From contig NZ_JANHDO010000004.1 of the NCBI RefSeq assembly GCF_024494575.1, positions 124,001-188,000 on the forward strand: a stretch of 64,000 bases of DNA, given 5' to 3'. The stretch comes from Halorubrum salinum. GTDB taxonomy: Archaea; Halobacteriota; Halobacteria; Halobacteriales; Haloferacaceae. Every line of letters begins with the position of its first letter. The first letter of the stretch is position 1. Positions 1-64,000 of this stretch are shown here, one piece after another. The notes beneath the pieces are model-generated. The model saw nothing but the letters and a program-made list of their open reading frames with translations. It was not told the origin of the DNA and did no database searches. The position numbers and the translations under genes are program-made.

Positions 1-2
1 CC

Positions 3-608
3 ACGAAGGTCTGGATCGACCAGCTCGCGCCAGAGGACGTCGCCGCCTCGACGCGCGAGAGCCTCCAGAAGCTCGCGGTCGACACGGTCGACCTCCTGTA
101 CGTCCACTGGCCGGCCGGCGCGTACGACCCCGAGGAGACGCTGTCCGCGTTCGCCGAGCTTCGCGACGACGGCCTGATCGACCGGATCGGCGTCTCGAAC
201 TTCGAGCCCGAACACCTCGACACCGCGGCCGACGTGCTCGGCGAGGCCCCGTTCGCGAACCAGGTCGAGATGCACCCGCTCCTCCAGCAGGAGGAACTCC
301 GCGAGTACGCGGACGACGGCGACGTCGAACTCGTCGCGTACTCGCCGCTGGCCCGCGGCGCGGTCTTCGAGAATCCGACGCTCACGGAGATCGCCGAGGA
401 CCACGGCGTCAGCGCGGCACAGGTCAGCCTCGCGTGGCTCCGCGAGAAGGGCGTGACCGCGATCCCCAAGGCGACGAGCGAGGCCCACATCCGCGACAAC
501 TTCGCGAGCCTCGACGTCGACCTCACTGACGAGGACGTCGCCGCGATCGACGCGATCGAAGAGCGTGACCGTCGCGTCGACCCCGACTTCGGTCCCGACT
601 GGGAGTAA
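3..608 (+). CDS. Aldo/keto reductase, C-terminal part (5' end outside window)
   Basis: This is the C-terminal ~200 residues of an NAD(P)H-dependent aldo/keto reductase; the frame is open to the left edge, so the start lies upstream. It begins TKVWIDQL, which holds the active-site Lys region, then has LLYVHWP with the tetrad His, GVSNFEPEHL, NQVEMHPLLQ and VAYSPLARG. These are ordered as in the (beta/alpha)8 barrel, and the C-terminal AIPKATSEAHIRDN contributes to NADPH binding. The expected role is reduction of a carbonyl substrate in the cytosol; the substrate cannot be told. The gene ends with TAA and is convergent with the S9 peptidase that follows. Confidence 0.93.
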   Translation, partial: TKVWIDQLAPEDVAASTRESLQKLAVDTVDLLYVHWPAGAYDPEETLSAFAELRDDGLIDRIGVSNFEPEHLDTAADVLGEAPFANQVEMHPLLQQEELREYADDGDVELVAYSPLARGAVFENPTLTEIAEDHGVSAAQVSLAWLREKGVTAIPKATSEAHIRDNFASLDVDLTDEDVAAIDAIEERDRRVDPDFGPDWE

Positions 609-672
609 ACCCGATCCACGCGAGCGACGGCGGACTGTCGCTCGCCGGGCACCGAGCAACACGCCGCCGCGC

Positions 673-2523
673 CTACACGTGCTCGCCGAGGAACTCCACT
701 ATCGCGCGGTACGCCTCGACCCGGTTCTCCAGCTTCGAGAAGCCGTGGCCCTCGTCGTCGAAGACCAGCTTTCGGACGGGGACGCCCTGCTCACCGGCCC
801 GCTCTGCTATCTGTTCGGCCTCGTCGACGGGCACTCGCGGGTCGTTCGCGCCGTGGAGAACGAAGAGCGGCGACTGGATTCGGTCGATCCTGTTGACCGG
901 CGAGATCGACTCCAAGAACTCGCGGTCGTCCGCGAGCGAGCCGTACTCGGCCTCGCGAAGCTCGCGCCGCCAGTCGCCGGTGTTTTCGAGGAACGTCACG
1001 AAGTTCGCGATGCCGACGACGTCGACGCCGGCGGCCCACAGGTCCGGGTACTCGGTGAGCGCCGCGAGCACCATGAACCCGCCGTAGGAGCCGCCCATCG
1101 CGACGACGCGGTCGGGGTCGATCTCGGGGTGGTCGTGGAGCCACTCGACGCCGGCGCGGAGGTCTTTCACCGAGTCCATCCGCTTTCTCACGTCGTCTAG
1201 GGCCGCATACGCCTTCCCGTAGCCGGACGATCCGCGGACGTTGGGTTCGAAGACGGCGTACCCGCTGTTCAGCAGGTACTGCGTGACCGACGAAAACGAG
1301 GGGCGACGCTGGGACTCCGGCCCGCCGTGGACGTCGACGACGACGGGGTAGCCGGCCTCCGGCGGCTCCGTCTCCGGCACCGAGAGGTACGCCGGTATCT
1401 CCCGCTCATCGAAGGTGGGATACCGGACCAGTTCGCGCTCGACGAACGTCTCCGGCGGGATACCCGCCGTCGCGGCCGCGGTCCACCGCTCCGTCTCCCC
1501 CGTCGTCGTCTCGACCACGTGAACGTTCGCGTTGTGCGTGCTCCCGGTCGCGGTGACCGCGAACCGGTCGCCGTCCGGGCCGAAGCTCACGCCGCCGGCG
1601 ACGCCGTCCGGGAGGTCCGGCGCGGGCAGTTCGTCGATCCGATCGGACGCGACCAGCTCGCCGACGGTAAGCTCCGTGTAGCCGTCGACGTTGCGCGAGT
1701 AGACTAGCCGTCGGGATTCCTCGTGAAGCGCGACGCCGTCGACGTTCCACTCGCCGCCGGAGACGACGACGGTGAACTCGCCGGTCGCGAGGTCGAGCCG
1801 TTCCAAGCGGAGCGTGTCGCTGTCGCGGTCAGTGACCAGATAGATCGCGTCGCCGTCCGGTCCCCACTGGGGGCTGCCGTAGCGGACGTCGCCGTCGTGC
1901 GGCGTGTGGTGTGTCAGTTCACCGCTCTCGACGTCGAGGGTATACAGGTCGTGGTCGAAGGAGGCGTGCGCCTCGTGGACGACGAGGCGGTCGTCGCTCG
2001 GCGACCACCCGGCGACCGAGAGCCACCCGTCGCCCTCGTACACCAGCTCTGGATCGGGCGGGCCGCTCGGGGTGTCGGAGCGGTCGCCCTCGACGTCGCC
2101 GCTCGGTTCGACCGCGCGCTCTTGGACGTACACGTCGAAGACGGCCTCGTCTCGGCGGTTCGAGGCGAACGCGAACCGGTCGCCCTCGCCGTCCCAGCCG
2201 CCCCAGCGGTGTTTCGCCGCCGGACGACGGGTGAGATCGACTATCTCGCCGGACTCGTAGTTGAGGCGGTACAGTTGGGTGCGCTCGTTCCCGCCCTCGT
2301 CCATACCGAAGACGGCTTCGGGACGCTCGGGCGAGGAGTCGACGAACGAGACGGTCTCCTCGAAGAAGGTGCGCTGTGTTGGCCACGAAAGCGGCGCGTC
2401 GAGCGACCACACCTGACCGGTGCCGGTCGTGTTCAAGACGACGGAGAGCCGACCGTCGGGACCGATGTCGGCTCCGCCGGCGCTGCGGACGTTGAGGTAT
2501 CGCTCGATGTCGTATCGATGCAT
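673..2523 (-). CDS. S9 family serine peptidase (acylaminoacyl-peptidase/prolyl oligopeptidase type)
   Basis: A 616-residue protein. The N-terminal ~350 residues are a beta-propeller built from repeats such as WGGWDGEGDRFAF and SPQWGPDGDAIYL. The C-terminal alpha/beta-hydrolase domain has VDVHGGPE (oxyanion region), the nucleophile elbow AMGGSYGGFM, the Asp in HGANDPRVP and the His in DEGHGFSK. This is the full catalytic triad of family S9C peptidases, which cleave short peptides or acyl-peptides entering through the propeller. Length and motif order match the family, so the gene looks intact. There is no signal peptide, so it should be cytosolic. It is divergent from the glycosyltransferase gene at 2666, with a 142-bp spacer. 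Confidence 0.93.
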   Translation of the reverse strand: MHRYDIERYLNVRSAGGADIGPDGRLSVVLNTTGTGQVWSLDAPLSWPTQRTFFEETVSFVDSSPERPEAVFGMDEGGNERTQLYRLNYESGEIVDLTRRPAAKHRWGGWDGEGDRFAFASNRRDEAVFDVYVQERAVEPSGDVEGDRSDTPSGPPDPELVYEGDGWLSVAGWSPSDDRLVVHEAHASFDHDLYTLDVESGELTHHTPHDGDVRYGSPQWGPDGDAIYLVTDRDSDTLRLERLDLATGEFTVVVSGGEWNVDGVALHEESRRLVYSRNVDGYTELTVGELVASDRIDELPAPDLPDGVAGGVSFGPDGDRFAVTATGSTHNANVHVVETTTGETERWTAAATAGIPPETFVERELVRYPTFDEREIPAYLSVPETEPPEAGYPVVVDVHGGPESQRRPSFSSVTQYLLNSGYAVFEPNVRGSSGYGKAYAALDDVRKRMDSVKDLRAGVEWLHDHPEIDPDRVVAMGGSYGGFMVLAALTEYPDLWAAGVDVVGIANFVTFLENTGDWRRELREAEYGSLADDREFLESISPVNRIDRIQSPLFVLHGANDPRVPVDEAEQIAERAGEQGVPVRKLVFDDEGHGFSKLENRVEAYRAIVEFLGEHV

Positions 2524-2665
2524 GGGAGTCGGTTCCGCACGCGGTGTGAAACCGTTTCGGGTGGTGGCGTTGCGCGGCGAGCGTCCCGGCCCCGTTCACA
2601 CTGCCACCCGAGCGGACGATTCGATGCCCGTGTCTTTTTACCTGCCGCCGTCGTCCACCCGGCGT

Positions 2666-3712
2666 ATGCGCGTCGCGTTCGTCTCGCTTTTCGCCCCCGG
2701 GCACGGCGACACGCCGGCCCGGAGTCGAACGCGTCGAGTGGCTCGCGGCCTCGCCGATCGCGGCCACGAGGTGACGTGGCTCTGTGCCCGCTGGTGGGGC
2801 GGCGACCACGACGTCTTCGAGGAGGAGGGAATCACGTACCGGTCGGTCACCGCCGATCCCGCCCCGTCGACGTTCGCGGCCCGACTCCCGGTCGCGCTCC
2901 GCCGCGTCGCACCCGACGTGGTCCACGCGGTCAACAGCCCACCGACGCCCGGGGTCGGCGCGACGGTCGCGGGAACGCTCTCTCGGACTCCCGTCGTCGT
3001 GGACTGGTGGCACGACCACCCGGCGGACGCCGCGCGGCGGTACCGCCTGCTCGCGCGGGGCGCCGACCTCGTGACGACGCCCTCGCGAACGGTCAAGACG
3101 CGGGTGCGAGAGCACGGTGCCGACGGCGACGACGTGCGAGTCGTCCCCGAGAGCATCGACTTCGACCTCGTGACCGACGCCGCGGTCGACGATCGGTTCG
3201 ACGCGGTGTACTCGCGGCGGCTCGACCGCCACGCCAACGTCGAGACGTTCCTGCTCGGGCTCGCCGAGCTTCGCGGCCGCGACTGGACCGCCGCGGTCGT
3301 AGGCGACGGGCCCGAGCGCGGCCGGATCGAGTCGATGGCGAGCGACCTCCGGATCGACGATCGAGTGTCGTTCCTCGGCGACCTGCCGCTCCGCGAGCGC
3401 GTTTCGCTTTTCAAGGGGACGCACGTCGCCGTCGCGACGGCGACGTGGGAGACGTTCGCCACGGAGCTTCTGTGGGCGCTCGCGTGCGGCTGCGTCGCGC
3501 TCGTCGAGTATCAGGCTGACTCCAGCGCGCACGAACTCGTCGAGGGACGCCAGCGGGGACGGCTGGTGACGACGCCGGCGGAGCTCGCAGACGAGTTCGT
3601 GGCCGTCGCCGACCTCGATCGAAAGACGGTCGAACGCGACTTCGCCGAGTACGACCACGACGCCGTCTTGGACCGATACGTCGAGGCGTATCGGTCGCTC
3701 GCGAGCGCGTGA
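2666..3712 (+). CDS. Glycosyltransferase, GT-B fold (group 1/GT4-like)
   Basis: A 348-residue glycosyltransferase. The N-terminal Rossmann half starts MRVAFVSLFAPGHGDTPARS with the gly-rich loop and RGLADRGHEV. The C-terminal half has VVGDGPERGRIES, VSFLGDLPLRE and the donor-binding stretch ATWETFATELLWALACG, typical of GT4 enzymes. The frame is open further upstream, but I chose the ATG at 2666. Homology begins there, and a TATA-like TTTTTA lies about 27 nt before it, which fits a leaderless transcript. It is a solitary enzyme, not next to the main glycan cluster, so acceptor and donor are unknown. Confidence 0.88.
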   Translation: MRVAFVSLFAPGHGDTPARSRTRRVARGLADRGHEVTWLCARWWGGDHDVFEEEGITYRSVTADPAPSTFAARLPVALRRVAPDVVHAVNSPPTPGVGATVAGTLSRTPVVVDWWHDHPADAARRYRLLARGADLVTTPSRTVKTRVREHGADGDDVRVVPESIDFDLVTDAAVDDRFDAVYSRRLDRHANVETFLLGLAELRGRDWTAAVVGDGPERGRIESMASDLRIDDRVSFLGDLPLRERVSLFKGTHVAVATATWETFATELLWALACGCVALVEYQADSSAHELVEGRQRGRLVTTPAELADEFVAVADLDRKTVERDFAEYDHDAVLDRYVEAYRSLASA

Positions 3713-3815
3713 CGACGCGGGACGGACGGGGCCGTCGGCTGGTCGACGACAGAAACGGAGAAGACTGGTGCGTTCCGACGCGGCGAATCGGACGTGTCCG
3801 CCCGATGTGGGAGCG

Positions 3816-4454
3816 TTACGCGTCTTCGGCGGTGATCGTGCCGCCGTACTTCATGAAGACGAACGCGAGTCCGAGCGTGCTCACCATCGCGATGAACGTC
3901 GCGATCCCGAGCGCGCGAGCGCCCTGCGGAACGAACACGGCGTTGCTGCCTCCGCCTCCGCCGGTCTCGACGGTGGCGACGTCCCCGCCGACGGCGAGGC
4001 CGGCGTGCATGCCGACGGCCGTGTGCGGAACGCAGTGGTAGTGGGTGATCCCGGCGTCCTCTTCGGTCACCTCGTACTCGTAGGTGTAGCCCTCCTCGCC
4101 GACCGGGTCGCCGCTGTCGAGGCTCGCCGGACCGCCGCCCTCGACGGTCTGGACGTTGTGTGCGCCCCCGCTGCCCGTCCACTCCCACGTGATCGTCGTG
4201 CCCGTGTCGACCCACACGAGCGTCGGATCGAACGCGAGCCCCTGGTCGCCGGCCCCGACGGAGATGGTCACCGAGTCCTGTCCGCGGGCGTCCTGGTAGG
4301 ATCCGACGTTCCCGCTCGATGCCCCGCTCGGCCAGTCGGGTTCGACTTCCTGTGCCGCCGCAGTTCCCGAGGTCGCCGTCGCCGCGCCAGCGGCCGCGGC
4401 CGCGCCGCCGGCGGTCCGGATGAACGTGCGCCGCGAGACGTCGTCCGTGCTCAT
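3816..4454 (-). CDS. Halocyanin-type blue copper protein with Tat signal and C-terminal membrane anchor
   Basis: A 212-residue exported electron carrier. The N-terminus MSTDDVSRRTFIRTAGG is a twin-arginine signal. The cupredoxin domain has the type-1 copper ligands in order: His99 (GGAHNVQ), then Cys141, His144 and Met149 in THYHCVPHTAVGMHAG. A Gly-rich linker (165-169) leads to a hydrophobic helix (about 181-201) that anchors the C-terminus in the membrane, with KYGGTITAEDA following. Halocyanins shuttle electrons outside the membrane in the respiratory chain. I chose the ATG at 4454 over a longer upstream frame because the Tat motif follows it and a TATA-like element sits ~28 nt upstream. 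Confidence 0.92.
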   Translation of the reverse strand: MSTDDVSRRTFIRTAGGAAAAAGAATATSGTAAAQEVEPDWPSGASSGNVGSYQDARGQDSVTISVGAGDQGLAFDPTLVWVDTGTTITWEWTGSGGAHNVQTVEGGGPASLDSGDPVGEEGYTYEYEVTEEDAGITHYHCVPHTAVGMHAGLAVGGDVATVETGGGGGSNAVFVPQGARALGIATFIAMVSTLGLAFVFMKYGGTITAEDA

Positions 4455-4575
4455 ACACCCCGGTTTGTGACGGGTTGTAGTGAATATGTTGATCCGGCCG
4501 CGAGAGTGATCCACACTGTCGGACCGTTCGCCCGGGACACCGCGGGCCGCTCGGTAGGCTTCCGCTCGGTGCGTG

Positions 4576-5493
4576 TCACTCCTCGCGGTACGGCTCACAC
4601 ACCAGCTCGACGCCCTCCTCGAAGCCGATCTCGGGCTCCCAACCCGTGGCCTCGTGGAACGTCGAGTAGTCGGCCATGGTGTCGTGGACGTAGCCGTCGA
4701 AGGGACACTCGATATACACCGGATCGACGTCGGTGCCGAGCGCGTCGTTGATCAACTCGACCATCTCGTTGAACGTGTACGCCTCCTCGGTGCCGACGTT
4801 GTAGACGCCGGTCAGCTCGTGGTCCGCGGCGAGTTCGCAGGCGCGCGCGACGTCCGAGACGTGGGTGAAATCCCGGGTCTGGCTGCCGTCGCCGAACAGC
4901 TCGGGAGCCTCGCCGCTCGCGATCGCGTCCGCGAACTGCGCGACCGTGTTCGCGTACTCGCCTTTGTGCTCCTCGTTGCCGCCGAAGCCCTGATACACGG
5001 AGAAGAATCGGAGGCCGGCCATGTTCATCTCGTGGTGGTTCGCGTAGTACTCGGCGTAGCGTTCCCGCGAGAGCTTGGAGGCCTCGTAGGCCGTGTGCGA
5101 CTCCACGTCCATCTCGACGGGAGACGGCTCGGTCCGGCTCCCGTAGATGGAGGAGGTAGACGCGTAGACGACCGTGTCACAGCCCGCCTCGCGGGCGCGC
5201 TCGACCGTGTTGATGAACCCCTCGACGTTGACGCGACAGCCGCGCTGGGGGTCCGACTCGTGCATGTTCCGCGAGGAGAGCGCGGCGAGGTGGAAGACGA
5301 CGTCGACGTCGACGGGGTAGTCGTCGTCGAGCACCGAGGCCTCGACGAACTCCACCGCGGGGTCGAGGTTCTCCGGCGTTCCGAGGTAGATGTCGTCGAC
5401 CGCGATCACGTCGTTGTCCGCGGCGAGGCGGTTCGCGAGGTTCGAGCCGATGAATCCCGCACCGCCCGTCACGAGGACGCGCTTGTCCTGCAT
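4576..5493 (-). CDS. NAD-dependent epimerase/dehydratase (extended SDR, nucleotide-sugar type)
   Basis: A 305-residue extended short-chain dehydrogenase. VLVTGGAGFIGSNLANRL is the NAD-binding GxxGxxG. The active site is complete, with STSSIYGSR (Ser/Thr) and the YEASK Tyr-x3-Lys. FHLAALSSRN and RDFTHVSDVARA follow as in UDP-glucose 4-epimerase and related enzymes. The substrate is most likely a nucleotide sugar, but which one cannot be decided. The start at ATG 5493 is set by the nucleotide-binding loop; the frame continues upstream without homology. It lies 62 bp downstream of the last gene of the cox-type operon on the same strand and could be read through, although its function is unrelated. 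Confidence 0.92.
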   Translation of the reverse strand: MQDKRVLVTGGAGFIGSNLANRLAADNDVIAVDDIYLGTPENLDPAVEFVEASVLDDDYPVDVDVVFHLAALSSRNMHESDPQRGCRVNVEGFINTVERAREAGCDTVVYASTSSIYGSRTEPSPVEMDVESHTAYEASKLSRERYAEYYANHHEMNMAGLRFFSVYQGFGGNEEHKGEYANTVAQFADAIASGEAPELFGDGSQTRDFTHVSDVARACELAADHELTGVYNVGTEEAYTFNEMVELINDALGTDVDPVYIECPFDGYVHDTMADYSTFHEATGWEPEIGFEEGVELVCEPYREE

Positions 5494-5555
5494 GGTCCGG
5501 TGTCGTCGCGGCGGGAGGATTATCGTGTCGGTTTCGACGGCGACCGCTCCCCTCG

Positions 5556-6818
5556 CTACGGCGAGGGCGGGGCGTCCACGTCGACGCGGTCGTGGATGGT
5601 CCCGTCGCGCTGACGCAGGTGTCCCGGCGTCCGGTCGTTCGACACGGCGAGCGCCTCGCCGACGATGCTGTGTGCGATCTGATACGGGGAGCCGCCGCCG
5701 AGGTCGAGCCCGACGGGCGTGTACAGCGACGCGAGCTCCGCCTCCGAGAACGTCGTCCCCTCGTCGTCGAACGCCTCCAGCATCTCGTCGAACCGCTCGC
5801 GCGGCCCCATCAGCCCGACGTACGGCGCGTCCGACCGCAACAGCGTCTCCACGGCGAGCCGGTCGTCGACGAAGTTGTGGGTCATCACGACGGCGTGCGT
5901 CCGGTCGTCGACGTCGAGCGCGTCGTCGAGCGTCCCCGGAGAGGTCGTCACGGTACGGTGCGCCTCGGGGAACCGCGATTCGAGGTCGACCGCGCCGCGG
6001 AACCCGACGACGGTGACCCGGAAGTCGGTTCGTTCGGCCAACTCCACGACGGGCCCGACGTCGTGGCCCGTCCCGAAGACGACCAGGTCGTCGGGGGCGG
6101 CGATCCCGTCGACGAACACGGTGAGCGTCCGGCCGTCCGGGCCCTCGACGGTCACGACGTCCGCGGAGCCGCGCTCTGCGAGGTCCGCGGCCGGTCCCGA
6201 GAGCGCCTCGGCCGGCCACGCGTCCGCGGACGACCCGTCGGAGAGTCGCAGCCCCCTCTCGTCGGGATAGTAGTACGCGCGGTCGCCGAGCCGTTCCGGG
6301 ACGTCTGAGTTCTCGCTGTCGTCGTCGCCGTCGTCTCCCACGCGTCCGTTTCCGTCGTCTCCCACGCGTCCGTTTCCGTCGTCCCCGATCCGTTCGTCTC
6401 CGTCGGCGGAGAGGACGGTGAGCACCGCTACGTCGCGACCGGCGTCGAACGCTTCGACCGCCGGGCGATACGTCTCGTCGAGCGGTTCGAGCAGGATGTC
6501 GATGACGCCGTTACAGCCCACGCCGAGCCCCCAGACGTCGTCGGCGTCGTCGCCCATCAGGTCGTAGGTCACCCGGTCCGGTCGGCCGGTCTCCCTGACC
6601 GACTCCGCGGCGGCGAGCAGGTCGTCCTCGATACAGCCCGCGGTGATCGAGCCGACCCCTCCCTCGTCGTCGAGGAGCATCTTCGCCCCCGGACGGCGGT
6701 AGGCGCTCCCCTCGACGTCGACTATCGTCGCGAGGACGCCGGTGCCGTCGGAATCGAGGTGGTCGTGAACGCGCTGTACGACTTCGGTCTCCGGAACGCT
6801 CCAGTTGCTCTCTGTCAT
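5556..6818 (-). CDS. XdhC/CoxF family molybdoenzyme maturation protein with a repeat insertion
   Basis: A 420-residue XdhC-family protein. The N-terminal XdhC_CoxI domain has TIVDVEGSAYRRPGAKML and GSITAGCIEDDLL, and the C-terminal Rossmann domain has VVFGTGHDVGPVVELA and VVMTHNFVDDRLAVETLL, PYVGLMGPRERF. XdhC proteins bind molybdenum cofactor and help load or sulfurate it in xanthine dehydrogenase/CO dehydrogenase-type enzymes. Between the domains, around residues 140-165, is an acidic tandem repeat of GDDGNGRV units (DNA 6335-6400), so the protein is longer than usual. The start follows the stop of the preceding DUF364-type gene by one base. This is the last gene of the predicted cox operon. 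Confidence 0.9.
   Translation of the reverse strand: MTESNWSVPETEVVQRVHDHLDSDGTGVLATIVDVEGSAYRRPGAKMLLDDEGGVGSITAGCIEDDLLAAAESVRETGRPDRVTYDLMGDDADDVWGLGVGCNGVIDILLEPLDETYRPAVEAFDAGRDVAVLTVLSADGDERIGDDGNGRVGDDGNGRVGDDGDDDSENSDVPERLGDRAYYYPDERGLRLSDGSSADAWPAEALSGPAADLAERGSADVVTVEGPDGRTLTVFVDGIAAPDDLVVFGTGHDVGPVVELAERTDFRVTVVGFRGAVDLESRFPEAHRTVTTSPGTLDDALDVDDRTHAVVMTHNFVDDRLAVETLLRSDAPYVGLMGPRERFDEMLEAFDDEGTTFSEAELASLYTPVGLDLGGGSPYQIAHSIVGEALAVSNDRTPGHLRQRDGTIHDRVDVDAPPSP
6335..6400. repeat. 24-bp tandem repeat inside the XdhC gene
   Basis: Near-exact tandem copies of a 24-bp unit encoding GDDGNGRV (first and second copy identical on inspection, a third diverged). They sit in the interdomain linker of the XdhC-type protein. 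Being a multiple of three, copy-number changes would keep the frame, so length variation between strains is likely. Confidence 0.75.
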
Positions 6819-6819
6819 G

Positions 6820-7701
6820 TCAGGTTCCCGGTTGCAGATCCATGGTTTCGGGCGCGCCGCGCGCCGCGTACACCTTGCGAACGCCTCGGTCGTGGAGGTC
6901 GGTCCCGCAGTATCCGTCCGCGACCGCCGACCGCACCCGTTCGGGGTCGGCTATCGCCGCGCCGGCGACGACGTCGACGCCCCGGTCGAAGAGCGGTTCC
7001 GGCACCGCGGAGGCCGTCGCGCCGACCACGACGACCGTCGCCGACGCGGGGGCGGCGTCGAGATATCGCTCGATTCCCCCGTACACCAGCGTCGATCCGG
7101 TGACGAACGCCACGTCGGCTCCCTCCATCGCGGCCGCGGTCTCCTGCGGCGTGAACGACTCCACCGCGACGCCCGGCGGCGTCGAGACGGTCTCGACCGC
7201 GACGGGCTCGCGCTCGATCACGCCGACATCGACGCCGTCGAACTTCCGAAACGCCGGCCGGAACAGCCCGACCGTGACGATCCGCGACACGGACGCGTCG
7301 AGCAGCGCCATCGGGTCGCCCGTGTGCCAGTCGAGGAACGGGACCGAGAGCGCGTTCAGCGCGGCGACGGCGAGCGCGCGCTCGCCGAGCGGGGCGTCGC
7401 GATCGCCGCGGTCCTCGATCGGTGCCACGAGTCCGTCGAGGGCGTCGGGCGGCGTCGGCGACGACCCCGTCGGGCGGTGTGCGAGGCCCGCAGACGCCCG
7501 ATGCTGGCACTCGGCGTCGTCGCCGGCGTCGGCGACGAGCTCCACGAGCACCGCCGAGGTGCCCACCGTGGCGCGGTCCAGTCGAACGCCGTCGAACGCG
7601 CCGCGGGCGCGAAGCGCGTCGAGGGTCGCTCGCAGAACCGGTCCCGGCCAGTCGGATCCGGAACCGCTGTCAGGCCCGCGATCCGGCTCGGCGTCGGTCA
7701 T
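6820..7701 (-). CDS. DUF364-type (Rossmann-like, putative heavy-metal-binding) protein in the cox operon
   Basis: A 293-residue protein whose second half resembles the DUF364 family described as putative heavy-metal chelation proteins. It has IVTVGLFRPAFRKF, a following VIEREP, then FTPQETAAAMEGADVAFVTGSTLVYGGIERYLDAAP and VVVVGATASAVPEPLFDRGVDVVAG. The N-terminal part (about 1-130) has no clear motif beyond ERALAVAALNALS. The ATG at 7701 overlaps the stop of the VWA gene by 4 bp, so translation is probably coupled. Its position between coxE-like and xdhC genes suggests a role in metal handling for the Mo enzyme; that is inference only, as the family has no settled function. Confidence 0.8.
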   Translation of the reverse strand: MTDAEPDRGPDSGSGSDWPGPVLRATLDALRARGAFDGVRLDRATVGTSAVLVELVADAGDDAECQHRASAGLAHRPTGSSPTPPDALDGLVAPIEDRGDRDAPLGERALAVAALNALSVPFLDWHTGDPMALLDASVSRIVTVGLFRPAFRKFDGVDVGVIEREPVAVETVSTPPGVAVESFTPQETAAAMEGADVAFVTGSTLVYGGIERYLDAAPASATVVVVGATASAVPEPLFDRGVDVVAGAAIADPERVRSAVADGYCGTDLHDRGVRKVYAARGAPETMDLQPGT

Positions 7702-9107
7702 ACGACCCCCTCCCCGCCGTCGATCCGGCGCGAGTCGTGTTCGTAGCCGACCGCGCCCGCGAGGCCGCGGCGCTCGATCTGCCCGGCGGCTTCGGCGAGG
7801 TCCGCGGCCGACGCGAACCCGAATAGGGCGTCGACGTACGGTGCGGCGTCGCTCATCCCGCGCGACTCGGGCGCGAAGGACGCCGAGACCGCGAGCGGGT
7901 TGAGCCAGAGGACGCCCTCGGCGCGGTCGGCGAGCCACGTCATGCCGTCGACGAGCAGGTCCGGGTCGCCCACGTCGAGTCCGTCGCTCACGACCACGAC
8001 GACGGTCCGGCGGTCGACCGCGTGCGGGGCCGTCCGGCGCAGCCGGTCGACCGCGTGACCGATCCGGGTCCCGCCGCCCCACTCGACCTCCGCGGCCCGG
8101 AGGGCGTCCGCCGGCGACCGCGTCGAATCGGCGAACGCGTCGGTCGCCTCCACGAGGTCCGTGTCGAAGAGGAACACCCGCGCGCCCTGCGCGCTCGCCG
8201 TGACCTGCACGCCGAGTTCCAACAGCGCGCTCCGGTCGACCGTGTCGAGCACCGAACCGCTGACGTCGACGAGCAGACAGCAGCGGAACTCCGACGGCAC
8301 GGGGGCGTCGCGCGGGAGGTCTATCGGCGCGCCGCCCGTCTGGAGGCTCGCCCGGAGCGCACCTCGGGCGTCGACGGCCGGGCCGGTCGACGAGCGTCGC
8401 CGACGGCGGCCCGGCAGCGACGACAGCGCGTCCACGAACCGCCGGACGCTCGCCGCCTCGTCCGAGGACGCGGTCGGAACGTCGGCCGCGACGAGTTCGC
8501 TCTCGCCGACCGCGCTGTACCGGCGGCCGTCCGTCTCTTCGCCGCGGTCGCCCGCCGGCCGGTCGCCGGCGGCGTGGCGACGGTCGGTCGGAATGTGAAC
8601 GGTCGGGTCGCCGTCGCCGTCGGCGTCCGTCTCCGGCGGCTCGGCGTCGTCGAGCACTCCCGGCTCGTCGGCCGCCGAGCCGCTGTCGTCGCGCCCGCCT
8701 TCTCTACGTTCGGTCTCGTCGTCCCCGTCGTCGTCCCCCGGCGACGGCCCGCCGTGGGCGGTGGCGATCCGGTCGAGCCCGCTCCGGAGCCGGTGCCAGA
8801 ACGTCGGGAACGCGTCCTCGAACGCGTCGGCGTCGGCGGCCTCGGTGAGGAGGCTCGCGCGCAGCGCGGCCGCCACGCGCCGCTCGTCGGCGAGTCCGAC
8901 CGCCGCGAGCGCGCGCGCCGCGTCGAGCGTCCCGGTCGCCGGGACGCTGACCCCGTCGTTCCGGAGGACGGCGACGAGCCGGACCACCTCCGTCAGGAGG
9001 TGCGTCTTGGCGGCCGGGAAGTCGGGCGTCTCCGTCCCGGATCCCCCGTAGACACCGACGTCGGCGTCGGCGGGCTCGACCCCCGTCTCGTCGTCGCGAT
9101 CGGCCAT
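7698..9107 (-). CDS. coxE: VWA-domain protein, CoxE-like
   Basis: A 469-residue protein with a C-terminal von Willebrand A domain. Its MIDAS-type loop is CCLLVDVSGSVLDT (DxSxS), with VEWGGGTRIGHAVDRL and VVVVSDGLDVGDPDLL following. The N-terminal ~110 residues are helical (LTEVVRLVAVLRNDGVSVP), and the middle ~120 residues are low-complexity and acidic. This is the CoxE architecture: CoxE works with the AAA+ protein CoxD in building the [CuSMoO2] centre of CO dehydrogenase. Here it follows the MoxR gene by 2 bp and overlaps the next gene by 4 bp. The ATG at 9107 is chosen because of this spacing. Confidence 0.9.
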   Translation of the reverse strand: MADRDDETGVEPADADVGVYGGSGTETPDFPAAKTHLLTEVVRLVAVLRNDGVSVPATGTLDAARALAAVGLADERRVAAALRASLLTEAADADAFEDAFPTFWHRLRSGLDRIATAHGGPSPGDDDGDDETERREGGRDDSGSAADEPGVLDDAEPPETDADGDGDPTVHIPTDRRHAAGDRPAGDRGEETDGRRYSAVGESELVAADVPTASSDEAASVRRFVDALSSLPGRRRRRSSTGPAVDARGALRASLQTGGAPIDLPRDAPVPSEFRCCLLVDVSGSVLDTVDRSALLELGVQVTASAQGARVFLFDTDLVEATDAFADSTRSPADALRAAEVEWGGGTRIGHAVDRLRRTAPHAVDRRTVVVVVSDGLDVGDPDLLVDGMTWLADRAEGVLWLNPLAVSASFAPESRGMSDAAPYVDALFGFASAADLAEAAGQIERRGLAGAVGYEHDSRRIDGGEGVV

Positions 9108-9109
9108 GC

Positions 9110-10150
9110 TCACTCGACCCGCTCTGCCGCCTCGCGCGCGGCCTCGTGGAGGCGTTCGAGCAGTTCCCCGTCGACGCGAGCGACGTCTTCCGCTTCCTTC
9201 AGCAGACAGCCGATCGTCCGCTCTATCTCCTCGGGCGAGAGCGGTTCGTCCCCGTCCTCGTGCCGCAGGGCCGCGACCGCCCGCGCCCAGTCCAGCGTCT
9301 CCGCGACGCCCGGCCGCTTGAGGAACGACTCCTCCCGGAGGTTCGCGACCACGGAACACACCTCGGCCGCGACGGCCGCGTCGAGTTCGGGCACCTTCCG
9401 GCGGACGATCTCGTACTCCGTCTCGAACGACGGCGGCTCGACGTGGAGGTACAGACAGCGCCGCTTCAGCGCGTCGCTCAGGCCGCGCGTCCGGTTCGAC
9501 GTGAGTATCACGACCGGCGGCGTCGACGCGCTCACCGTGCCGAGCTCGGGGATCGACACCTGAAAGTCCGAGAGCAGCTCCAACAGGAACGCCTCGAACT
9601 CCTCGTCCGCGCGGTCGATCTCGTCGATCAGAAGCACCGGCGGCGTCTCTCCGTCGGTCCGGAGCGCGCGCAACAGCGGGCGTTCCAGCAGGTACTCCTC
9701 GTCGAAGACCGAGCCGGATCCGAGGCCGGGGCCAGAGGGGTCGCTCGCCGCCGAAGGCGTCCCGGCGTCGTTCGTCTCCGCCCGCGCCGCACCCGCGTCG
9801 CCGTTCGCCGAGACCGCAGCGTCGTCGCCGCCAGCCACGCTCCCCTCGTCGGCCTGCACGGCGAGCAGCTGTTTCGTGTAGTTCCACTCGTAGAGCGCGT
9901 TCTCCGCGGTGAGCCCCTCGTAACACTGGAGGCGGATCAGCTCCGTGTCGAACCCCTCGGCGAGCGTCTTGCCGAGTTCGGTCTTGCCGCTCCCCGGCGG
10001 CCCCTCGACCAAGAGCGGCCGACCGAGCCGGAGCGCGAGTTCGACCGTCGTGACGGTGCGATCGTCGGCGACGTAGTCGGTTCGTTCGAACCGCTCGCGG
10101 ATCTCCGCCTCGGTGACCGACGCGAAGGGGGTCGCCACCTCCCCGTTCAC
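9110..10150 (-). CDS. coxD: MoxR-family AAA+ ATPase, CoxD-like
   Basis: A 346-residue AAA+ ATPase. Walker A is GPPGSGKT (residues 50-57), Walker B is VLLIDEIDRAD, sensor 1 is VVILTSNRTR, and the MoxR-type ALKRRCLYLHVEPPSFETE segment follows. A Ser/Gly/Ala-rich insertion (about 105-145) lengthens the domain. CoxD is the MoxR-type chaperone needed to complete the Mo-Cu site of CO dehydrogenase, acting with the VWA protein CoxE encoded next. I place the start at a GTG (10150) because it overlaps the stop of the upstream XdhC-YHS gene by 4 bp (GTGA). A longer frame from 10216 would run into that gene. Confidence 0.9.
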   Translation of the reverse strand: MNGEVATPFASVTEAEIRERFERTDYVADDRTVTTVELALRLGRPLLVEGPPGSGKTELGKTLAEGFDTELIRLQCYEGLTAENALYEWNYTKQLLAVQADEGSVAGGDDAAVSANGDAGAARAETNDAGTPSAASDPSGPGLGSGSVFDEEYLLERPLLRALRTDGETPPVLLIDEIDRADEEFEAFLLELLSDFQVSIPELGTVSASTPPVVILTSNRTRGLSDALKRRCLYLHVEPPSFETEYEIVRRKVPELDAAVAAEVCSVVANLREESFLKRPGVAETLDWARAVAALRHEDGDEPLSPEEIERTIGCLLKEAEDVARVDGELLERLHEAAREAAERVE

Positions 10151-11340
10151 GCTTCGACCTCCTCGTCGAGATACGACGCCGGGTCGTTGGCGAACGAGTC
10201 GGCACAGCCGTGACAACAGAAGTGGTACGTCCGGCCGTCGTGCTCCACCGACGCGTCCGCCGTCGCCGGGTCCACGGTCATGCCGCAGACCGGATCGATC
10301 GCGGTCTCGTCGTCCGCAGACGCGTCGGAGCCGTCTCCGGCTGTCCCCGAGTCGTCCCCGGCTGCGTCCGTGGCAGCCTCGGCGTCGCCGCCGGCCGCCG
10401 CGGCCTCGCCCGGATCCGACGGGGTCGCCTTCGACCGCTCGTCGACGACCTCTGCGAGCAGGCTCGCCGCGATCGCCGCGGGCGTGTACGCGGCCACGTC
10501 GACGCCCGCGGGGTTCGTCACCGCGCTCACGACGTCCCCCACGTCGCGGTCGAGCAGCCCGGCCGCGCGCTCCGTCTCCTCGGCCGCGCGCTCGTCGCTC
10601 GCGACCAGCCCGATGTAGGGCGCGTCGGCGAGGACTCCCGCCGCCACGCCCCGGGCGTCGTACTCGCCCATGGAGGCGACGACGACGAGCGGGGAGTCGC
10701 CGACGGCGTCGGCGATCGCCTCGTGGTCGACCGTCTCCACCACCCGGGTCCCCGCGGGGACGTCCCGGTCAGCGTCGCCGTCCGCGACGACGAGCGTCAC
10801 GTCGACCGTCAGCTCGGCCGCGAGCCTGGCGAGCGCGCGCGCGACCGGCGAGTCGCCGACGATCGCGAGCTCCGTCGTCGGCGTCACGGGCTCGACGAAC
10901 AGTTCGAGGACGCCCTCGCTGTGACACGTCATGGGAAAGGCGTCGAGCCCGGGCCGGTCCACGGTCTCCGGGTCCGGAGCGATCCCCACGAGCCGCGGCG
11001 TCCCCTCCTCTATCGCGGCGACGCCCTGCGTCGCCACCACCGACTGCGCGCAGGCGGCACCGCCGACCCAGCCGTGGATCTCGCCGTCCGCGGTCACGAC
11101 CGCGCGGTCGCCGACGTTGGCCGACACCGGCGGCTCGCGGCGGACGATCGTCGCCCGCGCGAACGCCTCGCCGCGGTCGGCGAGTTCCGCCTCCAGCGCG
11201 GAGACGTCGCCGTCGTCGATCGTCGGTGCCTCTCTCGATCCGTCCGTGACGGGCCGTCCGACTCCGTCGCGCGGGGGCCCGTCGGCCTCGTCGTGTACGG
11301 CCTCGTCCGTCTCGTCGTGTTCGGTCTCGTCGTGTGTCAT
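10147..11340 (-). CDS. XdhC-family protein fused to a C-terminal YHS metal-binding domain
   Basis: A 397-residue fusion. Residues ~45-280 are XdhC/CoxI-like, with REPPVSANVGDRAVV, GWVGGAACAQSVV, MTCHSEGVLELFVEP, a Rossmann core LAIVGDSPVARALARLA and APYIGLVASDERAAE. A ~60-residue low-complexity linker leads to a YHS domain (348-397) with IDPVCGMTVDP and YHFCCHGCADSF, Cys352, 375, 376 and 379. YHS domains occur in copper and heavy-metal proteins. The gene lies 76 bp after coxL and overlaps the MoxR gene by 4 bp. A role in delivering cofactor or metal to CoxL is inferred from family and context. The N-terminal MTHDETEHDETDEAVHDE is an acidic repeat. Confidence 0.9.
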   Translation of the reverse strand: MTHDETEHDETDEAVHDEADGPPRDGVGRPVTDGSREAPTIDDGDVSALEAELADRGEAFARATIVRREPPVSANVGDRAVVTADGEIHGWVGGAACAQSVVATQGVAAIEEGTPRLVGIAPDPETVDRPGLDAFPMTCHSEGVLELFVEPVTPTTELAIVGDSPVARALARLAAELTVDVTLVVADGDADRDVPAGTRVVETVDHEAIADAVGDSPLVVVASMGEYDARGVAAGVLADAPYIGLVASDERAAEETERAAGLLDRDVGDVVSAVTNPAGVDVAAYTPAAIAASLLAEVVDERSKATPSDPGEAAAAGGDAEAATDAAGDDSGTAGDGSDASADDETAIDPVCGMTVDPATADASVEHDGRTYHFCCHGCADSFANDPASYLDEEVEA

Positions 11341-11416
11341 CTGTGTGGAAGCGGTGCCGCCACCCGGCTCGGGGCGTCCGAGGCGGCGGTCGGCGCGGAG
11401 GTGGCTGCGTGCGGGG

Positions 11417-13912
11417 TCAGTCGTCTGCCGGCTCTGCGTCGTCGCCGAGGTCGAACTCGACGTTGTGGGCCGGCTGGTGGGAGAGTCCGACGTCGTCGAG
11501 CGTCTCCCAGACGACGTCCGGCGTCATCGGCATCTCCACGTGGGAGACGCCGGCGTGGCTCATCGCGTCGACGACGGCGTTGACGATCGCCGGCGGCGAC
11601 CCGACCGTGGGCGACTCGCCGACGCCCTTCGCGCCGATCGGGTGGTGCGGCGACGGCGTGACGGTGTGGCCCGTCTCGAAGTTCGGGATCTCGTTGGCCG
11701 TGGGAAGCAGGTAGTTCATGAAGTCACCGCCGGTGACGTTGCCGTTGTCGTCGTAGGTGACCTTCTCCAACATCGCGGTGCCGATCCCCTGCGCGAGTCC
11801 GCCGTGGATCTGCCCCTCGATGATCATCGGGTTGATGCGGTTGCCGCAGTCGTCGACCGCGACGAACTTCTCGAACTCCACCTCGCCGGTCTCGCGGTCC
11901 ACCTCGACTATCACGATGTACGACCCGAACGGGTACGTCATCTCCGGCGGGTCGTAGTAGTTCACGGCCTCCAGCCCGGGTTCCTCGTCGCCGGGGTGGT
12001 TCATGTAGGCTCCCGCCGCGATCTCCGTGATGGTGATCGAGCGGTCCGGCGCACCGGCGACGTGGAACTCGCCGGACTCCCGGTCCCACTCGATGTCCTC
12101 TTCTGCGGCTTCGAGCTCGTTCGCCGCGATCGATTTGGCCTTGTCGCGCACCTTGCGCGCGGCGACGGCCGCGGCCGCGCCCGCGACGGGCGTCGACCGC
12201 GAGCCGTAGGTTCCGAGCCCGTACGGCTCGGTGTCGGTGTCGCCGTGCTCGACGGAGATGTTGTCGACGTCCATCCCCAGCTCCTCCGCGACGATCTGCG
12301 CGAAGGTGGTCTCGTGGCCCTGCCCCTGCGTCTGGACGCCGACGCGCAGGACCGCGTTGCCGGTCGGGTTCACGCGCAGGTCCGCGGAGTCGAACATCTC
12401 GATCCCGGCGATGTCGCACTGCTTGCCGGGGCCGGCCCCGACGACCTCCGTGAACGAGGAGATGCCGATGCCGATGAGCTTGTCAGCGTCCTCGGCGATC
12501 CGACGCTGCTGCTCCTCGCGGTAGTGTTCGTAGTCGGCCATCTCTAAGGCCTTGTCGAGCGCCTTCTCGTAGTCGCCGGAGTCGTAGTTCCACCCGGTCG
12601 CAGACTCGTACGGGAACGCGTCCGAGGGAATGAAGTTCTTCCGTCGGATCTCCGCCGGGTCCATCTCCAGCTCGTCGGCGAGCACCTTCACCATGCGCTC
12701 GATGAGGTACACCGCCTCCGTGACGCGGAACGAGCACCGGTAGGCGACCCCGCCGGGCGCGGTGTTGGTGAACGCGGCCGTAAGCGACCCGTAGGCCGCC
12801 TCGATGTCGTACGACCCGGTGAAGATGTTGAAGAAACCGGCCGGGAACTTCGAGGGTTGCGCCGCCGCGTTGTACGCGCCGTGGTTGGCGAGCACGTCGA
12901 CTTTGACGCCCTCTATCATCCCGTCTTCGGTGGCGGCGAGTTCGCCGGTCATGTCGTAGTCGCGGGCGAACCCGGTCGTCTGGATGTTCTCGGAGCGCTC
13001 TTCGATCCATTTCACGGGCTGTTCGAGGACGTACGACGCCGCCGCGGCGACGACGTATCCCGGATAGATCGGCACCTTGTTGCCGAACCCGCCGCCCACG
13101 TCGGGACTCACGATCCGGACCTTGTGCTCCGGGATGCCAGACACCTGCGAGAACAGGGTGCGGTGGGCGTGGGGAGCCTGCGAGGTCATGTGGACCGTCA
13201 TCTTGTCCATCCCGGGGTCCCAGTCGGCGACCGCGCCGCACGTCTCGATCGGGGCGGGGTGGAGCCGCTGGTACAGCATGTCCTCCTCGACGGTGACGTC
13301 GGCCTCGTCGAACACCGCCTCGGTGGCCTCCTTGTCGCCGGTGTCCCAGTCGAAGATGTGGTTGTCCTCCTGGTCGTCGAGCTCGTCGCGCACGAGCGGG
13401 GCGTCCTCTTCGAGAGCCTCCGCGGCGTCGACGACCGGGTCGAGCACGTCGTACTCGACTTCGACCTTCTGTGCGCCGTCCTTCGCCGTGTAGCGGTCCG
13501 TGGCGATGACGGCCGCGACCTCTTGGGACTGGAACTTCACCTTCTCGTTGACGAGCACGTCCTGCGTGTCGTCCATCAGCGTCGGCATCGTCGCGAGGTC
13601 GTGCTCCAGTAAGTCGTCGGCCGTCAACACCGCGACGACGTCGTCCATCGCCTCCGCGCGGGAGCCGTCGATGTTCTCGATTCTGGCGTGCGCGTGCGGG
13701 CTCCGGACGATCTCGCAGTGGAGCATGCCCGGCTTCTTGATGTCGTCGACGTAGTTACCGCGACCGGTGATGAAGCGTTTGTCCTCCTTGCGCGTCACCT
13801 CTTCGCCCATGCCGCCGCGGCCGTGGCCGCAGTGTTTCTCCGGGTCGGGACCGCCGTCCTCGTCGTGTTGATACTCCGTCTCGGCGTCGGGTGTGTCTGG
13901 TTCGCTGCTCAT
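11417..13912 (-). CDS. coxL: Form I aerobic CO dehydrogenase, large (molybdopterin) subunit
   Basis: An 831-residue molybdenum hydroxylase large subunit. The active-site loop reads AYRCSFR (residues 390-396, Cys393), the signature of form I (true) CO dehydrogenases, in which the Cys binds the copper of the Mo-S-Cu centre. Other cofactor motifs are DVGGGFGNK (271-279), [12 protein letters not shown] and the C-terminal [17 protein letters not shown] with the catalytic Glu. The N-terminus is extended by about 30 acidic/His residues. The start codon overlaps the coxS stop by 4 bp. It would oxidise CO to CO2 with CoxM and CoxS and pass electrons to the respiratory chain. The family's usual length is about 800 residues, so it looks complete. 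Confidence 0.95.
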
Positions 13913-14649
13913 ACTGAATCACCTCGGTCGTCCGCGTCGACGGCGGTGTCGGTCGAGTCGACGGCGGCGTCGCCGTTCCCACCCTCCGCGTCGTCGAGGA
14001 GCGCCTCGCGGTCGAACGGGTCGGCCTCGCTCGGTCCGCCACAGCAGTCCTCGCGCCCGCAGAACGTGTCTGCGTCGCCGCCGACCGCGGGCGGCTCGTG
14101 ACCGCCCTCGGGCGACGCCGACGCGCCGCCGTCGGCGGTGACCGCGCCGCCGTCGGCCGCCGCTCTGTCGGCCAGTTCGTCGGCCGCGTACTCGATCGAC
14201 CGGACGATGTTCTGGTAGCCGGTACAGCGACAGAGGTTGCCGCTTATCGCGTCGCGGATCGTCTCCTCGTCGGGGTCGGGGTCCTCGTCGAGCAGCGCCT
14301 TGCCCGACATGAGCATCCCCGGCGTGCAGTAGCCGCACTGCAGACCGTGCTCCTCGCGGAACCCCTCTTGAAGCGGGTGGATCCCGTCGGCCTCCGGTAA
14401 GTCCTCCATCCCCTCGACGGTGAGGATCTCAGCGCCGTCCGCCTGCGCGGCGAACATGAGACACGACTTGATCGGCTCGCCGTCTTTCAACACGGTACAC
14501 GCGCCGCAGTTGCCCGTGTCACAGCCGATGTGCGTGCCGGTGAGGTCCAAGTCCTCGCGGATCGCGTGGACGAGCAGCCGCCGCGGCTCGACTTCGACCG
14601 TGTGTTCGGTACCGTTGACCGTCAGCGTGATTTCGCGTTCGTCTGTCAC
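13909..14649 (-). CDS. coxS: CO dehydrogenase small subunit, 2x[2Fe-2S], with Cys-containing C-terminal extension
   Basis: A 246-residue iron-sulfur subunit. The plant-type [2Fe-2S] site uses Cys43, 48, 51 and 63 ([12 protein letters not shown]...SC). The helical-domain cluster uses Cys105, 108, 140 and 142 (QCGYCTPGM and [11 protein letters not shown]). These motifs are standard for CoxS. Residues after about 160 form an acidic, low-complexity extension not usual for a ~160-residue CoxS. It includes [11 protein letters not shown] with Cys197, 202 and 203. The gene overlaps both neighbours by 4 bp (coxM stop, coxL start), so the three subunits are translationally coupled. It passes electrons from the Mo site to FAD on CoxM. 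Confidence 0.95.
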
Positions 14650-15539
14650 TGTGTGACCCTCCGTTTGACCGTCACCGTGCCGGCGCGCTCGGCGGCGTCG
14701 CCCAGCGCGCGCTGGGTGAGCACGTCGACCATCCGCGCCTTGTAGTCCGCGCCGCCGTGCTCGTCGGACTCGGGGTTGGACTGCTCCGCGGCCAGCTCGC
14801 CCGCCGCGGCGAACAGGTCGGGGCTCGGCCGCTCCCCTTCGAGGTGCTCTTCCGCGTCCGTCGCGCGGGCGTTCGTGATGTCGACCGCGGTCATCCCGAT
14901 CCCGGCCGACTCGATGGTGCCGTCGTCGTTGAACGTGAGCCGGACGCCGACGCCGGCCATCGCGTAGTCGCCCGTCTTGCGCTTCAGCTTGTGATACGCG
15001 CTCCCCTCGTTCGGTGACGGAGTCGGAACGCGGACCTCGGTTATCAGTTCGTCCTCGCCGAGCGTCGTGTCGTACGGTAAGAGGAAGAACTCCTCGGCCG
15101 GAATCGCTCGCTCGCCGTCCGGACCGCGGGCTACCACCTCGCCCTCGTGCGCGAGCAGTACCGACCCCCAGTCGCCCTTCGGGTCGGCCTGCGCGACGGA
15201 GCCGACGACCGTCCCGCGGTTGCGGATCTGCGGGTCGGCGACGAGCGGCGCGGCGTCGGCGAAGCTCCCGTACTTCTCGTCTATCACGTCGGACTCGGCG
15301 ACGTCCGCGTGACGCGCGAGCGCGCCGACGCGGAGGTGGCCGTCCTCCTCGCGGAGGTAGTCGAGCGAGTCGATGCCGTTGATGTCGACGACCACGTCGG
15401 GGTTCGCGAGCCGGAAGCGCAGCATCGGCACGAGGCTCTGTCCCCCGGCGAGGATCGTCGGGTCGTCGAGGCTCTCCAGTAAGCTGACCGCCTCGTCGAC
15501 CGTCGTCGGTTCGTGATGCTCAAACGGGGCTGACTTCAT
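14646..15539 (-). CDS. coxM: CO dehydrogenase medium (FAD-binding) subunit
   Basis: A 297-residue FAD subunit. It has the FAD-binding [17 protein letters not shown], the second FAD motif in the [18 protein letters not shown] region (equivalent of TxGGxxxN/AHADP), and [20 protein letters not shown] in the C-terminal CO-dehydrogenase flavoprotein domain. It starts [17 protein letters not shown], as CoxM proteins commonly do. The ATG at 15539 overlaps the coxG stop by one base (TGATG), and its own stop overlaps coxS by 4 bp. It accepts electrons from CoxS and donates to quinone or cytochrome carriers at the membrane. A longer frame to 16151 is an overlap of coxG and was discarded. Confidence 0.95.
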
Positions 15540-16132
15540 CAGAACATCCCTCGGATTCGGTCCGTGACCCCCGAGTCGGTCTCCTCGACGTCGGTCATCT
15601 GCGACTCGATGGAGGTGAAGAAGTTGTTGACGATCTTGTTCGCCACCGGGTTGATCACCCGCCCGCCGAGCTGGGCGATCCGCCCGGAGATGTCGGCCTC
15701 CGTCCACCACTCGATGCGAGAACCGTCGCCGTCTTCCTGCGGGTGAATCCGCATGCCGGACTCCATGCTGAAGCTGCTCCCGCTCGCGGAGCCGGAACCG
15801 GTGGCCGTCATCTCGAAGTCCTCCTCGTCGCGGTCGTCGATGGTGACCGTCGTCTCGAACTTCGGCTTCACGCTGCCGACGCCGACCTGCATCAGCGCCG
15901 CGTACTTCTGACCCGTCCGGAACGCCCGCGACGCGACGTCGTCGGCCTCCGCCTCCGGCAGCGTCGGAACGTCCTCCTCGGGCTCGAAGGAGTCCCACTC
16001 GAAGGAGTCGTCCATCGGCGTGATGTACTGACATCCCTTCAGCGAGTCGCGCACCGCGACCGGATCCGAGAGCACGACCCACGCCTTCTCCGGCGGAACG
16101 CCGTCGAGCTCGAACTCGCCGTCGAACTCCAT
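15539..16132 (-). CDS. coxG: CoxG family SRPBCC protein (CO dehydrogenase membrane recruitment)
   Basis: A 197-residue START/SRPBCC-fold protein of the CoxG family. It begins MEFDGEFELDGVPPEKAWVVLSDPVAVRDSLKGC, which matches the CoxG opening, and has SRIEWWTEADISGRIAQLGGRVI near the end of the fold. Residues 175-197 are a hydrophilic tail. CoxG in carboxidotrophic bacteria anchors CO dehydrogenase to the cytoplasmic membrane and helps electron transfer. It is the promoter-proximal gene of the run; a TATA element (about 16181-16189, minus strand) lies ~50 bp upstream of the start. The position is unusual in that coxG leads the operon rather than following the maturation genes. Confidence 0.92.
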   Translation of the reverse strand: MEFDGEFELDGVPPEKAWVVLSDPVAVRDSLKGCQYITPMDDSFEWDSFEPEEDVPTLPEAEADDVASRAFRTGQKYAALMQVGVGSVKPKFETTVTIDDRDEEDFEMTATGSGSASGSSFSMESGMRIHPQEDGDGSRIEWWTEADISGRIAQLGGRVINPVANKIVNNFFTSIESQMTDVEETDSGVTDRIRGMF

Positions 16133-16180
16133 CAGCGACCCCCCACGTCAACCGTCGTTCGTCGGTCTGTCACCGTCATC

Positions 16181-16189
16181 TTTTATATC
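16181..16189 (-). promoter_or_regulatory. TATA box of the cox operon
   Basis: On the minus strand the segment reads GATATAAAA, a good archaeal TATA box. Transcription would start about 26 nt downstream, near 16157, leaving a ~25-nt leader before coxG. No other comparable TATA element lies between here and coxG. Confidence 0.65.
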
Positions 16190-16210
16190 CCCCTCCTATG
16201 AGCATACTAT

Positions 16211-16238
16211 TACCACGGTCTATGATATGTAGTACCAC
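16211..16238. promoter_or_regulatory. Paired TACCAC direct repeats between cox and moeA
   Basis: TACCAC occurs at 16211-16216 and again at 16233-16238, spaced 22 bp, about two helical turns. Both lie upstream of the cox TATA box in the AT-richer divergent spacer. The spacing and location suit an activator site, but the motif is short and could be chance. Confidence 0.25.
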
Positions 16239-16313
16239 CCTAATAAACGTTATCGACCATGATAGATCGGCCGTTCACGGACGGAGCGGCCGTGACGACC
16301 CCGTGTGTAGCCG

Positions 16314-17576
16314 ATGAGCGGGAATTCATCCGAGGACGGCGGCGGTGGGGGCGGAGGCGGCGACCACGGCCACGGCGACATCACGCCGGTACGGACGGCC
16401 GCGGAGCGCGTCCGCGACCTCCGCGACGAGTGGCTCGATCGGTGGGGCACTGAGACGGTCTCGATAGACCGGATCGCCGGCCGGACGCTCGCCGAGCCGA
16501 TCGACGCGCCGGCGGCGGTGCCCGAGCGGAGCCACGCGACGATGGACGGCTACGCGTTCGACGCGAGCGAGGGATACCCGTACGAGCTGGTTGCGGAGGA
16601 GGTGTTCCCGGAGTCCGAGCCGCCGTCGCTGTCGTCCGGCGAGGCGGTCCGGATCTTCACCGGCGCGCCGCTCCCGACCGGAGCCAACGCCGTCCTCAAA
16701 CAGGAGGAGGCGAGCGTCGAGGACGGCCGACTCGACGGCACGCCGACCGAGCCCGGCACGTACGTCTACGAGCGCGGCAGCAACGTGGCGGACGGCGAGC
16801 GGCTGTTCGCGGCGGGCGAGCGGCTCGGCGCGAAAGACGCGATCTTGCTCGGCGACCTCGGGATCGACGAGGTTCCCGTGACGGAGCGTCCCTCCGTGGG
16901 GCTTCTGGCGACCGGCACGGAGATCCACGAGGGGCGGCACACGGACCTCGACTCGCCGATGCTCGCGGGGCTCGTCGACGGGTGGGGCGGCGAGGCGACC
17001 TACGAGGGCACCGTCCCGGACGAGTACGACCGCGTCAGAGACCGGATCGCGGGGCTCGCCGACGAGCACGACGTGGTGATGACCACCGGCGGCACGAGCG
17101 TCGGCGACAAAGACTACGTAGTGCGCGCGCTCCGCGAGCTTGGAACCGTGCTGTTCCACCGCGTCGCGCTGCGGCCCGGCAAGCCGATCGCGGTCGCGAC
17201 GCTCGACGAGCGGGACGCCGTCGTCTTCGCCATCCCCGGCAAGCCCGTCGGCGCGCACGCGGTGACCTCGCTCGTCGCGCGGCCCTTCTTCACCGGGAGC
17301 ACCGCGCTCCCGACCGTCGACGCGGCGATGACGAGCGACGTCGGGATCGCGGTTCCGGGGTTCACGTACGCCGTGCCGGTGACGCTCGCGGACGGCGAGG
17401 CGCTGCCGCTCGGCCACGTCGACTCGCCGCTGTCCGTGTACGAGGAGGCGTTCGACCCGAGCGTGCTCTCCTCCAGCACGCGGGCGACGCGCGCCGACGG
17501 GTTCGTGCTCACCGAGTCGGCGCTGTCGGCCGGCGAGGCGGTCGACGTCGTCCCCTACCCGGTCGTCGAGCGATGA
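16314..17576 (+). CDS. moeA: Molybdopterin molybdenumtransferase MoeA
   Basis: A 420-residue MoeA. It has AVPERSHATMDGYAFDA, FTGAPLPTGANAVLKQEE, LLATGTEI, MTTGGTSVGDKDYV (molybdopterin-binding loop) and RPGKPIAVATLDERDAVVFAIPGKPVGA, all in family order, and a C-terminal domain IV. MoeA inserts molybdate into adenylylated molybdopterin. The first ~22 residues are a Gly-run followed by DHGHGD, an unusual addition. The gene is divergent from the cox operon and overlaps the following nucleotidyltransferase by 4 bp (ATGA). The pairing with cox genes suggests it serves CO dehydrogenase, though it may serve other Mo enzymes as well. Confidence 0.94.
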   Translation: MSGNSSEDGGGGGGGGDHGHGDITPVRTAAERVRDLRDEWLDRWGTETVSIDRIAGRTLAEPIDAPAAVPERSHATMDGYAFDASEGYPYELVAEEVFPESEPPSLSSGEAVRIFTGAPLPTGANAVLKQEEASVEDGRLDGTPTEPGTYVYERGSNVADGERLFAAGERLGAKDAILLGDLGIDEVPVTERPSVGLLATGTEIHEGRHTDLDSPMLAGLVDGWGGEATYEGTVPDEYDRVRDRIAGLADEHDVVMTTGGTSVGDKDYVVRALRELGTVLFHRVALRPGKPIAVATLDERDAVVFAIPGKPVGAHAVTSLVARPFFTGSTALPTVDAAMTSDVGIAVPGFTYAVPVTLADGEALPLGHVDSPLSVYEEAFDPSVLSSSTRATRADGFVLTESALSAGEAVDVVPYPVVER

Positions 17577-18244
17577 CGGACGACGGGCTTCCGGTCGTCT
17601 CGTCGCCGTTCGACGCGGACGGATCCGGTCAGGCGGACGCGACCGACGCGCCACGCGTCGCCGGCGTGCTGCTCGCCGCGGGGACGAGCAGCCGGTTCGG
17701 CGACGACAACAAGCTCCTCGCGACCGTCGGCGGCGAGCCGGTCGTGCGGCGCGCGGCGCGGGCGCTGGTCGACGCGAGAGTCGATCCGGTCGTGGTCGTC
17801 GTCGGCCACGAGGCCGACCGCGTTCGCGACGCCGTGGCGGACCTCCCGGTCAGGGTCGCGGTCAACGAGGCGTACGAGGCGGGACAGTCGACGTCCGTCC
17901 GGACGGGGATCGGCGCGCTCGGCGATTCAGACGCGCTCGGCGACGTCGACGCCGCGGTGATCGCGCTCGGCGACATGCCGTTCGTCGACTCGGAGACCGT
18001 CGAGACGCTCGTCGCGGCGTACGCCGCCGGCGCGGGCGACGCCCTCGCGGCCGCCTACGACGGCGACCGGGGGAACCCGGTGCTGTTCGACCGGCGGTTC
18101 TTCGACCGGCTCACCGCCGTCGACGGCGACGTCGGAGGGCGCGAGATCCTGTTGGAGAGCGACGCGAGCGCGCTCGTCTCCGTCGACGACCCGGGCGTTC
18201 GCCGGGACGTCGATCGGCCGGGCGACCTGCCCGAGGAGGAGTGA
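17573..18244 (+). CDS. MobA/MocA-like molybdopterin nucleotidyltransferase
   Basis: A 223-residue NTP transferase. It has GVLLAAGTSSRFGDDNKLLATV (signature LxAGxSxRxG...K), VVVVGHEADRVRDAV, NEAYEAGQSTSVRTGI, IALGDMPFVDSETV and GNPVLFDRRFFD. The pattern fits MocA/CoxI-type cytidylyltransferases, which form the cytosine dinucleotide cofactor used by CO dehydrogenase and xanthine dehydrogenase, better than the MobA guanylyltransferase. The decision rests on context more than on residues. It overlaps moeA by 4 bp, so the two are co-translated and form a short cofactor operon divergent from cox. Confidence 0.88.
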   Translation: MTDDGLPVVSSPFDADGSGQADATDAPRVAGVLLAAGTSSRFGDDNKLLATVGGEPVVRRAARALVDARVDPVVVVVGHEADRVRDAVADLPVRVAVNEAYEAGQSTSVRTGIGALGDSDALGDVDAAVIALGDMPFVDSETVETLVAAYAAGAGDALAAAYDGDRGNPVLFDRRFFDRLTAVDGDVGGREILLESDASALVSVDDPGVRRDVDRPGDLPEEE

Positions 18245-18311
18245 GTCGCGAAAGGGGGACGCCCGTCCCGACCGCGTCGGGCCGGTCGACGCCGGCCCGC
18301 GCGCGACTCAC

Positions 18312-18464
18312 TCACTCGTCCGAAGCCTTTCGCACCACGATGTTCCCGTCTTCGACGTGCCACTCGACGCGGTCGCCGGCACCGACGTCGAGGAAGTTCC
18401 GCACCGGCTTCGGGACCGTCGTCAGGTTCTTTTCGGAGACCTTGGTATCCGTTAGGTTACCCAT
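18312..18464 (-). CDS. Small AbrB/SpoVT-type DNA-binding protein
   Basis: A ~50-residue swapped-hairpin AbrB-type protein. It has TDTKVSEKNLTTVPKPVRNFLDVGAGDRVEWHVEDGNIVVRKA, the usual order of a beta strand, a Pro turn, a short helix and GDxVxW...G.V.VRK. Such proteins are archaeal transcription regulators or antitoxin-like factors. I take the ATG at 18464 because a TATA-like AAAACTAT sits ~30 nt before it; starts at 18494 or 18512 would add 10 or 16 residues. No toxin gene is adjacent. Confidence 0.75.
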   Translation of the reverse strand: MGNLTDTKVSEKNLTTVPKPVRNFLDVGAGDRVEWHVEDGNIVVRKASDE

Positions 18465-18551
18465 CGACTCGCGGTTCGCACGTAGTAGGGACATAGTTTT
18501 CGCTACGGACACGCGTAGCGGCGAGACGGCCGCGGAGCGACTCCTCCCCGC

Positions 18552-18839
18552 TCAGACGGCTGAATTCCAGCGATGAGCGCCGCCGTCGGAGGCGTTTCCG
18601 AAGTCCAGATCGAACCGGTCCGATTCGAGCAACACCCGCCCCGGGACGTACGCGCCGTCGTCGACCGCGGTGAGCAGGTCGCGCTCGCACATCGTCTCCA
18701 GTACGTCCTCGACGGTGCGCTCGCGCCCCTCGATCAGGTTCGCCTCCTCGATGACGCCCGCGACCGTCACGCGCCCTTCGAGCATCGCCAAGCGGATCGC
18801 CGACACCCACGCGGGCTCTCGTCGCATCTCCCGACACAT
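18552..18839 (-). CDS. Conserved-looking small haloarchaeal protein, helical (possible wHTH)
   Basis: A 95-residue protein I do not recognise. After a short basic start (MCREMRREPAW) it has a helical segment VSAIRLAMLEGRVTVAGVIEEANLIEGRERTVEDVLETMCERDLL, then TAVDDGAYVPGRVLLES. The helix-turn-helix-wing shape is typical of winged-helix regulators, though no family can be named. I choose the ATG at 18839 because TATATATTC lies ~25-30 nt upstream, giving a leaderless transcript; the longer frame from 18881 would include that element. It is encoded next to the AbrB-type gene on the same strand, with an 87-bp gap. Confidence 0.6.
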   Translation of the reverse strand: MCREMRREPAWVSAIRLAMLEGRVTVAGVIEEANLIEGRERTVEDVLETMCERDLLTAVDDGAYVPGRVLLESDRFDLDFGNASDGGAHRWNSAV

Positions 18840-18916
18840 GACACTTCGAGGCACACCCTCGTCGAATATATACCTTCCCAAGCCACCCCCCGCCGGGATC
18901 GCTCACCGCGTTCCGG

Positions 18917-21304
18917 TCAGTCGTCGGCCGTCTCGCGCGCGAACCGGTCGAGCGCGAACTCGAGCATGTCCGGACTCACGGGGCGGTACTCCTCGCGCTC
19001 GTGTTCGGGGAGGTACGATCGGACGCTGTTCCACGACTCGCGGGCGTACCGCGCGTCGAGGAGGACGCGGACGCCGCGCTCGTCCGGGCCGCGTATCACC
19101 CGCCCCACGGCCTGCCGCGCCTTGCGGACCGCCGGGACGGTGAGCGCGGTCTCGAACCCCGATTCGAACCGGCGGTCGTAGGCGGTGATCACCGCCCGCG
19201 TCCGCGGCCGCGCCGTGTTGATGATCGGGACGCCGCAGACGACGGCCGCGGAGAGCCGGTCACCGCGGTAGTCGACGCCCTCGGTGAGCGTTCCCCGAAG
19301 GCTCGTCACGAGCACCTTGCCGTCGCCCGCGAAGAAATCGTCCTTCAGCGACTCCGTCGCCCGGTCGCCGGACGACTCGTCGAGGAGGACCGGCTTGTCG
19401 AGTCGGTCGTCGAGCGCGTCGGCCATCCACGTCGCCTCCGCGTAGCTCGGGGTCCCGACCAGCACGTTCCCGTCGCGGCGCGCGACCGCAGCCGTCGCGT
19501 CGAGGTGCGCGAGCCGCGTGTCGTTCGCCTCGCCCGGCGGGCCGCGGTTCTCGTGGGTGAACTTCGGCGCGTCGACCGCGAAGCTCGCGCGGTTCTCCGG
19601 GGGAAAGGAGAGCCCGTACGTCCGCTCGACGACCGGTCTGCCCCGCGCTTCGAGGTGGTCGAGTCCGGTCACCTCGCGGAACACGTCCATCGGCTCCAAC
19701 GTCGCGCTCATCAGGACGCCGCCGCCGAACTCGGCGAGCCGGTCGCCGATCGGCTCGCTCGGCAGGCAGTTGTACAGCGCGAGGCTCGCGTTGTACGCGC
19801 GCCGCCACGAGTCGGGCGGCGCGGTCTCGTCCCACGTCCGCTCCAAGTCGACGGCGCGGAAGAAGTCCTCGTGGCCCTCGCGGTACCACGCGTTGAGCGT
19901 GCGGCCGACGCCCGGCGCGGCGCGCTGTTTGTCCTCGTCTTCGAGCGAGTCGAGGACGCGCTTGACGACCGCGCCAACCTGCTTCGCGCGCGCCCAGACG
20001 CGGTCGCCGTACCCCTCTCGTTTCGCCCACGCCGTGATCGCGTCTTCGCCCGGCTCTTCCGGGTCGCGAAGCGGGATCTCGTCGTCGTCGAGCTCGCGCA
20101 TCGACGCGCGCCAGTCCGGGTGCTCGGCGTCGAGCCGCTCGGTCACTCGTCGGTCGAGTTCGCCGCGGAGGTCGGCGTAGAACTCCCGGACGGCCTCGAT
20201 CTCCTCGACCGTCACGTCCGCGTCCTCGATCTCGCCGCGGACCAAGGCGGCGTCCTCGGACTCCGCACCCGCGGTCTCGAACGACAGCGGCTGGACGACG
20301 CGCGTGAGTTCGTTCTCGGCGTCGCGCAGGCTCGCGTCCGCGACCGCGTCGCTCACGAGGTCGCGCACGCGCGGTTCGAGCATGTGCGCCTCGTCGCAGA
20401 CGACGAACGTCGCGTCGTCGAGCAGCGCACCGGTGAACGTCCCGGTCGTCACGGGATCGAACGCGTGGTAGTAGTTGCCGATGACGACCTCGACCTCCGG
20501 GACGAGCGCGCCCATGACCGAGTGGGGACACGAGCCGTGGCTCGCGGCGAGCCGAACGAGTTCGTCGGCGTCGACGTGACCGAGATCGGTCACGTCGAAC
20601 GGCACCGCCTCGGCGGGGTCGCCGTCCTCGGGGAGGTCGTCGAGGAATCCGGCGTAGAAGGGGCAGAACTCGGTCCCTTCGAACTCCTCCGTGTCGGGAC
20701 GGTACGGAGTCGGCTCGCCGTCGACGCTGAGATAGTCGGCGTCGGGGGCGGCGGAACCGGGAGCGTCGCCGGTCGCGGGGCCGGCGGCGGTGCCGGACGA
20801 CCCCGAGTCCAGCAGTCCGACCTGCTGGCTCCGCGCCTCGCTGACGAGGTTCGAGGTCGTCGTCGCGCCGCCGTCGCCGACGAGGTTGCGGGTGCGTTCC
20901 CGGAGCCCCTCGCAGCGCTCGTAGACGGTCTCGCGGTCGATGCCGGCGCGGTTCTGCCGGGCGTACGGGCAGACGTCCGCCTTCCCGACGAGCGTGAGCC
21001 CCGAGACGGGGTCGTACCCCTCCGGGAGGTTCTCGTTCACCGCCTCGAGGTCGGTCTCGAACTGCCGGAGCTGCTGTTTGACGCTCGTGAGTACGAACAC
21101 GCGCTCGAACTCGGAGTCGGGGTCGCGCACGCGGTCGAGGCCGGCCGTGAGCGCGAGCATCGTCTTGCCGGTCCCGCACGCGCCCTCCAGGGCGAGGAAC
21201 CCGCCCTCCGCGGCGGCGTCGATGGCGGCGTCGATGCCGTCGGCCTGCTCTGGGTAGGGCTCGGGGTGGCCGAAGAGGTCGGCCCACGGCGGCGAGTCGG
21301 TCAC
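18917..21304 (-). CDS. XPD/DinG-type DNA helicase with [4Fe-4S] domain
   Basis: A 795-residue superfamily 2 helicase of the XPD/Rad3/DinG type. Walker A is GACGTGKT (41-48) and the DEAH box is VVCDEAHMLEP. Later motifs are GGVLMSATLEPMDVF, VLVTSLRGTLTEGVDYRG and QAVGRVIRGPDERG (motif VI). Four Cys (112, 131, 214, 259) in the pattern of the iron-sulfur domain are present, with an unusually long low-complexity insertion between the second and third. It should unwind DNA 5'-3' in repair or related processes in the cytosol. It is transcribed alone, with a 9-bp AT-rich stretch (TTTAAA) close upstream of the start. Confidence 0.92.
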   Translation of the reverse strand: MTDSPPWADLFGHPEPYPEQADGIDAAIDAAAEGGFLALEGACGTGKTMLALTAGLDRVRDPDSEFERVFVLTSVKQQLRQFETDLEAVNENLPEGYDPVSGLTLVGKADVCPYARQNRAGIDRETVYERCEGLRERTRNLVGDGGATTTSNLVSEARSQQVGLLDSGSSGTAAGPATGDAPGSAAPDADYLSVDGEPTPYRPDTEEFEGTEFCPFYAGFLDDLPEDGDPAEAVPFDVTDLGHVDADELVRLAASHGSCPHSVMGALVPEVEVVIGNYYHAFDPVTTGTFTGALLDDATFVVCDEAHMLEPRVRDLVSDAVADASLRDAENELTRVVQPLSFETAGAESEDAALVRGEIEDADVTVEEIEAVREFYADLRGELDRRVTERLDAEHPDWRASMRELDDDEIPLRDPEEPGEDAITAWAKREGYGDRVWARAKQVGAVVKRVLDSLEDEDKQRAAPGVGRTLNAWYREGHEDFFRAVDLERTWDETAPPDSWRRAYNASLALYNCLPSEPIGDRLAEFGGGVLMSATLEPMDVFREVTGLDHLEARGRPVVERTYGLSFPPENRASFAVDAPKFTHENRGPPGEANDTRLAHLDATAAVARRDGNVLVGTPSYAEATWMADALDDRLDKPVLLDESSGDRATESLKDDFFAGDGKVLVTSLRGTLTEGVDYRGDRLSAAVVCGVPIINTARPRTRAVITAYDRRFESGFETALTVPAVRKARQAVGRVIRGPDERGVRVLLDARYARESWNSVRSYLPEHEREEYRPVSPDMLEFALDRFARETADD

Positions 21305-21438
21305 GGAGACGGGTTACGCGCCATCGGATTTAAACGCTTCATCGGCGGTGGCGGTCCGGGCGTCGCGGGTGCGGGCAGTGGCGGTCCGGATGTCGCTCAC
21401 GGACGCGTCCGACCCGCCGGTCACCCGCCGAGACGGCC

Positions 21439-22095
21439 TCACCCGACGATGTCGTGAAGGTCGGAGAGCTCCTCGATCTCCCAGGTCGGCCAGACGTTCA
21501 GGTCCCAGTTTCGGCGGTGCGGGCGACGGATGAACGCCGAGTCGATCCCGGCGTTCTCGGCGGCCCGCACGTCGGACTCGTTGTCGCCGACGAACAGCGC
21601 GTTGTCGGCGTCGAGGTCGCCGAGCGCCTGCTCGATGTAGTGAGGGTTCGGCTTCCGGAGCTGGAGCGAGTGGATCGTCGGCTCGCGGCCGTAGGCGGCA
21701 CCGAACCGGTCGAACCCCTCGAAGTGGTCGACGAGGAAGTCGACGGTCGCCTGCTGGTTCGAGGAGACGATCCCCATCTCCACGTCGAGGTCCTCCAGTT
21801 CGTCGAGGTCGTCGTACGGGGTCTTTCGCCCCGCGCGCGCCTCGTGCTGTTGGGCTTTCGAGACCACGTCGTCGCGAGTCCGCCAGAACGACCCCGGATC
21901 GAGGTCGTACGTCTGACAGACGGTCCCCACGCTGCCGGGGGTCGCGCCGATCGTCATCTGCTCTACATCGTCCGAATCGGGCTCCTCGACGCCGCACTCG
22001 ACGAACGCGTCCCGGGTCGCATCCCGGAGCACGTCGAATCGCGTGCGGCCCACGAGGACACCGTCGTTGTCGAACACGACGGTATCGTACGTCAT
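21439..22095 (-). CDS. HAD-superfamily phosphatase
   Basis: A 218-residue haloacid dehalogenase-type hydrolase. Motif I is VVFDNDGVLVG (nucleophile Asp), motif II is MGIVSSNQQA, motif III is LRKPNPHYIEQAL and motif IV is ALFVGDNESDVRAAENAG. A helical cap domain occupies roughly residues 20-85. It resembles phosphoglycolate phosphatase/beta-phosphoglucomutase-type enzymes; the substrate is not decidable. It lies between the helicase and a LOG-type gene, and is probably monocistronic. Confidence 0.9.
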   Translation of the reverse strand: MTYDTVVFDNDGVLVGRTRFDVLRDATRDAFVECGVEEPDSDDVEQMTIGATPGSVGTVCQTYDLDPGSFWRTRDDVVSKAQQHEARAGRKTPYDDLDELEDLDVEMGIVSSNQQATVDFLVDHFEGFDRFGAAYGREPTIHSLQLRKPNPHYIEQALGDLDADNALFVGDNESDVRAAENAGIDSAFIRRPHRRNWDLNVWPTWEIEELSDLHDIVG

Positions 22096-22198
22096 ACCCC
22101 ACGTCGACGGCCGAGAGGGATAAGCGTTTCAGTCGGATTATCGGCGACGAGACGCGAGACCGGCCGGGTTTACACCGCGTCCCGACGTGAGACGAGGC

Positions 22199-22645
22199 AT
22201 GCGCGTGAGCGTCATCGGCGGGAGCTCGATCGGGGCGGAGACCGCGGCGGTCGCCGAGGAGCTCGGCGAGCGGCTGGCCGAGCGCGGCCACGTCGTCGTC
22301 TGCGGCGGGCTCGGCGGCGTCATGGAGGCCGTCTGTCGCGGCGCTCGCGGGGCCGGCGGCGAGACAATCGGAATCCTCCCGACCGACCGACGCGCGGACG
22401 CGAACGACCACGTCACCACGCCGATCGCGACTGGGATGGGTCACGCGCGCAACGCGCTTGTCGTCCTGAACGGCGACGCGGCGATCGCGATCGACGGGGG
22501 TCCGGGGACCCTCTCGGAGATCGGACTCGCGCTCGCGCACGGACGGCCGGTCGCGGGGCTCGACACGCACGACGTCGCGGGGGTGGCGGCGGTCGAGTCG
22601 CCGGGGGCGGCGGTCGAGTACGTGGAGGAATCGAAGCGGTCCTGA
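22199..22645 (+). CDS. TIGR00725/LOG-like nucleotide-binding protein
   Basis: A 148-residue Rossmann-fold protein of the family related to lysine decarboxylase-like (LOG) proteins. It has VSVIGGSSIGAETAAVAEELGERLAERGHVVVCGGLGGVMEAV, ATGMGHARNALVV and IAIDGGPGTLSEIGLALAHG, where the GGxGTxxE-type site binds the nucleotide. The function in archaea is unsettled. I use the ATG at 22199 because a TTTACA element sits 25 nt upstream; a GTG at 22187 is possible. It is divergent from the HAD gene. Confidence 0.85.
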   Translation: MRVSVIGGSSIGAETAAVAEELGERLAERGHVVVCGGLGGVMEAVCRGARGAGGETIGILPTDRRADANDHVTTPIATGMGHARNALVVLNGDAAIAIDGGPGTLSEIGLALAHGRPVAGLDTHDVAGVAAVESPGAAVEYVEESKRS

Positions 22646-22741
22646 CCCGCCGCCGAGCGCCGTCGCTACGCTCGGTGTCGGCTCTCCCCGTCATCGACGC
22701 TGCTCTCAGCAGTCACGCACCGTCGACGCTGCTCTCGGCTG

Positions 22742-23821
22742 TCACGCGTCGTCGACGCCCGTTATCTCGAATCTGGCACCGCCCCGCGTTCCCTCGCTCA
22801 CGGCGACCTGCCACCCGTGGGCGGCGGCGATGTCGCGAACGATGTTGAGACCGAATCCCGTGCCGTCGTCGTCGGTCGTGTACCCGACCTCGAACACGCG
22901 CTCTCGGTCCTCGCGGGGGATCCCCGAGCCGTCGTCCTCGACGAAAAAGCCCGACGGCAGGACCGCCTCGGCCCGCGTCGTCGTGTACATCGGCGCGATC
23001 TCGCCGACGGTGACGGTCACGTCGTCGCCGCCGTGCTCGACCGCGTTGCGGAACAGGTTCTCGAAGAGCCGTTTCAGTCGACTCGGGTCCGCCAGCACCG
23101 TCCGGTCGCCCGCGACGGTGAGCGTCGCGCCGCCGGTCTCGACGTTCGCCCAGCACTCGTCGGCGAGATCCGACAGCGCGACCGGTTCGCGTTCCCGCGG
23201 CGTCTCGCCCTGTTTCGCGAGCGTCAGCAGGTCGGCTATCAGTTCGAGCGTGCGGTCGACCGCGGTCGACGCGTCGGCGAGGTGGTCGGAGTCGCAGTCG
23301 CAGTCGCGTTCCGCCAGGTCGAGGCGGCCCTGTGCGACGGTGAGGGGATTTCGCAGGTCGTGGGAGACGCCGCGGACGAACTCGTCGAGCCGCTGTCGCT
23401 GCCGCTCGGCGTCGGCGGCGGCGCGAGCGGCCGCGACGACGTTCGATATCCGGTGAGCGAGGACGGCGATCGCGTCCGAGTCGCCGCACGCTCGCACGAC
23501 ATCGGTGGCTCCCGCGTCGAGCGACTCGGCGGCGGCGTCCGCGTCGGGCGACTCGTCGAGACAGCACACGATCGGGAGGTCCGGGCGTCGGTCTCGAACC
23601 GTCTCGACCACCGGCGTTCCGGTCGCGTCGACGGGCGTCCCGACCACGAGCAGGCAGTCGATCGCCGAGTCCCGGGGTAGGTCCACGGCCGCGTCGACCG
23701 ACGCGATCGGTTCGACGACGAAACTGTCGTCTGCGCGCTCCAGTGAGACCGCGATCTCCGACGTGCGGGCCGGCGGTCCCCCGACGAGGGCGATGGCGAT
23801 CGACGTGCTGGACGGTGACAT
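22742..23821 (-). CDS. Sensor histidine kinase (receiver-like N-terminal domain)
   Basis: A 359-residue soluble histidine kinase. Residues ~1-115 look like a pseudo-receiver (VDAAVDLPRDSAIDCLLVVGTPVDATGTPVV, then PDLPIVCCLDES). This is followed by a coiled segment and the H box VRGVSHDLRNPLTVAQG, the N box LFENLFRNAVEHGGD, the G1 box VEDDGSGIPREDRERVF and the G2 box DGTGFGLNIV. It has no membrane segment, so it would sense a cytoplasmic signal or partner. The start is at ATG 23821; a longer frame reaches 23878 but crosses the promoter region. No response regulator is adjacent. Confidence 0.9.
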   Translation of the reverse strand: MSPSSTSIAIALVGGPPARTSEIAVSLERADDSFVVEPIASVDAAVDLPRDSAIDCLLVVGTPVDATGTPVVETVRDRRPDLPIVCCLDESPDADAAAESLDAGATDVVRACGDSDAIAVLAHRISNVVAAARAAADAERQRQRLDEFVRGVSHDLRNPLTVAQGRLDLAERDCDCDSDHLADASTAVDRTLELIADLLTLAKQGETPREREPVALSDLADECWANVETGGATLTVAGDRTVLADPSRLKRLFENLFRNAVEHGGDDVTVTVGEIAPMYTTTRAEAVLPSGFFVEDDGSGIPREDRERVFEVGYTTDDDGTGFGLNIVRDIAAAHGWQVAVSEGTRGGARFEITGVDDA

Positions 23822-23861
23822 CGAGGCGCTCGTGTAGCGATCGCTCGGCCCGATCTGATAA

Positions 23862-23899
23862 GTATTGGCGTGCCACACCGGTATTGGCGTGCCACACCG
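23862..23899. repeat. 19-bp perfect tandem duplication at the kinase promoter
   Basis: GTATTGGCGTGCCACACCG is present twice head-to-tail at 23862-23880 and 23881-23899. On the minus strand it lies just upstream of the histidine kinase and includes part of its TATA-like ATACTTAT (about 23857-23866). The duplication looks recent, as both copies are identical. Confidence 0.9.
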
Positions 23900-23942
23900 C
23901 TCGGGCCACGCCGAACGTCGAGAACCGACCGGAGACCGCTCG

Positions 23943-24725
23943 TCAGCGCCACCCGGAATCGTCGTTCGCGTCGCCGCCGGTCGGTCCGGCGTCCGCGTCG
24001 TCGCTTTCGGTCACGTCGGCGTTCGCGTCCTCGGCGTCTCGCTCGGCGGCGGCGATGTTCTGGAACCGGTCGTCAGACTCGTCTCGACCGTCGGGCTCGT
24101 TCCGTCCGTAGGGTTCGGCGGCGCGGGGACGGCTCTCGCCGCCGGCTCCCGGCGATCCGCCGACGCCGGAGGCGACCCGGTCGCCGTCGTCGCGCCCGTC
24201 GAGGACGCGAGCGACGAGGTAGCCGAACCCCATCGCGTTGAGCGCGCCGGTGGCGAGCCCGCCGAGGACCGGGACGACCCCCAGGAGGGCCCACGCGAGC
24301 GCGCCGACGACGAGCGCCGTGCCCAATCCGTCGCTGACGTCGGCCACGTCGCCGATCCACCGCCCGAGCGCGACGACGCCGACGGTAGTGGTCGCGACGC
24401 CGACGACCGCGAGCGCGAGCAGTCCGGGGATGACGACGAGGAGCCCGACGATCGTGATGGCGAGAAGGAGCGCCGTGACTGCGACAGCGATGTACGCGCC
24501 GAACCCGTAGACGAACGCCATGACCGGCTCGCCGCGCACGTACCCGGCTCCCTCGTCGGTGAAGTCGGGAGCGACGGCGATCACGATCGCGCCGAGGATA
24601 CCGACGACGGCGAGTTCGATCACGAAGGAGAGCCCGGTACTGATGGCGAATCCGAGCGGCTCGGTCGGGTTCGTCGGCCCCGGACCGATCCCGTCTATTG
24701 CGGTCGAAAGCAGTGTGGAGGGCAT
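23943..24725 (-). CDS. Polytopic membrane protein with acidic cytoplasmic tail
   Basis: A 260-residue integral membrane protein. Hydrophobic segments occur at about 28-55, 70-90, 90-118 and 135-168 (for example VIELAVVGILGAIVIAVAP and LLLAITIVGLLVVIPGLLALAVVG), separated by short loops, giving four or more helices. Residues 170-260 are an acidic, Gly/Ser-rich tail. This is typical of uncharacterised haloarchaeal membrane proteins; no catalytic motif or transporter signature is seen. A 7-bp inverted repeat in the upstream region may control it. Confidence 0.8.
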   Translation of the reverse strand: MPSTLLSTAIDGIGPGPTNPTEPLGFAISTGLSFVIELAVVGILGAIVIAVAPDFTDEGAGYVRGEPVMAFVYGFGAYIAVAVTALLLAITIVGLLVVIPGLLALAVVGVATTTVGVVALGRWIGDVADVSDGLGTALVVGALAWALLGVVPVLGGLATGALNAMGFGYLVARVLDGRDDGDRVASGVGGSPGAGGESRPRAAEPYGRNEPDGRDESDDRFQNIAAAERDAEDANADVTESDDADAGPTGGDANDDSGWR

Positions 24726-24734
24726 CGTCCACAG

Positions 24735-24766
24735 TGTGACAGAGGTAACTCAAGAGTCTTGTCACA
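24735..24766. promoter_or_regulatory. Inverted repeat TGTGACA-N18-TGTCACA upstream of the membrane-protein gene
   Basis: Perfect 7-bp arms at 24735-24741 and 24760-24766, 10-41 bp before the ATG at 24725. ACTCAAGAGT, a smaller palindrome, lies inside. The placement over the expected core promoter suits a repressor operator. Confidence 0.4.
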
Positions 24767-24811
24767 GCGGACGGACGAACGCGGTCGTTTCGGGGGGGCG
24801 ACGGCCACCAC

Positions 24812-24847
24812 GCGTCGAAGGCGTCGAAGGCGTCGCAGGCGTCGGAG
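24812..24847. repeat. Four 9-bp tandem units (GCGTCGAAG type)
   Basis: Units GCGTCGAAG, GCGTCGAAG, GCGTCGCAG and GCGTCGGAG follow one another in the noncoding gap between the membrane-protein gene and dph2. No reading frame here has coding support. Confidence 0.7.
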
Positions 24848-24913
24848 GGGACGACCACCGGCGCAGGCGTCGGCGTCGAGGGCGACGACCGGCGTCGCTG
24901 ACGGCGACAGCGA

Positions 24914-25957
24914 CTACCAGGTGTCGTGGAACGTGTCGAACTCGATCGAGTCGAGCGGCTTCTCGCCGATCGCGGCCTCGTACTCGCCGGGCGTCAACAT
25001 GGGCTTGTGGAAGCGCGGACCGTCGTCGGTCGTGATCCGCGGGCAGCCGGTGTTGACGAACGCGTCCATGTCGAAGTTGCGCAGGCGGTCCGGCGTCACC
25101 TCGTCCATGGTGATCAGGTAGGCGTTGTCGTTGTTCTCGACGATCTCCTGGGCGGTCTCCCACCGGCCCTGTCCGATCTTCGTACAGAAGATGACGCCCC
25201 ACTTCTCCGCGTCCATCGCCTTGTGGACCGAGGCGTAGCGCTGCTTGAGGAACTGGTCGTGTTCGGCGACCTTCACGACGTTGTTGACCGGGTCGGCGAT
25301 GATCACGCGTTTGTCGGGGTGCTCCATCGCGAGCCCGACCGGGTGGAACTTCCCGCCGCCGACGTACAACACCTGTTCCGCGTCGATGTCGGCGGAAGCG
25401 TAGTTACACCCCAAGACCTGCCCCTCCTTCGTGAGCCGGTCGTCGCCGCGGCGGGTGTGGACCTCGTAGCCGCGCTCTTCGAGCCAGTCCGTCATCTCCT
25501 CGAAGCGGTTCATGTGCTGGGCCGTCGTGACGAGCCCCACGTCGGCGTCCTCCTCCGGCGGCGACAGCTCCTCGTCGAGGGCGTCCTCCATGATCGGGAA
25601 CGGGTCGACGTTCGAGAAGAGGGGGACGTAAACGATGCTGTCGGACTCCTTCATCGGCGTGTGTCCGAAGTGGACGAACACGTCGGTCCGACGCATCAGG
25701 TACGTGTCGAGGTCACAGGCACCGTAACAGGGCTGGCCCGACAGCATGAACGTCACGTCGTCTGGCGCGACCTCGCGGAGGTCGTCTGCCACCTTCGGGC
25801 CGCGGCGCTTGAGTCCCTCGGGGAACTGGAGGCCGACCTTCGAGGCGTCTCGCTCCTCTATCGCCTCCAAGATCCGGTCGAGTTCGTAGTCCCACTCGCG
25901 GTCGTGTTTCAGGGCCATCCCCGTCTTCGTGAGGTCGCCCTCCGTGGAGCCGCTCAT
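24914..25957 (-). CDS. dph2: Diphthamide biosynthesis radical enzyme Dph2
   Basis: A 347-residue 2-(3-amino-3-carboxypropyl)histidine synthase. It cleaves S-adenosylmethionine by an unusual [4Fe-4S] radical mechanism to modify the diphthamide His of elongation factor 2. Three conserved Cys expected to hold the cluster are visible: the QPCYGACDLD region (Cys77/81), VLGCNYA (Cys184) and NTGCPRI (Cys305). FPEGLKRRGPKVADDL and FGHTPM are also family hallmarks. The homology begins at MSGSTEGDLTKTGMAL (ATG 25957), so the longer frame upstream is not used. It is transcribed alone. Confidence 0.94.
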   Translation of the reverse strand: MSGSTEGDLTKTGMALKHDREWDYELDRILEAIEERDASKVGLQFPEGLKRRGPKVADDLREVAPDDVTFMLSGQPCYGACDLDTYLMRRTDVFVHFGHTPMKESDSIVYVPLFSNVDPFPIMEDALDEELSPPEEDADVGLVTTAQHMNRFEEMTDWLEERGYEVHTRRGDDRLTKEGQVLGCNYASADIDAEQVLYVGGGKFHPVGLAMEHPDKRVIIADPVNNVVKVAEHDQFLKQRYASVHKAMDAEKWGVIFCTKIGQGRWETAQEIVENNDNAYLITMDEVTPDRLRNFDMDAFVNTGCPRITTDDGPRFHKPMLTPGEYEAAIGEKPLDSIEFDTFHDTW

Positions 25958-26161
25958 GTCGAGCGGATTGTGCGGCAGGACGGTTAAACCGCCCGTTCGA
26001 CGCCGTCGGCGGCGGTCGATGATGACAGAACGGGATCGGCGACTCCGCGACCGACGACGAGCCGATCCGCGCCGGTTCCGCGACTGACGACGAGCCGCCG
26101 GGAGAGGAGAGCCGCTGCCGGGGGCGACAGACCGAAACCCCGAGGCCGCGAATGGGAGCGT

Positions 26162-26836
26162 ATGTCCGACACCTCGGAGACCGATCTCCCGCTCGAACAC
26201 GTCCACGTCGCGCCCGACGCAGACCCCGCGAACGCCCCGGCCGTCTTCGTCCTGCACGGCCGCGGGGCCGACGAGGAGGACCTGCTACCGGTGGCACGAC
26301 ACCTCCCCGACGAGCTTCACGTCGTGAGCCTGCGGGCACCGGACCCGCTTCAGGGGGGGTACACGTGGTACGAACTCGACCTGTCCGCTGGCGGCCTCGA
26401 ATCGAGCCAGCCGGACGCAGAGGACTTCCGGCGCAGCCTCGACCTCGTCGTCGAGACGATCGAGGCCGCGGTCGACGCCTACGACGTCGACGCCGACCGG
26501 GTCGGGCTGCTCGGGTTCAGTCAGGGCGCGATCACGAGCCTCTCGCTCCTCCTCGAAGAGCCCGACCGGTACGCGTGGGCCGTCGCGCTCCACGGCTACC
26601 TCGCCGACTCGCACGCCGACCTCGACCCGGCCGGGATCGAGGGCAAACCGGTGTTCGTCGGTGCGGGAGCCGGCGACCGCGTCATCCCCGAGTCGCGCTC
26701 GGCGGCCGCGGCCGACCGGTTCGAAGCGCTCGGTGCGGACGTGACCCGCGGCAGCTACCCCGGCGGCCACGGAATCGGCCAGCAGGAGCTGTCCGACGTG
26801 GTCGCGTTCGTGGAGTCGCGCGCCGGAGGCGCGTGA
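26162..26836 (+). CDS. Alpha/beta-hydrolase, carboxylesterase/phospholipase type
   Basis: A 224-residue esterase of the carboxylesterase/acyl-thioesterase family. It has AVFVLHGRGADEEDLLPVA (oxyanion loop), the nucleophile GLLGFSQGAITSLSL (GxSxG), the acid in VFVGAGAGDRVIPE and the His in YPGGHGIGQQEL. Length is normal for the family. It probably hydrolyses short-chain esters in the cytosol. The reading frame is clean, and it is divergent from dph2 with about 200 bp between them. Confidence 0.9.
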   Translation: MSDTSETDLPLEHVHVAPDADPANAPAVFVLHGRGADEEDLLPVARHLPDELHVVSLRAPDPLQGGYTWYELDLSAGGLESSQPDAEDFRRSLDLVVETIEAAVDAYDVDADRVGLLGFSQGAITSLSLLLEEPDRYAWAVALHGYLADSHADLDPAGIEGKPVFVGAGAGDRVIPESRSAAAADRFEALGADVTRGSYPGGHGIGQQELSDVVAFVESRAGGA

Positions 26837-26923
26837 GCGGTCCGACACCATCGTCGCCTCGGAGACGAAAGCGATCGTTTGCGTCTCGCTGACACATTTA
26901 TGTGAGGCCGGTGAACGACGTGT

Positions 26924-27988
26924 GTGCACGAACGAACACCCTCCAGACGACGCGTGCTCGCCGGCGGCGTCGCGGCGGCGATCGGCGGGGTCGCGGGCTG
27001 TCTCGGCGGATCGCTGCGCGGTGACGGCGCGGACGACGGCGGCGACGACCGCGTCCTCCGACTGACGCTCGATTCGGTGGGAGAGCGCCTTCGCGACCGC
27101 TTCGTCGACGATCCGAGCGAGGCCGACCCGACGTGGGACACCTCGGCGTTCGCGGCCGTGCGAGCCGGAGAGACCTACACAACCCAGTACCGGCGGCCGT
27201 TCTTCTCGACGACCGACGACCCGCGGTTCGCGGTCCACGCGGGGACGTACTACCGACTGGGCTCCGTCGTCGTCGACGAGGCGGAGACGGTTCGGCCGAT
27301 CCTCCGGCTGTTCGACACCGACGCCGACGGCAACACGGCCGAGTCGGGAGCCGCCGAGGGTTCCACACCGGGAGCGGAGAGCGGTTCGACGACCGGCTCC
27401 GACGCCGCGGTCGAGGCGGCGTCGCTCCCGTCGGGCGACCGTCGCGCCGTCGAGATCGCGCACTTCGCCGCGCGGGCCCGCGGCACCGAGGGCGGCGTCC
27501 CGATCGGACTGGTCGAGCGCGGCGGCTACGTCTACCGCCGCGCGGACGCGGTCGACGCGAGCGCGCTCCTGCCCGACGACGGGCCGGACCGGGTCCGGTT
27601 CCGAGACACGGTCTACCGGGTCGAAGTCTCTCGCGAGCGGTTCCACGAACCGGTGTACCGCGCCACGGGGACGGTGGTCGCGGAGTCGCCCGAGCGGATG
27701 GAGGCGATCCTCAGGGCGCGCGAGGTCGGTGCGCGGATCGCCGAGGGCGACCTCTCCGCCGACGCGCGACGGGTGATCGAGACGGCGAGCCACGGCGGAT
27801 ACGAGGAGTCACACCCGTACTCGGCGGCGTACCGGGCCGTGTTGCGCGCGCTCCACGAGCGGCCGTACCTCGACGGGGACATCGAGTCGGACGCGATGGG
27901 CACCGAGGCAGGATCGGGGATGCTCCGGTACGCGGGGCGGTACTACGACTACCGACTCAGGTTCGGTCGGGCGACCGATCCGAGTTAA
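26924..27988 (+). CDS. Tat-exported lipoprotein of unknown function
   Basis: A 354-residue secreted protein. The N-terminus MHERTPSRRRVLAGGVAAAIGGVAGC combines a twin-arginine signal with a lipobox (GVAGC), so Cys26 would be lipidated and the protein held outside the membrane. The rest has a mixed alpha/beta composition with YRLGSVVVDEAETVRPIL, YVYRRADAVD, FRDTVYRVEVSRE and a C-terminal RYAGRYYDYRLRFG; no known domain was recognised. Residues ~125-165 are low-complexity. It starts with GTG at 26924 with a TATA-like element (TTTATG) ~28 nt upstream, so the mRNA is probably leaderless. Confidence 0.82.
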   Translation: MHERTPSRRRVLAGGVAAAIGGVAGCLGGSLRGDGADDGGDDRVLRLTLDSVGERLRDRFVDDPSEADPTWDTSAFAAVRAGETYTTQYRRPFFSTTDDPRFAVHAGTYYRLGSVVVDEAETVRPILRLFDTDADGNTAESGAAEGSTPGAESGSTTGSDAAVEAASLPSGDRRAVEIAHFAARARGTEGGVPIGLVERGGYVYRRADAVDASALLPDDGPDRVRFRDTVYRVEVSRERFHEPVYRATGTVVAESPERMEAILRAREVGARIAEGDLSADARRVIETASHGGYEESHPYSAAYRAVLRALHERPYLDGDIESDAMGTEAGSGMLRYAGRYYDYRLRFGRATDPS

Positions 27989-28425
27989 AATCGAGTTCGA
28001 CCGCCGCCGGCGTCCTCGCGGCCCAGCGCCTTCTTTAAGAAGTTCATCCACCGCTTGCGGTCGGCCGTCTCCTGCCGCCTCGCCTCCGTCTCCGGGTCGG
28101 CCGCGTCGAGCCCCTCGAGCGCCTCGAGCGCGCGGTCGATCCCGATTATCGAGGCCGCGAGCGCCTCGCCCTCCGCGTAGCTCACCTCGTTGTCTTCGAT
28201 CGGCTCCAGCCGTTCGAGCCGCTCGCGCCGGAGATTCCGCTTCGCCTGCTCGACTCGCTCGCGCTCTCCCGGAGGGACCGAGTCGCGGCGCTTGATCTCG
28301 AAGACGAACGATCGGAGGTCGATCGGCTCGCCCTGGACCTCGATCTCCTCGGGGATGTCCGCGCCCACCGTCGCGGCCTCGCGGTTGACGCGTTCGAGGA
28401 GCCCCTTTCGCTCGTACTCCTTCAC
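27985..28425 (-). CDS. Haloarchaeal conserved protein, DUF5788-like
   Basis: A 146-residue soluble protein. It starts VKEYERKGLLERVNREAATVGADIPEEIEVQGEPIDLRSFVFEIKRRD, has a basic helical middle (ERERVEQAKRNLRRERLERLEPIED), then SYAEGEALAASIIGIDRALEALEGL and RKRWMNFLKKALG. I recall this as the DUF5788 family, unassigned in function. The GTG at 28425 is used because homology begins there and a TATA-like element lies ~28 nt upstream; a longer frame reaches 28527 through the 39-bp repeats. It overlaps the lipoprotein gene by 4 bp in convergent orientation. Confidence 0.78.
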   Translation of the reverse strand: MKEYERKGLLERVNREAATVGADIPEEIEVQGEPIDLRSFVFEIKRRDSVPPGERERVEQAKRNLRRERLERLEPIEDNEVSYAEGEALAASIIGIDRALEALEGLDAADPETEARRQETADRKRWMNFLKKALGREDAGGGRTRF

Positions 28426-28510
28426 GCCAGACGCGTAGGGGTGGCGGGTACTTTCGTCCTTCGTCTCACCCGCTCGAATCGACCCGCCTGCTGGCACCGT
28501 CGTTCGGATC

Positions 28511-28606
28511 GTCTCATCGCCCGTCACCTCGCCCGTCGTCCGTCATCTCGTCTCATCGCCCGTCACCTCGCCCGTCGTCCGTCATCTCGTCTCATCGCCC
28601 GTCACC
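28511..28606. repeat. 39-bp tandem repeat, about 2.5 copies, reaching into a histidine kinase gene
   Basis: A 39-bp unit that begins GTCTCATCGCCCGTCACC repeats at 28511-28549 and 28550-28588, and a third partial copy runs to 28606. The copies look identical. The last codons and stop of the histidine kinase (28582) are inside the third and second copies, so the kinase C-terminus was shaped by this duplication. Confidence 0.9.
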
Positions 28607-29703
28607 CCGTGCGGGCTGTCTCTAGCGGGGAGGTACAGCCGAACGAGGTTTCCCCGCGGTTCTCGGCGCTCGAATGCCAGCTCGCCGCCGATCGACTCGA
28701 TGCACCACTTCATCACGAACAGACTGACGCCGGTTCCGTGGCGCGTGCTCGTCAGGTCGGCGAACTCGTCGAGTGCGTCGATTTCCGTCTGCGGAATGGG
28801 CGGATTCCGGTCGGCGACGCGTATCTCCACCCGCCCGGTGTTGGGCGAGGGGCCCACGGTCACCTCGACGACCGGGTCGGAGCCGTCACCGTGTCGGATG
28901 GCGTTCTCGATCGCGTGGCGGAGCGCGTGATCGAAGGCGGCGTCCACGTGCACCCACATCGACCGGCGCTCTTCCACCCGGACGGTCGCGTTCGGATACG
29001 TCGAGTCGAGTGCGGCGACGACGTCCCTGACGGCCTCGGTCGCCGCCCGGTGTGACCGGTCCGTCTTCGACTGCACCGCGGCCTGCTGGATCTCCTTGAC
29101 CGACGTCGCGACCGTGCCGAGGTCCATCGCGGTCGAGCGAACGGACGCAGCGGCGTCGCGAACGTGCCTACGCGTCTCCTCGTCTGCGATCCGGCGGTCT
29201 TCGTCCGCGATTCGACAGCCGTCGGTCGCAGCCGCCAGACGTATCTGCTCTGCGTAGCCGACGATCTTGTTCGTCTCGTTTCGGAGGTTGTGACGGAGGA
29301 CGCGCCAGAACAGCGTCTCCCGACGGCTCGCGGTGTAGTAGTCGGTGATGTCTCGGATCTCGGCGAGTGCGCGCGCGTCGCCGTCGGAGCCTCGCTGCGT
29401 GAGCGACACGCTGGTCCAGACCAGTTCGCCGTCTGCCCGTTTGACCCGCCACGTGAACCGCTGCGGTTCGCCTTCGACGGCGGTGCGGAGCCGTTCGGCG
29501 AAATCCTCCGCCGAAAAGCCGTACGTGTTAGCGGTGTATCGCTCGACTGGCATGCCGCGCAGGTCGCAGACCGTGTAGCCGAGAAGCGCCTCCAGCCGGT
29601 CGTTCGCGTCTCGGATGGTCGCGTCGTCGACATTGTACAGCGCGATTCCAACGCGGAGCCGATCGAACGCCGCGGGCAACGTGGCTGCCGTTTGTGAAAC
29701 CAT
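28582..29703 (-). CDS. PAS-domain sensor histidine kinase
   Basis: A 373-residue soluble kinase. A PAS domain spans about 1-125 (GIALYNVDDATIRDANDRLEALLGYTVCDL...FTWRVKRADGELVWTSVSL...RDITDYY). It is followed by the H box LFWRVLRHNLRNETNKIVG, a variant typical of haloarchaeal kinases, and a HATPase domain with HALRHAIENAIRHGDGSDP (N box) and HGTGVSLFVMKWCIESIGGEL. No membrane segment is present. The stop codon lies inside a 39-bp tandem repeat. A GCTCTT-GCT-AAGAGC inverted repeat and a palindromic TATA stretch lie 35-59 bp upstream of the start. Confidence 0.88.
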   Translation of the reverse strand: MVSQTAATLPAAFDRLRVGIALYNVDDATIRDANDRLEALLGYTVCDLRGMPVERYTANTYGFSAEDFAERLRTAVEGEPQRFTWRVKRADGELVWTSVSLTQRGSDGDARALAEIRDITDYYTASRRETLFWRVLRHNLRNETNKIVGYAEQIRLAAATDGCRIADEDRRIADEETRRHVRDAAASVRSTAMDLGTVATSVKEIQQAAVQSKTDRSHRAATEAVRDVVAALDSTYPNATVRVEERRSMWVHVDAAFDHALRHAIENAIRHGDGSDPVVEVTVGPSPNTGRVEIRVADRNPPIPQTEIDALDEFADLTSTRHGTGVSLFVMKWCIESIGGELAFERREPRGNLVRLYLPARDSPHGVTGDETR

Positions 29704-29737
29704 GCGGCTATCGGATGTCGCGACGGAACGAGATATG

Positions 29738-29762
29738 GCTCTTGCTAAGAGCGATATATATC
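29738..29762 (-). promoter_or_regulatory. Inverted repeat plus TATA stretch upstream of the PAS kinase
   Basis: GCTCTT and AAGAGC arms (29738-29752, 3-bp loop) abut GATATATATC (29753-29762). Read on the minus strand, the TATA stretch is ~50 bp before the kinase start and the inverted repeat lies between it and the expected transcription start, a classic place for a repressor. Confidence 0.45.
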
Positions 29763-29932
29763 ACTCCGGACAGCTCCATTCGAGAAAAGACGGATCGCAA
29801 GCCTCGCGAGCGCGACGGCGGAAACACAGAGCGCGGAGAGAACACAGCGTCGAGACTCCACCGCGTCGAGGCCTCACAGCGGCGAGGCCACAGAGCGTCG
29901 ACGTTAACCCGCCCGCGGCACAACCGAGAGGC

Positions 29933-30763
29933 ATGGAGTCGCTCGAAGCCGAACTCGCGAGGGCGCGCGACCTCGACCCCGCCGAGCTCGCCGATTCGAT
30001 CGAGGCGATCGGCTTCGAGTGCACGCGCTGTGGCGGCTGCTGTACGGGATACGCTCCCGACGAACCGGGCGGCGCACCGGCGGGCGAAGGGGTCGGCGAG
30101 CGCGCGGCCGACGCGGAGAGCGATGCGAGCGCGACCGACGACGCGGACGCCGGACCGACCGGCGAAGCGACCCGCGAACCCCACACGGCGACCGTCTTCC
30201 CGGACGAGGTTCGCAGGGTCGCGGACGCCGCCGAGGCGGAGTTCGGCGAGGCGTACGACTGGCGCGACGTCGCGCGGCCGATGCCGTTCGGGCTCTCCGA
30301 GGACGGCGACGGCGAACCGAGCGGCGAGACGTTCGAGTGGGCGCTCGCGACGGACGACTGCGGCGACTGCACCTTCTACGAGGAGGTCGACGGACGGGGC
30401 GCGTGTGCCGTTCACGACGCGCGCCCGCTGATATGTCAGACCTACCCGTTCAGCGTCGGAAGCGAAGGGGAGTCACGACGCGACGACGGCGGCGGCCTCG
30501 GAGCCACCGAACCGATGGGCGGCGTCGTCGAGCGGGAGGGGCTGGTGCGAGCACACGAGTGCGAGGGTCTGGGGCGCGATATCTCGCGAGAGGACGCGGA
30601 GGAACTGGCGGCGGCGCTCAAAGAGCGGGCCGTTCGGGAACTCGAGGAAGCGATCGGCGTCCGCGACGGCTACGAGCCCACCGACGTCGACGGGGTCGTG
30701 GTCCATGATTCGGAGGGGCAGAAACGCCCCGACGGTAGCCGAGTAGATGAAACGAACACGTGA
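29933..30763 (+). CDS. YkgJ-type cysteine-cluster protein (zinc/iron-binding)
   Basis: A 276-residue protein with the YkgJ Cys motif near the start, FECTRCGGCCTGYAP (Cys-x2-Cys-x2-CysCys). Later CGDCTFYEEVDGRGACAVHDARPLICQTYPFSV supplies the second Cys group, so a metal-binding site is complete. Between them (about 50-85) is an acidic insertion, and the C-terminus is helical (EDAEELAAALKERAVRELEEAI). The ATG at 29933 is supported by the start of homology; the frame extends further upstream without support. YkgJ proteins have no clear function. It is divergent from the PAS kinase. Confidence 0.85.
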   Translation: MESLEAELARARDLDPAELADSIEAIGFECTRCGGCCTGYAPDEPGGAPAGEGVGERAADAESDASATDDADAGPTGEATREPHTATVFPDEVRRVADAAEAEFGEAYDWRDVARPMPFGLSEDGDGEPSGETFEWALATDDCGDCTFYEEVDGRGACAVHDARPLICQTYPFSVGSEGESRRDDGGGLGATEPMGGVVEREGLVRAHECEGLGRDISREDAEELAAALKERAVRELEEAIGVRDGYEPTDVDGVVVHDSEGQKRPDGSRVDETNT

Positions 30764-30904
30764 GCACCGCCCGCCTCACTGCTCGCTTCGACCTGTGCGG
30801 AGCGCTTGGATCGATCATTCGTCCGGTATCTGTCGGAGAGATCATTATATGTTCTAAAGAATAATAGGCACCAAGTCATGTGTCTCGGTAGCATAGACAT
30901 AGAT

Positions 30905-31039
30905 ATGCGACCAGAGTGTGACACTGGCGGTGAAAAGTTGTACGAGTGTTTCGAATGCGGGTCGCGGTGCGAGACCGGCGGAGCCTGTCCGGCCTGTGGT
31001 GGCGAACTGTGTCACTTGGGTCGGTCACGGGACCTGTGA
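30905..31039 (+). CDS. Small zinc-ribbon protein (rubrerythrin-like type)
   Basis: A 44-residue protein: MRPECDTGGEKLYECFECGSRCETGGACPACGGELCH. The CxxC...CxxC pair (CFECGSRC and CPACGG) forms a zinc ribbon as in the many short rubrerythrin-like domain proteins of haloarchaea. The ATG at 30905 fits homologues. An upstream ATG at 30878 would add 9 residues and lies a better distance (~30 nt) from the TTATAT element at 30845, so it could be the real start. Confidence 0.7.
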   Translation: MRPECDTGGEKLYECFECGSRCETGGACPACGGELCHLGRSRDL

Positions 31040-31077
31040 CCCGCGAGAAGCAGTAGCCCGGGTGAACCGCTTCGGGG

Positions 31078-32343
31078 TCAGTCACCGTCGCCGGCGGCCT
31101 CGCCGTCGGGGTCTGCCCCGTCATCGCCTGCCGCCTCCTCGCCGTCGGCGGCCTCGCCGTCGTCGGTCGCCTCGTAGTCGGGTAGCGACAGGACGTTCTC
31201 GCGGCCGAGTCGGAAGCCGTCGAGCTCGTCGTCGTCGCGGAGGCCGGTCACGACTTGGCTGGTCTTGGCCGCCGTCCAGTCGAGCTCCTCGGCGACCAGC
31301 TTCTGTTTCATTCGACCGCCGTTCGACTCGATGAGGCGGAGCACCTGTTCTTCGTTGCTCAGCAGCTCCTCGTCGACGGGCGACGCGTCGGCGTCTGCCG
31401 CGTCGTCGACGTCAGCCGAACCGCCCGAGTCGGCCGGCTCGGCGGTCTGGGCTGTCGACTGTGACCCGGACGTATCGTCCGACTCGGGAGCCGTGACCGC
31501 CGAGTCCCCGGTGTCCGCGTCCGGGGAGCCGCCGCGTCCGAAGGCGACGTACCCGCTGCGGTGGGCTACGACCGCCGCCGCGCCGAGGACGGCGAGGAGG
31601 ACGCCCCCGAGCAAGGGGAGACTCACGCCGCCCGCGACTCCGGCCGGTTGGAGCGAGACGCGCGGTTCGCCCTCGGTGAAGTCCGTCGGCCCCCGCCAGA
31701 CGACGGAGTCGTCGCGGGTCTCGGTCGGCGCGGGCGTCGTCTCGGCGACTCGGTATCCCTCCGGCCACGAGACGATGAGCGAGGTGTCGTCGTCGAGGAA
31801 CAGCTCGTCGACGGCGTCGCCGACGACGATGCGGTCGCCGTCGACCGCGGCGAAGTTCCGCCACTCGAAGCGGTAGGTGAGAACGCCGTACGACTGCGGG
31901 AGTTCGCGCCGGTCGGCGCTCACGGTGACGTTCGTCACCGCCATGTCGCGGCCTGTCGTGTTCTCGGCGGCGGCGGCGGTCGCGGTCATCCGCTCGCGGA
32001 ACCGGCCGGTGTACGTCGTCGTGTTCGATTCGACGTCGGTTCGGAGGTCCGCGAACGCCTGCTCTTCCTCCTCGGAGGACAGTCGCACGCGGTACTGGAT
32101 CTCCCACGTCGCGTTGCCGTCAGCGTCGACTGCGGTCTCGATAAGGACGTCGTCCGGATCGATCTCCGTCTGCTCGAATCCGACGGGAGAGACGCCGGAC
32201 CCGCCGGTGGCGTCGCCGGGCGCTCCCGCGGTACCCCCGGTCGCCGCGACGCCGAGGGCGACGAACACCGCGGCGACGACGAGAAGCAGGGCCGTTCGCT
32301 GCACAGAGTCGAGGTCACGCGGGGCGGATAAATCGTTTCTCAT
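31078..32343 (-). CDS. Membrane-anchored protein with C-terminal winged-helix domain
   Basis: A 421-residue protein. A signal/anchor helix (about 18-40, TALLLVVAAVFVALGVAATGG) is followed by an extracytoplasmic domain of about 190 residues (TWEIQYRVRLSSEEEEQAF...YRFEWRNFAAVDGDRIVVGD). A second membrane helix (VSLPLLGGVLLAVLGAAAVVAH) and an acidic linker follow, then a winged helix (LLSNEEQVLRLIESNGGRMKQKLVAEELDWTAAKTSQVVTGLRDD) that resembles haloarchaeal helix-turn-helix domains. This links an outside sensor domain to a cytoplasmic DNA-binding domain, so a one-component membrane regulator is likely. Such proteins (DUF7345/DUF7343 in my memory) are common in haloarchaea without assigned targets. 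Confidence 0.82.
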   Translation of the reverse strand: MRNDLSAPRDLDSVQRTALLLVVAAVFVALGVAATGGTAGAPGDATGGSGVSPVGFEQTEIDPDDVLIETAVDADGNATWEIQYRVRLSSEEEEQAFADLRTDVESNTTTYTGRFRERMTATAAAAENTTGRDMAVTNVTVSADRRELPQSYGVLTYRFEWRNFAAVDGDRIVVGDAVDELFLDDDTSLIVSWPEGYRVAETTPAPTETRDDSVVWRGPTDFTEGEPRVSLQPAGVAGGVSLPLLGGVLLAVLGAAAVVAHRSGYVAFGRGGSPDADTGDSAVTAPESDDTSGSQSTAQTAEPADSGGSADVDDAADADASPVDEELLSNEEQVLRLIESNGGRMKQKLVAEELDWTAAKTSQVVTGLRDDDELDGFRLGRENVLSLPDYEATDDGEAADGEEAAGDDGADPDGEAAGDGD

Positions 32344-32427
32344 CTGGGTGGCTCGGACCGTCGGTCGTGAGCGGGTCGGATCACCGGACGAACGGAACGA
32401 AACGGGACGGTAGCGTGACTACGACGG

Positions 32428-33717
32428 TCAGATCGCAGCGACGCCGCTCCACGCACTCCGGAGGAACGCTCCGGCCGCGTCGAGGGAGTCGAGCAACGGT
32501 CTGTCACGTCCCGGGTTGCTCTCAGCGCCCGAACCGCGACCGGCCGAGCCGTCTCCGCCTGACCCTCCGTCAGCCGAGTCGTCGCTAGCCGAACCGTCAC
32601 CGCCTGACTCTCCGTCAGCCGAGCCGCCGCTAGCCGAGCCGTCGCTAGCCGAACCATCACCGTCCGAGCCGCCCCGGTCCGGCGGACCGGCCTCCGATCC
32701 GCCGTTTCCCGGGTTCGCGCCTCCGGACGCTCCGTTTCCCGGTGTGTCGTCGCTCGCTGAGCCACCGTCTCGTGCGGATCCGTTCCCGGGTGGACCGTCC
32801 GCGCCGCGTGCGCCCGCCGTGCGGTCCGGCTGCGACGCGTTCTCCGGACCGAGACCCTGCACGCCGGTGTCGTTACCGCGACCGGGCGCGGCGTCGGTGC
32901 CGTTGCCCGCGTCGGTCGGTCGGCCGGCCCCGGGCCGGTCTGTCGCTCCGGGCGGACCCTGATCGGAATCGGTTCCGTTCGCGGCGTCGTCCGGGGGGCC
33001 GCGGCGAGCGGGCGGCCCGCGACGATCCGCGGCGAGCGGGCGGCCCGTCTCGTTGCCGGCGATGCCGCGGGCCATCGCGGCGACCTCCGGACCGCTCAGG
33101 TCGCTCGCCTGCCGGCGAACCGCGTTCAACCGCTTCTCGTCGAGTCCGCGCTGCGCTCTGGCCGGTTCCGGAAGGCGCTCGGCGACGTCCGCGCTCCGGT
33201 TGACCTCTCGCCGCGCGCTCTCGGCTCTCGCGCCGATCTCGGCCATCCGCGCGGCGAACGCCCCCTGGCTCAACTCGCCGGCGTCACGGCGCTCGCGGAG
33301 TTCGCGCTGACGGCGCTCGATCGAACCGAGTTGGTCTTCGGTCCGGTTCAGTCGCTCGGCGACGACCGCGGCCCGCTCCGCGTCGGTGTCGGCGCGATCG
33401 AGCGCGATCTCGAACGACCGAGACGACACCTCTCCCGCGATCTCGGCCTGCTGGACGCCGACCACGCCGGAGAAGCGCTCACCGGGAGCGATGTCTGTTC
33501 CCCCGCCCTCGGCGCTCGTGTCGGTCTCGTCCCCGTCGTTCACGCCGGTTTCGCTCGTTCCGTTCGCGTCGGTCTCGCTCGTTCCGTTCGCGTCCGTCCC
33601 GTTCGTCGCCGGATCGTCCTGGGCGACGGCCGTGCCGACCGGGCCGGCCGCGGCCACGCCGACCAGTCCGACGACCGCGACGGCAACGACGACGAGTGCG
33701 ATCCCTCGGTTCATCAC
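32428..33717 (-). CDS. Secreted DUF7096-like protein with Gly/Ser/Asp repeat tail
   Basis: A 429-residue exported protein. It has a signal helix MMNRGIALVVVAVAVVGLVGVAAAG, an Asn-Gly-Thr-rich spacer (possible N-glycosylation sites NGT, NGTSE), and a coiled helical domain (about 80-200: RFSGVVGVQQAEIAGEV...RRQRELRERRDAGELSQGAFAARMAEIGARAE). From ~220 on there is a long low-complexity tail of Gly, Ser, Asp and Pro with SDGS/SADGGSGGDG repeats. I recall similar haloarchaeal proteins as DUF7096; the function is unknown. A strong TATA box (TATATAAA on the plus strand at 33741, TTTATATA on the minus strand) lies 24 bp before the ATG at 33717. The message is leaderless by prediction. Confidence 0.75.
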   Translation of the reverse strand: MMNRGIALVVVAVAVVGLVGVAAAGPVGTAVAQDDPATNGTDANGTSETDANGTSETGVNDGDETDTSAEGGGTDIAPGERFSGVVGVQQAEIAGEVSSRSFEIALDRADTDAERAAVVAERLNRTEDQLGSIERRQRELRERRDAGELSQGAFAARMAEIGARAESARREVNRSADVAERLPEPARAQRGLDEKRLNAVRRQASDLSGPEVAAMARGIAGNETGRPLAADRRGPPARRGPPDDAANGTDSDQGPPGATDRPGAGRPTDAGNGTDAAPGRGNDTGVQGLGPENASQPDRTAGARGADGPPGNGSARDGGSASDDTPGNGASGGANPGNGGSEAGPPDRGGSDGDGSASDGSASGGSADGESGGDGSASDDSADGGSGGDGSAGRGSGAESNPGRDRPLLDSLDAAGAFLRSAWSGVAAI

Positions 33718-33740
33718 GACGATGATACGTGACGTATCCG

Positions 33741-33748
33741 TATATAAA
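33741..33748 (-). promoter_or_regulatory. TATA box of the DUF7096-like gene
   Basis: TTTATATA on the minus strand, 24 bp before the start codon. This is the clearest core promoter in the GC-rich part of the window and gives a leaderless transcript. Confidence 0.65.
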
Positions 33749-33872
33749 TGCGACTCCGTTAAGCCGGATTAACCCCGATTAACCCGCCGACTGCGCGGCG
33801 ATGGGTGATTCTTCGACATCGGCCGCGCAGCGACGGAGATCGGCGTGAGATGCGACGCCGTCTGCGGTCTCC

Positions 33873-35348
33873 TCAGTACGACTTCGCGAAGTACGCCGTC
33901 CGCTCGGCGTCGTCGCCGCAGATCGCGCAGGTCTCGTCGCCGTCGCCGTCGACGAGCGGGTCCTCGTCCTCGAAGGGGACCATCACGATCTCGGCGGCCA
34001 TCGGCTCTTTGATCGGCTCCTCGCACTCCTCGTCGCCGCACCACGGGGTCTTCACGTACCCGCCGTGCTGGCCGAGCGTACCCAGGATCTCCGCGCGGTC
34101 GTCCGCCTCGCGCACCGCGCCGTCGAGCGTCTCCTCGGCGGCCGCGTACAGCTTCGCGTAGATCGTCTCGAAGTGGTCGCGGACGGTCTCGACGATGTCG
34201 GTCCGGTCCTCGACCACGCTCTCGCCGTCGGGTCGGTGGACGAGCGTGAGCTCGTCGTCGTCGACCTCGTGGGGGCCGATCTCGATCCGGAGCGGAACGC
34301 CGTTCAGCTCGTGTTCGTTGAACTTGAATCCGGGATTGCGCTCGTCACGGTCGTCGAGTTCGACGCGGACGCCGGCGTCGTCGAGGTCTTCAGCCACGCC
34401 CTCGGCGTACTCCAACACGTCGTCTTTGGTGTCCTCCTGCCAGATCGGGACGACGACGACCTGTTCGGGCGCGACCGTCGGCGGGACGACGAGCCCCTGC
34501 TCGTCGGAGTGGGTCATGATCAGCGCGCCGAGCGCTCGCCACGAGAGCCCCCACGAGGTGGTGTGGGCGGTTCGCTTCTCTTCGGTCTCGTCCGAGTACG
34601 TGATGTCGAACGCCTCCGCGAACGACTGTCCGAGGTGGTGGGAGGTCGCGCCCTGCACCGACTTCCCGTCGGGCATCAGCGCCTCGACGGTCGTGGTCGT
34701 GTCCGCGCCGGGGAACTTGTCGTGATCCGGTTTCTGGCCCTTCAGGACCGGGATCGCGAGCAGGTCCTCGTAGACGGACTCGTACTGGTCGAGCCGGGTC
34801 ATCGTCTCCGCCCACGCGTCCTCGCGCGTGGCGTGGGCGGTGTGGCCCTCCTGCCAGAGGAACTCCTTCGTGCGGAAGAACGGCTTCGTCTCCGTCGCCT
34901 CCCAGCGCACGACCGAGCACCACTGGTTCACGCGCAGCGGGAGGTCGCGGTGGCTCCGAACCCACTGGGAGATGTACGGCGTGATGATCGACTCGGAGGT
35001 GGGACGGACGGCGAGCCGCTCTTCGAGTTCGTTCGTTCCCGCCTCGGTCACCCACGCGACCTCGGGGTCGAACCCCTCGACGATGTCCTTCTCGCGTTCG
35101 AGGTAGGACTCGGGGATGAACATCGGGAAGTAGGCGTTCCGGACGCCCGTGTCCTTGAACTTCGCGTCGAGGAAGCCCTGCAGTCGCTCCCAGAGGGCGT
35201 ACGCGCGCGGGCGAGTGACGATGAACCCGCTCATCCCCTCGGGGCCGTAGTCGGCGAGCCCCGCCTTCTGTACGACCTCGGCGTACCACTCGCCGGTGTT
35301 GTGTGACTTGGACTCGGTGATTCCGAGTTCCTGGTCGTCGTCGCTCAT
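33873..35348 (-). CDS. proS: Prolyl-tRNA synthetase (archaeal/eukaryotic type)
   Basis: A 491-residue class II synthetase charging tRNA-Pro with proline. Motif 2 region RVNQWCSVVRWEATETKPFFRTKEFLWQEGHTAHAT and motif 3-type HTTSWGLSWRALGALIMTH are present, with the anticodon-binding domain after VVVPIWQED. The C-terminal CGDEECEEPIKEPM...CAICGDDAERTAYFAKSY provides a four-Cys zinc site and ends in the conserved Tyr. This marks the archaeal-type ProRS. Transcribed alone. Confidence 0.96.
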   Translation of the reverse strand: MSDDDQELGITESKSHNTGEWYAEVVQKAGLADYGPEGMSGFIVTRPRAYALWERLQGFLDAKFKDTGVRNAYFPMFIPESYLEREKDIVEGFDPEVAWVTEAGTNELEERLAVRPTSESIITPYISQWVRSHRDLPLRVNQWCSVVRWEATETKPFFRTKEFLWQEGHTAHATREDAWAETMTRLDQYESVYEDLLAIPVLKGQKPDHDKFPGADTTTTVEALMPDGKSVQGATSHHLGQSFAEAFDITYSDETEEKRTAHTTSWGLSWRALGALIMTHSDEQGLVVPPTVAPEQVVVVPIWQEDTKDDVLEYAEGVAEDLDDAGVRVELDDRDERNPGFKFNEHELNGVPLRIEIGPHEVDDDELTLVHRPDGESVVEDRTDIVETVRDHFETIYAKLYAAAEETLDGAVREADDRAEILGTLGQHGGYVKTPWCGDEECEEPIKEPMAAEIVMVPFEDEDPLVDGDGDETCAICGDDAERTAYFAKSY

Positions 35349-35513
35349 TACGCACAGAGGGGTCGGTCGCGGGCTTAAAACGTCCGAAGCCGACCCGTCG
35401 ACGCGACCGCAGCGAGATGCGGCAGACTCGCCAGGGACGAGACTGCGGCGGCCTCCTTCCAGACCGCCGGAAACGGAGAAACGTTAACCCCGCTCGGCGA
35501 CCTACCTCCCGGC

Positions 35514-36110
35514 ATGGACCTGTCGGCGCTGCGTGGGTACACGCCGGGGACGATCACCGGAGCGCGCCGCGAGGCGGCCGTGCTAGCCCCGGTGATCGCG
35601 CGCGACGAGCCCCACCTGCTTTTCACCAAGCGCGCCGACCACCTCGGCGAGCACCCCGGGCAGATGAGCTTCCCGGGGGGCGGTCGCGAGCCGTTCGACC
35701 GCACCCTGACCGACACCGCGCTGCGCGAGGCGAACGAGGAGGTCGGGATGCGCCCGGAGGAGGTCGACGTGCTGGGACGGATCGACGACACGCGCACGTC
35801 GAGCGAGTACCGGATCCGGCCGTTCGTCGGCGTCGCGCCCGACCGCGAGTACGTCCCCGACGAGTCGGAGGTCGCGGAGGTGGTCGTCCTCCCCGTGAGC
35901 GGACTGACGGACCCCGCGAACTACGAGTCGGAGCGGCGCGACCACCCCACGTACGGCCGCCACCGCATCCACTTCTTCCACGTCGACGGCTACACGGTCT
36001 GGGGCGCGACCGGTCGGATGGTCGTCCAGCTGTTAGAGCGGACCACGGACTGGCGCGCGCCGGAGGAGGTCGACCGCGTGGTCGAACCGGACGCCGAACT
36101 CCCGGTCTGA
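35514..36110 (+). CDS. Nudix hydrolase, CoA pyrophosphatase-like
   Basis: A 198-residue Nudix protein. LFTKRADHLGEHPGQMSFPGGGREPFDRTLTDTALREANEEVGM holds both the preceding UPF0035/CoA motif (HPGQxSFPGG) and the Nudix box ending REANEEVG. The combination is characteristic of CoA diphosphatases, which cut CoA to phosphopantetheine and 3',5'-ADP using Mg2+/Mn2+. GATGRMVVQLLERTTDW is in the expected C-terminal part. The start is at ATG 35514, preceded by a GTTAAC promoter-like element 26 nt upstream. Confidence 0.9.
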   Translation: MDLSALRGYTPGTITGARREAAVLAPVIARDEPHLLFTKRADHLGEHPGQMSFPGGGREPFDRTLTDTALREANEEVGMRPEEVDVLGRIDDTRTSSEYRIRPFVGVAPDREYVPDESEVAEVVVLPVSGLTDPANYESERRDHPTYGRHRIHFFHVDGYTVWGATGRMVVQLLERTTDWRAPEEVDRVVEPDAELPV

Positions 36111-36239
36111 GAGCGGACGGGCGTCGCCGTCGCGGTGAGCGCTTCCGCCGCGGTGAGTTCTGCTGTCGCGTGAGCGCTGCCGTCGCGTGAGCGTTTTCGT
36201 TCGCAGACCGCCTACGCGTCGCAGGCCGCCGAGCCCCTC

Positions 36240-37757
36240 CTACGCTCCCTTTTCGCGGAGCGTCCCGCCGCCCAGCCCCTCCCACGCGACGCGGTAGCCG
36301 AGTCGCGAGAGCGCGGCGCTCGCGTCGTCGATGTCGCGGTCGTCGAGGACCGCCTCCGCGGCCGACAGCGACATTCCCGCGTCGATCTCGTCTGCCAACT
36401 CTTCGAGTACCGCGGGGCGAACCAGCGTCCGCCCGACGAGTTCGTGGTCGGGAAAGGACTTCTCGGCGATGGCCTCGACGCCGACGCCCCGGTCGGCAGC
36501 CAGATCGGCCAGTCGGATCGCGTCGGCGTCGGGCGAGAGCGCGTCTGGGAGGTCGGCGGCGGCGGCGGCGACGAACTCGGCCTCGTACTCGCGGAGCACG
36601 TCGACCACGTCTTTCACGCGGACGGTCCCGGAGTAGCTGACGACGCGGTGGTCGCTCGCGGCGATCGCCTCGCCCACGCCGAGGCTCTCGTCGACGGCGA
36701 CGAGCAGGTCCACGTCCTCGACGTCCGCGAGCTGGCCGAGCTTCTTCTCGACGTATTCGGGCGTCCAAAAGCCCATCACCTCGAAGAACAGTCGGAAGTC
36801 GGCGTGGTCGTAGTCGAACGCGAAGTCGGGGATCATGACGCTCGCGCCGGTTTCTAACGGCTCCGGCTCGCGCACGAGCGTCCAGTCGAGGTCGAGCGCG
36901 CGGAACCGGCCGGCGAAGTCGGCCTCGACACCGCTGTCGAAGTCGGGCTCCGCGACCGGCTCGACGCCGGGCACGGTCACGTCGCCCGCGCCGAGCCGCA
37001 GCGTGCGCTCGCGCCCGCGGTCGTCGATCGTCGCCGAAAGCGACCACTCCGCGGACTCGGCGACGGTCCGGAGCAGCCGCGCGAACGCGGTGCCGTACCG
37101 CCGCGTGCGCGAGAACAGCGCGTCCGGGCCGGTGACGACCAGTTCGCGGCCCTCTGGCGTGGTCTCCAGTTCGTACATCAGCCGGAGCCGCTTGACCGCC
37201 GAGACGAGCCGCTTCGGGTCGTTCGACCGCACGCGGACCTCGGTGGCGTCGAAGAGCGCGGTCTGTGCGAGCGAGAGGTCGTACTGCTCCAAGAGCGAAT
37301 CGGGGTCCCAGCGCACGTCGGCGTCGACGAGCACCTCGTTGACGTCGCGGTCGGCGTACAGCGACGCCTCCACGTCGGCGGGATCGATCCCGAGCGCGTC
37401 GGCGGCGCGGTCGATCGCCGTCTCGCGTTCCGCCTCGCTCGCGACGCCGACCGCCTCGGCGGCCTCGAACGTCGCCCGCCGGACGCGGCGCGGCGGGACC
37501 GGCGCGCGCGTCTCGAAGGCGCAGGCGCGCTCGACGAGCGCCGCGAGCCCGCGGACGAGCTTGAAGTCGCCGCCCGCCTCCGCGGCCTCCGCTTCGAGGT
37601 CCGCGAGCGCGTCGTCGAGGTCTCCGCGGCGCTCGCCGACGTGCGCCTCGAACGTCCCGAGCACCCGCGCGGCGAGCGGGCGGTGCTCGCGGGTCGTGAA
37701 CTGCGGGCGGTACCCGCCGCCGGCCCGCGAGACGCGCAGGAGGTCCTTCCGGAGCAC
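36240..37757 (-). CDS. DUF790 family protein (Bax1-type nuclease)
   Basis: A 505-residue DUF790 protein. It starts MLRKDLLRVSRAGGGYRPQF with the GTG at 37757. DUF790 includes Bax1, the archaeal partner and nuclease of the XPB helicase in DNA repair. PDFAFDYDHADFRLFFEVMGFWTPEYVEKKLGQL contains Asp and Glu residues of an endonuclease-like core (restriction-enzyme-type PD-(D/E)xK variant). The N-terminal ~130 residues are helical. In many haloarchaea it is next to the XPB (rad25) gene; here no XPB gene is adjacent, so it is separated from its usual partner. Confidence 0.9.
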   Translation of the reverse strand: MLRKDLLRVSRAGGGYRPQFTTREHRPLAARVLGTFEAHVGERRGDLDDALADLEAEAAEAGGDFKLVRGLAALVERACAFETRAPVPPRRVRRATFEAAEAVGVASEAERETAIDRAADALGIDPADVEASLYADRDVNEVLVDADVRWDPDSLLEQYDLSLAQTALFDATEVRVRSNDPKRLVSAVKRLRLMYELETTPEGRELVVTGPDALFSRTRRYGTAFARLLRTVAESAEWSLSATIDDRGRERTLRLGAGDVTVPGVEPVAEPDFDSGVEADFAGRFRALDLDWTLVREPEPLETGASVMIPDFAFDYDHADFRLFFEVMGFWTPEYVEKKLGQLADVEDVDLLVAVDESLGVGEAIAASDHRVVSYSGTVRVKDVVDVLREYEAEFVAAAAADLPDALSPDADAIRLADLAADRGVGVEAIAEKSFPDHELVGRTLVRPAVLEELADEIDAGMSLSAAEAVLDDRDIDDASAALSRLGYRVAWEGLGGGTLREKGA

Positions 37758-37821
37758 GCCGGATGATATGCGGCGGGCGGCCTAAAACGAGCGGATCGCC
37801 TTCTCACGTGGTGCGGGTCGA

Positions 37822-39168
37822 TCACTTCGGCGTGATCTCGAACTCGACGTCTTCGCCGCGCGCGAACCGCCACATCGCACCGAGGATCGGGACCACCCAG
37901 ATGGTCGCGTACAGGACCTGCGTGAAGGGGTTCGCGAGGACGTAAAACCGGACCGCGTCCCGGCGCGACTCGAAGGAGACGGCGTCCCGGGTCGCCGCGT
38001 ACGTCCGGAGCGAGTAGTAGAGCCAGCTCACGAAGTTGAGCGCGACGACGACCGTGAGGGCGGTCGAGAAGGCGAACGGCCGCCCGCCCAACGTTCGCCA
38101 GAGGACGTAGATCCCGGCCGGAACGCCGATCAGGTTCGTGAGCGACAGCATCTGGTTGGCGACGGTGAACGCCCAGAATCGCACTCGGTCGCGGCCGGAA
38201 AGCCGCTCGTTGAGGAGGTGCTTGTACGGCCCCATCACCCAGCGACGCTTCTGTCGACGCCAGTCGGCGAAGTTCGTCGGACACAGGTCCTGCACGTAGC
38301 GGTCGACGACGCCGAGTTCGTAGCCGTTCAGATACGACTCGACGCCGAGCGTCATGTCCTCCGTGATCTCGTCTGCGTCCCAGCCGCCGATCGCGTACAG
38401 CTTCCCGACTTCGAAAAAGTACCCCTTCCCGAGCAGCTGGTAGGGCCCCTCGCTCGTGCTCGCGTATATCACGTGTGACCACGCCGCGATTCCCATCGCC
38501 TCCAGCGTCGGGAGCCAGCCGTCGGCGTGGTTTCTGACGGTCTGTTTGGCCTGGACCACGTCGTACTCCTCCAGCCCGCGAACCGCGAGCGAGAACGTGT
38601 CCGGGGGTAACAGGGTGTCGGAGTCGTAGACGGTGACGACTTCGTCGGCCGATAGCGACAGCGTCGAGAACGCGTACGTGAGCGCCGCGGCCTTGGTCTT
38701 CGGACTCTGTCCGCCGTCTAACAGCCGGCCGTCGGCCTGCAGGTAATAGCGGAGCCCCTCGCGGTCGACGCCCCACGCGGCGACGTCCCACCCCTGACCG
38801 TCTGCCCAAGCTTCCAGATCGCGAACGTAGTCGGTCACGATCGGGTCATCTTCCTCGTAGACGACGTGAACGTGGATCAGCTCGTCGGGATACTCCTGTT
38901 CGAATATCTCCTCGATCGTCTCTTCGAGTATCTCTCGCCGCTCGCCACGGACAGCCATAAGGACGTTAATCGGCCGCAGCTCGGACGGCGGTTCGTCCGG
39001 GACGGCGTTGACCGGACGCACGTAGAGCAGTCCCGTCACTGCGAGATTGACGACGAGGTACAGCACCTGCGTGAAGACGAAGACGGCAAACGCCACCGGG
39101 ACGACGGGTCCGAGCGACAGTAAGACCGACGCCACAATCGAAGCCGAAGAAACGGATAGAGCAGACAC
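37822..39168 (-). CDS. Membrane-bound family 2 glycosyltransferase
   Basis: A 448-residue integral-membrane enzyme. Residues 18-48 form the first membrane segment (VPVAFAVFVFTQVLYLVVNLAV). The GT2 catalytic domain follows: PINVLMAVRGERREILEETIEEIF, VVTVYDSDTLLPPDTF (DxD), and KLYAIGGWDADEITEDMTLGVESYLNGYELGVVDRYVQDLCPTNFADWRRQKRRW (ED and QxxRW motifs). Three or more C-terminal helices complete the layout, as in cellulose/hyaluronan synthase-like enzymes. It probably makes or extends a polysaccharide at the membrane. It is monocistronic; the product is unknown. Confidence 0.9.
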   Translation of the reverse strand: MSALSVSSASIVASVLLSLGPVVPVAFAVFVFTQVLYLVVNLAVTGLLYVRPVNAVPDEPPSELRPINVLMAVRGERREILEETIEEIFEQEYPDELIHVHVVYEEDDPIVTDYVRDLEAWADGQGWDVAAWGVDREGLRYYLQADGRLLDGGQSPKTKAAALTYAFSTLSLSADEVVTVYDSDTLLPPDTFSLAVRGLEEYDVVQAKQTVRNHADGWLPTLEAMGIAAWSHVIYASTSEGPYQLLGKGYFFEVGKLYAIGGWDADEITEDMTLGVESYLNGYELGVVDRYVQDLCPTNFADWRRQKRRWVMGPYKHLLNERLSGRDRVRFWAFTVANQMLSLTNLIGVPAGIYVLWRTLGGRPFAFSTALTVVVALNFVSWLYYSLRTYAATRDAVSFESRRDAVRFYVLANPFTQVLYATIWVVPILGAMWRFARGEDVEFEITPK

Positions 39169-39325
39169 GTGGTAACTACGCCACCGAAGTATTTGACACT
39201 ATCTCACCACCCCGATATATGACACGACGACGCACTGTGAGATCGACGCGTCATTTCCTGCGAGCGTTTCTCGCGGAGCACACGGGTGCGACACGCTTAA
39301 CTCCGAAACCCGTCGATCGGGCGTA

Positions 39326-41095
39326 ATGAGTACCGACGCGGCGAGTGAGAGAGACGAGGACGCGGGCGAAGCCGGAGGTCCCGAGTCGGGCGAACCCGGC
39401 GAGGCCGAGACGGGAGAGGACGCCGAGCCCGAGGCGTTCGTCCGCGCCTGCGAGCACCTCGTCGACCGCATCCTCGCCGGCGAGATCGACCGCGACGATC
39501 TCGAGTCTGCCAAGCTCGACGCCTGCTCTGAGTTCTCCTCGCCGAAGGTGCCGAAGAACACCGAGATCCTCGACCACGCGCCCCCCGAGGCCCGCGACGA
39601 TGTGATCGAGGTCGTCCAGCGCAAGCCGGTGCGGACCGCCTCCGGCGTCTCGCCCGTGGCGATCATGACCTCGCCGAAGCTGTGTCCCCACGGGAAGTGC
39701 CTCTACTGTCCCGGCGGGCCGGCCTCGGAGTTCTCCTCGGCGCAGTCGTACACCGGTCACGAGCCCGCCGCGGCCCGCGGCGAGCAGAACGACTACGACC
39801 CGTACGGGCAGGTCACGCTCCGGCTCGAACAGCTCCGGAAGATCGGCCATCCCGTCGACAAGGTCGAACTCATCCTGATGGGCGGGACGATGACCGCGCG
39901 CTCACACGACTACCAGGAGTGGTTCGTGAAGCGCGCCCTGCAGGCGATGAACGACTACGACCTGGAGAAGGAGCCGGAGCCCGCGGAGGGCGAGTCGTTC
40001 GCGCCCGACCCCGAGGAGACGGAGTTCGAATATCTGGAGGACGTGATCGCGGAGAACGAGACGAACGCGATCCGCAACATCGGCACCACGTTCGAGACGA
40101 AGCCCGACTGGTGTGATCCGGAACAGATCGACCGCATGCTCGATCTGGGCGGCACGAAGGTGGAGGTGGGCGTCCAGACGACCTACGAGCGGATCAACCG
40201 CGAGATGCACCGCGGCCACGGCAACGAGGCCTCCCGCAACGCGAACCGGCGGCTGCGCGACGCCGCGTTCAAGGTCGGCTTCCACATGATGCCGGGCCAG
40301 CCGGGGATGACGAGAGAGATGTGCGTCGAGGACTTCCGGCAGCTGTTCGAGAACCCGGCGTGGCGGCCCGACTACCTGAAGATATATCCCACGCTCGTCG
40401 TCGAGGGGACCCGCGTGTACGACCGCTGGCGGCGCGACGACTTCGAGCCGCTCTCGAACGAGGAGGCCGCGGACGTCGTCGCCGAGGTCATGGACCTCAT
40501 ACCCAAGTACACCCGGCTCCAGCGCGTCCAGCGCGACATCCCCGCCGACTTCATCGAGGGCGGCGTCTGGAAGTCGAACCTCCGGCAGCTCGCGAGCCAG
40601 CGCGCAGAAGAGAAGGGGATCGTCCAGCGGGACATCCGCGCCCGCGAGGTCGGCCACAACGACGCCGACCCCGACCCCGACGCCGTCGAACTCGACGTGA
40701 TGACCTACGAGGCCGGCGGCGGCACGGAGCACTTCATCTCCTTCGAGGACCCCGTCCGCGACCTGCTCGTCGGCTTCTGTCGGCTGCGGTTCCCCTCCTT
40801 CGCGCCCGATCAGCCCGGCGCGCCCGGCACGGAGAGCGACGCGATCCGGCCCGAACTGGAGGACGCCGCGCTGATCCGCGAGTTGCACGTGTACGGGAGC
40901 GAGGTCGCCATCGGCGGCGACGGGGACTGGCAGCACAAGGGGTACGGCAAGCGCCTCCTGGAGCGCGCCGAGGAACTCGCGCGCGACGCGGGGTACCGGA
41001 AGCTCGCGATCATCTCCGGGATCGGCGCGCGCAAGTACTACCGGAACAAGCTCGGCTACCACCAGGACGGCCCGTACGTCTCGAAGCGGCTGTGA
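39326..41095 (+). CDS. elp3: Elp3 tRNA U34 acetyltransferase/radical SAM enzyme
   Basis: A 589-residue archaeal Elp3. The radical SAM cluster Cys are C120, C125 and C128 (KLCPHGKCLYCPGGPA), followed by YDPYGQVTLRLEQLRKIGHPVDKVELILMGGTM and DYLKIYPTLVVEGT. The C-terminal GNAT domain has RELHVYGSEVAIGGDG and HKGYGKRLLERAEELARDAGYRKLAIISGIGARKYYRNKLGY. It catalyses 5-carboxymethyl-type modification of wobble uridine in tRNA. The N-terminal 35 residues are acidic and low-complexity. A promoter-like TTAACT lies ~26 nt upstream of the ATG. Confidence 0.96.
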   Translation: MSTDAASERDEDAGEAGGPESGEPGEAETGEDAEPEAFVRACEHLVDRILAGEIDRDDLESAKLDACSEFSSPKVPKNTEILDHAPPEARDDVIEVVQRKPVRTASGVSPVAIMTSPKLCPHGKCLYCPGGPASEFSSAQSYTGHEPAAARGEQNDYDPYGQVTLRLEQLRKIGHPVDKVELILMGGTMTARSHDYQEWFVKRALQAMNDYDLEKEPEPAEGESFAPDPEETEFEYLEDVIAENETNAIRNIGTTFETKPDWCDPEQIDRMLDLGGTKVEVGVQTTYERINREMHRGHGNEASRNANRRLRDAAFKVGFHMMPGQPGMTREMCVEDFRQLFENPAWRPDYLKIYPTLVVEGTRVYDRWRRDDFEPLSNEEAADVVAEVMDLIPKYTRLQRVQRDIPADFIEGGVWKSNLRQLASQRAEEKGIVQRDIRAREVGHNDADPDPDAVELDVMTYEAGGGTEHFISFEDPVRDLLVGFCRLRFPSFAPDQPGAPGTESDAIRPELEDAALIRELHVYGSEVAIGGDGDWQHKGYGKRLLERAEELARDAGYRKLAIISGIGARKYYRNKLGYHQDGPYVSKRL

Positions 41096-41191
41096 CCGCC
41101 GGCCTTCCGTCGACGCCCGACGACCAGCCGAGCCGCGGTCCAGCGTGTCCGATGTGACCAGTATTATCTCTCTGTAGCCTCCCGACCGTGC

Positions 41192-41686
41192 ATGGACGAC
41201 GGCTGGATTCCCGACGAAGACTGGCGGACGATCGTCGCGACCGTCCCGATCGTCTCGGTCGACCTCGTCATTCGGCGCGACGGGGGCGTACTGCTCGGTC
41301 GGCGGACGAACGACCCCGCGAAGGGCCACTGGTTCGTGCCGGGCGGCCGCGTGCGGAAGGGCGAGACGCGCCGCGAGGCGGTTCACCGCGTCGCGAGCGA
41401 GGAACTCGGGATCGACGTCGAGATCGTCGAGTCGCTCGGGGCGTTCGAACATCAGTACGAGACCGCGGACGTCGACGGCGTGGACTCGAAACACTACCTC
41501 GCGAACGGGTACGTCGTCGACATCGCAGGGGGAGTTGGAACCGACGGCGTCGACGCCGATGAGCAACTGACGGCGGACGACCAACACGACGCGTTCCGCG
41601 TGTTCCGGTCGCCGCCGGAGCCGTGTCACGAGTATGTCCGCGACTACGTCGAGGCCGCCGCGACCGTGGACGCGTGGTCGGTGTAG
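41192..41686 (+). CDS. Nudix hydrolase, GDP-mannose mannosyl hydrolase-like
   Basis: A 164-residue Nudix protein. WIPDEDWRTIVATVPIVSVDLVIRRDGGVLLGRRTNDPAKGHWFVPGGRVRKGETRREAVHRVASEELGI contains the Nudix box and the RRTNDPAKGHWFVPGGRV stretch typical of GDP-mannose mannosyl hydrolases. HYLANGYVVDI follows. It probably removes mannose from GDP-mannose or hydrolyses a related nucleotide sugar. A TATTAT element lies ~26-30 nt upstream of the ATG. It lies just before the predicted origin. Confidence 0.9.
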   Translation: MDDGWIPDEDWRTIVATVPIVSVDLVIRRDGGVLLGRRTNDPAKGHWFVPGGRVRKGETRREAVHRVASEELGIDVEIVESLGAFEHQYETADVDGVDSKHYLANGYVVDIAGGVGTDGVDADEQLTADDQHDAFRVFRSPPEPCHEYVRDYVEAAATVDAWSV

Positions 41687-41794
41687 CCGTCGTCGAGACG
41701 GACCCGGGCCTCGGAACGTGACAGCGCGACAGTGGACAGGGTCGCGACGGCGGAACGGCGCGACGGTGGAACGGCGGCGCGACGCGTGGCCACC

Positions 41795-41937
41795 GAGACA
41801 GACGAAACGTACTCACCCCCGTTCTCCGTATCCACGCAGGGTGACGCGCGAAGGGAGTGCCTGCAGAGAGACAGACGAAACGCACTGTCTGGATCGCGCT
41901 ATCTTCGTGGAGTGAGAGAGTACGTTTCGTCTGTCTC
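41795..41937. repeat. Origin recognition-type repeats, downstream cluster (three copies)
   Basis: Three copies of GAGACAGACGAAACGTACT: 41795-41813 (+), 41868-41886 (+, with one change, CGCACT), and 41919-41937 as the reverse complement. The third faces the others and is 39 bp from the stop of the orc gene. The second is followed by GTCTGG, so arms AGACAG/CTGTCT flank the core. They are the same motif as the three copies on the other side of orc. Confidence 0.9.
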
Positions 41938-41976
41938 GGAGGTCGATAGCCGTGGTGTGGCGTCTCGGAGGGGATA

Positions 41977-43176
41977 TCAGGACGTGGGGTCTGATTCGGC
42001 CTCTCGTCGAATGTTGAGGACGATCTGCGGGTCGAGGTCGAGTTCGTACTCGTAGTACCTCCCGCCGCCCTCGCCGTGGTTTCGGTCCCGGCGTTGCAGG
42101 AATCCGAGCATGTGCAGATCGGAGAGGTGGTTCTGAATGCTCTTGAGCGTCGTGAGGGGGTCCACGGCGTGCGAGTCGGCGACCGACTCGTACCGGTCTT
42201 TGATCGTTCGCGACCGGGCGGGCGAGTCGTCCTGTTGTTCGATGTACGCCACGGTTTCGAGCAGGAGCTGTGCGTGCTGCGTCTGGTCGCGAATGCGGTT
42301 CCGCAGCCGACCTCGCTGGACGAGTTCCTGCGCTTTGACGATGTGCGAGTCGTCGACCCTGTCGTCGTCACACCGGGTGGCGACCTCGCCGCCGACGCGG
42401 AGGAGGTCGATCGCCTGCCGGGCGTTGCCGCGGTCTTTGGCCGCGATCGCCGCCGCTCTCGCGATGGCCGAGTCGTCACACGCGTCCTCGACGAACGCCC
42501 GATCGGCGCGGTCGGCGAGGATGGTCCGAAGCTCGCTCGCGTCGTACGGGCTGAAGGAGATCTCCGTCTCCATGAGCGTGTCCTTCACCTTCGGCGACAG
42601 CGACTGCCTGAAGGTGTAGTTGTTGCTGATCCCGATGACTCCGACCTTCGACTCGGTGATGTGGCCGATCGACCGCGCCCGAGGAAGCTCGTACAGGAGC
42701 GTGTCGACATCGTCCAGATGATCGATCTCGTCGAAGACGACGAGGTGCGTGCCGCCGATTCGGTCGAGTTGCGCGTAGAGTTCTTCGAACGCGTCGGCCG
42801 TTCCGAGTCCCCGTTTCGGGAAGTCACTCGCGTGATCGGGGAGGAGTTCGTTGACGAGCGTCCGGACGACCGTGTAGAGCGACTTCCCGTTGCAGTTCAG
42901 CTCGTGAACGTGGAGGTCGTCGGCGTCAGACCGCTTCGTGACTTCCTCTTGAAGCGCCTCCATCATGTACGTCGTGACGGCCGTCTTGCCGAGCCCGGCT
43001 TTCCCGTACAGCATGACGTTCTGCGGAGTGCGGCCGAAGAGGACGTCTTGGAGCGCGTGTCGGTACTGATCGATCTCCTCGTCGCGTTCGAGGATCTGAT
43101 CCGGCTGGTGGTCCTCCGAGAGCACCCCCTTCGAGACGAAGATCGATCGCTCGACGTCGCTGAATGGCCCGGCCAT
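41977..43176 (-). CDS. orc: Orc1/Cdc6 replication initiator
   Basis: A 399-residue origin recognition/replication initiator. The AAA+ core has Walker A GKAGLGKT (58-65), Walker B HLVVFDEIDHLDD and the ISNNYTFRQSLSPKVKDTL sensor region with the initiator-specific motif. The C-terminal winged helix (KDRYESVADSHAVDPLTTLKSIQNHLSDLHMLGFLQRRDRN) binds the origin DNA. It recognises origin boxes and loads the MCM helicase. A TATA element (TTTATAAAT on the minus strand at about 43202-43210) lies 25 nt before the ATG, so the message is leaderless. It is flanked by origin boxes on both sides. Confidence 0.95.
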   Translation of the reverse strand: MAGPFSDVERSIFVSKGVLSEDHQPDQILERDEEIDQYRHALQDVLFGRTPQNVMLYGKAGLGKTAVTTYMMEALQEEVTKRSDADDLHVHELNCNGKSLYTVVRTLVNELLPDHASDFPKRGLGTADAFEELYAQLDRIGGTHLVVFDEIDHLDDVDTLLYELPRARSIGHITESKVGVIGISNNYTFRQSLSPKVKDTLMETEISFSPYDASELRTILADRADRAFVEDACDDSAIARAAAIAAKDRGNARQAIDLLRVGGEVATRCDDDRVDDSHIVKAQELVQRGRLRNRIRDQTQHAQLLLETVAYIEQQDDSPARSRTIKDRYESVADSHAVDPLTTLKSIQNHLSDLHMLGFLQRRDRNHGEGGGRYYEYELDLDPQIVLNIRREAESDPTS

Positions 43177-43201
43177 GCGTACGTTCGAGGTTACTACACT
43201 A

Positions 43202-43210
43202 ATTTATAAA
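43202..43210 (-). promoter_or_regulatory. TATA box of the orc gene
   Basis: TTTATAAAT on the minus strand, 25 nt before the start codon of the orc gene. A partial origin-box match (GTCTGTCTCGTCTG) lies just upstream at about 43220-43234. Confidence 0.6.
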
Positions 43211-43329
43211 ACCTGCTTTTGTCTGTCTCGTCTGACTTACAGTATCCGACGTGCCGCCGGGCTAGTCATTTTTCAATTCTCTTGACGATCTCGCCTTTCA
43301 GAGGCCATTTCAAACCGACCAGCGGCAGA

Positions 43330-43562
43330 GAGACAGACGAAACGTACTCTCACACTACGTGGTTTCCAGACGATACGGGCGTCCTTCCGTGGGCGTCAAC
43401 CGAACGCGGCAACCGAGGGGCGACCGACTGCAGTCACCGACTACTCGTAGACGAAAGACAGACGAAACGTACTGTCTCCGTCTCGGTGTGTGCCAGTGAT
43501 GGACGCGGCTGGTCCCGCCGGTCCCGCTCGACGCGTCCGTGAACAGACAGACGAAACGCACT
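43330..43562 (+). repeat. Origin recognition-type repeats, upstream cluster (three copies)
   Basis: Copies at 43330-43348, 43455-43473 and 43544-43562, all in the same orientation: GAGACAGACGAAACGTACT, AAGACAGACGAAACGTACT and CAGACAGACGAAACGCACT. In the second and third the core is followed by GTCTCCG, so AGACAG and CTGTCT form an inverted pair around it. They lie upstream of the orc promoter on the opposite side from the other cluster. Confidence 0.9.
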
Positions 43563-43621
43563 GTCTCCGTGCCGCGCTGGGACACCAGGGACACAGTCGC
43601 TGAGGGGACGCTTTCGGATAC

Positions 43622-44719
43622 TCAGAACCCGCCGACGGCCATGACGAACAGCGCGGCGGCGATGACCGCGAACAGACCGCCCACGCCGGTCTTGATAGTG
43701 GAGGTGTCGAGCGCCGTCGAGACGTACGGCGCGATCTGCCCGCCGAGCGTGGTCGCCGGGACGGTCCAGACGACCATGTTCCACGGCGTCGACGCCAGAT
43801 TCATCGTGTGGCCGCCGACCAGTCCGCCGCCGAACACGTGCACGAGGGACGCGAGCACGGCCGTCGTCGCGACGACGATGTGGTTCGTCCCGATCGCCAC
43901 GCGGACGGGGACCTTCGTGCGGAGCATCGAGATGATCCCGAGTTCGCCGATCCCGAAGCCGGCGAGTCCCTGGAACACGCCGCCGATGCTGTAGTTGGCG
44001 AACCGTTCGAGGTAGCCGCCGCGCGAGTAGACGTAGTCGTCGCCGTCGCGGTCGACCCGCGTGACTGTTCCGGTGTCGTCGGTGTCGACGCCCGCGGGGC
44101 CGAGCTTGTTCGCGTCATCGGGAAGATCGCGGGGCGTGCCGCCGTCGGTGGCGGTCGCGTCCGCAGCGCCGCTCCCGCCCCCACCGCCGCCCGGTTCGCC
44201 GTGGGCGAGGTCGATCTTGAACAGCAGGTACGAGGCCGCGAGCAGCGCGACCGCCAGCAGCGCGTGGAAGACCGCCTCGGGAACGACGAAGGAGAGCAGC
44301 GCACCTCCGATGACAAAGGGGACCCCGCCGAGCACGAGCGACAGCGAGAGCCGCCGGTCGACGAGGCCGTACTGGATGAACGCGAGCGCGGAACTCGACA
44401 GGCCGAACGACTCGCTGATGAGCCCGATCTTCACCAGCGTCTCCGGCTCAAGCGGGTACGCGACGAGCGGGAAGACGAAGATGAGAAACGGGACGAACAG
44501 CGCGGACCCGCTGATCCCGACCGTGTTCACGATCGTTGCACCGGTGACGAACGCGACGAACAGCCACCAGTACTCGGTCCAGTAGCCGACGCCCGCGTCC
44601 GCCGGGATCGGCGCGAAGGCGTACACACCGACGACGAACGCCACGGGAGCGAGGAACACGAGCAGATGCTGATACTGGAGGAACGTCCGCTGAACCGTGC
44701 TCGATAGAGACGTACTCAT
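43622..44719 (-). CDS. TauE/SafE (TSUP) family permease
   Basis: A 365-residue membrane protein of the sulfite exporter TauE/SafE (DUF81) family. About eight hydrophobic segments are present, for example LLVFLAPVAFVVGVYAF, WWLFVAFVTGATIVNTVGISGSALFVPFLIFVFPLV (first repeat) and GLAGFGIGELGIISMLRTKVPVRVAIGTNHIVVATTAV (second repeat). The two conserved G-x-G-E/GISGSA-type loops mark the family. Between the halves (about 170-215) is a hydrophilic Gly-rich loop. Such permeases move sulfite, sulfonates or organic anions out of the cell; the substrate here is unknown. Transcribed toward the origin. Confidence 0.88.
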   Translation of the reverse strand: MSTSLSSTVQRTFLQYQHLLVFLAPVAFVVGVYAFAPIPADAGVGYWTEYWWLFVAFVTGATIVNTVGISGSALFVPFLIFVFPLVAYPLEPETLVKIGLISESFGLSSSALAFIQYGLVDRRLSLSLVLGGVPFVIGGALLSFVVPEAVFHALLAVALLAASYLLFKIDLAHGEPGGGGGGSGAADATATDGGTPRDLPDDANKLGPAGVDTDDTGTVTRVDRDGDDYVYSRGGYLERFANYSIGGVFQGLAGFGIGELGIISMLRTKVPVRVAIGTNHIVVATTAVLASLVHVFGGGLVGGHTMNLASTPWNMVVWTVPATTLGGQIAPYVSTALDTSTIKTGVGGLFAVIAAALFVMAVGGF

Positions 44720-44951
44720 GAGCGCGTGCGGCCTCGTTATCGAGCGTGGATAAATGCGTGTTCATCCCCGCTAATTCGGATAGACGATCATCGACGTTTT
44801 CGACGGCAGACAGACGATCCGACCCCAACCGTCTTTCCGCCCGGCGGTGAAGCCGCGGTATGTTCGGAGACATGAGAAACTCGACGCAGTCGGGTTGCTA
44901 TGTGGCTATAGACCTGGTTCAGACGCGGATCGACTCGATATAGGAGCGTCC

Positions 44952-45731
44952 CTATCCGTCAACAACTGCCTCGTCGGTATCGTCCGGCTCTGTACCATCG
45001 TCAGTGTCCGTTTTGTCGGCCAGTTCGTCCAGTCGCTTTTCGGCCCGATCGCGATCTTCCGGGTAGCCCACGTCGATCCGCCAGCCGTCTAGCTTGATCG
45101 CGTCGATGGTGCGGCCCGATTGGATGAGGAGATCGATCGCGTCGGGGAGTTCGTACTCGCCGCGGTCGGAGGGCTGCACGAGGTGACACGCGTGGAAGAT
45201 CGCGGGCGTAAAGGTGTAGAAGCCGGTCATTACGAGGCTGCTCGGCGGGTCGTCGGGTTTCTCGACGACTTCGACGACCTCGCCGTACTCGTTGGTGTCC
45301 AAGACGCCGTAGCGGGAGGCCTCCTCGTAGGGCACCTCCTCGACGAGGAACGCGGCGTCGGCGCGGTCCTCCTGCTGGCGGTTGGTCACGTCGGGAAGGT
45401 TACCGCGGAACACGTTGTCGCCGAGCATGAGCATGAAGTCGCCGTCGACGTGCGGCTCCGCCTGAAGGATGGCGTGGGCCAAGCCGAGCTGCTCGCGCTG
45501 GTGGGTGTAGGTGATGGGGACGTCGCGGTAGGCGTCGCCGTAGCGGTCGATGATCTGTTCAGCCTTGTAGCCGACGACGACGACCAGCTCGGTCGCGCCC
45601 GCGTCGATCAGGTTGTCGAAGACGTCCTCGACCAGCGGCGTGCCGTTGACCTCGACGAGGACTTTGGGCTTGTCGTCGGTGAGCGGACGGAGGCGCGTGC
45701 CCTTGCCCGCGGCGAGTACGACTGCTTGCAT
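44952..45731 (-). CDS. aglF: Glucose-1-phosphate nucleotidyltransferase, AglF-like
   Basis: A 259-residue sugar-1-phosphate nucleotidyltransferase. It starts MQAVVLAAGKGTRLRPLTDDKPKVLVEVNGTPL (signature GxGTRLRPLT...KP), then LGLAHAILQAE, FMLMLGDNVFRGNL, VVEKPDDPPSSLVMTGFYTFTPAIFHACHLVQPSDRGEYELPDAIDLLIQSG and WRIDVGYPEDRDRAEKRL. The sequence is very close, from memory, to AglF of Haloferax, a UTP-glucose-1-phosphate uridylyltransferase in N-glycosylation. The ATG at 45731 is where the family starts; the longer frame reaches 45785. It is divergent from the ABC exporter gene, with 111 bp between them. Confidence 0.9.
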   Translation of the reverse strand: MQAVVLAAGKGTRLRPLTDDKPKVLVEVNGTPLVEDVFDNLIDAGATELVVVVGYKAEQIIDRYGDAYRDVPITYTHQREQLGLAHAILQAEPHVDGDFMLMLGDNVFRGNLPDVTNRQQEDRADAAFLVEEVPYEEASRYGVLDTNEYGEVVEVVEKPDDPPSSLVMTGFYTFTPAIFHACHLVQPSDRGEYELPDAIDLLIQSGRTIDAIKLDGWRIDVGYPEDRDRAEKRLDELADKTDTDDGTEPDDTDEAVVDG

Positions 45732-45842
45732 GGCTTGTGGATGTCGAGGTGGCGGGAAATACTTTGTGAGCGCGTCTTCGGGCACCTCGCTCCGCCAAAC
45801 AGCAATCTTATCAAGCGAGCACGGGAAGCATCGCGCACTCGA

Positions 45843-47639
45843 ATGACGGACGCCAGCGAGAACATCACGTGGAGAGAGAAACTGACGGCGTTACGTCGAG
45901 TCGCGCAGTTCCGCCCGAAGATCACGGCCGTGATCGTGGTTCTCGGCGGCGCCACCGCGTTTTTGGAGGGCGTCGGACTCAGCTTCATCTGGCCCATTCT
46001 GGAGGTCGCACAGGCCGAGGAACCGATCACGCAGGCCGGCGGCTTGCTCGGTGTCTTCCTGGAAGTATACCAGTTCATCGGGATTCCGTTTCAGTTGGAG
46101 TATCTGATTATTGGCGTCGGGCTGGCGATGACGGCGCGGTTCACGTTCTCATTTCTTGTGACGTGGCTGCGATCGATTCTCCAGAAAACCTACGAGGAGT
46201 TGCTTCGGACGGAGGCGTTCGACTCGGCGCTCGACGCGAAGGTGAGCTACTTCGACCAAGAGGGCTCGGACGACATCTTGAACGCGATCATCACAGAGAC
46301 ACGGTACTCCGGTCGCGTGATCCGCTTCGCGGTCCAGTCGATAGAGACGACGTTTCTCGCCTTGGTCTACCTCTCGGTGATGTTCTACATCGCGCCGCGG
46401 ATGGCGCTCGGCGCGCTGGCGCTGCTCGGGGGAATCACGTACCTGCTGCGTGAAGTGATCGAGCCCGCGTACACGGTTGGATCTCGCGTCGCGACATCGA
46501 ACGAGCGTGTGCAAGAGGCGGTACAGGCCGGGACACAGGGCATTCGCGACGTGAAGCTGTTCGGTCTCTCTGGCGAGGTGTTCGACGTGTTCGACGAGTG
46601 GATCGGGAAGTACCGCGAGTCGTCGATCGATCTCGATCGGAACAAGGCGGCCATCCAGAACTTCTACGACCTCGCGGCGGCGTTGACACTGTTCGCGCTT
46701 ATCTACGTCGGCTTCACGTACAGCGGGCTGGCGCTCGGCGCGCTCGGCATCTTCTTCCTCGCGATGTTCCGGCTCGCCCCGCTGGTGAGCCGCCTGAACA
46801 GCAACTTCTACAACATGGAGGGCAACCTCTCGCACCTCATTCGGACGCAGGCGTTCGTGGAGGAACTCGACGGTCGCCGAGAGTCTGACGGCGATGCCGA
46901 CCCCGACCGCGTGTCAGAGATCGAGTTCGACGACGTTCGGTTCTCCTACACCGACGACGAGCAGGTGTTAGACGGGATCTCCTTCTCCGTCGAGCGCGGC
47001 GAGTTCGTCGCGTTCGTCGGACAGTCGGGTGCCGGGAAGTCGACGATCGTTTCGCTTCTGGCGCGGTTTTACGACCCGGACGAGGGCGATATCACCGCAG
47101 ACGGGCGGTCAATCGACGAGTTCGATTCACGGGCCTGGCGTGACCGCATCGCGGTGGTGCGCCAGCAGCCGTTCATTTTCAACGACACGCTGGAGGGGAA
47201 CGTGACGGTCGGAAATCGGGATGCGTCGCGTGAGGAGGTTGAGGACGTCTGTGCGATCGCGAAGGTCGACGAGTTCGTCGACGACCTGCCGAAAGGGTAC
47301 GACTCGGAGTTAGGCGACGACGGTGTACGGCTGTCCGGTGGACAGCGACAGCGCGTGGCGCTTGCGCGGGCGTTGTTGACCGACGCCGACTTCTTGGTGT
47401 TGGACGAGGCGACAAGCGATCTTGACTCCAGTCTGGAAAAAGAGGTACAGGCGTCGATCGAGGCGATGGACCGTGAGTACGGGATGATCGCGATCGCGCA
47501 CCGGCTATCGACGGTACAGAACGCAGATCAGATTCACACGGTCGAACAGGGTCAGATTGTTGAGTCGGGAACGCACGAAGAACTCCTCTCTGATGAGGGA
47601 GAATACGCGGATCTCTACTCGATTCAATCGAGTGCATAG
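45843..47639 (+). CDS. ABC exporter (half-transporter; PglK/MsbA-type)
   Basis: A 598-residue ABC transporter with an N-terminal six-helix membrane domain (for example TAVIVVLGGATAFLEGVGLSFIW and ALTLFALIYVGFTYSGLALGALG) and a C-terminal ATPase: Walker A GQSGAGKST, Q loop VVRQQPFIFN, signature LSGGQRQR, Walker B LVLDEATSDLD and H loop AIAHRLST. As a homodimer it would export a lipid-linked substrate. Its place between AglF-like and Rml genes suggests a flippase for glycan-charged lipids, as PglK is in bacteria; Haloferax uses a different type (Agl15). An AATCTTATC element ~30 nt upstream marks the promoter. The 5' extension of the frame to 45120 is antisense to aglF. Confidence 0.9.
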   Translation: MTDASENITWREKLTALRRVAQFRPKITAVIVVLGGATAFLEGVGLSFIWPILEVAQAEEPITQAGGLLGVFLEVYQFIGIPFQLEYLIIGVGLAMTARFTFSFLVTWLRSILQKTYEELLRTEAFDSALDAKVSYFDQEGSDDILNAIITETRYSGRVIRFAVQSIETTFLALVYLSVMFYIAPRMALGALALLGGITYLLREVIEPAYTVGSRVATSNERVQEAVQAGTQGIRDVKLFGLSGEVFDVFDEWIGKYRESSIDLDRNKAAIQNFYDLAAALTLFALIYVGFTYSGLALGALGIFFLAMFRLAPLVSRLNSNFYNMEGNLSHLIRTQAFVEELDGRRESDGDADPDRVSEIEFDDVRFSYTDDEQVLDGISFSVERGEFVAFVGQSGAGKSTIVSLLARFYDPDEGDITADGRSIDEFDSRAWRDRIAVVRQQPFIFNDTLEGNVTVGNRDASREEVEDVCAIAKVDEFVDDLPKGYDSELGDDGVRLSGGQRQRVALARALLTDADFLVLDEATSDLDSSLEKEVQASIEAMDREYGMIAIAHRLSTVQNADQIHTVEQGQIVESGTHEELLSDEGEYADLYSIQSSA

Positions 47640-47698
47640 CCCGATTCGAGAGCCTCTTTTATATTAGAGATCTCAGTATAAATCGTCTCGATAGTTGG

Positions 47699-48628
47699 TT
47701 ATTCGTCAGAGAGGTAGTATTCGATCGTTTTCGTGAGTCCGTCCTCGAAAGTGTATTCGGGTTCCCATCCGAGTGCTTCGATTTTTGCAGTATCAAGCGC
47801 GTATCGCTGGTCGTGACCGGCGCGATCATCGACGAACTCAATTAGATCGTTGTCTGCTCCAACAGCCTCCAAGATCGCTTCGGTGATCTCGAGGTTCGTC
47901 TTCTCGGCATGACTTCCGATGTTGTATATCTCGCCAACTGCGCCCTCTCGAAGTACTAGATCGAGTGCGCGACAGTTGTCTTCGACATAGATCCACTCAC
48001 GGACGTTTGATCCGTCTCCATAGACGGGGAGCGTTTCGCCCGCGGCAGCGTTCTGGATGAACTTCGGAATGAGCTTTTCCGAATGTTGTCGCGGACCGAA
48101 GTTGTTGCTCGTGCGTGTGATGAGCACCGGAAGGTCGTGAGTCGTGTGATAGCTCTGAGCGAGCAGATCTGCGCTCGCTTTAGTCGCAGCGTATGGGTTC
48201 CGTGGGGTGAGATTGTCGTCTTCAGAGAACGTTCCGTCGAGAATCTGTCCGTACACCTCGTCGGTCGAGATCTGCACGAATCGATCGACGCCTGCTTCGT
48301 TGGCTGCGTCGAGAAGCGTCTGCGTTCCCTGCACGTTCGTCGTAACGAACGGTTTCGCTCCCTCGATCGAGCGATCCACGTGTGACTCCGCAGCGAAATT
48401 GACCACTACATCGGCATCAGACACGAGATCGTCGACGAGTTCGCGATCACGGATGTCCCCCTCCACGAACTCGTGTCTCGGATCATCGAGTGTGTCGCCA
48501 AGATTGTCCTTAGATCCCGCGTACGTCAGGGCGTCGAGGGTGACAACTTGATCATCGTGCGTGTCGAGTAAGTGGCGAACGAAGTTCGATCCGATAAATC
48601 CGGCACCGCCAGTGACGAGAATTCGCAT
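47699..48628 (-). CDS. rmlB: dTDP-glucose 4,6-dehydratase (RmlB/Agl12-like)
   Basis: A 309-residue extended SDR. VTGGAGFIGSNFVRHLL binds NAD, VVNFAAESHVDRSI and QISTDEVYGQI are the family hallmarks, and PYAATKASADLL gives the catalytic Tyr-x3-Lys. FGPRQHSEKLIPKFIQNA and VREWIYVEDNCRALDLVL complete the set. It converts dTDP-glucose to dTDP-4-keto-6-deoxyglucose, the branch point for rhamnose and for the aminodeoxy sugar made from the FdtA/FdtB pair further on. Divergent from rmlD with 52 bp between the starts. It is the AT-leaning edge of the island. The ATG at 48628 is fixed by the nucleotide-binding fold. Confidence 0.95.
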   Translation of the reverse strand: MRILVTGGAGFIGSNFVRHLLDTHDDQVVTLDALTYAGSKDNLGDTLDDPRHEFVEGDIRDRELVDDLVSDADVVVNFAAESHVDRSIEGAKPFVTTNVQGTQTLLDAANEAGVDRFVQISTDEVYGQILDGTFSEDDNLTPRNPYAATKASADLLAQSYHTTHDLPVLITRTSNNFGPRQHSEKLIPKFIQNAAAGETLPVYGDGSNVREWIYVEDNCRALDLVLREGAVGEIYNIGSHAEKTNLEITEAILEAVGADNDLIEFVDDRAGHDQRYALDTAKIEALGWEPEYTFEDGLTKTIEYYLSDE

Positions 48629-48680
48629 GTCGCGGCTTTCTTCGCGGGACTTAATTAGATTACTGTCGGAGCATTCGATC

Positions 48681-49583
48681 ATGCGTCTCCTCGTCGTCGG
48701 GGCCAACGGCCTCCTCGGAAGTAACGTCGTACACGCCGGGAGGCGTCGTGGGTGGTCACTCTGTGGAACGTATCACTCTACTCGCCCAGATTTTGAGATA
48801 CCGCTGAGCGCTCTCGACCTTCGCTCACCAGAGCGGTTTTCCGATATTCTCGCGGAGTACGAACCGGACGCAGTCATCAACTGTGCTGCAATGACTGACG
48901 TCGATGGGTGTGACTCTAATCCGGAACTTGCACACGCACTCAATTCTGAGGGGCCACAAAGACTAGCTCTCGACTGTCGCAATCGGGATATCGAATTTGT
49001 CCATGTTTCGACCGATTACGTCTTCGACGGGACGAAGCGAGACCCCTATTGTGAGTCCGATCGTCCGAACCCACAGCAAGTGTACGGCGAGTCGAAGTTG
49101 GCCGGTGAAGAATCGGTGATGGCTACAATGTCGTCGGCACTGGTGGTCCGGCTCGCGTTCGTCTGGGGGGTTCACCGAAGTGAGGAGACAATCACCGGAT
49201 TTCCGGCGTGGATTCGCGATAAACTCCAGGAGGACGTTCCTGTCCCGGTGTTCTCCGACCAGTGGGTTACACCAACGCGTGCCGGCCACGCCGCCGAAGC
49301 GATACTGGATCTGTTGGCGGCAGATCACACGGGGATCACACACGTCGCGTCGTCCTCGTGTATCACTCCCTACGAGTTCGGCCGACGGATCGCGGAGCGT
49401 CTCGGCGCAAGCGAGAGCTCGCTTGTGAGTGCGTCGACCGAGTCAGTCGAGCGTGCAGCGGCCCGGCCAGCGTACAGTTGTCTCGATGTTCAGAAAGTGG
49501 AGTCGTTGCTCGGCCGTCCACAACCGACAATCGAAGACGATCTCAACACCGTCGATTTCGGTTCTTCCGCAGATCAGATCTGA
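48681..49583 (+). CDS. rmlD: dTDP-4-dehydrorhamnose reductase (RmlD/Agl14-like)
   Basis: A 300-residue extended SDR: MRLLVVGANGLLGSNVV binds NADPH, NCAAMTDVDGCDSNPELAHALNSEGPQRLA and FVHVSTDYVFDGTKRDPYCESD are RmlD signatures, and QQVYGESKLAGEE contains the Tyr-x3-Lys. VRLAFVWGVHRSEETITGFPAWI and QWVTPTRAGHAAEAIL follow. It performs the last reduction to dTDP-L-rhamnose. The ATG at 48681 is the family start. Its 3' end overlaps by 10 bp the small zinc-ribbon gene read from the other strand. Confidence 0.94.
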   Translation: MRLLVVGANGLLGSNVVHAGRRRGWSLCGTYHSTRPDFEIPLSALDLRSPERFSDILAEYEPDAVINCAAMTDVDGCDSNPELAHALNSEGPQRLALDCRNRDIEFVHVSTDYVFDGTKRDPYCESDRPNPQQVYGESKLAGEESVMATMSSALVVRLAFVWGVHRSEETITGFPAWIRDKLQEDVPVPVFSDQWVTPTRAGHAAEAILDLLAADHTGITHVASSSCITPYEFGRRIAERLGASESSLVSASTESVERAAARPAYSCLDVQKVESLLGRPQPTIEDDLNTVDFGSSADQI

Positions 49584-49753
49584 TAGCGCTCCCGATTGTC
49601 GAGGAAGTGATCGCGAGCGTCCTCTGGAAGGTCGTCGAATCGAAGCACTGCCTGACAGCCGAGTCCGGGACACTTCATCACGCGGTTGGACTCCAGTTCG
49701 TTCGCCGCGACGACCGTACCGCAGTCGGGGCAGGTATGGGTGATAATGCGCAT
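49574..49753 (-). CDS. 59-aa zinc-ribbon protein in the rhamnose cluster
   Basis: A short gene that I translated by hand: MRIITHTCPDCGTVVAANEL, then ESNRVMKCPGLGCQAVLRFD and a helical end that finishes ...RERYQI. CPDCG and CPGLGC form a four-Cys zinc ribbon, so it is a real gene and not noise. The ATG at 49753 follows the rmlA stop (49756) by two bases, and the frame ends at TGA 49574, 10 bp into the 3' end of rmlD on the other strand. It is the last gene of rmlC-rmlA-znr. Function unknown; a role in the complex or its regulation is a guess. Confidence 0.85.
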   Translation of the reverse strand: MRIITHTCPDCGTVVAANELESNRVMKCPGLGCQAVLRFDDLPEDARDHFLDNRERYQI

Positions 49754-49755
49754 CG

Positions 49756-50829
49756 TTAGAGTTTGAGCTGTGAGTTCTCGCCGACGACGAGCCGTCGACC
49801 TTCTGGGAGTAATCCGTCCGTGCTCTCGACGTTCGCGCTTCGTCCGATCAGGCTGTCAACGATTCGCCCAGATGCAGTGATCTCTGAGTCGCCGATGACG
49901 ACGCTGTTTTCGATGTGGATATTCGAGAGAGTGACGTTCGCGCCGATCGATGAATACGGCCCGACATAGGTTCCACTTTTGACCGTAGTGTTTTCAGCGA
50001 TAGAGACGGGACCACGGACGACCGCGCCGTCTTCGATAGTTGCGGACTCAGCAAGGCCAACCCGACCGTCGGTCGTCGCGTCCTCTGCGACGGTGCCATC
50101 GGTGGTGAGATTCGTCTCTTCGAGGACGAGCCGATTCGCTTCGAGGATATCTTCTGGTTTTCCGGTGTCTTTCCACCAGCCGGTGACGACATGCGAGTCG
50201 ATCTCGTATCCATCTTCGAGAAGTGACTGGATCGCATCGGTGATCTCGAGTTCACCACGCCACGAGGGTTCGAGGTTATCGATGGCGTCGAACACGGCTG
50301 GCGAGAAGACGTACATCCCGATGAGCGCGAGGTTAGTGGGCGGATCGTCGGGCTTCTCGATGAGCTCAGTGACGTTTCCGTTCTCGTCGACGTCGGCGAT
50401 TCCGAATGCTTGGGGATCATCGACACGCTGGAGCGCGATCCCGGCGCCGTAGTCGCCAGCCTCGAAGCTCTCGACGAGGTCGGTAATTCCCGATTTAAGG
50501 ATGTTGTCACCGAGGTACATCACGAAGTCGTCGTCGCCGACGAAGTCTCGGGCGCATCCGGCCGCGTGTGCGAGTCCCAGGGGGTTCCCCTGAACGATGT
50601 AGGTGATATCGACGCCGTACTTCGAACCGTCGCCGAGGAGGTCTTGAATTTCGTCGCGGCCCTTGTGGCCCAGGATGACGCCGATTTCGGTGATTCCGGC
50701 GGCCTTGAAGTCCTCGACGGCGTACTCTAGGACGGGTTTGTTCGCCACGGGAACGAGCTGTTTCGGGCCAGTGTGCGTGATCGGGCGGAGCCGAGAGCCG
50801 GTTCCGCCCGAGAGGAGAACGCCCTTCAT
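49756..50829 (-). CDS. rmlA: Glucose-1-phosphate thymidylyltransferase, long form (RmlA/Agl11-like)
   Basis: A 357-residue nucleotidyltransferase. MKGVLLSGGTGSRLRPITHTGPKQLVPVANKPVLEYAVEDF is the catalytic opening (GGxGTRLxPxT...KQ), then GLAHAAGCARDFVGDDDFVMYLGDNIL, EKPDDPPTNLALIGMYVF and GWWKDTGKPEDILEANRLVLE. The C-terminal ~110 residues are a left-handed beta-helix (hexapeptide repeats), typical of the archaeal long RmlA type. It makes dTDP-glucose from glucose-1-phosphate and dTTP. The ATG directly abuts the stop of rmlC, so the two are cotranscribed. Confidence 0.93.
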   Translation of the reverse strand: MKGVLLSGGTGSRLRPITHTGPKQLVPVANKPVLEYAVEDFKAAGITEIGVILGHKGRDEIQDLLGDGSKYGVDITYIVQGNPLGLAHAAGCARDFVGDDDFVMYLGDNILKSGITDLVESFEAGDYGAGIALQRVDDPQAFGIADVDENGNVTELIEKPDDPPTNLALIGMYVFSPAVFDAIDNLEPSWRGELEITDAIQSLLEDGYEIDSHVVTGWWKDTGKPEDILEANRLVLEETNLTTDGTVAEDATTDGRVGLAESATIEDGAVVRGPVSIAENTTVKSGTYVGPYSSIGANVTLSNIHIENSVVIGDSEITASGRIVDSLIGRSANVESTDGLLPEGRRLVVGENSQLKL

Positions 50830-51312
50830 TTACTCGTGTGGGGGTGCTTCCCAGTCGAGCGGGATGCGGTCGGTGTCGTATGGAATGCGCTCTTCGTCCG
50901 GATCATCGTAGTCGTACAACTTCGTGGGGAAATTTATGAGCATCGCCCGCTCGTCGCCGATCGCCTTAAAACCGTGCCAACAGTCACCCGGGATGCGAAT
51001 CACCTTCTGGTCGTGCTCGCCGATGACGAACGTATTTATTTCTCCCTTTGTCGGTGAATCGTCTCGTTCGTCGTAAACTCCGACCTTGATCCGTCCAGTC
51101 GGACAGACGAAGTGATCGTTCTGCCCCTTGAGGTGTCGGTGCCACGCCCGGATCGTTCCGGGGTACGTCATCGAATAGTACGCCATCGCCGGCTTTTCGT
51201 CGTATGTATCCCAATCCTCGCGAAACACCTCTGTTAGGTGGCCGCGTTCGTCTGCGTTTACGTTTAGCTCTCGTAACTTGACGCCGCTTATTTGTGTATC
51301 AGCAGTAGACAC
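50830..51312 (-). CDS. rmlC: dTDP-4-dehydrorhamnose 3,5-epimerase-like (RmlC/Agl13-like)
   Basis: A 160-residue cupin. It has DERGHLTEVFREDW, AMAYYSMTYPGTIRAWHRHLKGQNDHFVCPTGRIKVGVYDERDDSP, KVIRIPGDCWHGFKAIGDERAMLINFPTKLYDYDDPDEER, which is the RmlC fold with its conserved His (RAWHRH). It epimerises dTDP-4-keto-6-deoxyglucose at C3 and C5. I use the GTG at 51312: a TATA stretch (ATATTAAAA, plus strand 51333-51341) lies 21-30 bp upstream. The longer frame to 51357 would cover that element. Confidence 0.9.
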   Translation of the reverse strand: MSTADTQISGVKLRELNVNADERGHLTEVFREDWDTYDEKPAMAYYSMTYPGTIRAWHRHLKGQNDHFVCPTGRIKVGVYDERDDSPTKGEINTFVIGEHDQKVIRIPGDCWHGFKAIGDERAMLINFPTKLYDYDDPDEERIPYDTDRIPLDWEAPPHE

Positions 51313-51332
51313 TACTGACCACTTGAATGGCC

Positions 51333-51341
51333 ATATTAAAA
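51333..51341 (-). promoter_or_regulatory. TATA box of the rmlC-rmlA-zinc-ribbon operon
   Basis: On the minus strand TTTTAATAT lies 21-30 nt before the GTG of rmlC, with a longer T-run upstream. It marks the junction between the GC-rich chromosome and the AT-rich island. Confidence 0.55.
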
Positions 51342-51393
51342 AAAATGTGTGAGCCACCTTGGAGAGAATAGATATGAAAATTCCAGACTAGAA

Positions 51394-52391
51394 TCAACTC
51401 AGAGCATCATACACAATTTGAGCCATATCCCGCACCGCTGACAAGGATCCCTCCGAGTACATATCATAGTAGCTATTAGACATGTTTTCAAACACAAGAC
51501 GAAATTTATTTGCAGATTCCCCATCCGAATTATATATCCTCGCTCTGTTAGATTCATATATTATTTTGTTTTGGAGAATACTATCAACAAGATCCTCATT
51601 ACAAGTATAAGAGAATTCAGTACATCCAGTTAGATACTTGTATAGCCTTGTCCACCGATCTCTTTTTTCGATATATTGATCATGGGTAGTGGAAAAACTA
51701 TCGTGAACACGATCAAAAAAGTATTATTTTTTGAACCAACCACCTGATTTTGATGCTGACGATATAATAATAATGGCTCATTTAAACCATATATTCCAGT
51801 TGATATCGCAGTGATAACTGCGATCCAATAGTCATAGTTCCAATTTTGTGGGATGGGAAGAAACTTGTCTTTTAATGACGTGTCAAACAAGATTGTTGCA
51901 CCTTGCACATAATTTCGTCGGACGAGCTGGCGTACTTTTTCGATTTGATCTTGATTATTTTCAGAGTACACAGGATTAAGTGAATCCCATAGTGTAGTAC
52001 GCCTCTCAAGTCTTTCAGATGTTACAATTGAGTTATGATAAATCAACGGTTCAGGTTGCTCCTTTATTGCTCCAACTTGTTTCTCAAGTTTTGTTGGAGC
52101 CCAAACATCATCTTGATCACATATAGCGATCACATCTCCGGAACAGTGTCTAATACAACGCTCGAAATTCTTGTTTGGTCCTATATTGTAGCTATTCTGG
52201 TGTATATTGAATAGATTTGGGAACTCATCTTCATATTTATACAAAATATCAATAGTATTATCGTTTGATTGATCGTCAAACACAATTACCTCATCTGGAG
52301 TACATGTTTGTGACAAAATACTATCTATTTGTTGGCTCAGATACGGAGAGCCATTATAAGTGCAAAGTGCAACAGATACGTTCATTGGCAT
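51394..52391 (-). pseudogene. Family 2 glycosyltransferase, frameshifted near the 3' end
   Basis: Residues 1-~220 read as a normal GT2: MNVSVALCTYNGSPYLSQQIDSILSQTCTPDEVIVFDDQSND, the DxD-type AICDQDDVWAPTKLEKQ, and YDYWIAVITA. At about 51715-51720 (A6 run; coding strand ACTTTTTTG) the frame shifts: the expected continuation, FFDRVHDSFSTTHDQYIEK, then a ~95-residue C-terminal domain ending ...MAQIVYDALS at TGA 51394-51396, is perfectly open in the next frame. As read, the product ends early at 51630. One more T would restore it. A single-base homopolymer change is either a true mutation or a sequencing artefact. Confidence 0.85.
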
Positions 52392-52414
52392 TTTTCATTC
52401 ATACACTCAGACAT

Positions 52415-53368
52415 TTACTGTAGCCGCTCTTGAAGATATTCCCGTAGTATTTTAATATTGTTTTTTGCTGCTATTTTTGTCTGTTGTATATCTTTTTCAA
52501 TAATGATTTTGTGCAGCGGTATGACCAGTATCCTAAACAGTAGATCCGCTATAATCATAGCTTCGATAATGTATGATTGCCTCTGGTGATGTTTTCGGAA
52601 GTACTCAACAAGATCAGCTTTCATTGTATACTGGCTCCATACTGATTGTCGCTTAGTAAATGAGCTGCTTTTTTTGTGAATAACTTCTGCAGAAGGACAG
52701 ATATCAATTCGGTATCCGGAATCATAGATTCTTTTGCAGACATCGACATCGTTGAAATAAAACTCGAATTTTGGATCAATAATATAATCAGATCCGAGCA
52801 ATTCATTACGCACAAGCAAGCAAGCAGCAGGTGGTTGATCAAGCGTAGTAGCCTCACCTACGTCAATTTCTTTTCCGTAATAATACTTTCTCATTCTATT
52901 CGAAAGGAGGCGACTATCCAGTTGTTCACCAATAATTGTTTGAGTGAAAAACACCATCGGTAAGTTCCAAAATCGATAGTAATACATTTGCGCAGACAAG
53001 TCCGGGTTTAGCAATTTTGCAGTCACTCCGCCGACACTGTTGTTTTGATCAAGATGTCGACACAGTTTCTGGAGGGATTGAGGAAGTATAACTACATCTG
53101 GACCCAAAAACAGGACGTATTCACCCTCAATTCTCTCCTGTATTTCGTTTATAACGGCCGCTCCAATATTATTACTCGAACGATAGAAATTAAACTCATC
53201 CACTTCTCTGAATTCACTCACAATGGATCCAAAATCGATAGATTGTGAATTATTGTCAATTATATGGACTTCGTACGATCGGTCGAGGGAGTTCTGCTCG
53301 ATCGAGGACAGACATCTCGTAAGTTGTATATCTGACTCCCAGTTAACAATTATAATACTGAGTTCCAT
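52415..53368 (-). CDS. Family 2 glycosyltransferase (rhamnosyltransferase-like)
   Basis: A 317-residue GT2. MELSIIIVNWESDIQLTRCLSSIEQNSLDRSYEVHIIDNNSQS is the nucleotide-sugar fold, GEYVLFLGPDVVIL the DxD-like region (LGPDV), and FEFYFNDVDVCKRIYDSGYRIDICPSAEVIHKKSSSF the ED and acceptor-side motif of rhamnosyltransferase-type enzymes. The C-terminal ~60 residues carry a hydrophobic helix (LLFRILVIPLHKIII). The ATG at 53368 is set by homology. It lies 23 bp before the frameshifted GT2 gene on the same strand, and is AT-rich with codon use unlike the GC-rich flank. Confidence 0.88.
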   Translation of the reverse strand: MELSIIIVNWESDIQLTRCLSSIEQNSLDRSYEVHIIDNNSQSIDFGSIVSEFREVDEFNFYRSSNNIGAAVINEIQERIEGEYVLFLGPDVVILPQSLQKLCRHLDQNNSVGGVTAKLLNPDLSAQMYYYRFWNLPMVFFTQTIIGEQLDSRLLSNRMRKYYYGKEIDVGEATTLDQPPAACLLVRNELLGSDYIIDPKFEFYFNDVDVCKRIYDSGYRIDICPSAEVIHKKSSSFTKRQSVWSQYTMKADLVEYFRKHHQRQSYIIEAMIIADLLFRILVIPLHKIIIEKDIQQTKIAAKNNIKILREYLQERLQ

Positions 53369-53429
53369 ATTAAGTGTTAGATGGTCCACTGACATACATG
53401 TGCTTATTAGTAACGATACTGACCTTGTC

Positions 53430-54883
53430 TTACATGTATCCAAGATGTCGCAGGGTTTCTTTTGTTGAAGCTGAATTTTCTTGTTCTGATTCCCTTGTCA
53501 TATTAGATGTGGTAATTTTCTCTAAAAATGAGTCGTATCGACCAGATATCACTTTATCATCTATAGATACAATATCTTTGAAGTTTGAACAATTAGCATA
53601 GGTATATCGGTTTTTATATCGTATCATCTTATGTATATTTTTGTTATCATCTTCGAGGTACAATGCGTCTGTCTGTATCTTGTCGGCTCCAACTGCATAG
53701 TTTGAAAAATCATCAATATACTTTGATGCCCTATCTTTAGCTTTCGGCCCGATGCCACGTGATGAAGCTAAAAACCACCCATTAGGTTGCTTAAAGCTCC
53801 TTTGCTTGTCATTGACGACACCTCGTACTACCTTTGGAAAATTCACGGGTGATGAAAGTGAACTCACACATTTTTCATCTGTTTGATTGGGATACTTAAC
53901 AACAAGCGGAACATGTAACAGTTCTTCATTGAGCCCAGCTGCTTCGCCATGCGAACTGATTTGAATTGGCTTATATTCACTCTGTTCTCCGAACCCTTCG
54001 CCATGATCAGATGTAATTACCACCAACGTATTCTCTATATCCTCTTGAATATTCGTAAGAATATGTCTCACATCATTATCTGTTTGAAGGATTGAATCAT
54101 CATATAAATTGATATGATTTTGCTTTTTTGACCACGATCCCTCATTGGAAGCAAACTGCCAGATCTCGTCGTCTACACTTTCATATTCTGCTATCTGATC
54201 ATCACTCGACCAGTTTCGATATTGCTCCTGTGCAACAAAGGGCAGATGGCTACCCATTAAATTGATGCAGGCAGCCCACAGTCGAGATGTATTATCGACC
54301 CATTTTATAAACGAATTCGATATTTTTCGATCTGGGTGCGAATTAGTTGTCTCTCCGAATATCGAATTATCAATCTTTAATTTAACACCATTAAATATAG
54401 ACTTGGTAACGCTATTTTCAGTATATGATTGGGATATAAAATTGTATATGTCTTTGACACCACCGTCAATAATCTCAAATCGATCATCTCGGGGATCATT
54501 TGCATTAGGGAAAAGTAGGTCCACTTGGTTACCTACTGTCTTGTCGAAGTCTCTAGATAGTCCTATATTGAGCTCCGTCAGAAACGGATTCGTAGAGAAC
54601 ACGCCAGTATCATATCCTTCAGATTTTAATTCGCTCCAAATCGTAGCACCTGGTTCGAATGATTTATTTGAAGAAGTCAATTGATGCTGTCGAACAAGCT
54701 CTCCGGTGAAAATTGACGCATGTGAAGTGATACTCCTTTCACTTGGTGCTCTAGCTTGTAGATATGTCGTAGCATTTTCTGCAAAGTCCATATGAATGGA
54801 GTTGTCTGCCGCTGGTATCCATGCAGACTGGTATTTTGTGCCCGTACACTATCTAATATTATTAGTAGAATGTTATTCTTCAT
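53430..54883 (-). pseudogene. Sulfatase-family protein, disrupted by a 2-bp duplication
   Basis: The N-terminus MKNNILLIILDSVRAQNTSLHGYQRQTTPF (from ATG 54883) is one frame and the rest, starting MDFAENATTYLQARAPSERSITSHASIFTGEL, is another. They join exactly if the extra AT in CATATGG (54790-54793) is removed, giving TTPF-MDFAENATTY as in alkaline-phosphatase-fold sulfatases. The main body has VVITSDHGEGFGEQSEY (metal-site Asp and His) and ends ETLRHLGYM. An intact protein would have 483 residues. As it stands it reads as two overlapping fragments, so it is a pseudogene or a phase-off form. Confidence 0.85.
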
Positions 54884-54911
54884 GGTGTGTTGGTCTCTGT
54901 TTGTGTATAGA

Positions 54912-56336
54912 TCAAATATAACCCAAATCCTTTAGTCTCTTCTTTGTCTCATCTTCGGGGTCTGCGGGTCTGTGTCCTTTGTTGGCCTTTTTTAGGTCCG
55001 TCAAACGGTCTTGAACGGCCTCAATCAGTATTGATGGGGCGGCTTCTATGGACTCCTCTGAACTTGCTTTCCAAAATACTTGTTCGCCATTTGACCTTTC
55101 CATGTATTTCATATTGTCGTAATATCCAACTACAGTGTGAATCTTTGCTTGTAAGTCGTTGACCCGATCCGGAATATTATTTCGGTTCAAGTAGTCTTCG
55201 TTCCCTGTAGCTGGACACTCTGAGATACAAATATCACTCCTTTCGATTACACTTGTGACTTCCTCGTTTTTTTCCACCGCGGCATTACGACAAAGGTTAA
55301 ATATTGAACGTAGTTCAGCTGTCCCATCTGGAATGTCATTTATGTCTGGATGAAGGATTAATAACGGTACCTTCAGAACGTTATCGCTCACGGTCTCAAC
55401 GTGTCCCATCCGCCGCTCACCATTATATTCTGGTTCCCCTAGCGCCTGTCCGTGATCAGCAGTGATAACAACTAATGTATCTCGATCATTCTGAACTTCT
55501 TTTACTGTTTTATATAATCTCGAAGCATATATGCTAGCATTTTTTACCTCAGATTTGTATAAATCTTTTATATTTTGCAGATGAGTTTCATTGATTTCAT
55601 GAGTAGTAGAATAGTATTTTTCCAAAAACTCTGGCGGACGGACAAATGAATTATTCAAATGTTCTATATAATCTTGTTTGTGGATTCTGTTACTAACTCT
55701 CCACTGCCTTTGAGCGGAGGGTTGATATGGTGAATGGGTACTCATAAGGTTGATAAATGTGAAAAATGGGGAATTACTGCTATATTGTCGCAGGAATTTA
55801 GTAGCTCTCTGAAATGTATTGTGTGTACGTTGGTCACCGTTAATCAGTCCAAGCTTGAGACAACTATCAACAGCAACATTTTTTATACTAGCAATTGGAT
55901 GATCATTTAATAATGCCTGCTTAACAACGTCTGAGTAGTGCCAAAGACCATTATGCACAGAATCATACTCGGCAGGTTTGAACCCGGATTCCTCATACCG
56001 AGTTGGTTCCTCAAAAATATCAAATGGTTGATCAAAGCTGCACCGTTCAGAAGCATACGGATTTGCTGAAAAACCAGATGTGGTGTATCCTTCTGAGTTT
56101 AGCTCATCAACCAAAGGAGCAGACAGGTTTTGCCCGTCGTAAAATATTTCGTGTTCACTTGGCAATTTACCTGAGAATATAGAGGCGTGAGATGGAAGAG
56201 ACCACCTAGCCGGTGCAACCGCATGTTCATAGAATACACCCCCTTGCGAGATCTCCATGAGTTCGTTAGCGTACTGTTTTATATAGTCTGTTCTAGCAGA
56301 ATCTAATACAATTAATAGTATATTTGGTTTTGTCAC
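54912..56336 (-). CDS. Sulfatase/phosphotransferase-fold protein (intact)
   Basis: A 474-residue protein of the alkaline-phosphatase superfamily. It starts MTKPNILLIVLDSARTDYI (metal-ligand Asp), has APARWSLPSHASIFSGKLPSEHEIF where sulfatases carry Cys/Ser-x-Pro-x-Arg (here S-L-P-S-H), and VVITADHGQALGEPEYNGERRMGHVETVSDNVLKVPLLILHP with the metal Asp/His pair. The C-terminus KKRLKDLGYI is common in haloarchaeal members. Because the signature Cys is absent, it may be a phosphotransferase or a sulfatase of another type rather than a classical arylsulfatase. It is the intact paralogue of the disrupted gene next door; both sit among glycosyltransferases. Confidence 0.85.
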   Translation of the reverse strand: MTKPNILLIVLDSARTDYIKQYANELMEISQGGVFYEHAVAPARWSLPSHASIFSGKLPSEHEIFYDGQNLSAPLVDELNSEGYTTSGFSANPYASERCSFDQPFDIFEEPTRYEESGFKPAEYDSVHNGLWHYSDVVKQALLNDHPIASIKNVAVDSCLKLGLINGDQRTHNTFQRATKFLRQYSSNSPFFTFINLMSTHSPYQPSAQRQWRVSNRIHKQDYIEHLNNSFVRPPEFLEKYYSTTHEINETHLQNIKDLYKSEVKNASIYASRLYKTVKEVQNDRDTLVVITADHGQALGEPEYNGERRMGHVETVSDNVLKVPLLILHPDINDIPDGTAELRSIFNLCRNAAVEKNEEVTSVIERSDICISECPATGNEDYLNRNNIPDRVNDLQAKIHTVVGYYDNMKYMERSNGEQVFWKASSEESIEAAPSILIEAVQDRLTDLKKANKGHRPADPEDETKKRLKDLGYI

Positions 56337-56901
56337 GTTCAGTTATACTTAACCGATTGGGTTATACTTTTTCAATTTTCAGATCGTCGTTTAGAGATTG
56401 ATTTTCAGAACTGGCTAGTTCTATTCAAATTCTGCTATTTTCATATGTTTTTTGTCTGAGGTGGCAGATCGTTCAACAGTGATAAAATAAGATAATTTAT
56501 ATAAAATAAATTTATGGATGGGATGGTTGGATAAATATAATCAGATGATAATGACTACAGTAATTCTAGCAATCATTACACCGAGAATGATTGAGATAAC
56601 CCGGCAATATCTCTTTCTCCCAGCGGAAAACGGTGTACCACAATATTGAGGATGACTACAAGGATGACAGATGCAACAATTACTGTCGATTAGGTTTAAT
56701 ACCTGGATTCCATTCTTACGATACGGTTTGTTATCAGAAACTAAAAAGTTAGTGTTTGTACTGATCACATCGAAATAAAACCGGTCTCTTTTTGAGAATC
56801 TCAACTGAGACAAGTTACTGTAGACCTGTAGTACAACACTAGATTTGTATTCTGCAGCTTAATAGCCACATTATTATAAAGACAGGTCGATAGTAGAAAC
56901 A
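56337..56901. other. AT-rich noncoding gap
   Basis: 565 bp between the sulfatase-fold gene and the LpxD-like gene, strongly A/T-rich. A weak 90-codon frame on the minus strand (56541-56813) has several Cys and a hydrophobic C-terminus but no recognisable domain. TTATTATAAAG at about 56871-56881, ~25 nt before the LpxD-like ATG, is a TATA-type promoter. I see no repeat or RNA gene. Confidence 0.55.
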
Positions 56902-57732
56902 ATGGAATTACAATCAGAAGAGATAGCGATAGAGTATGAAGTAGAGCACCAAGGGGACCCGACCTTGGTAACTGGTGTTGCAAGCCTAGAGCACGCAACA
57001 AAAAACGATCTGACATATGCAACCAGTTATGATGATCCAAAGACAATCAAAAAGACGGATGCTGGTATTCTTATTGTACCACCCAGTCTAACCCACAAAC
57101 GCAAGCGTTGTGCCACTCTTATCGCGAATAACCCACGCTTGTTGTATTGTAAAGTCACCGAAGAGTTTGTGGACTCAAAAGAGATACATAGATCTGCTAC
57201 AATCGAAGACGGCGCAATCATCGGAGACAACTGTTCAATCGGTGCGAACGTATACATAGCAGATTATGTTACAATCGGAGATAATTGTGTGATTCAACCC
57301 GGAGCAATCATTGGAGGCGATGGGTTATATTTTATGCGTGATCATAAAGGGAAACTTCGAAAACACCATCAAGTGGGTGAAATCCATATCGGTGATAACG
57401 TAGAAATTGGATCAAATACTTGCATTGACCGAGCTATGTTTGATGAGACAATTATCGAGAGTGGATCGAAACTCGATAATTTTGTTCACGTTGCACACGA
57501 TGTTCATATTGGCCAAGACTGTTATATTCCGGTGGGTTGTGTCTTTGGAGGACACGTTGTACTAGAAAACAAAGTACGGATGCAACCTGCTGCTGCTATC
57601 GCATCATACAGTACAATCCATGAGGGGGCAGAAGTGGGTATGAATTCAACCGTACTCGGCGATGTTGAAGAATATAAATTGGTTGTCGGATCCCCAGCAG
57701 AGGTAGTGGGAGAGTCATCTGTTCATAAATAA
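56902..57732 (+). CDS. LpxD-like left-handed beta-helix acyltransferase
   Basis: A 276-residue protein. The N-terminal ~90 residues have the LpxD-type non-hexapeptide domain: LVTGVASLEHATKNDLTYATSYDD and DAGILIVPPSL. Then hexapeptide repeats (IGDNCSIGANVYIADYVTIGDNCVIQPGAIIGGDGL, IGDNVEIGSNTCIDRAMFDETIIESG) and the catalytic-His segment LDNFVHVAHDVHIG follow. LpxD acylates UDP-glucosamine in lipid A synthesis, but archaea have no lipid A, so a nucleotide-sugar or aminosugar acyltransferase is more likely. Near an aminosugar pathway (FdtA/DegT), an N-acyl donor step is a fair guess. A TTATTATAAAG element marks the promoter. Confidence 0.85.
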   Translation: MELQSEEIAIEYEVEHQGDPTLVTGVASLEHATKNDLTYATSYDDPKTIKKTDAGILIVPPSLTHKRKRCATLIANNPRLLYCKVTEEFVDSKEIHRSATIEDGAIIGDNCSIGANVYIADYVTIGDNCVIQPGAIIGGDGLYFMRDHKGKLRKHHQVGEIHIGDNVEIGSNTCIDRAMFDETIIESGSKLDNFVHVAHDVHIGQDCYIPVGCVFGGHVVLENKVRMQPAAAIASYSTIHEGAEVGMNSTVLGDVEEYKLVVGSPAEVVGESSVHK

Positions 57733-57753
57733 AATAAAAGACGCTCTTGTGAC

Positions 57754-58732
57754 GTAGATTGTTGGTGAGTCAGAGAACTGCTTTGATAATCTATTTCAGC
57801 ACCTCTCGACCGGGTTCACGGAGGATTCGTCGCCGAAGTTGGAGCGGTCTGAGATACGCTGTCAGTTTGTCTTTTGGGACGCCTCGATGCAGCGAGAGCC
57901 ACCGTCGCGCCAGCTACGCGTGGCTCTCGCACGTGTTCATGTGTGCGTCTCTATCAACGTACTCGCCGTCACTGTGAATAACTGCTTCTCGGTGAGGGCT
58001 CTCGTCATCGTCGAGTGAATCGTCGGCCCGAAATCCGTCAGTATAGACGGTTTGCGACTCCTTCTCGTGGTTGCCGAGAAGGAGTCGCACCGTCGCTTCG
58101 TCGGCGGATTTTGCCGGGATAACGTATCGCTGACCGCTGCCGCGATCAACCAGCGTGAACACCGGCGGTTTGTCCTCATCGTACGTTCCCCGGCCGCGTT
58201 TCGAGAGCCCACGCGAGCGCGACTCTTGGTCGCGTTCACGGTCTTTCTTCCCGGCAGAGACGCAGAACTCGTCGATCTCGACCGGGCCAACGAGGGAGAT
58301 GGCTGGCGTGTCGAGGATTCTGGCGAACTGCTCGACGCGCCGCCGGAGCGACCGATACGAAACGTCGATTTCAGCGTCTGACTGGCGGATGCTCGTGTTG
58401 AACCGGAGGAACGAGTAGAACGCAAACAACAGTTTGTCGAGGCCGATCTTCGCGTGCGCGAAGATCGATGCCGGTCTTGTCGTTGAACGTGCGGTCGCAA
58501 TCCTTACAAAGATACCGTTGATACTCTCGATAGTGCCGTGTTTGATCACTGACTCAGACCGGCAGTGCGGGCAACAGAGGCCCTCTCGCCAGCGAACCTG
58601 CTGGAGCAGGTTCGCGGCGCTCGCCTCCGAACTCAGCAGTTCAAATGGGAACATCGTGTTCGGGTGACGGGTTCGAGTCACCCTTGCCCGCTACGCTTCC
58701 ACAGCGACAGTTCTACCTGACCAACAGTCTAC
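57754..58732. mobile_element. IS1595-type insertion sequence (about 980 bp)
   Basis: The element is bounded by inverted ends GTAGATTGTTGGT (57754-57766) and ACCAACAGTCTAC (58720-58732), identical at 12 of 13 positions when reverse-complemented, and holds one transposase gene on the minus strand. No 8-bp target duplication is visible at the ends (CTTGTGAC on the left, TTCCGAAG on the right). It inserted next to the LpxD-like gene, 22 bp past its stop. Confidence 0.8.
57914..58681 (-). CDS. IS1595-family transposase with a compensated double frameshift
   Basis: A 255-residue product that is open throughout but scrambled between about residues 50 and 72. It has VRWREGLCCPHCRSESVIKHG (first zinc-ribbon Cys pair), then out-of-frame residues, then SIFAHAKIGLDKLLFAFYSFLRFNTSIRQ and the DDE part (LVGPVEIDEFCVSAGKK, VFTLVDRGSGQRYVIPA, TVYTDGFRADDSLDDDE). 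In the next frame, 58470-58532 reads YREYQRYLCKDCDRTFNDKTG, the expected second Cys pair and linker, so two indels of opposite sign lie near 58533 and 58468. The zinc ribbon is lost, so it is probably inactive. Confidence 0.82.
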   Translation of the reverse strand: MTRTRHPNTMFPFELLSSEASAANLLQQVRWREGLCCPHCRSESVIKHGTIESINGIFVRIATARSTTRPASIFAHAKIGLDKLLFAFYSFLRFNTSIRQSDAEIDVSYRSLRRRVEQFARILDTPAISLVGPVEIDEFCVSAGKKDRERDQESRSRGLSKRGRGTYDEDKPPVFTLVDRGSGQRYVIPAKSADEATVRLLLGNHEKESQTVYTDGFRADDSLDDDESPHREAVIHSDGEYVDRDAHMNTCESHA

Positions 58733-58791
58733 TTCCGAAGAGCGAATAAAAGAAAGCACCTGTAAATACAGATCACGGTTAAACGAAACCG

Positions 58792-59214
58792 TTATTGGGA
58801 ATTTGAATAATGTATAAAATTTCGGTATCCCCGAACATAATCATCTTCATCGTACTTCCGCGAAGCAAGTACGAGACACACTGATCCAGACGAAAAATTC
58901 TCTAATTCCCGCCACACCCCAGGAGGCATATAAATCCCGTAGTAAGACCGATTCAGATTCACGCGCTCCCGCTGCTCTGCATCATCAAGAATCAAATCAA
59001 AACTTCCATTCGCAGCGATGATTACCTGCTCTAACTCTCGATGCGCATGACCCCCACGCGACTCACCGCCGGGCACGTCATACAGGTAATAAACCCGCTC
59101 GATATCGAATGGAACGTGTTCGTTCTGCTCGATATACGTGAGATTCCCTCGTTCGTCGGCCACTTTCGGGAAGTCGATTCGTCGACCGATCTGCAGGTCG
59201 TCCTCTTCACGCAT
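58792..59214 (-). CDS. dTDP-4-oxo-6-deoxyglucose 3,4-ketoisomerase-like (FdtA/QdtA/WxcM)
   Basis: A 140-residue cupin. FPKVADERGNLTYIEQNEHVPFDIERVYYLYDVPGGESRGGHAHRELEQVIIAANGSFDLILDD has the FdtA hallmarks RGGHAHRE and GGESRGGHAH, and YYGIYMPPGVWRELENFSSGSVCLVLASRKYDEDDYVRGY is the conserved second half (the VWRELENFS and Y(D/N)E.DY). It moves the 4-keto group of the RmlB product to C3. The ATG at 59214 overlaps the stop of the aminotransferase gene by 8 bp, and both are transcribed together on the minus strand. Confidence 0.88.
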   Translation of the reverse strand: MREEDDLQIGRRIDFPKVADERGNLTYIEQNEHVPFDIERVYYLYDVPGGESRGGHAHRELEQVIIAANGSFDLILDDAEQRERVNLNRSYYGIYMPPGVWRELENFSSGSVCLVLASRKYDEDDYVRGYRNFIHYSNSQ

Positions 59215-60307
59215 CGTCGAACCCCGCGACGACATCGGCGACCCGCGCGATCTCCTCCTCGCGACACCACGGATGCATCGGCAACGAGACGATCCGATCT
59301 GCCACTCGCTCCGTCACCGAGAGATCGCCTCGTTTCCCGACACCCTCGTACGCCGGCTGTTCGTGGACCGGCGTCGGATAGTGGACGAGTGTCTGCACAC
59401 CGTGGTTATCCAGATATGACCGAAACTCCTCGCGATCGTCAGTCTCCACCACGTACAGATGATAGACGTGCGTTCGGTCGTCCTCGACTGTCGGCGTGGA
59501 CACGCCGTCGAGCAGGTCGTCATACGACGCTGCGACTTCTCGACGTCGCTCGTTGAGCTCATCGAGACGGGTGAGCTTGTACCGTAACATCGCGGCCTGA
59601 ATCTCGTCGAGACGGCTGTTCACACCGACGAATTCGTATCGGTACTTTTCGGAAGCCCCGTACTCACGGGCCATCGACACACGCTCGGCGAGGTCGTCGT
59701 CGTCAGTGACGACAATTCCGGCGTCGCCGTACGCGCCGAGATTCTTCGTCGGATAGAGGCTGAAGCACGCGATGTCTCCAAGACTTCCTACTGGGTCGCC
59801 GCGATACGTAGAGCCATGTGCCTGCGAGGCATCCTCAACGACTGCGGCATCGTGTTCCTCGGCGATTTCGAGGATCGGGTCTACGTCTGCCGGCTGTCCG
59901 TAGAGGTGTACCGGGACGATTGCCGCCGTCTCGTTGTTCACATGTTCGGCGACTGCCTCCGGATCGATAGTGTAGGTTTCAGGATCAACATCAACGAACA
60001 CAGGGATTCCACCGTTTCGGACGACCGCGTCTGCGGTCGAGATGAATGTATGCGAGGGAATAATAACTTCATGACCCTCAACGCCAATAGCCTGCATAGC
60101 GAGGTAGAGTGCGTCTGAACCAGAATTCACGCCAATACTATAATTTGTACCAATATATGTTGAGAACTCGCCTTCAAATGCAGCAGTTTCCTCATCAAGG
60201 ATGAAACGACCGCTAGCGAGTGCTGTCTGTACCTTTTTGACGAGTTTATTGCCGTACTCGGAATACTCTCGTTGAAGGTCAAGAAAGGGAACTCTAATAC
60301 TGGACAT
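59207..60307 (-). CDS. DegT/DnrJ/EryC1/StrS aminotransferase (FdtB-like)
   Basis: A 366-residue PLP enzyme. VPFLDLQREYSEYG is the N-terminus, GVNSGSDALYLAMQAIGV and VIIPSHTFISTADAVV are cofactor loops, AAVVEDASQAHGSTYRG has the Asp pair, and SLYPTKNLGAYGDAGIVV contains the PLP Lys (TKN). YEFVGVNSRLDEIQAAMLRYKLTRL and LPMHPWCREEEIARV follow. It places an amino group on the 3-keto sugar made by the FdtA-like enzyme encoded next. The ATG at 60307 (MSSIRVPFLD) is the family start. It would produce a dTDP-3-amino-3,6-dideoxyhexose. Confidence 0.9.
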   Translation of the reverse strand: MSSIRVPFLDLQREYSEYGNKLVKKVQTALASGRFILDEETAAFEGEFSTYIGTNYSIGVNSGSDALYLAMQAIGVEGHEVIIPSHTFISTADAVVRNGGIPVFVDVDPETYTIDPEAVAEHVNNETAAIVPVHLYGQPADVDPILEIAEEHDAAVVEDASQAHGSTYRGDPVGSLGDIACFSLYPTKNLGAYGDAGIVVTDDDDLAERVSMAREYGASEKYRYEFVGVNSRLDEIQAAMLRYKLTRLDELNERRREVAASYDDLLDGVSTPTVEDDRTHVYHLYVVETDDREEFRSYLDNHGVQTLVHYPTPVHEQPAYEGVGKRGDLSVTERVADRIVSLPMHPWCREEEIARVADVVAGFDDA

Positions 60308-60391
60308 GATTCTATGCATTATACTCTCGTCAAAATAGTTTATGTTCAAAATACTTGAAGATAATTTCAACCATGTGTACTTGTGTATAGC

Positions 60392-61168
60392 GGACACTGT
60401 TTGAAAAACAGATAGTTGGCGTTTTAGTTCGGTCGTGTTTAGTTAAGGATAAACAGTGAGGCGGAGTGATTTCTTGCTGGTCTATGCAGAAATCTCCCGC
60501 TTCAACGGATGTACAGACTGAATTGATTTGGATTTTGTGGAGCGCCAGCGGACACCCGAGCGTGCGATGAAGATTGGTATTCAACTCCAGTTAGTGGGGC
60601 TTCGCTGTCGAATACCGTCTCTCTTCTCGAGGAACTGGATGTCGAGCGATCTCGCAAGGCAATCCAATTGGATACATAAGGCCGATCTACAGCCCGCAGA
60701 AGGCCGAAGCCCGAATCACGTTGCGATTGACGAAACCGTGATTCGAATCAATGATCAGCAATTCTGGCTGTACGCTGCGGCTGATCCTGAGACGAACGAT
60801 CTGCTACACCTCCGATTATTTTCGACGACAACGACTGCATTAACCGAGATGTTTCTCCGAGAACTCCGCGAAAAACATGAAGTTGAATCTGCCGTATTTC
60901 TCGTTGATGGCGCTCAACACCTCCAAACTGCGCTTGCTAGAGCTGGACTTCGATTTCAGACAGAACGCCATGGAAATCGGAATGCCATCGAACGGATCTT
61001 TCGAGAACTCAAACGCCGAACGTCTTCCTTCTCAAACTGTTTCAGCCATGTTGAGCCTCAAACCGTCGAAAAGTGGCCCCAAGCATTTGCTGCCTGGCTC
61101 AATGCTCCAAAAAACACGACCATCTCAACACCGCCATATCGCTCTAGCAGAGGTTTCAAATAGTATCT
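60392..61168. mobile_element. IS6-type element, degraded remnant (about 780 bp)
   Basis: Inverted ends GACACTGTTTGAAA (60393-60406) and TTTCAAATAGTATC (61154-61167) match at 12 of 14 positions when reverse-complemented, bracketing a single transposase pseudogene on the plus strand. The short size and missing start fit a decayed ISH14/15-type (IS6/IS240) element of haloarchaea. I did not find target duplications. Confidence 0.78.
60484..61163 (+). pseudogene. IS6-family transposase pseudogene
   Basis: The body from about 60528 resembles IS6/ISH transposases: DFVERQRTPERAMKIGIQLQLVGL, NHVAIDETVIRINDQQFWLYAAADPETNDLLHLRLFSTTTTALTEMFLRELREKH (catalytic Asp), VFLVDGAQHLQTAL (Asp) and RHGNRNAIERIFRELKRRTSSFSNCFSH (catalytic Glu). 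Damage seen: an in-frame TGA at 60519-60521 where the family has Arg (CGA), a shifted segment at about 60608-60668 that reads SNTVSLLEELDVERSRKAIQ in the next frame, and a missing base near the start codon (ATGCAGAA). The element cannot make a functional transposase. Confidence 0.82.
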
Positions 61169-61188
61169 AAACCAAATCAAGCACTTGT

Positions 61189-62019
61189 ATGTGTGATTCC
61201 CCACAATTTAGTATTATCTCCGTCTATAATGATGAGGAAATACTCTCTGAATTTTTACTAAAAGGACTAAGAAACCAAACCTGCCAAAATTTTGAAAAAA
61301 TACTAGTGAATAATTCAGATGGAATCTACTCATCTGCAGCATCAGCACTAAATGCAGGAGCAGATGATGCTTCTGGAAAGTATTATGTATTCATACACCA
61401 AGACGTGTTATTACCTCCACATTATCTTGAAGAAGCGATGAATTATCTGAACGATATTGGTGAATTTGGCATTGCAGGCGCTGTCGGCGTGAAGGGAGAT
61501 GATTCAGTACCTCCTCGTCCAGTTGATGTCAATATTATTCAAACTGGTCTCAATAAAACTAGTAGAGAATCCAATGTCAAAAACATTTCCGACCCAGCAG
61601 AGGTCGAAGCAGTAGACGAGTTGTTACTTATAATCCCTGCAAAAGTATTTTCTAAAGAAAATTTCTCACAGGATATCTGTAATGGTTGGCATCTATATGG
61701 AATCGAGTTTTGCCTAAGGATGAAGTCAGTTGAAAAGCAAATAATTACTCTCCCAATCGAGCTTTGGCACCGTGATGGAGAATTGAAGCGAAATTGGAAA
61801 CATGATCTCACATTACTTCGAATAATAAATGAGTACGATAATGTAGATAGGATCTATGTACCCCGCCATTCATGGCCAGCGACTAGAACACATGTGATAT
61901 ATCGTTTACTCAGAAACATACCCATTATTAATATTGTTGTCAGAGTCATACACTCAATAAAGAAGAATGGATTATATGACACACTCAGGTTGATCTCAAA
62001 AAGGCTGAGACGAATATAA
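61189..62019 (+). CDS. Family 2-like glycosyltransferase
   Basis: A 276-residue putative transferase. FSIISVYNDEEILSEFLLKGLRNQTCQNFEKILVNNSDGIYSSAASALNAGADDASGKYYVFIHQDVLLPPHYLEEAMNYL has the GT2 nucleotide-sugar fold with HQDV as the DxD-equivalent. Later VDELLLIIPAKVFSK and GWHLYGIEFCLRMKS resemble the acceptor-side loop. The C-terminus is basic with hydrophobic runs (NIPIINIVVRVIHSIKK). It begins 21 bp after the IS6 remnant, so the element may sit in the promoter. Substrate unknown. Confidence 0.8.
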   Translation: MCDSPQFSIISVYNDEEILSEFLLKGLRNQTCQNFEKILVNNSDGIYSSAASALNAGADDASGKYYVFIHQDVLLPPHYLEEAMNYLNDIGEFGIAGAVGVKGDDSVPPRPVDVNIIQTGLNKTSRESNVKNISDPAEVEAVDELLLIIPAKVFSKENFSQDICNGWHLYGIEFCLRMKSVEKQIITLPIELWHRDGELKRNWKHDLTLLRIINEYDNVDRIYVPRHSWPATRTHVIYRLLRNIPIINIVVRVIHSIKKNGLYDTLRLISKRLRRI

Positions 62020-62331
62020 CGGTCAGATTGTATTATACACAGATACATTAATAGTAAGAAAATATATTAAATTGCTGAAAGATATAATCGAAAAATCACA
62101 CTTAGAGCCTAGCTCTAGTGATAAATAGATGGTATATCTTCCCATTATTTATTTCATTCAGTCGCTAGTCGTCAGAATCGCTGAGTCGTATATTCCCCAT
62201 TCAGTCGACCAGTAAAGACTGATCAAGAGATGGACATATATCGGGGTTTAGAATATTTCTACCGACAATTTCATTATAAAATTGCCAACTTAACCAGTTT
62301 TCAGTTCAAACCACTGCAGTCCTTCACAGTG
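62020..62331. other. AT-rich gap with no supported gene
   Basis: 312 bp between the converging family 2-like and group 1 glycosyltransferase genes. It is A/T-rich with no repeat, IS end or hairpin that I could support. Short frames here lack coding signs. Confidence 0.5.
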
Positions 62332-63393
62332 TCACGTTCTACCGTTGTTACCCTGTTGTACCGTCTTAATTGCTCTGAGTAATCTTTGACCGGTATGATC
62401 TGCCCAAAATCCAAACTTTTCAACAGTGTCAATACAATCCTTTCTCATATCCTCGATTTCTAATGGCTTCTCGGCGATGTGTGAAAGAACGTGTTCCCAG
62501 CCTGTTTTGTTAACGTGATATCCATTCGTCCCGTCATCGATTAAGTATTGTAATAATCCGACTGGTGACACTGCTACTGGAATGCCAAGAGCGAGGCATT
62601 CCACGACAGAGGTAAATCCACCTTTCGACTGTGCCCACTTATCGTCACGAAGAGGGCGTAATCCGACATCAACTGCAGATAAGTCCTCCACAGCGGACTC
62701 AAGTGACCACGTTATATACTCTACATCTTTTCCTTCTCTATTTTTAAACGGGCGCACCGGTATTGAGTCTGCAGTAATAATTCGAAGCTGTAAATTTCCA
62801 TGCTCATCTAAAACTTTTGATATTTCCGATTCTATATTCGACAGATAGTGAATATTTTCACGATTTCCAATCCAACCAAGAAGTACATTATTATCAGATC
62901 TGTCTGAATATTTTTGATGTTTTTTATATTTACTTTTAGGTATACCAGTATGAATACACTGAACCTGATCTGAATACTTCTCGGCGTATTTGTACAAACT
63001 CTTACTTCCAGCTATCGTTAAATCACATCTCCTCAAGAGTTCGTTCAATTCCAATGTTGTTTTTTCAGGAATAGAAGTGCCTGGCGGAGACTCATAGAGT
63101 GCGTCATCAAAGTCGTAAATCATTTTTTTTGAGATGGTATCAAGTATCCGGGTAAACCAAATCGGGAGTGTTTGCTTTTGAATATACACTATATCATATC
63201 TCGGAGCATCAAATAAGATATTAATTGCAAACTTAATTTTTTGGTAAAGTGTGGGATTCTGGCTATCTAGTGTCGATGCAGGAATAACTTTTGTGTAAAT
63301 CCCATTTTTGTGTAGAGTTGGTAGATGCTGATAAACTCGCAGCCGAGAACTTGCTTTCTCTTTGTTACCAATTGTAATGAAAAGAACCTTCAT
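62332..63393 (-). CDS. Group 1 (GT4-like) glycosyltransferase
   Basis: A 353-residue GT-B enzyme. MKVLFITIGNKEKASSRLRVYQHLPTLHKNG opens the N-terminal domain, YDFDDALYESPPG and ELLRRCDLTIAGSKSLYKYAEKYSDQVQCIHTGI follow, and the C-terminal donor domain has VLLGWIGNRENIHYL and LSAVDVGLRPLRDDKWAQSKGGFTSVVECLALGIPVAVSPVGLLQYLIDDGTNGY. Length and motif order are typical. It probably adds a sugar to the surface glycan made in this island. Its A/T-rich codon use differs from the rest of the chromosome. Confidence 0.88.
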   Translation of the reverse strand: MKVLFITIGNKEKASSRLRVYQHLPTLHKNGIYTKVIPASTLDSQNPTLYQKIKFAINILFDAPRYDIVYIQKQTLPIWFTRILDTISKKMIYDFDDALYESPPGTSIPEKTTLELNELLRRCDLTIAGSKSLYKYAEKYSDQVQCIHTGIPKSKYKKHQKYSDRSDNNVLLGWIGNRENIHYLSNIESEISKVLDEHGNLQLRIITADSIPVRPFKNREGKDVEYITWSLESAVEDLSAVDVGLRPLRDDKWAQSKGGFTSVVECLALGIPVAVSPVGLLQYLIDDGTNGYHVNKTGWEHVLSHIAEKPLEIEDMRKDCIDTVEKFGFWADHTGQRLLRAIKTVQQGNNGRT

Positions 63394-63455
63394 GAGTTTC
63401 TGTGTTTTTTTTTTTGAATTAGTCTTTGAAAGTTAGCACAATATATTAGACTTTT

Positions 63456-64000
63456 CTACTCGAATTCACTGTCTCGGTAATTATCATAAAGGACTGCATC
63501 AGTTTCTCGATCGAGTAATGTGAGAAGTGTTAGCAATAAAAAGACATGGTTTCGTGGGTATTCGTATATCCTATTTAAAAACACCTCTTCTATACTATCA
63601 AAATCGATCACCGTAGAGGACCCTGCAATCTGATCATTAATGCATTCAATTAGCGTCTGAGATGTTGTTGCATTAGTGCGCGTACCAATGATTTTCTTAG
63701 CGTATGGTAAGACGTACGCGAGGATCTTGGGATGGCGTTTGAGATTGTCATGAAGAGCATATCGAAGAGTGTGTGATCGGCTTGCTGGAGGCACACCGAC
63801 GTTTGCGTTCACTATTTTGGTTAATTCAGGCGCAAGCTCATTGAGAAATACAGTGAATAGCTTAAATCGATGTTTTTGTGAATCTGGACATTTCATCGCG
63901 TATGATAGTACTTCGGGAGCGTAGTAGGGAGAGGTTGTCCACATATAATTTCTATTCGTATCTGTTGCTTCAAACAGCCAAGCAAAACCTCGTTCAAACA
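63456..64000 (-). CDS. Asparagine synthase-like protein, C-terminal part (cut by window edge)
   Basis: The frame runs off the right edge, so only the last ~180 residues are present. It reads FERGFAWLFEATDTNRNYMW, TTSPYYAPEVLSYAMKCPDSQ and KHRFKLFTVFLNELAPELTK in order, then a helical end. From memory this resembles the C-terminal part of asparagine synthase-like proteins found in haloarchaeal glycan clusters, where they could amidate or modify a sugar acid. No catalytic residue lies in the visible part, so the function is a suggestion. Confidence 0.5.
   Translation of the reverse strand, partial: FERGFAWLFEATDTNRNYMWTTSPYYAPEVLSYAMKCPDSQKHRFKLFTVFLNELAPELTKIVNANVGVPPASRSHTLRYALHDNLKRHPKILAYVLPYAKKIIGTRTNATTSQTLIECINDQIAGSSTVIDFDSIEEVFLNRIYEYPRNHVFLLLTLLTLLDRETDAVLYDNYRDSEFE

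Follow-up and report, generated by a model that had tools for sequence, protein, structure and literature searches.

Does the orc1/cdc6 gene in this part of the Halorubrum salinum genome, together with the repeats on its two sides, constitute an origin of replication, and do initiator and repeats belong to each other? In the window (the whole stretch of 64,000 nt that was analysed) the gene is accompanied by six matches to a 19-bp box with 0-2 mismatches, three in each flank. On the grounds of sequence comparison we consider it very likely that this is a predicted haloarchaeal origin adjacent to orc1/cdc6, one of several in the cell, in which the initiator and its own boxes would be inherited as one unit. 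The features discussed below are the following:

41795-41813, plus strand: downstream box 3, 0 mismatches, in the minority orientation
41868-41886, plus strand: downstream box 2, 1 mismatch, in the minority orientation
41919-41937, minus strand: downstream box 1 (proximal), 0 mismatches, directed outward from the gene like in nearly all relatives
41977-43176, minus strand: orc1/cdc6 initiator gene, 399 aa, with AAA+ ATPase, Cdc6 lid and C-terminal winged helix
43180-43290, no strand: AT-rich stretch separating the gene from the upstream boxes, 43% GC, the likely unwinding region
43203-43211, minus strand: TATA-like element in the promoter of orc, some 30 bp away from its start codon
43212-43235, minus strand: degenerate seventh box, TCAGACGAGACAGACAAAAGCAGG on the minus strand, immediately upstream of the orc TATA box
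43330-43348, plus strand: upstream origin recognition box 1 (proximal), 0 mismatches
43455-43473, plus strand: upstream origin recognition box 2, 1 mismatch
43544-43562, plus strand: upstream origin recognition box 3 (distal), 2 mismatches

The translation of the gene matches TIGR02928 with 405 bits (cut-off 181) and also the Cdc6_lid and Cdc6_C families. Over nearly its full length it can be aligned to the structures 2v1u (E=4.6e-52) and 2qby_A (E=1e-50), and both the Walker A (GKAGLGKTAV) and the Walker B motif (VFDEID) are intact. With an AAA+ domain plus winged helix and a length above 300 aa this is a full-length Orc1/Cdc6 protein, which agrees with the initial annotation, where the initiator had been called intact. 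The Orc1/Cdc6 proteins of Sulfolobus (2qby) and Aeropyrum (2v1u) belong to the same protein family nearly end to end, but their sequence similarity is only distant, and the box described here is not known to resemble theirs.

That annotation had also placed six boxes around the gene, three per flank and one of them inverted, and all six were recovered exactly. By chance, 0.03 boxes would be expected in the window at up to 3 mismatches, and 0 shuffles gave six. When the 18-mer core was searched throughout the genome (6 contigs, 2,727,534 bp), these six places were the only ones at up to 2 mismatches; at 3 mismatches one extra site appeared, and the pattern read backwards as a control likewise yielded one. 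A scatter of the motif around the genome, named beforehand as an observation that would speak against an origin, was thus not seen. Repeated boxes in both orientations occupy both intergenic regions, which corresponds to the arrangement asked of an origin, namely at least two boxes, inverted. The absence of a GC-skew switch from the locus within its 279-kb contig speaks against an origin, but is weak evidence in haloarchaea with multiple origins.

The closest Orc proteins, 91-94% identical, are those of a genome of the same genus (G030), of a Haloferacaceae MAG and of Halalkalirubrum salinum. They are followed at 83-85% by Halorubrum aquaticum, Halorubrum sodomense, Halobacterium salinarum DSM 3754 and others, and at 67-75% by Haloferax, Natrinema, Halococcus and more. 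To survey the layout, we took 46 non-redundant loci with an Orc at least 64% identical and counted boxes within 600 bp of the gene. This gave 222 boxes, compared to 4 for the reversed core. At least two boxes are found in 46 out of 46 loci and boxes on both flanks in 43, and 215 of the 222 are directed outward from the orc gene. Some relatives have up to eight boxes on a single flank (L140). At the Halorubrum salinum locus the outward rule is obeyed upstream and by the proximal downstream box, but the two outer downstream boxes are reversed, and this unusual orientation of two out of three downstream boxes has to be counted against the origin reading. More distant relatives with a 58% identical Orc (L079-L090) were considered for this box group and rejected, being mostly without these boxes. 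Three of them (L086, L082 and L084) hold 1-3 copies of the GACAG box, and most of their clade has none. A second orc of G030 (L096, C2:1077265-1078449), also 58% identical and with an internal TAG, is located 8 kb from the ortholog and is without these boxes.

With one consensus taken per locus, the right half of the box is nearly fixed as CGAAAYGTACTCTC, and its left part is variable, reading GACAG here, AGCAC or AACAC elsewhere, and in rarer cases other forms. Mapped on the Orc tree, the box type changes 9 times compared to 34.3 times when the labels are shuffled, a contrast that is inflated by near-copies, and 15 of the 16 GACAG rows fall into one clade (support 97/89). Further orc genes are present in the Halorubrum salinum genome, and two of their loci have flank repeats of their own, TTTCACTCTGGACGAGGGGTGT with a G run at L008 and TTTCACCGGAAACACGGTGT at L009, both unlike the box here. 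Because the layout recurs, the box tracks the Orc and the boxes of other orc genes differ, we interpret the gene as an initiator and the repeats as the origin recognition boxes cognate to it. The earlier suggestion that the box is specific to its initiator therefore appears well supported by the sequence comparison, and it agrees with the published matching of Orc families to particular boxes in haloarchaea (PMC3528665). Within the same genus, different Orc clades (L074, L076, L077, L072 and L073) come with AACAC, AGCAC and GACAG boxes, so that several origin types of the family coexist there.

How does this arrangement relate to origins already known? In Wu et al. 2012 (PMC3528665), Hlac_1078 of Halorubrum lacusprofundi is listed among the orc genes with boxes in both flanks. 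The 93% identical Orc of G030, which is located at 1.0855 Mb and flanked on either side by boxes of the same sequence, is very probably Hlac_1078, judged by gene position and layout. For this reason we assign the locus to an origin family that had been predicted before; the kind of origin is already known in haloarchaea, and the locus adds one member to it. Like the haloarchaeal oriC1 (orc7/cdc6A type), it has an AT-rich stretch and inverted boxes next to an orc1/cdc6 gene. However, oriC1 is universal and has G-string boxes, whereas the family described here is confined to 72 of 392 genomes and has GTACTCTC instead. To our knowledge the Orc of oriC1 is conserved in all haloarchaea. An identity with oriC1 was therefore rejected, as the present family is patchy and lacks the G-string. 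Haloarchaeal boxes have indeed been described as ending in a G-string (PMC3936714, PMC3528665), and in the oriC1 boxes of Haloarcula hispanica, the one species in which this was shown, the terminal G-string is essential (PMC3936714). At the end of the box considered here no G-string is found; GAAAC is followed by GTACTCTC in Halorubrum salinum and in nearly all relatives, which places the box outside the G-string (oriC1-like) class. A literature search for the box sequence gave no relevant match.

The layout also resembles oriC2-cdc6E/oriC2D of Haloarcula hispanica, where an initiator gene with upstream boxes is likewise joined by a further downstream cluster. There the downstream boxes number 11, compared to three here, and the likeness is one of layout. 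This downstream cluster lowers origin activity in Haloarcula hispanica (PMC3936714). In Natrinema J7, two predicted-origin fragments that flank one cdc6 gene both replicate well (PMC5350488), again a likeness of layout. The ortholog of Halobacterium salinarum (83% identical) was compared to the published NRC-1 knockout primers for orc5, orc8 and orc10, none of which matched at fewer than 4 mismatches. With the primers unmatched, we claim no link between this ortholog and the mapped NRC-1 origins.

An Orc of this family, defined by a match with E below 1e-130, is patchily distributed over the 392 genomes of the order and missing from many close relatives. The genus can therefore do without this origin, which could be dormant. 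In this narrower form of the origin reading, the locus would be intact but outcompeted by other origins of the cell during normal growth, a dormant or relict origin acquired together with the neighbouring variable region, and we hold this to be quite possible without leaning towards it. The 83-85% identical orthologs occur in the genus itself as well as in other families, and in the Orc tree the Halobacterium salinarum row is placed among Halorubrum rows. This comparable identity within and beyond the genus, in agreement with the tree, points to horizontal movement of the Orc. The position of the locus fits such an acquisition: on the left side of the contig, synteny with the Halorubrum lacusprofundi-like G030 breaks off where elp3 ends, and beyond this break follow a NUDIX gene, orc and a TauE gene. 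Past TauE there are nucleotide-sugar, glycosyltransferase and sulfatase-like genes, named from their translations, and a low-GC stretch. According to PMC3528665, acquired origins are located in variable regions that contain many polysaccharide genes. Furthermore, precedents for dormancy exist in oriC4-cdc6H of H. mediterranei (PMC4595724) and in oriC4 and oriC5 of Haloarcula hispanica (PMC3528665). On the other hand, the boxes are retained in all 46 relatives surveyed and most of the reading frames are open, which suggests at least occasional use. The main DNA match to the orc locus of G030 is confined to the promoter box, the gene and the first downstream box; it looks as though this segment were the inherited unit. 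The low-GC polysaccharide island adjoining the origin, with its glycosyltransferase, sulfatase-like and nucleotide-sugar genes, is located at 174-192 kb of the contig with a GC of about 0.43, and within the window it takes up about 50000-64000.

Turning to base composition, the intergenic stretches had been described initially as A/T-richer. This holds for the upstream side, with 57% GC, a 50-bp minimum of 34% and the core of 43% at 43180-43290, against a window mean of 63%, whereas it fails for the downstream side, where GC is 65% and thus slightly above the mean. A GC content as low as that of the core is found in only 0.3% of equal windows over positions 1-50000, and the equivalent place is low in GC in most relatives. 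By its composition, the stretch at 43180-43290 is the AT-rich segment between boxes that is to be expected in an origin, and unwinding is predicted there.

This stretch also contains the orc promoter, with a TATA-like sequence that is kept as GGTTTTAAATAT and similar in relatives. Directly upstream of the TATA box, close orthologs retain AGACAGACGAGACAAACAAAAGCAGG followed by TTTTAA. The seventh box at this place is inverted relative to the upstream boxes, and its left half is identical to the left half of a main box. In 32 of 38 loci its two-letter identity equals the type of the main boxes; 0 of 20,000 shuffles equalled this agreement, a statistic that ignores kinship. Because it sits at the promoter and covaries with the main boxes, we propose that the initiator regulates its own gene: the element suggests a candidate initiator site at the orc promoter, and we infer that it would also complete an inverted pair bracketing the AT-rich stretch. 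More tentatively, we put forward a distinct class of haloarchaeal boxes, in which the fixed GTACTCTC half may replace the G-string, the left half may specify the identity of the initiator, and a site at the promoter may allow an autoregulation similar to that of DnaA.

The degenerate box abutting the TATA box and covarying with the main boxes would also be compatible with a role of the boxes mainly in the control of the orc gene, by autoregulation and titration, with initiation taking place elsewhere, and the downstream boxes of Haloarcula hispanica oriC2 indeed titrate the initiator while having no origin activity themselves (PMC3936714). This is improbable, however, in view of boxes that are found in each of the two flanks at distances of up to 400 bp, inverted and with an AT-rich core like in proven origins, while the genome offers the initiator no other box cluster. 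Short repeats can occur in intergenic DNA, but chance or low-complexity repeats beside an unrelated gene may practically be dismissed, given the excess of six boxes over the expectation and a layout that is conserved over many genera.

Under the preferred reading, that of an origin with its own initiator, the Orc, by family an ATP-dependent AAA+ initiator, would bind the boxes upstream and downstream of its gene. The AT-rich stretch would be bracketed by the upstream boxes and the inverted, degenerate promoter box; it may then melt and become the site of MCM loading. Judged by its position and covariation, the promoter box may let the initiator damp its own transcription, and the downstream boxes, by analogy to the downstream cluster of Haloarcula hispanica oriC2, may absorb extra initiator and restrain initiation. 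The locus supports the view that in haloarchaea an initiator and the boxes matching it are transferred together from one chromosome to another, and provides a clear case checked against a whole genome. That one half of the box is fixed while the other tracks the tree offers direct targets in the search for the residues that determine origin identity. With the covarying promoter box, it becomes easy to test whether an archaeal initiator regulates its own gene.

Finally, boxes were also seen apart from their gene. At L111 (G035 C6, 3905-4247) five near-perfect boxes, two one way and three opposite, have no orc gene within the 9 kb examined, and their neighbours resemble exopolysaccharide synthesis genes; candidate readings are an origin that lacks the gene belonging to it, or a site for titration. 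At L112 (G052) three boxes are left at 4897-5314 and the cognate orc is lost: sequence equal to 5797-5923 of the Halalkalirubrum salinum locus L044 is fused directly to sequence equal to 7167-7455. A different, Orc-like gene of 506 aa (5358-6878) adjoins these three orphan boxes.
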